Source of the DNA: an uncultured Coriobacteriaceae bacterium
GTDB lineage: Bacteria > Actinomycetota > Coriobacteriia > Coriobacteriales > Eggerthellaceae
DNA: 32,514 bases
Assembly (NCBI GenBank): GCA_902779135.1
Contig: CACZAR010000009.1
Coordinates: forward strand, 1 to 32,514
Direction of reading: 5' to 3'
A model generated the notes under the pieces. That model searched no databases. It was not told where the DNA came from and saw only the letters and a list, made by a program, of their open reading frames with translations. Numbering within the stretch: position 1 is the first letter of the stretch; each line of letters starts with the position of its first letter. Both the position numbers and the translations under genes were made by a program. Below are positions 1 to 32,514 of the stretch, piece after piece.

Positions 1-13
1 TTTGGTACCAAGG

Positions 14-39
14 CCTTACGGCGTCAAGGGACCGTAAGG
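14..39 (+). promoter_or_regulatory. Hairpin in the fhs leader
   Basis: CCTTACGG (14-21) and CCGTAAGG (32-39) form a perfect 8-bp inverted repeat with a 10-nt loop, ending 35 nt before the fhs start codon. It has no T-tract and leaves the ribosome binding site (AGGAGG, 61-66) free. It could be a leader stem or the end of an upstream transcription unit. The window edge prevents telling these apart. Confidence 0.3.
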
Positions 40-74
40 TATGGCAATAACGAGCTAATAAGGAGGCTTGAACA

Positions 75-1748
75 ATGGCAGACTACAAGTCCGACATCGA
101 GATCGCACAAGAAGCTAACATGCTTCCCATCGAAGAGGTTGCGAACAAGGCCGGCATCGACTGGGCTACCTGCGAGCCCTATGGTCACTACAAGGCCAAG
201 GTCGACATCCATTCCTACAAGGATGCCCCGATGAAGGCAAAGCTCATCCTCGTGACGGCTATCAACCCGACGCCGGCTGGCGAGGGCAAGACCACCACGT
301 CCGTGGGCTTGCATGACGCGCTGTGCGCAATCGGCAAGAGCTCCATGCTCGCTCTCCGCGAGCCGTCGCTGGGCCCCGTGTTCGGCGTCAAGGGTGGCGC
401 TGCTGGCGGCGGCTACGCCCAGGTCGTTCCCATGGAGGACATCAACCTGCACTTCACCGGCGACTTCCACGCCATCGGCGCTGCGAACAACCTCATCGCC
501 GCTATGCTCGACAACCACATCAAGCAGGGTAATGAGCTCGACATCGACCTCAACAACATCATTTGGCGCCGCTGCGTCGACATGAACGACCGTCAGCTGC
601 GCAACGTGGTCGACGGCCTCGGCACCGCTGGTGACGGCGTCTGCCGTGAGGACGGCTTCGACATCACCGTTGCTTCCGAGGTCATGGCTGTGTTCTGCCT
701 GGCCACCGACCTTGACGACCTCAAGGCCCGCCTCGGCCGCATCATCGTGGCTTACAGCCGCACCGGCAAGCCTGTCACCGTTTCCGACATCAAGGCTGAG
801 GGCGCTTGCACCGCGCTGCTCAAGGATGCCATCAAGCCGAACCTGGTTCAGACGCTCGAGAACAACCCGGCGTTCGTGCATGGCGGCCCCTTCGCCAACA
901 TCGCCCATGGCTGCAACTCCGTCCAGGCAACCACCACGGCCATGAAGATGGCTGACTACGTCGTTACCGAGGCTGGCTTCGGTGCTGACCTCGGTGCTGA
1001 GAAGTTCCTCGACATCAAGTGCCGCGCCGCCGGTCTCAAGCCGTCCTGCGTCGTCATCGTTGCTACCGTCCGCGCTCTCAAGCATCACGGTGGCGTTGCC
1101 AAGGCCGATCTGAACACCGAGAACCTCGAGGCTCTCGAGGCTGGTCTGCCGAACCTCCTGCAGCATGTCTCCAACGTCCAGGACGTCTACAAGCTCCCGG
1201 CCGTCGTTGCCATCAACGCCTTCCCGACCGACACCGAGGCCGAGCTCAAGCTCGTCCAGGACAAGTGCGCCGAGCTCGGCGTGAACGCTGTTCTGGCCGA
1301 GCACTGGGCAAAGGGCGGCGAGGGCGCCAAGGCCCTGGCCGAGGAAGTCGTCCGCGTTTGCGATCAGCCCAACGACTTCACCTTCAGCTACGAGGTCGAG
1401 CAGTCCATCGAGGAGAAGCTCAACGCCATCGCCACCAAGATCTATCATGCTGACGGCGTCGACTTCACCCCGAAGGCCAAGAAGCAGCTCGAGCAGCTCG
1501 AGCAGCTCGGTCTCGACAAGGTGCCGATCTGCGTTGCCAAGACCCAGTACTCCTTCGCTGACGACGCCACCAAGCTCGGCGCCCCGAAGGACTTCCGCAT
1601 CACGGTCCGCAACCTCAAGATCTCCGCTGGCGCTGGCTTCATCGTTGCGCTGACCGGCGAGATCATGACGATGCCTGGTCTGCCCAAGCGTCCGGCCGCC
1701 GAGAAGATCGACGTCACCGCTGACGGCAAGATCGTGGGCCTGTTCTAA
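75..1748 (+). CDS. fhs: Formate--tetrahydrofolate ligase
   Basis: This cytoplasmic enzyme joins formate to tetrahydrofolate using ATP to give 10-formyl-THF, the entry step of the folate C1 branch (acetogen methyl branch, purine synthesis). The 557-residue length is normal for the family. The nucleotide-binding loop TPAGEGKTT is at residues 66-74, and the family's [11 protein letters not shown] and [12 protein letters not shown] stretches follow at about residues 92-118. The ATG at 75 has a textbook AGGAGG 9 nt upstream. The downstream order fchA, folD, focA makes a formate-to-methylene-THF operon with its own formate channel. A perfect 12-bp hairpin follows the stop codon, so fhs may be made in excess over fchA and folD. 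Identification is by sequence recognition and is very secure; the direction of flux (assimilation or formate release with ATP gain) cannot be read from the DNA. Confidence 0.97.
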
Positions 1749-1763
1749 ATTAATCGCGCGATT

Positions 1764-1793
1764 GAAAGGGCAAGCTGTATTGCTTGCCCTTTC
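1764..1793 (+). terminator. Strong hairpin between fhs and fchA (partial terminator or attenuator)
   Basis: GAAAGGGCAAGC (1764-1775) pairs perfectly with GCTTGCCCTTTC (1782-1793) around a 6-nt loop. The right arm contributes a short T-run (TTTCTTG) but there is no long U-tract. The fchA ribosome binding site AAGGAG begins only a few bases later (about 1798). The hairpin therefore probably reduces read-through or protects the fhs message, rather than ending the operon. Confidence 0.6.
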
Positions 1794-1808
1794 TTGTAAG
1801 GAGACCAC

Positions 1809-2432
1809 ATGGCAGAGAAACTGATGGAGAAGAGCTGCATCGAGTTCGCCGACGCGCTTGCCGCTAAAGTGAGCGTGCCCGGTGGCGGTGGAGCCGCTGC
1901 ATACGTTGGCGCCCTGGGTGTGGCGCTCGGTAGCATGACCGCCAACTTCACCACGGGCAAGAAGAAGTACGCAGAGTACGAGGAAGACATCCAGCGCATT
2001 CTCGCCGAGGGCGATGTCATCCGCGCCAAGCTCATCGACCTGGTGTTCGCGGATGCCGAGGCGTTTGAGCCGCTGTCCAAGGCGTACGGCATTCCGAAGG
2101 AAGACCCGACGCGTGACCAGGTGCTCGAAGAGGCCACGGTGAACGCCCTCGAGGCTCCGATGGAAATGATGCGCCAGATCGCCAAGGCCATCGAGCTGCT
2201 CGAAGAGCTCAAGATCAAGGGCTCCAAGATGCTCATCAGCGACGTCGCATGCGGTGCCGTCATGAGTGCTGCGGCCATGCGTGCAGCTGCTCTGAACGTG
2301 TTCATCAACACGAAGAGCCTGCAGGATCGCGACTTGGCTGCAAAGCTCGAGGCAGAAGCCGACGAGCTGCTGGCCTTCGTGCCGCGTGCCAAGGTTGTTG
2401 CAGACGAGATTACCGACTACATCCGCGGCTAG
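1809..2432 (+). CDS. fchA: Methenyltetrahydrofolate cyclohydrolase (FTCD C-terminal-like)
   Basis: This 207-residue protein is recognisable as the stand-alone cyclodeaminase/cyclohydrolase family (FchA; C-terminal domain of formiminotransferase-cyclodeaminase). Members interconvert 10-formyl-THF and 5,10-methenyl-THF in the cytoplasm. The diagnostic glycine-rich stretch VPGGGGAAAYVGALG lies at about residues 23-37, followed by TANFTTGKKKY and a mostly helical body. Length is typical. The start ATG is preceded by TAAGGAG at 1797-1803. The gene lies between fhs and folD, which are the steps immediately before and after it. Because the neighbouring FolD seems to lack its cyclohydrolase lysine, FchA probably supplies all of this activity locally. 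A cyclodeaminase role in histidine degradation is possible in the family, but the C1-operon context argues against it. Confidence 0.93.
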   Translation: MAEKLMEKSCIEFADALAAKVSVPGGGGAAAYVGALGVALGSMTANFTTGKKKYAEYEEDIQRILAEGDVIRAKLIDLVFADAEAFEPLSKAYGIPKEDPTRDQVLEEATVNALEAPMEMMRQIAKAIELLEELKIKGSKMLISDVACGAVMSAAAMRAAALNVFINTKSLQDRDLAAKLEAEADELLAFVPRAKVVADEITDYIRG

Positions 2433-2465
2433 CGGTGGGTCGCACATCACGAAAGGAAGATTCAC

Positions 2466-3320
2466 ATGGCAGAAATCCTGAAGGGCAAGCCTGTAGCAGA
2501 TGCTATGAACGAGGAGCTCGCTCCCCGCATCGAGGCCTGCAAGGCCGCAGGCGTCACCCCGACGTTGGCCATCATCCGCGTGGGCGAGCGCGATGACGAC
2601 CTGTCCTACGAGCGTGGCGCGACGAAGCGCTGCGAGACGCTGGGCCTCGGGCTGAAGAAGTTCGTGCTTGCTGCAGATTGTACGCAAGAAGAGCTCATGG
2701 CTGCGATCGAGGAAGTCAACACCGATTCCGGCATCCATGGCTGCCTCATGTTCCGTCCGCTGCCGAAGCATCTCGACGAAGTTGCCGCCTGTGCAGCGCT
2801 CGATCCGGCGAAGGACTCCGACGGCATCACCCAGGGTTCGCTCTACGGCGTGTTCGCCAACCAGCCCGTGGGCTTCCCGCCCTGCACGGCCGATGCCTGC
2901 ATGGAGGTTCTGAAGCACTACGGCTACGAGCTGTCCGGCGCCAACGTCACGGTGCTCGGTCGTTCGCTCGTCATCGGCAAGCCCGTTTCCATGATGCTGC
3001 AGGCCGCCAATGCGACCGTCACCATGTGCCACACCCGCACCAAGGAGCTCGCCGCCAAGTGCGCAGCTGCCGACATCCTGGTCGTGGCCGTGGGTCGCGC
3101 CCGCACCGTCGGCGCTGACGCAGTGCGCGAGGGCCAAGTGGTCATCGACGTTGGCATCAACTGGGACGAGGAAGCCCAGAAGCTGTGCGGCGACGTGGAC
3201 TTCGACGCCGCCGAGCCGATCGTTGCCGCCATCACGCCCGTTCCCGGTGGCGTGGGCAGCGTGACCACGGCCATCCTGGCCAAGCATGTTGTCGAGGCTG
3301 CCGAGCGCACTTTGGCATAA
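2466..3320 (+). CDS. folD: Methylene-THF dehydrogenase FolD, probably without cyclohydrolase activity
   Basis: The 284-residue protein has the FolD fold and length. It oxidises or reduces 5,10-methylene-/methenyl-THF with a pyridine nucleotide. Recognisable blocks are the substrate segment around residues 46-56, PLPKHLDE (98-105), KDSDGIT (116-122), GFPPCTADA (about 136-144), the GRSLVIGKP dinucleotide-binding segment and PVPGGVGSVTT near the C-terminus. In bifunctional enzymes the substrate motif is YxxxKxK, whose first lysine drives the cyclohydrolase step. Here the motif reads YERGATK, placing alanine (A52, codon 2619-2621) at that position. The usual Gln in VQLPLP is also replaced (MFRPLP, F96). 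The second active-site aspartate (D119) is kept. The dehydrogenase is therefore probably intact and the cyclohydrolase lost, matching the adjacent fchA. The start ATG follows GAAAGGAAG at 2450-2458. Confidence 0.93.
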   Translation: MAEILKGKPVADAMNEELAPRIEACKAAGVTPTLAIIRVGERDDDLSYERGATKRCETLGLGLKKFVLAADCTQEELMAAIEEVNTDSGIHGCLMFRPLPKHLDEVAACAALDPAKDSDGITQGSLYGVFANQPVGFPPCTADACMEVLKHYGYELSGANVTVLGRSLVIGKPVSMMLQAANATVTMCHTRTKELAAKCAAADILVVAVGRARTVGADAVREGQVVIDVGINWDEEAQKLCGDVDFDAAEPIVAAITPVPGGVGSVTTAILAKHVVEAAERTLA

Positions 3321-3329
3321 AACTCTAGG

Positions 3330-3431
3330 GTGGAGTGCATAAAACAACCAGGTTGCATTATGCACTCCACTGGCAAACTGAACACATGTGACTTATTCCG
3401 CATAATGCAACCTGGTTGTTTTATGCACTCC
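3330..3431 (+). repeat. Long inverted repeat between folD and focA (nested palindromes)
   Basis: Two perfectly complementary 32-nt arms lie at 3332-3363 and 3400-3431 with a 36-nt spacer. The left arm is itself part of a near-perfect 41-nt palindrome (3330-3370). Its outer 13-bp arms are GTGGAGTGCATAA and TTATGCACTCCAC; the inner stem is CAACC-A-GGTTG. The right copy keeps the inner stem and 6 bp of the outer arm (GCATAA/TTATGC). The element fills almost the whole 132-nt gap before focA. It could be a paired operator for a dimeric regulator, a cruciform or terminator, or a small palindromic repeat present in two opposed copies. Confidence 0.85.
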
Positions 3432-3452
3432 TGAAAGGAAAGGGATTTGGGG

Positions 3453-4319
3453 ATGACAGAGGTTACTCCCGCAGATATCGCGGCGACTAAGCCGGATTGC
3501 CGAGGTGGGGCGGCAGTTCTTACCCAGGCTATGAATGTCGCCATCGGCAAGGCGAAACTGCCGTCCGGTCGTGCATTCATGCTCGGCATCATGGCGGGCA
3601 TGCTCATCGCCACTGGTGCAACGTTCATGCTGCTCACCAAGGGCGACACCACGCTCAGCTTCGCGCCTTCCCAGGTGCTCGGTGGTGTGGCGTTCTCGTT
3701 GGGTCTTCTGTGCGTCATCGTCGCAGGCGCCGAGCTGTTCACCGGCAACTGCCTGATGGTGTGCGCTGCTGCTGACGGTAAGATCAGCTGGCTCGACGTG
3801 CTCAAGAACTGGGTTGTCGTTTACCTTGGCAATCTTGTCGGTTCGCTGATCATCGTCGCCATCCTCATTGGCGGCAACTTTGCAGGTATGAACGGCGGTG
3901 CTGTGGGCAATGCCATGATCAATGTGGCGTATGGCAAGATCGCCCTTTCTCCGGCCGTCATCTTCTTCCGCGGCATCATGTGCAACTGGCTCGTATGCTT
4001 GGCAGTGTGGATGGGCTTTGCTGGTCGTACGGTCATCGACAAGGTCTTCACGTCGATGTTCCCGGTCGTTGCGTTCGTCGCTTGCGGCTTCGAGCACTGC
4101 GTTGCCAACATGTTCTTCCTGCCCATGGGCGTTGCTGCACTGAACACGTACGGCTATGTGGGCGATATCGATCCCACGAAGCTCGAGGCCATCATGAACA
4201 CGCTCAACATTGGCGGCGTGTGCTACAACATCGGCCTTGCCACGCTGGGCAACATCGTGGGCGGCGCCATCATGGTCGGTATGGTCTATTGGATCTCGTA
4301 CCGCCAGAAGAACGTGTAA
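3453..4319 (+). CDS. focA: Formate/nitrite family channel (FocA-like)
   Basis: This is a 288-residue integral membrane protein of the FNT family, which forms pentameric channels for formate or nitrite. About six hydrophobic segments are visible, starting near residue 38. Family marks are AELFTGN in the broken-helix region after TM2, FFRGIMCNWLVCLA, and FEHCVANMFF, which carries the pore histidine equivalent to FocA His209. The in-frame TTG at 3447 is not preferred: the ATG at 3453 has GGAAAGGG 9 nt upstream. Position directly after fhs-fchA-folD makes formate the likely substrate, feeding Fhs or exporting formate made by the pathway. Nitrite or hydrosulfide transport, known in other FNT members, cannot be excluded from sequence. 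The inverted repeat at 3330-3431 probably affects its expression. Confidence 0.92.
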   Translation: MTEVTPADIAATKPDCRGGAAVLTQAMNVAIGKAKLPSGRAFMLGIMAGMLIATGATFMLLTKGDTTLSFAPSQVLGGVAFSLGLLCVIVAGAELFTGNCLMVCAAADGKISWLDVLKNWVVVYLGNLVGSLIIVAILIGGNFAGMNGGAVGNAMINVAYGKIALSPAVIFFRGIMCNWLVCLAVWMGFAGRTVIDKVFTSMFPVVAFVACGFEHCVANMFFLPMGVAALNTYGYVGDIDPTKLEAIMNTLNIGGVCYNIGLATLGNIVGGAIMVGMVYWISYRQKNV

Positions 4320-4387
4320 AATAGTTTTGAAGAGCGAGAGAACAGGGTTTAGATAGACTCGCAACGAGAAGCGTCGGGTACAGCTTA

Positions 4388-4442
4388 GGGTCGAGCGGCC
4401 ACTCGACCCCGGGCAATCAGGCATCCGGGGCTTTAGAAGCCC
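4388..4442 (+). terminator. Three overlapping GC-rich hairpins after focA
   Basis: GGGTCGAG/CTCGACCC (4388-4395 and 4402-4409), CCCCGG/CCGGGG (4407-4412 and 4425-4430) and GGGCTT/AAGCCC (4428-4433 and 4437-4442) overlap, so they cannot all form together. Mutually exclusive stems suggest either a factor-assisted terminator for focA or a switch in the hydrogenase leader. No U-tract of note follows (ATTTGG). I could not match the region to a riboswitch class I know. Confidence 0.4.
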
Positions 4443-4669
4443 ATTTGGAGTGTGCTCTCAGCCCAAAGTGGTGTCCTATTAGGACGCATTGTGGGTTTTG
4501 CACAACAAAGAATGTAACTTTAGTCGTTGTTGTATTCAAGGCGTCGAGCACAAAAAGCTCGAACGTTGCAAAACAATCGCCGAGCGGGTCTACCAACATT
4601 CCCAAATCTCGTCTTCCAATATGTGGTGGAGCACGAACAGGTTTCTGTTTTCGAAGAGAGAGGGATGTG
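4443..4669 (+). promoter_or_regulatory. Leader/promoter region of the hydrogenase genes
   Basis: These 227 bases precede the hydrogenase flavoprotein start at 4670; with the hairpins at 4388-4442 the focA-hydrogenase gap is 350 nt. An open frame runs through it from a TTG at 4445, but its translation is unlike any domain and it lacks a ribosome binding site, so it is treated as non-coding. Visible signals are a 13-nt palindrome GTCCTATTAGGAC (4473-4485), a TTGTG-N7-CACAA dyad (4489-4505), and a TCGAGC/GCTCGA hairpin (4544-4549 and 4557-4562). The dyads are candidate operators; no regulator can be assigned. Confidence 0.35.
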
Positions 4670-6508
4670 ATGAGTCGTCTAGCAATTGGCTCCTACGTCG
4701 ATGACAACAAGCGCATCGGCGAGTTCTTGGAGTCGTACTCCCGTCGCGTCGAGAGCATGCCCCCGGGCACGTGCCCGATTGCAGTGCAGCAGTCCTTGCT
4801 GCAGACCTGCGCAGCTCAGACGTGTGGTAAATGCACCCCATGCCGTGAGGGCATTCCGAGAATCCTCGCGGACATGGAAGCGGTGCTGTCGTATGAGGCA
4901 GATGAAAGCATTGTTGCGGACATCCGCAAGCGCGCGCGTCTTCTGCGCGATACGGCAGACTGCGCAATTGGATACAACGCAGGTGATCTGGTCCTCCAGG
5001 GCCTCGACGCCTTTGAAGCTGAATATGCCAGCCATGTTCAGCGCGGCATCTGCGCTGAGGAATCCGAGCAGACAGTCCCGTGCGTGACCTTGTGCCCGGC
5101 TCACGTGAACGTGCCGGCGTACATTTCGCTCGTACAAGAGGGCGACTGCGCGGGCGCCATCAAGATGATCCGCAAGGACAATCCGTTCCCCACGGCTTGC
5201 GCGCTCGTGTGCGAGCATCCGTGTGAGGAACACTGCCGTCGCACGTTGGTCGACGCTCCGCTCAACATCCGCGGTATCAAGAAGTATGCCGTCGATACCA
5301 TCGCAGCTGACCAGGTCGAAACGCCTGCGCGCGCCGAATCAACTGGCAAGCGCGTGGCTGTCATCGGCGGTGGTCCGTCCGGCATGACCTGCGCGTATTT
5401 TAGCGCTCTCATGGGTCACGACGTCACGGTGTTCGAAAGCCGCAAGAAGCTTGGTGGCATGATGCGTTACGGCATCCCGGCGTACCGCTTCCCGCGCGAG
5501 CGCTTGGACGAGGACATCCGCGCCATTCTGAGCGTGGGTGGCATCGAGGTCAAGTACGAGCATGACGTCAATGACGCGGAGATGAAGCGCATTGCGGAGG
5601 AATACGATGCCGTTTACGTCGCCGTTGGTGCGCAAGGAGGCAAGAGCCTCAGGATCGACGGCGTCGATCTGCCGGGCGTCATGAGTGCTGTCGAACTGCT
5701 TGAAAAGGCCGGCGATGACGAGCTTCCCGATTTCACCGGCAAAAATGTGGTTGTGATCGGCGGTGGCAACGTTGCCATGGACTGCGCACGTACGAGCGTG
5801 CGTGCTGGCGCCAAGGAAGTTGTCGTGGCGTATCGCCGCAGGCTCGAAGACATGACGGCACTTGAAGAGGAAGTTCATGCCGCATTGGCAGAAGGCGTCG
5901 AGATGGTCGTTTTGCAGGCGCCTGTGCGAATCGAGGCAAACGAAGAAGGCTCCGTTGGCGCACTCATCTGCCAGCCTCAGCGCATCGGCGCTGTAAAGGG
6001 TGGACGTCCGGCTCCGGTTGCCGCGAACAAACCGGAGGTGAGCATCGATGCTGATATCGTGCTCATCGCAGTCGGCCAGGATATCAAGAGCGCTCCGTTT
6101 GAGGAGTTCGGCATGAAAGCCGAGCGCACTCATTTCGTTGCAGATGAGTTCTTGCGTGCAGACGGCTTCGAGAACGTTTTTGTCGGCGGAGACTGCCAAT
6201 GGGGTCCGAAGACCGTCATTATGGCAATTGCCGCTGGTAAGATTGCCGCACGCAACATCGACGAATACTTCGGCTATAACCATGAGATCGATTGCGGTGC
6301 CGAGGTTCCGCCCGCGCGTCCGAACGACCGCACGCAGTACGGGCGCGTTGCAGTTCCCGAACGTCCCATCCAGCGCCGCAAGCATGATTTCGAGCATGTC
6401 GAACTGCCCATGACAAAGGAAGAGGCGCTTCAAGAATGCGGTCGCTGCCTGCGCTGCGATGTGTTCGGCATAGGCGCACTGACCGGAAGGGGGCTGGAGC
6501 AATGGTAA
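4670..6508 (+). CDS. NuoF-FeS / GltD-like FAD-NAD(P)H oxidoreductase, hydrogenase partner subunit
   Basis: The 612-residue flavoprotein probably moves electrons between NAD(P)H and HydA. Residues 40-100 match the C-terminal [4Fe-4S] domain of NuoF/HydB: TCGKCTPCREG with C52, C55, C58 and C98 in CX2CX2CX39C spacing. The FMN/NADH-binding core of NuoF is absent. Residues 135-215 form a GltD-type N-terminal cluster domain (C138, C142, C177, C181, C185, C189). Residues 228-535 form the GltD/NfnB two-dinucleotide fold, with VIGGGPSG (231-238) for FAD, VIGGGNVAMD (362-371) for NAD(P)H and FVGGDC (504-509). A CGRCLRC motif (590-596) is near the end. ATG 4670 has AGAGAGGG upstream and gives the first recognisable domain; the frame opens at TTG 4445. 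The stop overlaps the hydA start by 7 nt, implying coupled translation. It resembles the glutamate-synthase-linked [FeFe] hydrogenase partners (group A2 as I recall the classification). Confidence 0.85.
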   Translation: MSRLAIGSYVDDNKRIGEFLESYSRRVESMPPGTCPIAVQQSLLQTCAAQTCGKCTPCREGIPRILADMEAVLSYEADESIVADIRKRARLLRDTADCAIGYNAGDLVLQGLDAFEAEYASHVQRGICAEESEQTVPCVTLCPAHVNVPAYISLVQEGDCAGAIKMIRKDNPFPTACALVCEHPCEEHCRRTLVDAPLNIRGIKKYAVDTIAADQVETPARAESTGKRVAVIGGGPSGMTCAYFSALMGHDVTVFESRKKLGGMMRYGIPAYRFPRERLDEDIRAILSVGGIEVKYEHDVNDAEMKRIAEEYDAVYVAVGAQGGKSLRIDGVDLPGVMSAVELLEKAGDDELPDFTGKNVVVIGGGNVAMDCARTSVRAGAKEVVVAYRRRLEDMTALEEEVHAALAEGVEMVVLQAPVRIEANEEGSVGALICQPQRIGAVKGGRPAPVAANKPEVSIDADIVLIAVGQDIKSAPFEEFGMKAERTHFVADEFLRADGFENVFVGGDCQWGPKTVIMAIAAGKIAARNIDEYFGYNHEIDCGAEVPPARPNDRTQYGRVAVPERPIQRRKHDFEHVELPMTKEEALQECGRCLRCDVFGIGALTGRGLEQW

Positions 6509-8214
6509 ACCTGATCGTCGACGGTAAAGAAATTCAGGCCCGTGAGGGCATGACCCTGCTTGGCGCATGCGGCAAGGCTGGCGCCGACATCCCCACGCTG
6601 TGCTGGATGAAGGGCCTCAACGACATCGCATCGTGCCGCGTCTGCCTCGTTGAGTGCGACGGCGAGCTCATCGCATCGTGCAACACGCAGGTTCGCGAGG
6701 GCATGGTCGTCAACACCGGCACGCCCCGCGTCGTGGATGCTCGTCGTTCCAATCTCGCGACGCTCATGGAGAATCACCGCTACGAGTGCGGCACTTGCGT
6801 TCGCCAGGAGACCTGCGCTCTGCGTACGCTTGCGAGCGAGTTCAACGTCAAGGATGCAGAATTCTATCTGCCCGAGAAGGCTCCGTGGGACGAATCGTTC
6901 CCGCTGATTCGCGATGCTTCGAAGTGCATCAAGTGCATGCGCTGCGTGGCCGAATGCGCCAAGGTGCAGCATTGCGCCGTGTGGGAGCACTCCGGTGCTG
7001 GCCCGCACATGAACGTGTTCGTGAAGGAAGGCCTCGAAATCGACGCGGCTGGATGCGCTCTTTGTGGTCAGTGCATCACGCATTGCCCGACCGGCGCGCT
7101 CACCGCGCGTGACGATGTTGACGTCGTGATGGACGCCATCCTCGACCCCGAGGTCATGACCGTCGTGCAAGTGGCTCCCGCCGTTCGCGCCGCATGGGGC
7201 GAAGGCGTGGGCGTTGCCCGCGAGGATGCAACCCCTGGCCGCATGGCTTCGGCTCTGCGCGCTCTTGGGTTCGACAAGGTGTTTGACACCGACTTCGCAG
7301 CTGACCTGACGATCATGGAGGAAGGCAGCGAGTTCGTTGAGTTCGTCGGTTCCGACAAGCCTCGTCCGATGTTCACGAGCTGCTGCCCGGGTTGGGTGCG
7401 CTTCGTGAAGTTGCATTACCCGCAATTTGTGGCTCAGCTGTCCAGTGCCAAGTCCCCTCATCAGATGATGGGTGCTGTGGTGAAGAACACGCTTGCCGCC
7501 GAGATGGAAGCAGCCGGCAAGAAGCGCATGTTCGTCGTGTCGGTCATGCCGTGCGTTGCCAAGAAGTACGAGTGCAGCGTTCCGCAGCTCTCCACCGAAG
7601 CAGGCCCCGACGTCGACGCCGTGTTGACGGTGCGCGAGTTCGACCGCATGCTCAACATGTACCGCGTCGACTGCAACGCGCTCGAAGAGACCGAGTTCGA
7701 CAACCCGCTGGGACTCTCGACAGGTGCCGGTACGATCTTCGGCCGCACGGGTGGCGTTATGGAAGCCGCGCTGCGTTCGGCTGTGTTCCTGATCACGGGC
7801 GAGAACCCCGACTTCTCGGCATGCGATACGACCGAGTCGACGCCCGAGAAGCCTTGGGTTGCGAAGCACCTCGAGGTGGCTGGCATTCCGGTCGACATCG
7901 CGGTTGCCAGCGGCTTGGGCAACACCGCCAAGCTGCTCGACGCTCTCGAGGCAGGCGAAGCGCGCTTCGATTTCGTCGAGATCATGGCATGCCCTGGTGG
8001 TTGCGTAGGTGGCGGCGGACAGCCCATCGAGTTCAACAAGGAACTTGCATGCGAGCGTGCTGCGAATCTCAATTCGCTCGACGCAGGGGACAAGCTGCGC
8101 TATTCGCACGAGAACCCGGATGTTCAGAAGTTGTACGAGGATTGGGTTGGCAAGCCGCTGTCCCATACGGCGCACGAGTGGCTGCACACCGATCAGGAGA
8201 CATGGGATATTTAA
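6502..8214 (+). CDS. hydA: [FeFe]-hydrogenase catalytic subunit
   Basis: This 570-residue protein is the size of the clostridial CpI enzyme and interconverts H2 with protons and electrons. An N-terminal [2Fe-2S] domain has C34, C45, C48 and C60. A His-Cys [4Fe-4S] site follows (H92, C96, C99, C105), then two ferredoxin clusters (C142/C145/C148/C152 and C185/C188/C191/C195). All three H-cluster signatures are complete: TSCCPGW (292-298), MPCVAKKYE (349-357) and EIMACPGGCVGGGGQP (493-508). The cysteine next to the cluster ligand in TSCC, used for proton transfer, is present. No signal peptide is seen, so it is cytoplasmic. ATG 6502 overlaps the upstream flavoprotein gene by 7 nt and has GGGGGCTGGAG before it. 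With the GltD-like partner, electrons likely exchange with NAD(P)H and possibly ferredoxin. The maturases follow directly. Confidence 0.96.
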   Translation: MVNLIVDGKEIQAREGMTLLGACGKAGADIPTLCWMKGLNDIASCRVCLVECDGELIASCNTQVREGMVVNTGTPRVVDARRSNLATLMENHRYECGTCVRQETCALRTLASEFNVKDAEFYLPEKAPWDESFPLIRDASKCIKCMRCVAECAKVQHCAVWEHSGAGPHMNVFVKEGLEIDAAGCALCGQCITHCPTGALTARDDVDVVMDAILDPEVMTVVQVAPAVRAAWGEGVGVAREDATPGRMASALRALGFDKVFDTDFAADLTIMEEGSEFVEFVGSDKPRPMFTSCCPGWVRFVKLHYPQFVAQLSSAKSPHQMMGAVVKNTLAAEMEAAGKKRMFVVSVMPCVAKKYECSVPQLSTEAGPDVDAVLTVREFDRMLNMYRVDCNALEETEFDNPLGLSTGAGTIFGRTGGVMEAALRSAVFLITGENPDFSACDTTESTPEKPWVAKHLEVAGIPVDIAVASGLGNTAKLLDALEAGEARFDFVEIMACPGGCVGGGGQPIEFNKELACERAANLNSLDAGDKLRYSHENPDVQKLYEDWVGKPLSHTAHEWLHTDQETWDI

Positions 8215-8243
8215 CGTAACTCCCAGATAACCTGGAATTTTCA

Positions 8244-8282
8244 GGGATGCCGACGTTTTCCGATATTGCACGTCGGCATCCC
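8244..8282 (+). terminator. 12-bp hairpin between hydA and hydE
   Basis: GGGATGCCGACG (8244-8255) and CGTCGGCATCCC (8271-8282) are perfectly complementary around a 15-nt loop that begins with TTTT. The ATG at 8247, the upstream-most start of the hydE frame, lies inside the left arm. This argues that translation starts further down, and that the stem separates structural-gene and maturase expression by partial termination or mRNA processing. Confidence 0.55.
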
Positions 8283-8300
8283 ACATTAATTAGTGAACGC

Positions 8301-9374
8301 ATGAGCGAACTGATATCGACAACTAATTCAATGGGGGAGCTTGCCACCAAGCTCTGCGAGCTTCGCTGCCTTTCGGTCGACGAGTACGCAAAACTCATCA
8401 GCGAGCGTGCCGAGGGAGACGCCAAAGGGTTGGCGGAGTTCGCTTACAAAGAGTGCGAGCGTGTGTATGGGGATGCCGTTTTTTCGCGCGGCCTCATCGA
8501 GTTCACGAATTACTGCGCCAACGATTGTCTGTACTGCGGTATCCGCAGGGGAAATGCGGAATGCAATCGCTATCGCTTGACCGATGATCAGATTGCCGCA
8601 TGCGCTGAGCAGGGCTACGAATTGGGTTTTCGAACGTTCGTGTTGCAGGGGGGCGAAGACCCGCATTCGACTGACGAGTGGCTGTGCCGTATCGTGCGCT
8701 CGCTCAAGGAGGCGCACCCTGATTGTGCGGTTACGCTGTCGGTTGGCGAGCGCAGCCGCGAGAGTTATGCGCGGTTGAGAGAAGCTGGGGCGGATCGTTA
8801 TCTGCTGCGCCACGAGACCGCGTCGCCCGTTCATTACCGCAAGCTGCATCCGCGTTCCATGTCTTACGAAAACCGCATGCGGTGTTTGGGCGACTTGCGT
8901 GACTTGGGTTATGCCGTGGGGGTGGGGTTCATGGTGGGATCTCCGTTCCAGACCCCGTCTGACCTGGCTGCTGACTTGAAGTTCATCGAGCAATTCAAAC
9001 CCGAGATGTGCGGCATCGGACCATTTGTTCCACACCACGCGACTCCGTTTGCCGGCTATGCAGGCGGGACGGTCGAGTTGACCTGTTTTTTGCTTTCAAT
9101 TATTCGGATTATCCAGCCCAACATATTGCTGCCGGCGACGACGGCGCTGGGAACGATTGATGACGAAGGGCGGGAAAAGGGCATATTGGCCGGCGCGAAC
9201 GTGGTCATGCCCAACCTGTCGCCCGCCGAAGTGCGGGCTGACTACGAGCTATATGACAACAAGATTTGCACGGGCGACGAGGCGGCCGAATGCGCAGGCT
9301 GCTTGGGCGCGCGCATGCTCGCCGTCGGGAGACGACTCGTCGTCGACCGCGGCGATCCGAAGGAGGCTGCCTGA
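8301..9374 (+). CDS. hydE: [FeFe]-hydrogenase maturase HydE (radical SAM)
   Basis: HydE is a radical SAM enzyme needed to build the azadithiolate-bridged diiron subcluster of HydA. The protein is 357 residues from ATG 8301 and has the CX3CX2C SAM cluster motif NYCANDCLYC (C72, C76, C79), then VLQGGEDP typical of HydE/BioB-like barrels. Near the C-terminus ICTGDEAAECAGC has the CX7CX2C spacing of the auxiliary cluster seen in Thermotoga HydE. The frame is open from ATG 8247, but that codon is inside a hairpin and its residues do not match the family. ATG 8301 or ATG 8331 (347 aa) fits better. Neither has a clear ribosome binding site, so the exact start is uncertain. HydG starts 2 nt after the stop, so both maturases are co-translated. 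Confidence 0.94.
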   Translation: MSELISTTNSMGELATKLCELRCLSVDEYAKLISERAEGDAKGLAEFAYKECERVYGDAVFSRGLIEFTNYCANDCLYCGIRRGNAECNRYRLTDDQIAACAEQGYELGFRTFVLQGGEDPHSTDEWLCRIVRSLKEAHPDCAVTLSVGERSRESYARLREAGADRYLLRHETASPVHYRKLHPRSMSYENRMRCLGDLRDLGYAVGVGFMVGSPFQTPSDLAADLKFIEQFKPEMCGIGPFVPHHATPFAGYAGGTVELTCFLLSIIRIIQPNILLPATTALGTIDDEGREKGILAGANVVMPNLSPAEVRADYELYDNKICTGDEAAECAGCLGARMLAVGRRLVVDRGDPKEAA

Positions 9375-9375
9375 T

Positions 9376-10824
9376 ATGGCGCTCTACGACCCGAAATCGC
9401 CCTGCGCGGACGAGTTCATCAACCATCAGGAAATAGTGGATACGCTTGCCTATGCCGAGGCCCACAAAGATGACCTCGACCTATGCAGGCGTATTCTCGC
9501 GAAGGCGCATCCAAACGTCGCGCCCAAGGAAGAGCATTGCACTTGCATCACCCATCGTGAGGCTGCCGTCTTGCTGATGTGCGACGACCCGGGCATCAAT
9601 GCGGAGATCAAGCAGTTGGCCAGGCAGATCAAGCTTGCCTATTACGGCAACCGCATCGTCCTGTTCGCACCGCTTTATCTTTCGAACTATTGCGTGAACG
9701 GCTGCCTGTACTGCCCGTACCACGCCAAGAATCGCACGATTCCCCGTCGAAAGCTGACGCAGGATGAAATCCGCGCGGAAGTGATTGCGCTTCAGGATAT
9801 GGGGCACAAACGGCTTGCCATCGAGGCGGGCGAGGACCCGAAGAACAGTCCCATCGAGTACATCCTCGAATCGATGAAGACCATCTATTCCATCAAGCAT
9901 AAAAACGGTGCGATTCGTCGCGTGAACGTGAACATTGCTGCAACGACGGTCGATGAGTATCGGATGCTGAAGGAAGCAGAGATTGGCACGTACATCCTGT
10001 TCCAAGAGACCTATCACAAGGAAAACTACCTCGAGCTGCATCCGACGGGCCCCAAACACGATTACTGCTGGCACACCGAGGCGCATGACCGCGCCATGGA
10101 AGCCGGCATCGACGATGTGGGGCTCGGCGTGCTGTTCGGGTTGGACAACTATGCGTACGAGCTCGTGGGCTTGTTGATGCATGCCGAGCATCTCGAGGCG
10201 CGGTTCGGCGTTGGGCCGCATACCATCAGCGTGCCGCGCGTGAAGCCGGCTGACGACATCGATCCGACCGATTTCGACAATTCGTTGACCGACGAGCTAT
10301 TCGAGAAGATCATCGCGCTCATTCGTGTCGCCGTGCCCTACACGGGCATGATCATTTCGACGCGCGAGTCGCAGGCAGTGCGCGAGAAGGCGTTGCAGTA
10401 CGGCATCTCGCAGATATCGGGCGGATCACGCACGAGCGTCGGCGGTTACGTGGACGAGGAGCGCCCGCACGATACCGAGCAGTTCGACGTGTCGGACCAG
10501 CGCACACTCGACGAGGTTATCAACTGGCTCATGGAGAACGGTCATATCCCAAGCTTCTGCACAGCGTGTTATCGCGCTGGCCGAACGGGGGACCGGTTCA
10601 TGGATTTCTGCAAATCGGGCGAGATACTAAATTATTGTCATCCGAATGCGCTCATGACGCTTGCCGAGTACTTGACCGACTATGCGACGCCGGCGACGGC
10701 GGAGCGCGGTTGGCGAATGATTGCCGATGAGGTGACGAAGATTCCCGATGCCCGCCGCAGGGAGATCTGCGCGGCGAACATCGAGGCGATCCGCTCGGGC
10801 GACGCGCGCGATTTCAGGTTCTAA
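9376..10824 (+). CDS. hydG: [FeFe]-hydrogenase maturase HydG (tyrosine lyase)
   Basis: HydG cleaves tyrosine to yield the CO and CN- ligands of the H-cluster, delivered on an Fe synthon. The 482-residue length is typical. The radical SAM cluster motif NYCVNGCLYC gives C106, C110 and C113. The C-terminal auxiliary cluster motif is complete as CX2CX22C (C395, C398, C421), which separates HydG from the related ThiH. The frame is open from 9157, but ATG 9376 has AAGGAGG at 9360-9366 and matches the family N-terminus, so the upstream part is overlap with hydE. It sits 2 nt after the hydE stop. With hydE and hydF nearby, the full maturation set is present and HydA should be active. Confidence 0.96.
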   Translation: MALYDPKSPCADEFINHQEIVDTLAYAEAHKDDLDLCRRILAKAHPNVAPKEEHCTCITHREAAVLLMCDDPGINAEIKQLARQIKLAYYGNRIVLFAPLYLSNYCVNGCLYCPYHAKNRTIPRRKLTQDEIRAEVIALQDMGHKRLAIEAGEDPKNSPIEYILESMKTIYSIKHKNGAIRRVNVNIAATTVDEYRMLKEAEIGTYILFQETYHKENYLELHPTGPKHDYCWHTEAHDRAMEAGIDDVGLGVLFGLDNYAYELVGLLMHAEHLEARFGVGPHTISVPRVKPADDIDPTDFDNSLTDELFEKIIALIRVAVPYTGMIISTRESQAVREKALQYGISQISGGSRTSVGGYVDEERPHDTEQFDVSDQRTLDEVINWLMENGHIPSFCTACYRAGRTGDRFMDFCKSGEILNYCHPNALMTLAEYLTDYATPATAERGWRMIADEVTKIPDARRREICAANIEAIRSGDARDFRF

Positions 10825-10864
10825 CAGCGGACTGGAAGGCAGGATTTCCACGGCGATCTGGCCC

Positions 10865-10985
10865 GATCATTTTCCCCGGGGGAAATTGATTTCGTCTGAT
10901 CAAGTTCCCCCGGGGAAAATGATTGGCGGTAGGATTTCGAGGGAATCAAGTTCCCCCGGGGAAAACGATTTCCCGCGGGGAAGAC
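10865..10985 (+). repeat. Palindromic repeat cluster A (4 copies) upstream of hydF
   Basis: Four copies of a GC-centred palindrome lie between hydG and hydF, with cores TTTCCCCGGGGGAAA, TTCCCCCGGGGAA (twice) and TTCCCGCGGGGAA. Flanks read GATCA/AATCA on the left and TGATT/CGATT on the right, so the whole unit of about 27 nt is nearly symmetric. The last copy ends just before the hydF ribosome binding site. The same family recurs at 15104-15186, 16821-16890 and 25123-25374. Confidence 0.85.
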
Positions 10986-10997
10986 GGGAGGAGAGAA

Positions 10998-12221
10998 GTG
11001 GCAGGGTTGAACGAGACGCCTTCGGGCGAGCGGGTTCACATCGGTTTCTTCGGCGTGCGCAACGCAGGCAAGTCGAGCCTCGTGAACGCTGTTACGGGTC
11101 AAGATCTTGCTGTCGTGTCGGATACGCCGGGCACGACGACCGACCCGGTGCGCAAGGCCATGGAGCTCTTGCCGGTCGGCCCCGTCCTGATCATCGACAC
11201 GCCGGGCATCGACGACGAAGGAGAGCTCGGTGACCTACGCGTTCAGAAAGCGCGCCGTGCGCTCGACTTCGTCGACGTAGCCGTGCTCGTCGTCGATTCG
11301 ACGAGAGGGCTCTCGCCGGTCGACATGGCGCTCATCAACGAATTCCAGAACAGGCGCGTCTCCTATATTATTGTTTCGAGCAAGGCCGATCTGATGCCCG
11401 ACGCCGTTGACCCAGATTCGGGTCTCGTGGAGCTCGACGAGAGCGGTGTGAAGCGTGCGCGGATCAGGGTTTCTTCAAAAGACAGATGGGGTATTGAGGA
11501 GTTGAAGGGCGTTATCGCCTCGCTTGCTTCACAAGTTGAGCGCCAGAACAAGCTCGTTTCCGATCTTCTAGAGCCAGGTGATGTGACCGTTCTCGTCGTT
11601 CCGATTGACTCAGCCGCACCGAAGGGGCGCCTCATCCTTCCGCAGCAGCAAGTCATTCGCGACATCGTTGAGGCTGGAGCTCAGGCATGCGTGACGTCGG
11701 TCGAGGGGTTACCGACGATGCTAACCGCTTTGACAAGCCCTCCCAGGCTCGTCATCACTGATTCGCAGGTGTTCGGAGCTGTCGCCAAAATCGTGCCTGC
11801 TGAGGTTCCGCTCACCTCGTTCTCAATACTCATGGCTCGTTACAAGGGTACGTTGCCCGACCAAATCGACGCAGTTGAGGCACTTGAGAAGCTGGACGAT
11901 ACGAGCTGTGTGCTCATATCGGAAGGTTGCACGCACCATCGCCAGTGCGAAGACATTGGAACGGTGAAGATTCCCCGATGGGTTCGCTCGGTATGCGGCG
12001 CAAACCCGCGTTTCGAGTTCACGTCAGGCGGTGAGTTTCCACGCGATCTTTCGCGCTACGATGCGGTCATCCATTGCGGAGGCTGCATGCTCAACGCGCG
12101 CGAGATGGAAAGCCGTGCTGGTATAGCGCGGGAACAAGACGTGCCGTTCACGAACTACGGTATGGCCATTGCAAAGGCGAACGGCGTGTTCGACAGGGCT
12201 ATAGCGTCGATTACATCCTAA
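10998..12221 (+). CDS. hydF: [FeFe]-hydrogenase maturase HydF (GTPase scaffold)
   Basis: HydF is the GTPase scaffold that carries the diiron precursor made by HydE and HydG and transfers it to HydA. The protein is 407 residues from GTG 10998, which has GGAGGAG at 10987-10993. The N-terminal GTPase domain shows the P-loop GVRNAGKS (19-26), switch threonines near 46-48, DTPG (67-70) and SKAD (128-131) in place of the usual NKxD. The C-terminal cluster-binding motif is complete as CXHX46CX2C (C311, H313, C360, C363). The frame opens upstream at 10923, but that part translates the palindromic repeats and has no family similarity. A small AGGCG/CGCCT stem at 12298-12311 overlaps the convergent gene's stop and may help end transcription. 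Confidence 0.95.
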   Translation: MAGLNETPSGERVHIGFFGVRNAGKSSLVNAVTGQDLAVVSDTPGTTTDPVRKAMELLPVGPVLIIDTPGIDDEGELGDLRVQKARRALDFVDVAVLVVDSTRGLSPVDMALINEFQNRRVSYIIVSSKADLMPDAVDPDSGLVELDESGVKRARIRVSSKDRWGIEELKGVIASLASQVERQNKLVSDLLEPGDVTVLVVPIDSAAPKGRLILPQQQVIRDIVEAGAQACVTSVEGLPTMLTALTSPPRLVITDSQVFGAVAKIVPAEVPLTSFSILMARYKGTLPDQIDAVEALEKLDDTSCVLISEGCTHHRQCEDIGTVKIPRWVRSVCGANPRFEFTSGGEFPRDLSRYDAVIHCGGCMLNAREMESRAGIAREQDVPFTNYGMAIAKANGVFDRAIASITS

Positions 12222-12302
12222 AGGTGGATGACATAGACGATTGGGCAATGCATCCCGGAATGTGATGGGGACAACGATGCGCGCTTATGTCGCAACTAGG
12301 CG

Positions 12303-12668
12303 CTAACGCCTGAGCAAGAACGAAATGCGCAGATACGAACGCTCAGCTGGATTGGAAAGATCGCAACCGGTGATTTCCTGGATGCGATGCACTCGGTACA
12401 CGAGCGAATTGCGGTGCAGGAACAGCAGCCTACCGCACTTCTGGGCGTTGCAGTCGTTCTCCAAATAGACCCTCAGCGTGCGCAGCAAATCGGTTTGGTT
12501 CTCGCGATCGTAGCGTTCGATGATGTCGAGTGCGGGATGCAGCAAGCTGTCGATTTCGCAGTTCTCGCGGATGGTGCCGACCAGCATATCCAGCGCAGCG
12601 TCAACTGAACGACCAGCTGTATACGTCTGGGCATTTTCATCTGTGACTTGGATGTGTTCGACTTGCAC
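12303..12668 (-). CDS. PucR/CdaR-type C-terminal HTH protein, probably a truncated remnant
   Basis: The 121-residue frame matches only the C-terminal DNA-binding domain of PucR/CdaR-family activators. After a short N-terminal part it has LLRTLRVYLENDCNAQ, then LFLHRNSLVYRVHRI, which is the family helix-turn-helix, and RSYLRISFLL at the end. Family members normally carry several hundred residues of sensor region in front; here an in-frame TAA occurs eight codons before the GTG start and no coding continuation is seen upstream. The start is a GTG with only a weak GGAAA before it. It converges on hydF and faces away from the cobalamin riboswitch. Most likely a decaying regulator; a stand-alone small HTH protein is possible. 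Confidence 0.55.
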   Translation of the reverse strand: MQVEHIQVTDENAQTYTAGRSVDAALDMLVGTIRENCEIDSLLHPALDIIERYDRENQTDLLRTLRVYLENDCNAQKCGRLLFLHRNSLVYRVHRIQEITGCDLSNPAERSYLRISFLLRR

Positions 12669-12989
12669 TTTCCGGACCGCTTTCCGCGCTTATGGCAGTG
12701 AGGCACCTGTCAAACTTGTTACTTTTCTTTGGTAATAAAATTATTTTATATAACGACTACAGAGATGTAAACAGGTAGTTGTGAGGATAATTTAAACAGC
12801 GATAACTTTGTCATTTTGCACAACCTTAGGATTTTCCTAATCGTTTCACCCAAAAAGGCAGCAGAGACCTTGTGAGAAGAATATAATTGCCCTACACATG
12901 GGCTTCCGCTCGTGCATTTGTTGCTGGTTTTATGGTCGTTAGTCCAGAGCAACGAATGCCGAGCCTCGGGGTCCGTTGATAACTGCATA
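12669..12989 (+). promoter_or_regulatory. AT-rich promoter region of the cobalamin-riboswitch operon
   Basis: These 321 bases hold no gene. The first part (about 12715-12860) is strikingly AT-rich for this genome (AAAATTATTTTATATAA near 12736). A good sigma-A-type -10 box TATAAT is at 12882-12887, about 100 nt before the aptamer. No convincing -35 box is seen at 16-18 bp spacing. Transcription from here would carry the riboswitch at 12990-13103 into the lipoprotein and chelatase genes. Confidence 0.5.
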
Positions 12990-13103
12990 GGGGACAGTCG
13001 TCGTACCGTGGAAGCGGACGCGCTGGGGGAATCGGGTGCGAATCCCGAGCAAGGGCCATTACTGTGAGGCGCAAGCTGCAGCCAGAATGCCCAGCCTGTC
13101 TTG
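12990..13103 (+). promoter_or_regulatory. Cobalamin riboswitch, short form
   Basis: Conserved aptamer pieces occur in order. They are GGGGGAATCGGGTGCGAATC (13025-13044), giving the P5 stem TCGGG/CCCGA, then GGCCATTACTGTGA (13054-13067) and the B12 box GCCAGAATGCCCAGCCTGTC (13081-13100). GACAG (12993-12997) and CTGTC (13096-13100) can close P1. Only about 13 nt separate ACTGTGA from GCCAG, so the large peripheral arm of the classic form is missing, as in class-II or variant cobalamin aptamers. Bound cobalamin would be expected to turn off the downstream lipoprotein, cbiK and possibly fec genes. Confidence 0.88.
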
Positions 13104-13146
13104 TTGAATGCACATACTATGAACCCTGGTGGTGTGTGTTCGCTGC

Positions 13147-13177
13147 TGAGGAGCGGGCCCTGCCCAAGTGCTCCTCA
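13147..13177 (+). terminator. Expression-platform hairpin after the cobalamin aptamer
   Basis: TGAGGAGC (13147-13154) pairs with GCTCCTCA (13170-13177), and GGGC/GCCC (13155-13158 and 13162-13165) extends the stem inward. It lies 44 nt after the B12 box and about 90 nt before the first gene. Downstream bases are CGTCTCTTCCC, pyrimidine-rich but not a U-run. It is a reasonable candidate for the regulated terminator of the riboswitch. Confidence 0.5.
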
Positions 13178-13269
13178 CGTCTCTTCCCAATAACGATTGT
13201 CGCCTAAGTAAACGTGCGAATGCGTTTCGCGTCGCACGAACGATTGTTTCGTTGCAAGGGGGAGAGGGT

Positions 13270-13824
13270 ATGAAAACCATTGTGAAACTATTTGCTTGTG
13301 CATGCGCTTTCGCGCTTGCGCTCGTCCTTGCCGGCTGCTCGTCGAGCGGCTCGGCGTCTTCTTCAGCCGCTTCGGCAAGCGCCTCTGCAAGTGCGGCGTC
13401 TGCTTCTGCTAGCGCGGAAAGCGCTTCTGCGGCAGCTGCCAGCACGCTTGAAGACGGAACCTACGAAGCCGTGTTCAGCACCGACAGCAGCATGTTCCAC
13501 GTTAACGAAGCTGATGAAGGCAAAGGCGTGCTGACCGTAGAGAACGGCAAAATGACCATCCACGTGCGTCTTGCTTCCAAGAAGATCGTCAACGTTTATG
13601 CCGGGTTGGCAAAAGATGCCGAAACCGACGCAGCAAATGTTATCCAGCCGACAACAGACACGGTTACCTATAGTGATGGAGACACAAAGGAGGTGTATGG
13701 ATTCGATATCCCGGTGCCGGCGCTCGATGAAGAGTTCGATGTTGCGATTCTCGGCGAGAAGGGCACTTGGTACGATCACAAGGTTTCCGTTTCCAATCCG
13801 GTAGCAATCGAAAAAAGCGAATAA
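13270..13824 (+). CDS. Small lipoprotein with a possible NEAT-like domain, first gene after the riboswitch
   Basis: The 184-residue protein starts with a lipoprotein signal (ATG 13270, strong GGGGGAGAGGG before it) ending in lipobox LAGC, so it should be anchored on the outer face of the membrane. A Ser/Ala-rich spacer of about 45 residues follows. The remaining 120 or so residues contain LTVENGKMTIHV, a GFDIPVPALDEEF stretch and WYDHKVSVS. The same three-part pattern (VENGKMTLTV, FEIPVTSIDEDL) recurs in the N-terminal domain of the FecB-like protein at 15277, so the two share a domain. The strand pattern resembles heme-binding NEAT domains, but the usual YxxxY pair is not clear and this is only a suggestion. 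Position under a cobalamin riboswitch, 21 nt before the chelatase, suggests capture or hand-over of a tetrapyrrole or metal at the surface. Confidence 0.8.
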   Translation: MKTIVKLFACACAFALALVLAGCSSSGSASSSAASASASASAASASASAESASAAAASTLEDGTYEAVFSTDSSMFHVNEADEGKGVLTVENGKMTIHVRLASKKIVNVYAGLAKDAETDAANVIQPTTDTVTYSDGDTKEVYGFDIPVPALDEEFDVAILGEKGTWYDHKVSVSNPVAIEKSE

Positions 13825-13845
13825 ACAACTGAGGGAAGGAAAACA

Positions 13846-15039
13846 ATGAAGTACGTAAAGTACATCGCCGTGCTTGCTCTTGCAGCATGCATGGCCCTCG
13901 TAATCGCGGGCTGCTCGTCGGGCAGCGCATCGTCCGCATCCGCTAGCGCTTCGGCCAGCTCGGCCAGCGCCTCTGCCAGCGCTTCTTCAAGCGCATCGGC
14001 CAGCGCCGACGCTGCTGCAGCCGCTGCAGTTGACGAGCTCATCGCCAAGATCCAGGTCCAGGAGCGCACCGCCACGACTGACGCTGACTGCAAGGCCGCC
14101 AAGGATGCTTGGGATGCTCTGACCGACGCCCAGAAGGAACTCGTCGAGGAGGGCGACTACTTCGGTCGCGACACGGGTGATGCCTCCAAGGACGACCCGC
14201 TGGCTGCTAAGCCCGACAAGGAGAACGAGATTCTCGTCGTGAGCTTTGGCACCTCGTTCAATGACAACCGCGTTGCCACCATCGGCGGTGTTGAGAAGGC
14301 TATCGCCGCGGCGTTCCCCGAGTGGTCCGTCCGTCGCGCCTTCACCGCCCAGATTATCATCAATCATATTGCCGCCCGTGATGGCGAGCAGATCAACAAC
14401 ATGCAGCAGGCTCTCGACCTCGCCAAGGAAGCTGGCGTGAAGAACCTCGTCATCGCCCCGACGCATCTTATGCACGGCGCTGAGTACGACGAGCTGGTCG
14501 CTGCTCTCGAGCCCTACAAGGCCGACATCAACATCGTCGTTGCCGAGCCGCTGCTCGGCGAGGTGGGCGCTGACGCCACCGTCATCAACGACGACAAGAA
14601 GGCCGTTGCCGAGGCCGTCGTGGCCGCCGCTGCTGTGCCCGAGGATCAGGCTCTGGTGCTCATGGGCCATGGCACTTCGCATGAGGCCAACGTCACCTAC
14701 AACCAGATGCAGACTGTGATGGACGAGCTTGGCTACAAGAACGTCTTCATCGGCACCGTTGAGGGCGAGCCCGAGGACACCGAGTGCTCCGTCGTCATCG
14801 ACAAGGTCAAGGATGCTGGCTTCAAGAACGTCGTCCTGCGTCCGCTGATGGTCGTCGCTGGCGACCATGCCAACAACGACATGGCCGACCCCGAGGATCC
14901 CGAGTCCTGGTTCAGCCAGTTCACGGCTGCTGGTGCTTTCGACAAGGTCGACTGCCAGATCAACGGCTTGGGCGAGATTCCTGCCGTTCAGGCTATCTAT
15001 GTCGCGCATGTGAAAGCGGTTGTGGACCAGATCGCATAA
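13846..15039 (+). CDS. cbiK: Lipid-anchored CbiK-type cobalt/metal chelatase
   Basis: Residues 125-397 match sirohydrochlorin cobaltochelatase CbiK, a class-II chelatase that inserts Co2+ into the corrin precursor without ATP. It begins ILVVSFGTSFNDNR (about 129-142). Candidate metal-binding histidines, matching the two key histidines of Salmonella CbiK, are H207 in APTHLMHG and H275 in LMGHGTSHE. Unlike cytoplasmic CbiK it has a lipoprotein signal with lipobox VIAGC (C23), a Ser/Ala spacer (24-60) and a helical linker (61-125), so it should act outside the membrane. The ATG has GAGGGAAGG upstream and lies 21 nt after the preceding lipoprotein. Corrin synthesis is cytoplasmic, so a surface CbiK is odd. 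It may load or unload metals on external tetrapyrroles before uptake by the downstream Fec-type transporter, as proposed for the periplasmic CbiK of Desulfovibrio. Confidence 0.9.
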   Translation: MKYVKYIAVLALAACMALVIAGCSSGSASSASASASASSASASASASSSASASADAAAAAAVDELIAKIQVQERTATTDADCKAAKDAWDALTDAQKELVEEGDYFGRDTGDASKDDPLAAKPDKENEILVVSFGTSFNDNRVATIGGVEKAIAAAFPEWSVRRAFTAQIIINHIAARDGEQINNMQQALDLAKEAGVKNLVIAPTHLMHGAEYDELVAALEPYKADINIVVAEPLLGEVGADATVINDDKKAVAEAVVAAAAVPEDQALVLMGHGTSHEANVTYNQMQTVMDELGYKNVFIGTVEGEPEDTECSVVIDKVKDAGFKNVVLRPLMVVAGDHANNDMADPEDPESWFSQFTAAGAFDKVDCQINGLGEIPAVQAIYVAHVKAVVDQIA

Positions 15040-15060
15040 ACTGCGTCCCTCCCTTTCCCG

Positions 15061-15098
15061 GCGGGGCGGGAGCCACACGGTTCTCGCCCCGCTCTTTT
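15061..15098 (+). terminator. Terminator after cbiK
   Basis: GCGGGGCG (15061-15068) pairs with CGCCCCGC (15085-15092), and further pairs close the loop side. CTCTTTTCC follows immediately. This is a GC-rich stem with a T-rich tail, 22 nt after the cbiK stop. The downstream FecB-like gene therefore probably has its own promoter or is reached only by read-through. Confidence 0.75.
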
Positions 15099-15103
15099 CC
15101 TCA

Positions 15104-15186
15104 ATCGTTTTCCCCGTGGGAAAATGATTGGGGGATAGTCGAAATGCTTTCCCCGCGGGAAACTGATTTCCTGCGGGGAAGCGATT
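15104..15186 (+). repeat. Palindromic repeat cluster B (3 copies)
   Basis: Three units of the TTCCCCSSGGGAA palindrome family lie between the cbiK terminator and the FecB-like gene. The cores are TTTTCCCCGTGGGAAAA (about 15108-15124), TTTCCCCGCGGGAAA and TTCCTGCGGGGAA. Each is followed by a GATT-type flank. The first core has a GT/GG deviation that weakens the symmetry. Confidence 0.8.
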
Positions 15187-15214
15187 CGGATTATGATTTG
15201 CTTACAGGGCGATG

Positions 15215-15253
15215 GCCTCTCCAAGCGCGCATGTTGGGCGCTCTTGGAGAGGC
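15215..15253 (+). promoter_or_regulatory. Hairpin in the leader of the FecB-like gene
   Basis: GCCTCTCCAAG (15215-15225) is perfectly complementary to CTTGGAGAGGC (15243-15253), with CGC/GCG able to extend the stem past a small bulge. A TATGAT -10-like box is at 15192-15197, about 20 nt earlier, so the stem would be near the 5' end of the message. The ribosome binding region (GGGGG, 15267-15271) lies outside it. A stabilising or regulatory leader stem is likely. Confidence 0.45.
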
Positions 15254-15276
15254 GGATTCGCATAGTGGGGGTTGTC

Positions 15277-16812
15277 ATGAGGAAACTCGCAATTATCATC
15301 TGCGCCGTGCTAATGGCTGGAGCTATGGCGCTTTGCACTGGATGTGGAGCGACGGGCGTCGGCGCGACTGGCTCGTCAGGCGCAAGCAGTGCGGCGAGCG
15401 CTGCTGCCAGCGGCGTTCTTGCCGATGGTGAGTACGACATCGACGTCTCGCTCGAGGGAGGAAGCGGGCGCGCTTCCATCGAGAGCCCTGCGAAGCTTGC
15501 CGTGGAAAATGGCAAGATGACGTTGACCGTCGTTTGGTCGAGTTCGAACTACGATCTGATGGTTGTCGATGGCGTCGAATACAAGCCCGTCAACACTGAG
15601 GGCAACTCGACGTTCGAGATTCCGGTTACATCAATCGACGAAGATCTGCCGTTCCAGGCTGAGACCACGGCCATGAGTACGCCTCACATGATCGACTACG
15701 TGTTGAAGTTCGAGGCGGGCGAGGAATTCGAGGCCGCTGCGACGGTTCAAGTCGCCAACTTCCACAACGCCGATCTGGGCAACGGCTGGCAGCCGGCTGA
15801 TTCCATGAAGCTGCAATATGCCAAGTGCTTTACCGTCGACTACTACGATGGAGGCTACAAGCTGTTCTGCCTGTCCGATGGCGCGCGTTATTTGACTGTG
15901 CCCGAGGGCGCTGAGGCTCCAAGCGGCATCGATGACGACATCGTCATCATTCAGCAGCCGCTCGGTGACGTGTACCTCGTTGCATCCGATACCATGTGCC
16001 TTTTCGATGCGCTCAACGCGCTCGACCGCATCACCGTGTCAGGCATTTCAAGGGAAAACTGGTACATTCCTTCAGCTGTTGCAGCCATGGAGTCTGGTTC
16101 GATGGTCTATGGTGGAAAGTACAGTGCTCCTGATTACGAGCTTCTGCTTGGCAAGGGCGTGCGCCTGGCCATCGAGTCGACGATGATCAATCACACACCT
16201 GATGTGCGTGAGAAGCTCATCGAGCTGGGCATTCCCGTATTCACCGAAATGTCGAGCTATGAATCCGAACCGCTCGGGCGCACGGAGTGGGTCAAGTGCT
16301 ACGGTGCCCTCCTCGACATGGAGGATGAGGCTCAAACGTTGTTCGACGAGCAGATTGAACAGGTCAAGTCAATCGAGTCGGTTGACACAGGCAAGACCGT
16401 TGCGTTCTTCTACATCAATTCGAATGGCGCTGCCATCGTGCGCAAGCCGGGCGACTACGTGACCAAGATGATTGATCAGGCTGGTGGCGACTACATCTTC
16501 AGCGAGCTGGACGAAGCGAACGACTCGATGTCGAGCGTCACTCTCGAGATGGAGCGCTTCTACGCTATTGCGAAGGATGCCGATATCATCATCTACAACG
16601 CTTCGATTGACAGCAGCGTCGACAGCGTCGATGCGCTTTTGCGCAAGAACGCGCTGCTCAACGATTTCGCTGCTGTGAAGAATGGGGAAGTGTGGACGAC
16701 CGACCAGAACATGTACCAGCAGATGATGCAGACTGGTCGCATCATTGCAGACTTCAACACCATCGTCACGGGTTCAGGTGCTGAAACGACGTACGTGCAC
16801 AAACTGGCATAG
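15277..16812 (+). CDS. FecB/BtuF-type substrate-binding lipoprotein with extra N-terminal domain
   Basis: This 511-residue surface protein is the binding component for the permease and ATPase that follow. It has a lipoprotein signal ending LCTGC (C23; the -3 position is Cys, a little unusual) and a Gly/Ser/Ala spacer. Residues 50-150 form a domain that resembles the small lipoprotein at 13270: VENGKMTLTV, then FEIPVTSIDEDL. From about 185 onward it has the two-lobed fold of iron-siderophore/heme/B12 binding proteins (periplasmic binding protein family 2), for example DDDIVIIQQPLGDVYLVA and GKTVAFFYINSNG. The usual FecB length is about 300 residues, so the extra domain explains the size. ATG 15277 follows GTGGGGG. 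The ligand may be heme, a corrinoid or a metal chelate; the nearby cobalamin riboswitch and cbiK favour a cobalt-tetrapyrrole role, but this is inference. Confidence 0.87.
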   Translation: MRKLAIIICAVLMAGAMALCTGCGATGVGATGSSGASSAASAAASGVLADGEYDIDVSLEGGSGRASIESPAKLAVENGKMTLTVVWSSSNYDLMVVDGVEYKPVNTEGNSTFEIPVTSIDEDLPFQAETTAMSTPHMIDYVLKFEAGEEFEAAATVQVANFHNADLGNGWQPADSMKLQYAKCFTVDYYDGGYKLFCLSDGARYLTVPEGAEAPSGIDDDIVIIQQPLGDVYLVASDTMCLFDALNALDRITVSGISRENWYIPSAVAAMESGSMVYGGKYSAPDYELLLGKGVRLAIESTMINHTPDVREKLIELGIPVFTEMSSYESEPLGRTEWVKCYGALLDMEDEAQTLFDEQIEQVKSIESVDTGKTVAFFYINSNGAAIVRKPGDYVTKMIDQAGGDYIFSELDEANDSMSSVTLEMERFYAIAKDADIIIYNASIDSSVDSVDALLRKNALLNDFAAVKNGEVWTTDQNMYQQMMQTGRIIADFNTIVTGSGAETTYVHKLA

Positions 16813-16820
16813 CAATTTCA

Positions 16821-16890
16821 AATCAAACACCCGCGGGGAACATGCGCAACAGGTTTCCCCGCGGGAAATCGATTTCCTGCGGGGAGCGTT
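16821..16890 (+). repeat. Palindromic repeat cluster C (3 copies)
   Basis: The gap between the binding protein and permease genes is almost filled by three units: AATCAAACACCCGCGGGGAA (16821-16840), a TTTCCCCGCGGGAAA core followed by TCGATT, and TTTCCTGCGGGGAG. The last ends about 7 nt before the permease's ribosome binding site GGAAGG (16897-16902). Confidence 0.8.
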
Positions 16891-16905
16891 TGGCAAGGAA
16901 GGTAC

Positions 16906-17958
16906 ATGCAACGACAAAATGAAATTGACGAGGCGTTCGGGCGCAGCGTACGGCATAGGCGCGTGACCATCGTGTTTTCAACGTTGGCCGTGCTGCTCGT
17001 GTTGCTCGGTGGCCTCAACCTCTGCATCGGCAGCTTGAACGTGCCGCTGTCGGAATTGCTGCCGATTCTGACGGGTCAAGGTGTCGAAAGCACGAATTAC
17101 CAAGTCATTTGGAATATCCGCCTACCGCGTCTGATTGCGGCAGCCGTGCTGGGCGGCGCGCTTGCGCTTGCGGGCTTCTTGCTGCAGACGTTCTTCAACA
17201 ACCCCATCGCCGGCCCGTTCATCCTGGGTATCAGTTCGGGTGCCAAGCTCGTCGTTGCCCTCGTGATGATCGTCGTTGTCGGCGGGTCGGGCGTCATGAC
17301 GAGCGGCATGATGATTGTGTCAGCGTTTGTGGGCTCGCTCATTGCCATGTTGTTCGTGTTGCTCGTGTCGCGGCGTATCAACTCGATGTCTATGCTCATC
17401 GTGGCCGGCGTCATGATCGGCTACATCTGCTCGGCAGCGACCGACTTCCTCATCACGTTCGCGTCGGACGCCAACATCGTGAACCTCAAGAACTGGTCGC
17501 TCGGCAGCTTCTCGGGTTCCAACTGGAACGACGTAGGCATCATGGTCGTGGTCGTCATCTTGGCTAGCGCCGCGGTGTTCTGCTTGTCAAAGCCGATCAG
17601 CGCGTTCCAACTTGGCGAGCAATATGCGCGCTCCATGGGTGTCAACATCCGCGCGTTCCGTATCGCGCTCATTGTGCTGTCGAGCTTGCTTGCGGCTACC
17701 GTCACGGCGTTCGCTGGCCCCATCAGTTTCGTCGGCATCGCTGTACCGCACATCATCAAACGTGCACTCGGCACGTCCAAACCGCTCGTCGTCATTCCCG
17801 GAGCGTTTTTCGGCGGGGCGATTTTCTGCTTGTTCTGCGACCTGATTGCACGGTCGGTGTTCGCACCGACCGAAGTGTCGATTTCGGCCGTCACGGCCAT
17901 CTTCGGTGCGCCGATTGTCATCAGCATCCTACTCAAGCGTGAGAAAGCGAGGCGCTGA
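16906..17958 (+). CDS. FecCD-family ABC transporter permease
   Basis: The 350-residue membrane protein belongs to the BtuC/FecCD family, which imports B12, heme and iron-siderophores as a homodimer or heterodimer. Family marks are IRLPRLIAAAVLGGALALAG (about 72-91), the QTFFNNPIAGPFILGISSGA region (about 94-113) and FAGPISFVGIAVPHIIK (about 269-285) near the ATPase contact. Around nine to ten hydrophobic segments are visible, as expected. Only one permease gene is present, so a homodimer is likely. ATG 16906 follows GGAAGG. Its TGA overlaps the ATG of the ATPase gene (TGATG), implying strict co-translation. Substrate cannot be told from the permease alone. Confidence 0.93.
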   Translation: MQRQNEIDEAFGRSVRHRRVTIVFSTLAVLLVLLGGLNLCIGSLNVPLSELLPILTGQGVESTNYQVIWNIRLPRLIAAAVLGGALALAGFLLQTFFNNPIAGPFILGISSGAKLVVALVMIVVVGGSGVMTSGMMIVSAFVGSLIAMLFVLLVSRRINSMSMLIVAGVMIGYICSAATDFLITFASDANIVNLKNWSLGSFSGSNWNDVGIMVVVVILASAAVFCLSKPISAFQLGEQYARSMGVNIRAFRIALIVLSSLLAATVTAFAGPISFVGIAVPHIIKRALGTSKPLVVIPGAFFGGAIFCLFCDLIARSVFAPTEVSISAVTAIFGAPIVISILLKREKARR

Positions 17959-18737
17959 TGGACAAGCCGGTTTACTTGGAAACAAAGGACCTTGTCGTCG
18001 GGTACGACAACGTTCCGCTGCTCACAGGCGTCAACATCCAGCTGCATGCCGGCGAGATCATGACGCTTATCGGTCCGAACGGTGCAGGCAAGTCGACCAT
18101 CCTGAAAAGCATCGTCGGTTATCTCGAGTCGCTTGGCGGCGCGGTGTACATTTCGGGAAGGCCCGTCAAAGAGCTTACCGCTCACGAGCTCTCGCTCGAG
18201 CTGTCGGTCATGCTGACCGAGCGCATGCGCACCGAGCTGCTCACGTGCGCTGACATCGTCGAAACGGGCCGCTTCCCCTACACGGGGCGTCTTGGCATCC
18301 TTTCGGATGAGGACCGCGTGAAAGTGCGCGAGGCCATGGACATGGTGCACGTGTGGGATCTGCGCGACCGCGACTTCATGCAGATTTCAGACGGCCAGCG
18401 CCAGCGCATCATGCTCGCACGCGCCATCGCGCAGGAGCCGCGCATCATCATGCTCGACGAGCCGACGAACTACCTCGATATCCACTACCAAATCGAGTTG
18501 TTGAACGTGCTGCGTCGTCTCGTGCACACGCGTGACGTAGCCGTCATCATGTCGTTGCATGAACTGCCGCTCGCACGCAAGGTCAGCAACTACGTCATGT
18601 GCATCAAGGGCGACGGCGTAGTGGCGGCAGGTTCTCCTGAGGAGATTTTCACGCCAGCGATCATCGATGAGTTGTACGACCTCGAGCCGGGCACGTTCGA
18701 TCCCGTCAGCGGCAACATCGAGCTTGAAGAGCTGTAA
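17958..18737 (+). CDS. FecE/BtuD-type ABC transporter ATPase
   Basis: The 259-residue ATP-binding protein powers the FecCD-type importer. It shows Walker A GPNGAGKST (about 39-47), a signature motif in the altered form ISDGQRQR instead of LSGGQ, Walker B IIMLDEPTNYLD, and the H-loop MSLHEL. Length and motif spacing are usual for the family. The D in place of the first G of the signature occurs in some FecE-like proteins. The start codon overlaps the permease stop by one base. It is the last gene of the unit; a stem at 18778-18795 follows, before the convergent operon. Confidence 0.94.
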   Translation: MDKPVYLETKDLVVGYDNVPLLTGVNIQLHAGEIMTLIGPNGAGKSTILKSIVGYLESLGGAVYISGRPVKELTAHELSLELSVMLTERMRTELLTCADIVETGRFPYTGRLGILSDEDRVKVREAMDMVHVWDLRDRDFMQISDGQRQRIMLARAIAQEPRIIMLDEPTNYLDIHYQIELLNVLRRLVHTRDVAVIMSLHELPLARKVSNYVMCIKGDGVVAAGSPEEIFTPAIIDELYDLEPGTFDPVSGNIELEEL

Positions 18738-18777
18738 AACCGGGTTTCGCGTTCGATATAGCGTCTCATCGAGATTG

Positions 18778-18795
18778 GCGGAATCGTGCTTCCGC
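18778..18795. terminator. Short hairpin between convergent transporter operons
   Basis: GCGGAA (18778-18783) and TTCCGC (18790-18795) form a 6-bp stem with a 6-nt loop in the 69-nt gap between two convergent stop codons. There is no strong T-run on either side, so it is at best a weak bidirectional terminator. Confidence 0.4.
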
Positions 18796-18806
18796 AAGCG
18801 GCTCTT

Positions 18807-19646
18807 CTAATCCGGGCATCCTTCGAATGTGAACACCGAATCTGCAAGCTTTCTGATGTAGGGATCGCTCGGGTTCTCGAGTAATTCGTCAGTGGCTCCG
18901 AAGCCGACAACCTCGCCTCGGTGCATGACAATGACCCGGTCGGAGACTTTTCTGGCAACGGAGAGGTCGTGCGTGATGAAGAGGACTGAAAAGCCGTGTT
19001 CCTCCTTCATGCGTACCAGCAGGTCGAGGATTTGGTTTTGGATGGGAACGTCAAGTGCCGAGACGATTTCGTCTGCAATCAAAAGTTTCGGATCGACGAG
19101 AAGGGCTCGTGCAATGGAAAGGCGCTGCAATTGGCCGCCCGAGAACTGGCGGGGTTTCTTCACGAGGCACGATTCGTCAAGGCCGCATTCCTGAAGCATC
19201 CCGGAGATTCTGCGCGTTCGCTCTTCCTTTGATAATTCCGGATGCCACAGCTTCAGTGGTTCTTCCAGCAACGATCCCACGCGTCTGCTGGGATCGAGGC
19301 AATCGAACGGGTTTTGGTAGACCATTTGGATGTATTGACGAAGTGGGCGGAATCTCCGCTCGTTCAGGCCCTGCATTTCGCATCCATTGAGGGTTATGGT
19401 GCCTGCTGTCGGTCGGGTGAGGTGCATGATCATGCGTGCGAGCGTCGTCTTTCCGCAGCCCGATTCGCCGAGCAAGCACACAATCTCACCTTGTCGCACA
19501 TCGAGGCTGACGTTCGAGACCGCTTCGAAGGTGTCGGCTCGCTTGAACGGGCTTCCAGCTTTTCGGTACTCTTTTACAAGTCCGCGCACTTCGAGGACGA
19601 CGGAGCTGTTCGATGGTGTCGTCGTTTGAGTTGCGATGTCGCTCAT
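18807..19646 (-). CDS. Dpp/Opp/Nik-type ABC transporter ATPase (DppF-like)
   Basis: This 279-residue ATPase is the second nucleotide-binding subunit of a peptide/nickel-family importer. It has Walker A GESGCGKTT, a Q-loop in QMVYQNPFDCLDPSRRV that is typical of the DppF/OppF group, signature FSGGQLQR, a Walker B region LLIADEIVSALD (I for the more usual P) and H-loop ITHDLS. The frame is open from 19793, but the ATG at 19646 is used here because it overlaps the upstream gene's stop as ATGA, a standard coupling in this operon type. The product lacks most of the C-terminal oligopeptide extension seen in longer OppF proteins. It is last in the operon. Confidence 0.92.
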   Translation of the reverse strand: MSDIATQTTTPSNSSVVLEVRGLVKEYRKAGSPFKRADTFEAVSNVSLDVRQGEIVCLLGESGCGKTTLARMIMHLTRPTAGTITLNGCEMQGLNERRFRPLRQYIQMVYQNPFDCLDPSRRVGSLLEEPLKLWHPELSKEERTRRISGMLQECGLDESCLVKKPRQFSGGQLQRLSIARALLVDPKLLIADEIVSALDVPIQNQILDLLVRMKEEHGFSVLFITHDLSVARKVSDRVIVMHRGEVVGFGATDELLENPSDPYIRKLADSVFTFEGCPD

Positions 19647-20557
19647 GACATCCCTCCCGACGTCTTCCCCATAACGTTCAGAGTCTCGCGAACAATCGCT
19701 TTCGTGTACGATTCGCGAGCGCGGAAGAACAGGTCGTCTGCGCGCCCTTGCTCGATGATGACCCCGTCCTTCATGACCATGAGGTTGTCGCACAAGTGTT
19801 GGAGTATTCCCAGATTATGGCTGACGTACAGCAGCGTCTTACCGCCCTTGTCGCATATGTATTCGATGTAGTCGACCACGCTGCGTTGCGAAATGGAATC
19901 GAGGGACGTCGTCGGTTCGTCGGCGACGATGATCCCGTTTCTGACAGAAGGCTCGTACGCGCCCGCCTTGCTTTGCGATTCGAGTGCCATGGCGATGGCG
20001 ATTCTCTGGCGCATGCCGCCGGAAAGCTGATGCGGGTAACTGCCGAGCGTTCCCATTCCTCCCGGAATGGCGAACGTGTCCATGCGCTCCAGGAGATGCT
20101 CTTCGCATTCCTCGTCGGTGATCCCCGGATGATGGAGCTTTGCCGTAGCGGCCCATTGCTTGCGGATGCGTTCGTTGGGGTTGAGCGCATGGATCGAATC
20201 CTGGAATATGAAGGCAACCCGCTTCGAGACGAACTCGTGTCGTTTGGCGTATGGGATGTCGAACAGGTTCTGCCACGATCCGTCCTTCAGCCTGTAAAGG
20301 ATGGCGCCTTCCGTCCGCGTGCTCCCGTTCGGCAAGAGTGCGGCGACGGTGTGCATCATCATGCTTTTTCCAGCGCCCGATTCGCCGGCGATGCCCCAAC
20401 GCTCGCCGTCTTTGATGCTGAACGATGCGTTATGGAGAATCTGGATTTCATCCGCGCCCTTCTTGATCCAGAGCGACAGGTTCTCGACGCGCAGGATTTC
20501 GTTGCGGGCCGTGGTAGCGTCGATGATTGCGGTGTTGTCAGTGGTGCGATCAGTCAT
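19643..20557 (-). CDS. Dpp/Opp/Nik-type ABC transporter ATPase (DppD-like)
   Basis: The 304-residue protein is the first ATPase of the importer. It carries Walker A GESGAGKSMMM, the Q-loop FIFQDSIHALNP, signature LSGGMRQR, Walker B IIVADEPTTSLD and H-loop VSHNLG. All are the typical DppD/NikD forms. An unusual insertion around SQSKAGAYEPSVRNG sits between signature and Walker B, lengthening that segment relative to common family members. The start overlaps the end of the upstream permease gene by 8 nt and the stop overlaps the next ATPase gene by 4 nt. Confidence 0.92.
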   Translation of the reverse strand: MTDRTTDNTAIIDATTARNEILRVENLSLWIKKGADEIQILHNASFSIKDGERWGIAGESGAGKSMMMHTVAALLPNGSTRTEGAILYRLKDGSWQNLFDIPYAKRHEFVSKRVAFIFQDSIHALNPNERIRKQWAATAKLHHPGITDEECEEHLLERMDTFAIPGGMGTLGSYPHQLSGGMRQRIAIAMALESQSKAGAYEPSVRNGIIVADEPTTSLDSISQRSVVDYIEYICDKGGKTLLYVSHNLGILQHLCDNLMVMKDGVIIEQGRADDLFFRARESYTKAIVRETLNVMGKTSGGMS

Positions 20558-21344
20558 AAATCGTGAGTTCCTCCTGATTCACCTTCCCATCGTCGAATGC
20601 ATAGTGGAAGAACAGCGCCAGCAAGCAAATGGCCGCCATCGGGATGAGCACCAGCTCGGGGTTGGTAATCATGTAGATCCGATAGTCGTAGAGCAGCGTT
20701 CCCCAATCGGGATTGGTCGTGTCGACGCCGAGCCCGATGAATGCGAGGCCTGCGTATTGGAGCACGACCGAGCTTGCGTTGTTTCCCATGTACACGACGA
20801 GCTGACGCGCAATGTTTGGCAGGATGTGGCCGAACATGATGCGGGGGCTGCGAGCTCCCAGGCTTGTTTCCGCGTTGATGTAATCGTGCTCCTTCACCTC
20901 TGCGGCAAGGCCGTACGACAGGTTTATGTACTGCCCCATGTTGCCGATCCCGAACACGACGCCGGCCATGACCGACGAGAATCCGAAAAGCCCCGAAAAC
21001 ACGAGTGCGACTACGAGTGAGGGGACGACTGTCACGAAATCGGCTATGAACTGTATTACCACTTGCAAGATGCCGCCTCGGTATGCGGCGAGCATGCCGA
21101 GAAGCGATCCGCCGACGAACGAGAGGACGGTGGCGATGAGCACCACGAGCAAAGTGCGCTGCCCGCCGACGACCATGAGCGCGAACAGGTCGCGTCCGAG
21201 ATTGTCGGTTCCGAGCCAATGTTCGGGCGAAACCCCTTGGAAAACGCTCGTGAGGTCTGTGAGCTTCACGTTTGCGTGGGGTACGACGAGCAGGAACACG
21301 ACGAATGCCGCGAACAACAGCCATATGATGACTTTACTCTTCAT
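20550..21344 (-). CDS. Dpp/Nik-type ABC transporter permease (DppC-like)
   Basis: This is a 264-residue inner-membrane permease. GTDNLGRDLFALMV (about 45-58) is the hallmark of DppC/NikC/OppC proteins, and ETSLGARSPRIMFGHILPN contains the EAA-type loop that docks to the ATPases. One hydrophobic segment precedes GTDNLGRD and about five follow. It overlaps the DppB-like gene by 11 nt and the DppD-like gene by 8 nt. It is a little shorter than usual family members (about 280-300 residues), mainly at the N-terminus. Confidence 0.92.
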   Translation of the reverse strand: MKSKVIIWLLFAAFVVFLLVVPHANVKLTDLTSVFQGVSPEHWLGTDNLGRDLFALMVVGGQRTLLVVLIATVLSFVGGSLLGMLAAYRGGILQVVIQFIADFVTVVPSLVVALVFSGLFGFSSVMAGVVFGIGNMGQYINLSYGLAAEVKEHDYINAETSLGARSPRIMFGHILPNIARQLVVYMGNNASSVVLQYAGLAFIGLGVDTTNPDWGTLLYDYRIYMITNPELVLIPMAAICLLALFFHYAFDDGKVNQEELTIYD

Positions 21345-22263
21345 GGTCGCCCCTTGCGTTCAGTAGTTGAAGGACCACGTTCAAGATGACGTGCACCACG
21401 AACATCCAGACGACGACCACAAGAATATAGGTTTGCAGCACCGTGTAGTCACGGCTGCCCAGGCTGTTCACCAGCATCGTCGACAATCCGGGGATGGCGA
21501 ATGCGAACTCGAGAACCGTGCTTCCGCCGAACACGCCGGCAAATCGTGCGATCATCGCCGATATCAGGCTCGACAGAACGGGCTTGTACGCGTGGCGTCG
21601 GAGGACATGCTCTTTGGAAAAGCCACGGGAAATGGCGAACTTCACGTAGCTCGTCTTCATCTGCTCGCGAAACGCCGACCGCACGACGCGCGAAAGCGTT
21701 CCAGCGCAGTAGATGGCCGTAATCACTATTGCGGCGCCGAGCGCGAAGATGCCGTCGCCTGTGAAAAACGCCACCATCTTCAGGCGCACGCCGAGCGCGT
21801 AGATCAAAAGTATGGCGATGATGAATTGGGGAACGCACTGGGCGAACACGGTGAGCACCGAGCTGAAGCGATCGGCGAGGCCGTTGCGATGAAGGGCGGC
21901 ACGGTATCCCAGGAAAAACGCAGCTATTCCTCCAAGGATGATGCCTGCAAATCCGATGGAGAACGAATAGGGCATCTTCGTGAGGAACTTGTCGCGGATG
22001 TTCTCTCCGGATATGAGCGACACCCCCCAATCTTCCGTGAAGAACCCGGTGATCCATGTGAAGTACTGGACAATCAAGGGTTCGTCGAGCCCCATCTTCG
22101 CCGTGAGATATGCGATGTTCTCTTCGGTGCGGGGCAGGTGATAGGCATCGAGCCATTTCTCGACAGGCGTCGTGGGCATCATGCGTACGATGACGAACAC
22201 CAGGATCGAGGCAAGGATGAATATGGCAATCCATTTCGCTATGAACACGAGCGCTTTTCGCAT
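21334..22263 (-). CDS. Dpp/Nik-type ABC transporter permease (DppB-like)
   Basis: The 309-residue permease has the N-terminal membrane segment of DppB/NikB proteins, followed by MGLDEPLIVQYFTWITG and TEDWGVSL, which match the family's usual 'GLD-P--VQY' and 'GDLG-S' region. The EAA loop is ISRGFSKEHVLRRHAYKPV. About six membrane segments are seen. AAAAGGA directly abuts the start codon, an unusually short distance for a ribosome binding site. The gene follows the binding-protein gene after a 79-nt gap holding a strong hairpin, so less permease than binding protein is probably made. Confidence 0.92.
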   Translation of the reverse strand: MRKALVFIAKWIAIFILASILVFVIVRMMPTTPVEKWLDAYHLPRTEENIAYLTAKMGLDEPLIVQYFTWITGFFTEDWGVSLISGENIRDKFLTKMPYSFSIGFAGIILGGIAAFFLGYRAALHRNGLADRFSSVLTVFAQCVPQFIIAILLIYALGVRLKMVAFFTGDGIFALGAAIVITAIYCAGTLSRVVRSAFREQMKTSYVKFAISRGFSKEHVLRRHAYKPVLSSLISAMIARFAGVFGGSTVLEFAFAIPGLSTMLVNSLGSRDYTVLQTYILVVVVWMFVVHVILNVVLQLLNARGDHEE

Positions 22264-22289
22264 GCCATTCCTTTTGTGCTAGCAGGGAA

Positions 22290-22322
22290 GGGGGCGCAGC
22301 GGAAAGGAAGCGCCGCGCCCCC
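22290..22322 (-). terminator. Intra-operon hairpin between binding protein and permease genes
   Basis: On the minus strand GGGGGCGCGGCG and CGCTGCGCCCCC pair over 12 positions, with one G-U wobble and a 9-nt pyrimidine-rich loop. Such a stem after a binding-protein gene commonly protects its mRNA or reduces read-through. No T-run follows (CTTCCCTGCT), so it is probably a stability/attenuation stem rather than a full stop. Confidence 0.6.
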
Positions 22323-22342
22323 AAAGGGAAGGGTTGCGCAGA

Positions 22343-23899
22343 TTACAAGCCGAGCTGTGCGTTCACGACGTAGTAGTCGCCGCAATACGGTTCGTAATCG
22401 GACACACGGTCGGAAAGAGCCACATGCCACTGGGGATCGACCAAGTAGATGATCGGCAGATCCTCGGCGACGATGGCCTGGATGTCCTTGGACAGCTTGT
22501 CACGGTCGGCGCCGGGCTCGGTCTTGCCCATTTGATCGAGCAGATCGTTGATCTCGCTGTTCTCGTAGTTAGCGTAGTTCCTGCTGCCACCGGGTGCCAA
22601 TGCCATGTTCAGGAAGGCGGACGGCTCGCCGGACGGTGCCGTATGCTGGGCGTACAGCACGACGTCGTATGCTCCGCCTTCGAGCACGGTGTTGATGTCA
22701 TCGACGACTTCGGTGGAGCACTCGATGCCGGCCTCGGTCAGTTCGCTCGAGGCGAGCTGCATGAGGATAGGCAGGTCGGCGCGGGCCGAGTACGTGGTGA
22801 GCTTCACCTGCAGCGGTTGGCCGTCCTTCTCGTAAATGCCCTTGTCGTTCTTGGTGTAACCGGCTGCTTCGAGCAGGCTCGCTGCTGCATCGACGTCGGT
22901 CTTTTCCTGAACGTCGCCTGCGAACGAGTAGTAATGGGCGAAGATGCCGCTGGCAACGGAGCCGCCGTTGAGCGCTGTCACCATGTCATCGCGGTTGATA
23001 ATCATGTTCACGGCCTGGCGCACGTTCTCATCGGCCATCGGCCCGGATGCCACGTTCGCAAATGCGAAGTACTGGTAGCCAGCGTCGAATGCTTTGACTG
23101 TGAAGCCTTCGGCTTCGAGCGTTTTGGCAACTTCAGGCGTGAGGCCGAACATGATGTCGATCTCGCCACTTTGGAATGCCTGCTGCATGGTTGCTGCGTC
23201 TTTGAAGACCTTCAGCAAAACATTGGGGCGATTGGCAGCTTTATCGTCGTAATACGGATTGGGCTCGAGTGCGATCGAGACATCGGAGTCGAGTTCCTTG
23301 ACCATGTAGGGACCCGTGTAAATGAAGTTGTCACCGTCCTGCTTGAACACGACGTTGCACCATTCGCAAAGCAGCGATTGCATCACGGGGGTGGGCTTGG
23401 TCGTCACGATTTCAAGCGTGTCGTCGTCAACGACGGTGAAGGTCACGACGCCCGCCGTGCCGTTCGTCATCTCGTTGTTCTTCTGCAGGTAGTTCAAGCA
23501 GCCGGCGAGTGCTTGAGCGTCGCAGTCGGTTCCATCGCTGAACTTCACCTGGTTGGTGAGCTTCGCCTCCCAAGTCAGGTCGTCTTTGCGGGTCAAATCG
23601 CTGACAAAGCGCGATACGAGGTTGCCCTGAGCGTCCTGCATGTAGACGCCTTCGCTGATGCCGTGCGCAGTGAGGTCCCACGCGCTGTCGACGGGATTGA
23701 GGTTACCGGCGATGAAGCTGCAGCCGATAACGATGGAATCATCGGCTTGCGCAGAACTCGCCGCGGAGCCCGATGCCGATGCTTGGCTGCCTGAAGTGCT
23801 GCTGCTTGACGAAGACGAGCTGCTGCAACCTACGAACAATGCGAGAGCCGCCAGCATACCGACGAGTGCCAGTGCAAGAAGCTTTCTACTAGCTTTCAT
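22343..23899 (-). CDS. Peptide/nickel-family substrate-binding lipoprotein under a cobalamin riboswitch
   Basis: The 518-residue protein belongs to the solute-binding family 5 (DppA/OppA/NikA). It has a lipoprotein signal with lipobox FVGC (C25) and a Ser-rich spacer, then the three-domain fold: LNPVDSAWDLTAHGISEGVY, WEAKLTNQVKFSDGTDC, NPYYDDKA, and MADENVRQAVNMIINRDDM. The ligand cannot be read from the sequence. Family members carry di- and oligopeptides, nickel-histidine, metallophores or heme. A cobalamin riboswitch lies on the same strand about 220 nt upstream, with no gene between, which favours cobalt (or nickel/cobalt chelate) import. The start ATG follows GGGAGGAA with good spacing. 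Permeases and ATPases follow in the order B, C, D, F. Confidence 0.9.
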   Translation of the reverse strand: MKASRKLLALALVGMLAALALFVGCSSSSSSSSSTSGSQASASGSAASSAQADDSIVIGCSFIAGNLNPVDSAWDLTAHGISEGVYMQDAQGNLVSRFVSDLTRKDDLTWEAKLTNQVKFSDGTDCDAQALAGCLNYLQKNNEMTNGTAGVVTFTVVDDDTLEIVTTKPTPVMQSLLCEWCNVVFKQDGDNFIYTGPYMVKELDSDVSIALEPNPYYDDKAANRPNVLLKVFKDAATMQQAFQSGEIDIMFGLTPEVAKTLEAEGFTVKAFDAGYQYFAFANVASGPMADENVRQAVNMIINRDDMVTALNGGSVASGIFAHYYSFAGDVQEKTDVDAAASLLEAAGYTKNDKGIYEKDGQPLQVKLTTYSARADLPILMQLASSELTEAGIECSTEVVDDINTVLEGGAYDVVLYAQHTAPSGEPSAFLNMALAPGGSRNYANYENSEINDLLDQMGKTEPGADRDKLSKDIQAIVAEDLPIIYLVDPQWHVALSDRVSDYEPYCGDYYVVNAQLGL

Positions 23900-24121
23900 G
23901 TTTCAATTCCTCCCAAAAACGAGCGTTATTGCATGGGCGTGCAAACGTAGGCAGCATAAGCCGCATACATTTGCAAAAATGGTCATGGTTTCCGGCTGGT
24001 TCCTCCTCTCGCGAACGGTTCCGCCTCGTCGAGAGAAGGCTTTGGGCACGTCGATACGCCCATCCAACGATGAACATATCGTTTGCGTCGTTGACCGAGT
24101 CCTCGCGGCTAGACGTCGTTC

Positions 24122-24298
24122 ATGCGCAGCAGGTCTCCTGGCTGATGGGTCGTGCGAGGTGCTCGTCCTTCCCAGGAAGCCGAGCCCCAGTGGATGCTGG
24201 GCACCTAATCCCAATCACAGTTGCGGGACAGCGCGGGATTCTCACCCGCTTCCCTATTCTCCCTGGCAATTCGTGTCGAATTCCAGGGCACTGCACAT
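24122..24298 (-). promoter_or_regulatory. Cobalamin riboswitch, canonical long form
   Basis: Read on the minus strand, the aptamer has GCCAGGGAGAATAGGGAAGC, then GGGTGAGAATCCCGC (P5), TGTCCCGCAACTGTGA and, after about 75 nt of peripheral hairpins (including a GGTGC/GCACC pair), the B12 box GCCAGGAGACCTGC (24128-24141 on the plus strand). All conserved blocks of the classic class-I cobalamin riboswitch are present. It precedes the binding-protein gene by about 220 nt, enough for an expression platform. Cobalamin binding would be expected to repress the whole transporter operon. Confidence 0.95.
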
Positions 24299-24305
24299 AG
24301 TTGAC

Positions 24306-24311
24306 AGTATA
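24306..24311 (-). promoter_or_regulatory. -10-like box before the long riboswitch
   Basis: The minus strand reads TATACT here, about 8 nt before the first recognisable aptamer bases (at 24298). Placement fits a start site at the 5' end of the riboswitch RNA. No good -35 box is visible at 17 bp. This would give the transporter its own promoter, separate from the dipeptidase gene upstream. Confidence 0.4.
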
Positions 24312-24373
24312 CAGCTGCTTAACATGGTTGTTGGCGAGAAGCGCATTGAACGATGCCGTTGGTTGCTGGAAAA

Positions 24374-25033
24374 CTAACCCCTCAGATACGCAGAAGAAAC
24401 GGGGAACTCGAAGTACGTGTCGGGGTAGGGTTCGTCCTTCAGCGTGAAGTGCCACCATTCGCAGAAGATCGGTTCGAAGCCGTTGCGCAGCATTGCGTCG
24501 CGTAGGAACATCCTGTTCACGTACTGCTCATCGGTGATGCCGCGGTAATCGGGGTGCGACTTTTCGCTGAACAGGTCGAAGGGGCTGCCCATGTCGACCT
24601 CTTTGCCAGTGGCCATGTCGAGCAACGTCAAATCGACGGTGCTTCCCCTACTGTGGCTTGACTGCTTGGCGATGTAGCCGCGTCTGAAGAGTTCGGCCTT
24701 CTCGAGGTCGGGATAGAAGAACGGTTTCATGCGCAAGTCCAAATCGTCGGCGCTCCATTGAACGAACTGCTTCACTGCGGTCGTTGGACGGTAAGCATCG
24801 AAGACTTTCAGACGGAAGCCTTGCGAGGCGAGTTCGCCGCTGACGGACTGGAGCGCGCGAGCGGCTTCCTTGGTCACGATGGCGCAGGGCTCCTCGTAAC
24901 CGATGATGCGCTCGCCGATGAAGTTGTACGTCGAGTAGTAGCGGATTTCCTGGATGATGCTCGGCACGAAGTCGGCGAGCACTACAAACCCAGAAGCGTC
25001 ATTCGTCACGATTTCCTTGTAATCGGGCTCCAT
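24374..25033 (-). CDS. vanX: VanX/DdpX-type D-Ala-D-Ala dipeptidase
   Basis: The 219-residue zinc peptidase should cleave D-alanyl-D-alanine. All family active-site elements are visible: the R in DAYRP (R82), zinc ligands H127 and D134 in SSHSRGSTVDL, catalytic E192 and zinc ligand H195 in EWWHF. No signal peptide is seen, so it is cytoplasmic, as VanX and DdpX are. ATG 25033 is preceded by GGACGGGAG. No vanA/vanH genes lie next to it, so glycopeptide resistance is not implied; cell-wall dipeptide recycling is more likely. The next genes downstream on the same strand are a Dpp-type transporter, giving the gene order of E. coli ddpXABCDF, but a riboswitch and a likely promoter intervene. Confidence 0.92.
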   Translation of the reverse strand: MEPDYKEIVTNDASGFVVLADFVPSIIQEIRYYSTYNFIGERIIGYEEPCAIVTKEAARALQSVSGELASQGFRLKVFDAYRPTTAVKQFVQWSADDLDLRMKPFFYPDLEKAELFRRGYIAKQSSHSRGSTVDLTLLDMATGKEVDMGSPFDLFSEKSHPDYRGITDEQYVNRMFLRDAMLRNGFEPIFCEWWHFTLKDEPYPDTYFEFPVSSAYLRG

Positions 25034-25122
25034 TGCTCCCGTCCTTCTGTTTCAAACTCTGCAAATCATGTCAGGTTCCATGATAGTTTGTCCGCCTGTG
25101 GAATAGCCGCATTTTCATAGGC

Positions 25123-25374
25123 GAATCAAACTCCCGCGGGGAAGTCGGTTGCAATCAAACTCCCCGGGGGAAGTCGGTAGCGATCAAACTCCCGCGGGGA
25201 ACATGATTGGCCGCAAGGCGATCAAGCTCCCGCGGGGAAAACGATCAAACTCCCCGGGGGAAATCGGTTTCCCCGGGGGAAAGTGATTGGGGAAAGAGAT
25301 TCGCGATCAAACTCCCGCGGGGAAAATGGTTTGGGAAAATGGTTTACGCATCAAGCTCCCGCGGGGAAATGGTT
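25123..25374 (+). repeat. Palindromic repeat cluster D (8 copies)
   Basis: Eight units of the family lie in 252 bases. Six or seven read RATCAARCTCCCGCGGGGAA or RATCAAACTCCCCGGGGGAA; one is TTTCCCCGGGGGAAAGTGATT. Spacing between unit centres is irregular, about 17 to 45 nt. Each core (CCCGCGGGG or CCCCGGGGG) is palindromic and most are followed by a GGTT or GATT flank. This is the largest cluster in the window, located between the divergent vanX and GAF-ABC genes. No gene is seen in 25034-25462. Confidence 0.9.
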
Positions 25375-25462
25375 TTTGGTCCAGTTGTCGATTGGCGTAT
25401 CATGGTGATAGCTGTGTGAAAACCAGTGTCGTGTGCGCGAATCGCGGAGCGTTAGGACACAT

Positions 25463-26683
25463 ATGGATAATTCAATGCTCAAGTACTTCAAGACCATCGG
25501 CGAGATCCAGGGCACGATCGCCAACGCGACGACGCTCGAGGAGGCGCTGCAGGGCGGGCTCAAGGTCATCGTCGAGAGCGCAGGGGCCGCCGGCGGCGCC
25601 ATCTGGTACGCCGACAAGGCCGGCGACGGCGCGCTTCACCCCTACTTCTGGATCGGGCCGGTCGACCTGACCCGCAGGTCGCACGCGCCGGGAGACGGCT
25701 CGGTGGGGCGCGTCTTCGAGTCGCAGAGGGCCGAGCGCCTCTTCGAGTTCGACGCGACCCAGGACGTCGAGACCGCCATCGACTTCATGGGCATGCCCGT
25801 GACCTCGATGGTGTGCGTGCCCTTCTCCAGCCAGACCGAGGACCTCGGCGTCGTCCAGTTCGTCAACAGGGCAGACGGCGGCTCGTTCACCGACGAGGAC
25901 GCCGACGTCATGGAGATCATGGCGATGATGGCGGCGATCGCCGTCGAGGAGAACGAGGAGCTGGCCGCGCCCTGGCAGCCCGGCGAGGTCGTCATGGAGC
26001 TGCGCGACATCACCCGCGAGTTCCAGAACGGCGAGACCGTGACCAAGGTGCTCAAGGGCGTCAACCTCGACGTGTACGAGGGCGAGTTCCTGGCGCTTTT
26101 GGGCGAGTCGGGCTGCGGCAAGTCGACGCTTCTCAACATCGTCGGCGGCATGGACTCGGCGACCTCGGGCACCTTCACCTACCTGGGGCGGGACCTGAGC
26201 AGCGCCTCCCAGGACGAGCTCACCGAGTTCCGCCGCGCCAACATCGGCTTCATCTTCCAGAGCTACAACCTCATGCCGAACCTCACGGCGGTCCAGAACC
26301 TAGACCTCATAGGCGAGCTGGTCGACGAGCCCATGGACGCCGACGAGGCGCTCGAGGTGGTCAAGCTCTCCGACAGGAAGAAGAGCTACCCGAGCCAGCT
26401 CTCCGGCGGCCAGCAGCAGCGCGTCTCGATCGCGCGCGCCCTCGTGAAGAACCCGAAGGTGATCCTCGCCGACGAGCCCACCGCGGCGCTCGACTACGCC
26501 ACCTCGATCGAGGTGCTCCAGGCCCTCGAGGAGGTCGTGCGGGGCGGCACCACCATGGTGATGGTCACCCACAACGAGGAGATCACCCGCATGGCCGACC
26601 GCGTCGTGCGCATGCGCGACGGGCGCATGCACGAGGTCACGGTCAACCGCCACCCGGCGCACGCGACCGACCTGGTCTGGTAG
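25463..26683 (+). CDS. GAF domain-ABC ATPase fusion (MacB/LolD-type)
   Basis: The 406-residue protein joins a GAF-like domain (about residues 5-165) to a MacB/LolD-type ATPase (about 178-395). The GAF part shows [19 protein letters not shown] and [11 protein letters not shown], typical of GAF strands. The ATPase has Walker [10 protein letters not shown] (214-222), [12 protein letters not shown], signature [15 protein letters not shown], Walker [13 protein letters not shown] and H-loop VTHNEE. LolD/MacB ATPases are normally about 230 residues with no sensor domain, so the fusion is unusual and suggests ligand control of the pump. ATG 25463 has AGGA 5 nt upstream; an in-frame GTG at 25433 lacks one. 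It is directly followed by its permease. Its DNA is clearly GC-richer than the flanks: two hand-counted 60-nt samples gave 43/60 and 42/60 G+C, a third 36/60. Confidence 0.9.
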
Positions 26684-29600
26684 GTGACGCACGTGAAGCC
26701 GACCCAGGTAAAGGAGCTCTTCGCGAACATCAGGAAGACGTTCGTGTCGTTCTTCAGCATCCTGATGTTCGTGGCGCTGGGCGTAGGGATCTTCCTCGGC
26801 ATCAGCTGGGCGGGCCCCGCGCTTCAGAACGCCGCAGATAACGAGTTCGACAAAGGGTCGCTGCACCATTTCCAAATTCAATACCCCTATGGATTGACCG
26901 ATGATGACCTGACGAAGCTTGCCAAGGTCGAAGGGGTGTCCGACATCGAGCCAACCCGGCAGTCTTTTCAAACTGCCACCATCCTCGGCGTTGAGAGAAC
27001 GGTCAAGGTGCAGACCCTGACCGAGCGCATCGACGTTCCCGACGTGATCGAAGGCGAGCTTCCTTCGAGTCCAAACGAAATCGCCTTGAACGAAGTTGCG
27101 GCAATTAATGTTGGTTGCAATGTTGGCGATACCATCACGTTCATAGAAGACGGAAACGCTGGCGGCGATGATGACCCCTCGGCATTGCTGGCACAGCCAG
27201 CAGACACTGCAGTCGGCGAATCCGAGGGTGCGGGAACGGTTGACAAGGATGGTATGAAGTACCTGAACGGGTCGACCTACAAGGTCACGGCCCTCGTCAA
27301 GAGTCCCGAGTACGTGGCCAGGGCGTCTGCGACGTACGGTCTTTCCACCTCGCCGACAGGTTCAATCGACCTGTTGGCGTGGGTGCCCGCAGAAGCGTTC
27401 GACGCTTCGGCATTCCAAAACGGATATCCGGTGGTCGATGTGGTTTGCAACAGCCTGACTGGCTTGGCAACCTTCAGCGACAACTACAAGAAGGCATCTT
27501 CCGAACTGGAGCAGGGCATCACCGATGTAGCAACTGATTTGGCAAACGCGCGATTCGAGGATTTGCATGGTCAGGCGGGAAAGAAAATCGACGATGCTCA
27601 ACAGCAGCTCGACGAGGGAAAGCAGAAGATCGCCGATGGCGAACAACAGCTCGCAGACGGTCGCGCCGAGCTCGAGTCCAAGAAGGCCGAAGGCGAGGCG
27701 AAACTCGCAGAGGGCTATCAAACGCTCATGTACTACGAGGGCTTGAAGAAAGAAGGCGAAGCGAAGCTTGCGGAAGGTCGCGCGACAATCGCACAAGCCG
27801 AAGGGCTGCTCGCCGAAGCCGATAAGGCAAAAGCAGAGATTTCGAAAATCTCATCCGATGCGAGCGATTTCAAGAAAGACCAAGATGCCAAGCTTGCTGA
27901 AAAGAAGATCACTCAAGAGGAATACGATGCAAACCTTGATGCTTATGGATCTGATGTTACGGACGACCTGAAAGAATACGCTGATAAAGTAGGGATTCCC
28001 GTTCCCGTAATCGACCATACCAATTTCAACGAAGCGCTTGAAGTGGCAAACGAGATAACAGCCCACTTCGAGGAATTCCCCGTGACGTTCCAGGGCGAGA
28101 CCATGACGCTTGCTCAAGCGAGGGTGCGGCTCGCCGAGGGGCGCCAGCAGCTCGCCGATGCTGAAGCGCAGTACAACGAGGCGGTTCCCAAGCTCAACGC
28201 TGGTTGGGCCCAGTACTACGCAGGATGGGACGAGCTGAATCGGCTCGTCGCGGAAGGCGAGCAGAAGCTTGCCGATGGCGAGGCGGAGCTTGCCGAAGCC
28301 AAGGAGAAGGTGGCTGAGAACGAGCCGAAACTCGAAAAGGCCAAGCAGCGCTTCGCTTCCATGAAGCAGAGCAGGTGCGCTGTAATGTCTCGTTCCTACA
28401 ATACGGGGGCGGCTCAAGTTTCCATGTTCAGCGACATCACCTCGAACCTCAGCTTCTCGATGGCGGCCCTGTTCATCATCGTGGGCCTGCTCGTCTCCTA
28501 CTTTGCCGTCAGCCGTATCGTCCACGAGCAGATCACGCAAATCGGCACCAAGAAGGCGCTCGGTTTGCGTTCGCGCGAGATCACGACAAGCTTCCTGGCA
28601 TACTCCGCTATCGCGGTCGTCGCCGGTGCCATCGTCGGTACTATCATGGGCATCTTGTTGGTTGAGGGAATCATCGGTCGAGTATTCAGCGGCATGTTCG
28701 CATTCGGTGGGTATCCGCCGTATTTCGGGGTGCCACTGTTCTTCGTGGTTGTACTGCTCGAACTGGTGCTCGTGCTTGGCGCCACATATCTGGCTTGTCG
28801 CAGGATCTTGAAGGAGCACGCGGTCGAGCTGCTAAAAGGCGAGAAGCCGCCCGAGGGCAAGACACGTTTCTACGAGAAGTGGGATCTGTGGGATGGTTTG
28901 CCGCTGTTCATCCAAACCATCGTGAACAATTGCATGAACGACAGGCGCCGCGTGCTGAGCACGATTGTGGGCGTGGCGGGGTGCACGGCGCTCATTGTGA
29001 CTGCCATCACGCTGAACGACAATGTAACGAAGAGCTACGATCGTCACTACGAGACCGTGTACGGCTTCAACGCCATAGCGTATGTCGACGCGAAAACCGA
29101 TGGCGCGGCTGACGAGGTCGAAAAGGCGCTCGAGCAGGAAGGCTACACTGCGACGCCCGTACTTCGTCAGCGTTTCATCCTTACTCAGCCAGATGGCAAT
29201 CGCGGTGCTATTCGCGTCGTCGTGCCGTCGGACGAAAGCAAATTCGCGAATTCGTATCATGTGAATCCCGTTTCGGGCAACGAGTTCGACCCCTCAAGCG
29301 ACGGTGTCTGGGTGAGCCAGGCGTATGCCGACCATTTCGGGGCGAAGGTCGGCGACATCTTGACGTTCGAGGATGCCGACGGAAGGATGTACGAGGCTCC
29401 CATCAGCGGGTTCCATGAGTTTTGGCTGACGTACCACGAGGCCGTAATGGGACGAGACGCCTACAAGAACCTGTTTGGTGAAGATGCGGTGCCGAACGTT
29501 GTGCTTGTCGATGTGCGCGATGCGGATTTACAGGATGTGGCGCAGCGCCTCGAAAGCGTGAATGGCTTCCACTCCCTAGCGGACGATAAGACGAGTCAGC

Positions 29601-30025
29601 ACAGCGCTTTCGAAACGTTCTCGAAAGTGTCAGGTGCAGTCGTGCTCATCTACATTGCGCTGTCCACCCTCATGGCCATTGTCGTGCTCCTGAACCTGAA
29701 CGTCATGTTCATCGAGGAGAAGAAGCGCGAGCTCATCGTGCTCATGATCAACGGATTCAGCGTGAAAGACGCTCGGCACTACATTTCCTATGACAACATC
29801 GTGCTCACGGCGATAGGCATAATTGTGGGAATGCTGCTCGGTTGCATCATGGGCTCGATAACCGTTGCAACTGTGGAGCCTTCGACGAGCGTGTTCCTGA
29901 AAAGCCCCGATGGGCTAGCCATTGGAGTTGGCATCGTAGGCAGTGCAATTCTGGCAATCATCATGTCCCTCATCGCATTGAGGCGTGTCTCGAACTTCAA
30001 GCTGACCGATATCAACAGGTTCTAA
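26684..30025 (+). CDS. Large FtsX/MacB-type ABC transporter permease with coiled-coil ectodomain
   Basis: The 1113-residue membrane protein has one N-terminal membrane segment (about 17-43), a long outer region, three segments (about 589-612, 635-665, 678-705), a fifth (756-776), a second outer region (about 777-980) and three more (981-1009, 1038-1062, 1076-1099). This is the duplicated FtsX-domain layout of YknZ/MacB-like permeases for lipids, peptides or envelope signalling. Residues 269-562 of the first outer region are dominated by repeating LADGEAEL/LAEG heptads, a predicted coiled coil. GTG 26684 directly follows the ATPase stop (TAGGTG); a second GTG at 26693 is possible. G+C falls sharply after about 26820: hand counts in the gene were 33/60 (27121) and 27/60 (27841). 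The substrate is unknown. Confidence 0.9.
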   Translation: MTHVKPTQVKELFANIRKTFVSFFSILMFVALGVGIFLGISWAGPALQNAADNEFDKGSLHHFQIQYPYGLTDDDLTKLAKVEGVSDIEPTRQSFQTATILGVERTVKVQTLTERIDVPDVIEGELPSSPNEIALNEVAAINVGCNVGDTITFIEDGNAGGDDDPSALLAQPADTAVGESEGAGTVDKDGMKYLNGSTYKVTALVKSPEYVARASATYGLSTSPTGSIDLLAWVPAEAFDASAFQNGYPVVDVVCNSLTGLATFSDNYKKASSELEQGITDVATDLANARFEDLHGQAGKKIDDAQQQLDEGKQKIADGEQQLADGRAELESKKAEGEAKLAEGYQTLMYYEGLKKEGEAKLAEGRATIAQAEGLLAEADKAKAEISKISSDASDFKKDQDAKLAEKKITQEEYDANLDAYGSDVTDDLKEYADKVGIPVPVIDHTNFNEALEVANEITAHFEEFPVTFQGETMTLAQARVRLAEGRQQLADAEAQYNEAVPKLNAGWAQYYAGWDELNRLVAEGEQKLADGEAELAEAKEKVAENEPKLEKAKQRFASMKQSRCAVMSRSYNTGAAQVSMFSDITSNLSFSMAALFIIVGLLVSYFAVSRIVHEQITQIGTKKALGLRSREITTSFLAYSAIAVVAGAIVGTIMGILLVEGIIGRVFSGMFAFGGYPPYFGVPLFFVVVLLELVLVLGATYLACRRILKEHAVELLKGEKPPEGKTRFYEKWDLWDGLPLFIQTIVNNCMNDRRRVLSTIVGVAGCTALIVTAITLNDNVTKSYDRHYETVYGFNAIAYVDAKTDGAADEVEKALEQEGYTATPVLRQRFILTQPDGNRGAIRVVVPSDESKFANSYHVNPVSGNEFDPSSDGVWVSQAYADHFGAKVGDILTFEDADGRMYEAPISGFHEFWLTYHEAVMGRDAYKNLFGEDAVPNVVLVDVRDADLQDVAQRLESVNGFHSLADDKTSQHSAFETFSKVSGAVVLIYIALSTLMAIVVLLNLNVMFIEEKKRELIVLMINGFSVKDARHYISYDNIVLTAIGIIVGMLLGCIMGSITVATVEPSTSVFLKSPDGLAIGVGIVGSAILAIIMSLIALRRVSNFKLTDINRF

Positions 30026-30057
30026 GAGTTTGTTGTCAAACGCTGATTGGGTGCGAC

Positions 30058-30082
30058 ACCTGGAACTTATTCGCTTCCAGGT
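30058..30082. terminator. Hairpin between convergent permease and DUF2974 genes
   Basis: ACCTGGAA (30058-30065) and TTCCAGGT (30075-30082) form an 8-bp perfect stem with a 9-nt loop. The stop codon of the minus-strand gene (30067-30069) lies in the loop. It sits 33 nt after the permease stop. No clear T-run follows on either strand, so termination strength is uncertain. Confidence 0.45.
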
Positions 30083-31185
30083 AGGCGGGTCAGCGCAAGC
30101 TTTGCAGCCTCGTTTCCCATGATGGGTGCTATATCGCGCAGCATGCCAATGAGCGTGGTGCGCATCTCAGCCGGCAGTTTGGCGACGGCTTCGGCGACGG
30201 CGAGCGCGTTGACCGAGCGGTTCTCGCCAAACTCGCGCCATGTGTCGACCTCTGCAGCGCTGAAGATGTCGTAGACCGCGTCAATGAACAGCTCACGCTG
30301 GTCTCGGTCGTAGGACTTGGCCCAGCTGTTCATGGTTGCCGAGAAGATGGCTGCGTCGGGGCTGATCTCGTCGAGTGTGACGAAGTCACCGTCCTCGACC
30401 GTCCAATGGGTCGATGCGTGTTGCGCGAACAACATTCCGCTTGCACGTACAACGCGATAGTCGGGCCGACTTTCCATGAGCATGCCGAACACGCTGCTTT
30501 CGGGGACGGTCTTGCTGAGTTTCGCCTTGTATGCGGGCGAATCGATGCGCAGGGTTGGTGTGAATGCAAAGCCTGGACCGTCATGGCTGAAGATGCGCTC
30601 GACTTTTTCGAATGTCTGCTCACGGCAGGTGAGCGCGGCATACTCAGCAAGGTTGCCGCCCTTGCTGTGCCCGCCCACGTACAGGTTCGTCGGTTCGGTA
30701 TCCGCTATATCTTCGAGGTAGGTTCGGGCGCTTACCTGGCTGGGAACTTCCTCCATGAACGTCAGGTTGAAGTCTTCCTTCCATCCGGCGAGCGAGTTGT
30801 CGGTGCCGCGATAGGCCACGTAAGCCGAGCCGTCTGGGAAGAAGAACGTGATGGCTGCGAACTGCTTCTCGAAATGATTCGAAACATCGTTTGCGTAATA
30901 GCCCACCTTGAGTTCGGCGTAGCGCGGCGAGGCGAGTAGGGCAGACAGGAACTCGTCGCCGCCCATGTGCGAAAGCCATATCTCGCCGAATAGGTCGACA
31001 TGCGAGATGCCGCAGATGGCGACTGGTAACGGCATGAGCTCGGTTGGCACGGTGCGCCCGATCGCGCCCTTCTCGAAGCTGAAATACGAGATCGTTGAGA
31101 GCACGAGGCTGTCCACGTCGTTCAACGGCACCGCATCAAACGGCTCCCGTTGCTCTTCGAGATATTCGACAATCGTGTGATTCAT
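30067..31185 (-). CDS. DUF2974/Mbeg1-like predicted alpha/beta hydrolase
   Basis: The 372-residue protein is recognisable as the DUF2974 (Mbeg1-like) family, predicted lipase-like hydrolases of unknown substrate found in gut anaerobes. The N-terminus (NHTIVEYLEEQREPFD, then NDVDSLVLSTISYFSF) matches the family opening. A nucleophile elbow GGHSKGGNLAEYAAL contains the GxSxG motif, preceded by VAYRGTDNSLAGWKEDF typical of class-3 lipases. No signal peptide or membrane segment is seen. The frame is open to a TTG at 31248 and has an ATG at 31212. ATG 31185 is preferred: GGAAAG precedes it, it fits the family start, and a TATACT -10 box at 31217-31222 would place transcription start near 31209. 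No functional link to its neighbours is apparent. Confidence 0.82.
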   Translation of the reverse strand: MNHTIVEYLEEQREPFDAVPLNDVDSLVLSTISYFSFEKGAIGRTVPTELMPLPVAICGISHVDLFGEIWLSHMGGDEFLSALLASPRYAELKVGYYANDVSNHFEKQFAAITFFFPDGSAYVAYRGTDNSLAGWKEDFNLTFMEEVPSQVSARTYLEDIADTEPTNLYVGGHSKGGNLAEYAALTCREQTFEKVERIFSHDGPGFAFTPTLRIDSPAYKAKLSKTVPESSVFGMLMESRPDYRVVRASGMLFAQHASTHWTVEDGDFVTLDEISPDAAIFSATMNSWAKSYDRDQRELFIDAVYDIFSAAEVDTWREFGENRSVNALAVAEAVAKLPAEMRTTLIGMLRDIAPIMGNEAAKLALTRLPGSE

Positions 31186-31216
31186 GACGTCTTTCCAATC
31201 GGGGTCTTTCATGAAC

Positions 31217-31222
31217 AGTATA
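31217..31222 (-). promoter_or_regulatory. -10-like box of the DUF2974 gene
   Basis: The minus strand reads TATACT here, 32 nt before the chosen ATG at 31185. A TTGACC lies further upstream, but at about 20-bp spacing it is a poor -35 match. The box supports a start codon downstream of 31209. Confidence 0.35.
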
Positions 31223-31389
31223 GAGTTCGCCTGCCCGTGATGGGTCAATGCTTCTCAGGAATCAAATTACAAGCGAACAGTGAGGCATGCGAGGCGGGCT
31301 CAACCACAAGTTCATCGCAAGCACGAACGATGGGTAAATTCGTCACGATTTATTTGAACGACTTGGTGGATTTGCATTGTGCACTGTGC

Positions 31390-31424
31390 CATAATGCTCA
31401 TAAAGAAATTTTATGAGCATTATG
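31390..31424 (+). promoter_or_regulatory. 15-bp perfect palindrome, candidate operator
   Basis: CATAATGCTCATAAA (31390-31404) and TTTATGAGCATTATG (31410-31424) are perfect inverted repeats around 5 nt. It lies in the 364-nt gap between the divergent DUF2974 and methyltransferase genes, about 125 nt before the latter. The inner arms contain GCATTATGC, also found in the inverted repeat near focA. AT-rich dyads of this size upstream of a gene are typical operators; a terminator is less likely because no gene ends nearby. The rest of 31186-31549 shows nothing else recognisable. Confidence 0.6.
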
Positions 31425-31549
31425 CGTGTGCAAGGATAACGTTTGGCATTGACGTTGTTCGGCTGTTTGGCTGAAGGTGTGAAGGTTTCGATTTGTAGTG
31501 GTGGGTTAAGTCTTTTCGCGAGAAAGGCTGAAGAGAGGAAGGAACCAGC

Positions 31550-32514
31550 ATGACGTATCAAACCGAGAACACGATTGAGAAACGTGAGGCGCGCGTTGCA
31601 GCGGCGAGGAGGTTCGAGGAGGGCGATCGTGTGCCCTTTGCGCCGCGCATGGGCACGGTGTACAGCGAGCTTGCCGGTATTTCCAAGTACGAGGCCCTCA
31701 ACGACTACCGCATGATGAAGCCGGGCGTCGAGTACTTCCTGTCGCACTGGGAGGTTGACCTGTTCTGGGGTCCTGCCGCCTATCCCATTAACGTGATGGA
31801 GGTGCTGGGCACCGAGGCCGTGCGTTGGCCGGGCGCGACGTGGGGGATCGACCGCATGATGGGCTTCCAGATCGTCGACGACTGCTACCTCGAGCAGGAG
31901 GACTACGACGACTTCATCCGCGACCCGTCGCACTATCTCATGACCAAGGTCTACCCGCGCCGCCACAAGAAGATGGCCGGCCTTGCCAAGATGGACTTCT
32001 CCAACTTCGTCGAGTTCGGCCACTATGCATCGATGGCGCAGTTCGCCGACCCCGAGGTTCGCGAGTCGCTGCTGACGCTCATGGCCGCTGGTGACCAGGC
32101 CAACAAGTGGCTCGAAGGCCAGGGTCTCATGGCCCAAACGGCGCTCGAGTACCAGACGCCGCTCGGCTGCATTCTGGGTCAGAACACGCCGTACGACATG
32201 CTCGGTGACAACCTGCGTGGTTTCCTCGAGCTGCCGATGGACCTCGAGGAATGCCCCGACAAGGTGCTTGCGGCCCTCGACATCCTTACCGACTGGGCCA
32301 TCGCCGGCGTCGAAAACGTCGCAGCGGCTGGCATGAAGTACTGCTTCATGCCCCTGCATGGCGGCACCGACGACTTCCTGAGCCCCGAGAACTGGGAGAA
32401 GTTCTACGCACCGAGTTTGCGCAAGGTCATCGAGCGCGAACTGGAGCTGGGCCTTATCCCGTACATCTTCTTCGAGGGCAAGTACAACAACCGACTTGAG
32501 ATGATCCGCGACCT
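31550..32514 (+). CDS. UroD/MtaA-family methyltransferase (3' end outside window)
   Basis: The reading frame from ATG 31550 stays open to the window edge (321 complete codons, no stop), so the C-terminus is missing. AGAGGAAGGAA (31533-31543) is an excellent ribosome binding site. The protein resembles the uroporphyrinogen decarboxylase superfamily branch used as corrinoid-protein methyltransferases (MtaA/MtbA-like) rather than true heme-pathway UroD: early RFEEGDRVPFAPRMG, then YRMMKPGVEYFLSHWEVD, LGCILGQNTPYDMLGD, and the late PLHGGTDDFLSPENWEKFY with IPYIFFEGKYNNR. In anaerobes such proteins move methyl groups from substrates or methyl-corrinoids to a cofactor such as tetrahydrofolate. Family assignment is firm, substrate unknown. 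A link to the folate enzymes and cobalamin-controlled importers in this window is plausible inference. Confidence 0.82.
   Translation, partial: MTYQTENTIEKREARVAAARRFEEGDRVPFAPRMGTVYSELAGISKYEALNDYRMMKPGVEYFLSHWEVDLFWGPAAYPINVMEVLGTEAVRWPGATWGIDRMMGFQIVDDCYLEQEDYDDFIRDPSHYLMTKVYPRRHKKMAGLAKMDFSNFVEFGHYASMAQFADPEVRESLLTLMAAGDQANKWLEGQGLMAQTALEYQTPLGCILGQNTPYDMLGDNLRGFLELPMDLEECPDKVLAALDILTDWAIAGVENVAAAGMKYCFMPLHGGTDDFLSPENWEKFYAPSLRKVIERELELGLIPYIFFEGKYNNRLEMIRD

Follow-up and report, generated by a model that had tools for sequence, protein, structure and literature searches.

A hexameric NADP+-reducing [FeFe] hydrogenase of M. thermoacetica was reportedly described by Rosenbaum and Mueller in 2024. 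In the accessible part of the literature on this enzyme (PMC13391211), NADP+ is reduced with H2, and NADPH was not seen to give rise to H2. For a purified formate dehydrogenase of the same species, with a beta subunit named sfrB2, the available text gives NADPH as the only reductant used (PMC13040438). In Pelobacter carbinolicus, the SfrB-like protein Pcar_2503 was proposed in 2012 as the NADPH-oxidising partner of the hydrogenase HndD-1, in the accessible text as a prediction only (PMC3543383). Group A2 [FeFe] hydrogenases are reportedly expressed or abundant in the rumen and the human gut, with a function left open in the parts of the papers at hand (PMC6776011, PMC12578642); an earlier note on the locus studied here had called the function of this subtype poorly established, in agreement with what is in print (also PMC5037454).

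Here we analysed a gene pair of an uncultured member of the Eggerthellaceae, lying in a stretch of 32,514 nucleotides that we refer to as the window. The features assigned are the following:

75-3320, + strand: folate C1 genes, namely formate-THF ligase (75-1748), a formiminotransferase-cyclodeaminase family protein (1809-2432) and FolD (2466-3320)
3447-4319, + strand: formate/nitrite transporter, FocA-like (231 bits to TIGR04060, under the cut-off of 290)
4670-6508, + strand: SfrB/PRK12771-type diaphorase, 612 aa, combining a NuoF N3-type 4Fe-4S domain and a GltD-type FAD/NAD(P)H module (Pfam, NCBIfam, AF2)
4820-4963, + strand: NuoF-type 4Fe-4S (N3-like) motif C52, C55, C58, C98 (within PF10589, residues 40-122)
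5081-5287, + strand: Fer4_20 region with C138, C142, C177, C181, C185, C189 and K204, the last at the StnC K170 position (Pfam, alignment)
5366-6237, + strand: FAD motif GGGPSG and NAD(P)H motif GGGNVA ... YRRR of the Pyr_redox_2 module, residues about 233-523
6437-6457, + strand: C-terminal CGRCLRC segment, permuted relative to NfnB (alignment)
6502-8214, + strand: [FeFe]-hydrogenase catalytic subunit HydA, 570 aa (Pfam, NCBIfam)
6598-7086, + strand: HydA N-terminal [2Fe-2S] cluster C34, C45, C48, C60, His-ligated 4Fe-4S cluster H92, C96, C99, C105, and two 4Fe-4S motifs
7375-8025, + strand: H-cluster motifs TSCCPGW, MPCVAKKYE and MACPGGCVGGGGQP
8247-9374, + strand: HydE maturase (TIGR03956, 530.7 bits)
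9376-10824, + strand: HydG maturase (TIGR03955, 854.4 bits)
10923-12221, + strand: HydF maturase GTPase, start position approximate (TIGR03918, 534.7 bits)

The frames at 4670-6508 and 6502-8214 have the seven nucleotides ATGGTAA (6502-6508) in common, bearing out the 7-nt overlap reported in the earlier note, and exactly this overlap was found at 59 of the 69 distinct hydA junctions examined. Among the matches listed for 138 family genomes, the partner lies just upstream in 60 of the 67 HydA matches that include the N-terminus; the other seven are two at contig ends, two with NuoF and three (G013, G014 and G100) with neither in the fetched stretch. This count took in 79 HydA and 127 partner rows, leaving out five second pieces of split HydA matches and lower-scoring partner rows that were not PRK12771-like. 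Since the pair recurs in relatives and its overlap is conserved, it is not a chance arrangement. No NfnA-like or HydB/HydC-like subunit gene was detected beside the pair in a Pfam/NCBIfam scan of the neighbouring proteins, no FMN NuoF-type B or NuoE-type C subunit among the proteins scanned at 75-18737, and no NfnA-like FAD/[2Fe-2S] domain in any window protein that was scanned. For positions 1-13900, scans for promoters and terminators gave counts near shuffled expectation (7 vs 4.5 and 9 vs 12.2) and were not used as evidence.

A Pfam scan of the 612-aa protein with 18 families (E<=0.001) matched PF10589 (NADH_4Fe-4S) at residues 40-122, PF14691 (Fer4_20) at 135-213 and Pyr_redox_2 at 228-523, and did not find the NuoF FMN domain PF01512, which the same scan did detect in a complete NuoF from this genome. 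With 618 bits to NF009410/PRK12771 (cut-off 516), the protein belongs to the SfrB/PRK12771 family. Its C52-x2-C55-x2-C58-x39-C98 motif is exactly of the NuoF type, so that the claim that only this CX2CX2CX39C domain of NuoF was retained holds, and we propose this cluster as the docking and exit cluster towards HydA. These four residues, the six Fer4_20 cysteines C138, C142, C177, C181, C185 and C189, K204, R389 and R390 are each present in 100/100 labelled homologues, a count of labelled rows only, to the exclusion of four rows without a partner label. The complete GltD-type FAD-NAD(P)H module with extra Cys motifs, also described before, was recovered in the form of Fer4_20, Pyr_redox_2 and C590/C593/C596. 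In the latter motif C593 and C596 are invariant and C590 is variable among homologues; its counterpart in the alignment with NfnB-type chains is their N-terminal CxxC segment, so that it has moved to the other end of the protein. The AF2 model (mean pLDDT 85.2) was best matched by 9bov_A (Z 42.8) and StnC (8oh5_C, Z 41.9), with StnC-type chains at Z 39.5-42.8 vs 34.2-35.7 for NfnB-type chains and with GltD below StnC at 34.1 and 31.3, in a search that barely covers the NuoF-type domain (residues before 134).

The 570-aa protein has the hydrogenase domains PF02906 and PF02256 behind a front end of Fer2_4, NADH-G_4Fe-4S_3 and Fer4, and its N-terminal cluster residues are invariant in 20 aligned HydA. 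Its score of 426.1 bits to TIGR02512 (cut-off 405.95) and the motifs TSCCPGW, MPCVAKKYE and MACPGGC place it among group A [FeFe] hydrogenases; HydE, HydF and HydG, the maturases taken as a further mark of this group, all exceed their NCBIfam cut-offs. The closest solved relatives are the HydA1 subunits of bifurcating hydrogenases, 8a6t_A (E 1.4e-149) and 7q4v_A. As a side observation, the order of the folate C1 genes is also kept at locus L007. A link to the Wood-Ljungdahl pathway was considered and rejected: the genome, 83% complete, gave no CdhC/acetyl-CoA synthase match, and therefore only the folate branch of that pathway is seen.

Homologues of the partner precede genes for two kinds of catalytic subunit. 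Looking only downstream of 189 loci with partner homologues, we found hydA at 91 and a formate dehydrogenase with a NuoG-type N-terminus at 89, many of them overlapping, the remainder being six contig ends and three loci (L015, L167 and L021) with neither gene within 3 kb, although the frame of L021 continues into hydA. At L043, a HydA fragment lies upstream of the partner homologue. E. oxidoreducens, which is said in the accessible text to require H2 or formate for NADPH production (PMC10470551), has both the HydA pair and the formate dehydrogenase pair, the latter enzyme scoring 826.7 bits to TIGR01591 with TGA read as Sec. Judged from its sequence, the window's partner thus belongs to a family from which NuoG-type formate dehydrogenases also draw their beta subunit, and this membership points to NADP(H).

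Furthermore, the trees of diaphorase and HydA conflict (AU tests p<0.001, with groups named after the trees were seen): the window's diaphorase falls in a formate-dehydrogenase lineage, whereas its HydA groups with hydrogenase relatives. These were quick trees with SH-aLRT support only and a midpoint root, built from sets reduced from 158 sequences to 104 at 92% identity and from 95 to 63 at 93%, in which L005 or L006 (98-99% identical) stands for the window; the sets include no Moorella SfrB2, Pelobacter or Geobacter sequences. Two formate-dehydrogenase-linked rows, L169 (a long branch) and L033, lie within an otherwise hydrogenase-linked clade, and sister hydrogenases of one genus, 77-78% identical, carry two unrelated-looking diaphorases. 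The conflict indicates that partners were exchanged between hydrogenases and formate dehydrogenases, and these sister hydrogenases with their two diaphorases amount to a natural experiment. On balance we favour a scenario in which, within the Eggerthellaceae, the NuoF-cluster/GltD protein acts as an exchangeable NADP(H) plug and moved several times between formate dehydrogenases and [FeFe] hydrogenases, replacing the hydrogenase diaphorase while the catalytic and docking parts were kept. One swappable subunit would then join H2, formate and NADPH, the window's hydrogenase would run on a diaphorase of formate-dehydrogenase lineage, and a single copy may be shared by both enzymes in some cells.

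We consider it probable that the pair forms a soluble, reversible and non-bifurcating H2:NADP+ oxidoreductase of two subunits, based on a heterodimer. The two-subunit NAD(P)H-linked hydrogenase suggested earlier is in this respect most likely correct, given the overlapping genes and the NADP(H)-linked partner family. Hydride would be exchanged between NADP(H) and FAD within the GltD-type module, and single electrons would pass from the FAD through two Fer4_20 clusters to the NuoF N3-type cluster, which would dock on the N1b-like [2Fe-2S] cluster of HydA as NuoF does on NuoG, and from there through the 4Fe-4S chain to the H-cluster. The retained part of NuoF would thus act as a plug for a NuoG-like N-terminus, with the NADH/FMN part swapped for an NADPH/FAD part, and the same plug would be used by formate dehydrogenases and exchanged between both kinds of enzyme. 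Because published potentials are about -370 mV for NADPH and about -340 mV for H2 at 250 Pa, the enzyme probably works near equilibrium; NADPH would drive H2 release at low H2, and NADPH would be made from H2 at high H2.

The earlier note had raised bifurcation through the NfnB-like flavin, in which the GltD-type FAD would send electrons both to HydA and to ferredoxin (or NAD+). Homology of the module to NfnB, the long Fe-S chain of HydA, which could also meet ferredoxin, and the bifurcating nature of the nearest solved HydA relatives speak for it, but we regard this reading as unlikely. The ligand position of the FAD-proximal cluster is the invariant K204, as in StnC, instead of the Glu of the NfnB-type chains 4ylf and 5vj7, and the homologous StnC flavin does not bifurcate according to the accessible text (PMC10482914). 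To read this Lys as excluding bifurcation is to argue by analogy with a single studied complex; the two further Lys-bearing StnC-type chains come from complexes described in the available excerpts as bifurcating, although at another flavin (PMC9304861, PMC10482914). The conserved R273, which corresponds to NfnB R201 and StnC R239, does not discriminate, because it is Arg in all. The C-terminal permutation and the higher structural match to StnC-type chains also argue against an NfnB-like role, as does the lack of an NfnA-like or HydB/HydC-like gene in the cluster. Among the matches listed, 32 of the 56 family genomes with the pair, and 18 of the 31 that are at least 95% complete, have no NADH_4Fe-4S protein besides the partner, which suggests that the pair can do without a HydB. 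A full NuoF/NuoE set on contig C16 of the window's genome was considered as a source of HydB/HydC in trans and disfavoured; because it adjoins aldehyde ferredoxin oxidoreductase genes (PF01314/PF02730), it more likely belongs with that enzyme, although it could in principle serve HydA too.

A non-bifurcating NADH hydrogenase reportedly exists in S. wolfei, and a similar NAD(H)-dependent reaction is an equally doubtful reading of the pair. The top NCBIfam model for HydA is NADH-dependent (group A6), at 672.9 bits under its cut-off of 765, and the guess given for group A2 in the accessible HydDB text is NAD reduction (PMC5037454). Against this stand the GxGxxA motif, taken as NADP(H)-type in the available part of PMC7483475, the conserved pair R389/R390 after the second Rossmann motif and the related M. 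thermoacetica formate dehydrogenase, NADPH-specific in the text at hand (PMC13040438); sequence alone leaves the preference between NAD(H) and NADP(H) unsettled. It is very improbable that HydA uses ferredoxin only (group A1-like) with its neighbour acting elsewhere, for instance as a formate dehydrogenase subunit in trans. G013 (63% complete) has a window-type HydA whose upstream 2 kb lack a partner gene, and its only partner homologue among the matches listed adjoins a formate dehydrogenase gene, but the conserved adjacency and overlap speak against such a division, and among the 20 molybdopterin matches in the window's genome the 8 examined include no NuoG-type formate dehydrogenase. Direct feeding of glutamate synthase, evoked by the group A2 name and the GltD-type fold, is hardly credible, with the genome's single Glu_synthase match on another contig (C5), the better structural match to StnC than to GltD, and relatives that pair with formate dehydrogenase. 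The pair most likely links H2 to the NADPH pool of the cell rather than splitting electrons, because its partner appears to have been traded between hydrogenases and formate dehydrogenases.

Compared with described systems, the pair is of a kind already known, matching HydDB group A2 ('glutamate synthase-linked, undetermined role'), with which it shares a group A HydA and a GltD-type protein other than a full NuoF (NF009410 above cut-off; PF10589 without PF01512; on a Pfam/NCBIfam rather than CDD basis). The rule in the accessible text (PMC5037454) reads the protein directly downstream of hydA; here the partner is upstream and HydE downstream, so that the rule as worded would give A1, and a classifier built on the downstream gene would miss such enzymes. 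The P. carbinolicus pair HndD-1 (Pcar_2502) and Pcar_2503 likewise sets an [FeFe] hydrogenase beside an SfrB-like protein, but in another phylum and with no adjoining maturase cluster in the text available, a likeness of description and not of sequence (PMC3543383). The NADP-dependent formate dehydrogenase of M. thermoacetica shares, by name, the SfrB-kind beta subunit and the NuoG-type N-terminal electron entry, whereas its catalytic subunit is described in the accessible part as a W/Se formate dehydrogenase (PMC13040438); the hexameric hydrogenase of that species has six subunits as against the two proposed here. StnC of StnABC and the Nfn-ABC A subunits (8oh5, 9bov, 9n5u) share the GltD-type FAD module, the proximal-cluster Lys and the C-terminal permutation, but are fused to a NuoG-like protein and feed a separate FMN bifurcating module, whereas in the window's partner the fusion is to a NuoF 4Fe-4S domain, and the predicted recipient of electrons is a hydrogenase. 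HydABC (8a6t, 7q4v, 7p5h) has a homologous HydA and the NuoF 4Fe-4S domain together with an FMN-bearing HydB and HydC, both missing from the window's cluster, which is distinct from HydABC as had been claimed. The predicted role with NADP+, no bifurcation and a diaphorase shared with formate dehydrogenase makes group A2 testable, with a bearing on how H2 and formate move through the gut of ruminants and people. To these known systems our analysis adds the two host enzymes, the conflicting trees, the Lys at the StnC position and the genomes without another NuoF-type 4Fe-4S protein.

The window, which carries the hydrogenase pair, is an entire contig (C9) of 32.5 kb, one of 202 in a genome that is 83.5% complete; its nearest named relatives are MAGs of Eggerthellaceae and Coriobacteriaceae, including two that come from sheep and goat gut samples. 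The genes around the pair are:

75-1748, + strand, formate-THF ligase
1809-2432, + strand, cyclodeaminase-family protein
2466-3320, + strand, FolD
3447-4319, + strand, FocA-like transporter
4670-6508, + strand, NuoF-cluster/GltD protein (the diaphorase)
6502-8214, + strand, HydA
8247-9374, + strand, HydE
9376-10824, + strand, HydG
10923-12221, + strand, HydF (exact start approximate)

Further along, domain content suggests a putative corrinoid/heme/iron uptake set at 13846-18737 (CbiK-like cobaltochelatase with an N-terminal extension, NEAT/periplasmic-binding protein whose NEAT match is slightly below cut-off, FecCD permease and ABC ATPase). An oligopeptide/nickel-type ABC transporter (two ATPases, two permeases, SBP_bac_5 binding protein) occupies 18807-23899 on the - strand, and a GAF-domain ABC ATPase followed by an FtsX-type permease of 1113 aa lies at 25433-30025.

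The earlier description of the pair was exact, down to the 7-nt overlap and the CX2CX2CX39C spacing. The diaphorase belongs to NCBIfam family NF009410/PRK12771 (618 bits, cut-off 516), and among solved structures the A/C subunits of Nfn-ABC and StnABC come closest to it by sequence (9bov_A, 8.3e-98; 9n5u_A, 9.8e-87; 8oh5_C, 1.6e-83), with NfnB-type chains ranking lower. Its C-terminus (558-598) aligns to the N-terminal CxxC segment of an NfnB-type chain (5vj7_A, residues 7-47), while the alignment with StnC is collinear. The GltD-type module is thus circularly permuted relative to NfnB, which accounts for the 'extra' Cys motif. The predicted structure (mean pLDDT 85.2, pTM 0.77) agrees with this permutation: alignments reach residue 604-606 for Nfn-ABC/StnABC chains (Z 42.8-39.5) and residue 536-538 for NfnB-type chains (Z 35.7-34.2). 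Fourteen cysteines (35, 52, 55, 58, 98, 128, 138, 142, 177, 181, 185, 189, 593 and 596) are conserved in 100/100 labelled homologues. Two of these, C35 and C128, fall outside the recognised cluster motifs and are perhaps ligands of a further cluster or inter-domain ligands.

The gene following the diaphorase is hydA or the formate dehydrogenase gene fdhA, at 42 loci in named genomes and at many more in other genomes of the family. Over 189 loci, many of them overlapping, we counted 91 hydA, 89 fdhA, 6 contig ends and 3 cases of neither. The fdhA product has a NuoG-like N-terminus and its frame is often interrupted by an in-frame TGA; with TGA read as Sec, the fdhA beside the diaphorase in E. 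oxidoreducens, at a locus adjoining selD and yedF, scores 826.7 bits to TIGR01591. A protein above the PRK12771 cut-off is held by at least 108 of 138 family genomes and a HydA match by 65; among the 67 HydA matches having an N-terminus, the diaphorase is immediately upstream in 60, and contig ends truncate another 2. The 69 distinct diaphorase/hydA junctions overlap by 7 nt in 59 cases and 8 nt in 5, while 5 lack a start codon where one was predicted, and 39/62 diaphorase/fdhA junctions overlap by 8 nt.

A few loci depart from this arrangement. At L021:663-3923 (L208 is on the same contig) the diaphorase and HydA frames are merged into one open frame of 1086 aa, in which diaphorase residues 423-557 are absent and 558-612 match in another frame; this may be a natural fusion, decay or an assembly error. 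Locus L170 (G013:C6:126794-132503) carries a window-type HydA (65%) with HydE and HydG and no diaphorase within 2 kb upstream of HydA. In that genome (G013, 63% complete) the diaphorase among the matches listed adjoins a formate dehydrogenase, making it a candidate for one diaphorase plug serving two enzymes in trans. In the 3 kb downstream of the diaphorase homologues of L015 (6001-7776) and L167 there is no hydA and no fdhA, so that a third partner is possible.

Quick trees, with AU groups named after the trees were seen, allowed us to follow the partners. The tree of 104 diaphorases requires six changes of hydrogenase label, at least five of them forced by well-supported branches. The window's diaphorase falls in a hydrogenase-linked clade of 11 rows, sister to 6 formate-dehydrogenase-linked rows, both nested in a clade of 66 rows, most of which are formate-dehydrogenase-linked; a further 34 hydrogenase-linked diaphorases, from clostridia and Eggerthellaceae, belong to a separate clade of 38 rows. 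Forcing all 50 hydrogenase-linked diaphorases together cost 236.8 log units (AU p 0.00012).

The HydA tree disagrees with the diaphorase tree. There the window's HydA belongs to a fully supported 24-row Eggerthellaceae clade mixing both diaphorase types. Within the window's genus, the HydA of G113, L006 and L007, together with that of the family member G102, go with formate-type diaphorases; their sister group (G114, G118, G122 and G124) has classical diaphorases, 51-53% identical to the window's. A tree uniting the 19 HydA that go with formate-type diaphorases was rejected (365 log units, p 0.00077). So was one uniting the diaphorases of L005, L007, L058, L193 and L195 (283 log units, p 2.6e-9), loci whose HydA are close kin. 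Contig mixing is an unlikely source of this conflict, as in many genomes the two overlapping genes share a single contig, including G102, where the contig carrying the pair measures 3.17 Mb.

HydA and FdhA remain distinct in their N-terminal docking domains (the 48 FdhA rows form a single clade, on average 37% identical to HydA), therefore only the diaphorase moved. The diaphorase C-termini point the same way as the trees: a terminal W is found in 34/34 classical hydrogenase-linked and 0/50 formate-dehydrogenase-linked diaphorases, and among the 16 exchanged ones 11 have it and 5 keep the formate-type end (L067, L186, L187, L188 and L204). Partner exchange of the diaphorase between formate dehydrogenase and hydrogenase was unexpected and is well supported by these comparisons, and such a history makes the function of the A2-like hydrogenase easier to predict and test.

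The earlier note had proposed an NAD(P)H-linked two-subunit enzyme, possibly bifurcating through the NfnB-like flavin. The first part is supported; the second is disfavoured by Lys rather than Glu at K204 and by the lack of NfnA beside the pair. In StnABC the GltD-type FAD is reported to be non-bifurcating, and the cluster next to it to be ligated by Lys170 (or Cys114) in place of the Glu of NfnB (PMC10482914). In an alignment that left out 5jca_L, the K170 column holds Lys in the window (K204), in 100/100 labelled homologues and in 9bov_A, 9n5u_A and 8oh5_C; the diaphorase thus shares with StnC the Lys at the proximal-cluster position, whereas the NfnB-type chains 4ylf_B and 5vj7_A have Glu. 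The Arg contacting FAD N5 in NfnB (R273 in the window) occurs in all aligned sequences and does not discriminate.

No FMN domain, NuoE-type subunit or NfnA is encoded in or beside the pair, and among the matches listed 32 of the 56 genomes that carry the pair (18 of the 31 that are ≥95% complete) show no further NADH_4Fe-4S protein, which makes a linear machine the simplest reading. Most likely, electrons would be exchanged between NADP(H) and the FAD of the GltD-type module, pass through the two GltD-type clusters to the N3-type cluster, and continue to the [2Fe-2S] of HydA and along the 4Fe-4S chain to the H-cluster. The N3-to-[2Fe-2S] transfer is modelled on the NuoF-NuoG arrangement in complex I.

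NADP is a likelier cofactor than NAD, because of the GxGxxA motif and Arg pair of the diaphorase (R389/R390, in 100/100 labelled homologues), because a formate dehydrogenase of M. thermoacetica with a beta subunit named SfrB2 is described as using NADPH alone (PMC13040438), and because E. oxidoreducens, which carries both pairs plus other hydrogenase- and FDH-like matches, is said to rely on either H2 or formate as a source of NADPH (PMC10470551). With potentials given as near -370 mV for NADPH (PMC10482914) and near -340 mV for H2 at 250 Pa (PMC6288185), low H2 would favour release and high H2 uptake. A different, hexameric Moorella enzyme reportedly worked in vitro in the uptake direction only (PMC13391211).

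In the window's genome (83.5% complete) acetyl-CoA synthase was not found, and none of the 8 proteins examined among 20 molybdopterin matches was a NuoG-type formate dehydrogenase. FolD uses NADP and, as the formate-folate genes adjoin the pair, NADPH from H2 could feed it. Elsewhere in this genome, at 4573-10285 of locus L004 (own contig C16:1-14000), genes for a tungsten-type aldehyde ferredoxin oxidoreductase (PF01314/PF02730) and a 4Fe-4S protein stand in a row with NuoE-, full NuoF- and HoxU-like genes; this set resembles an operon for an aldehyde oxidoreductase that is bifurcating or NAD-linked, and its NuoF is the genome's sole full NuoF-type 4Fe-4S match. Locus L206 (own contig C31, ~5028-6464, - strand) has a GltD-type module in a frame of ~1008 aa, 33% identical to the window's diaphorase.

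We found no account of the diaphorase exchange between formate dehydrogenase and hydrogenase in the literature surveyed, mostly papers free of subscription and partial texts, which is weak evidence of novelty. The pair itself is, on sequence, an ordinary example of a known hydrogenase kind with a predicted function. HydDB assigns a HydA to group A2 when the protein encoded downstream is of the GltD type and lacks NuoF; it gives the role of the group as undetermined (PMC5037454), and later papers again call it unresolved (PMC6776011, PMC12578642). Both the hydrogenase kind and the predicted NADP(H) cofactor were already known, because the P. carbinolicus genome paper pairs an [FeFe] hydrogenase with a proposed NADPH-oxidising partner similar to SfrB (PMC3543383).
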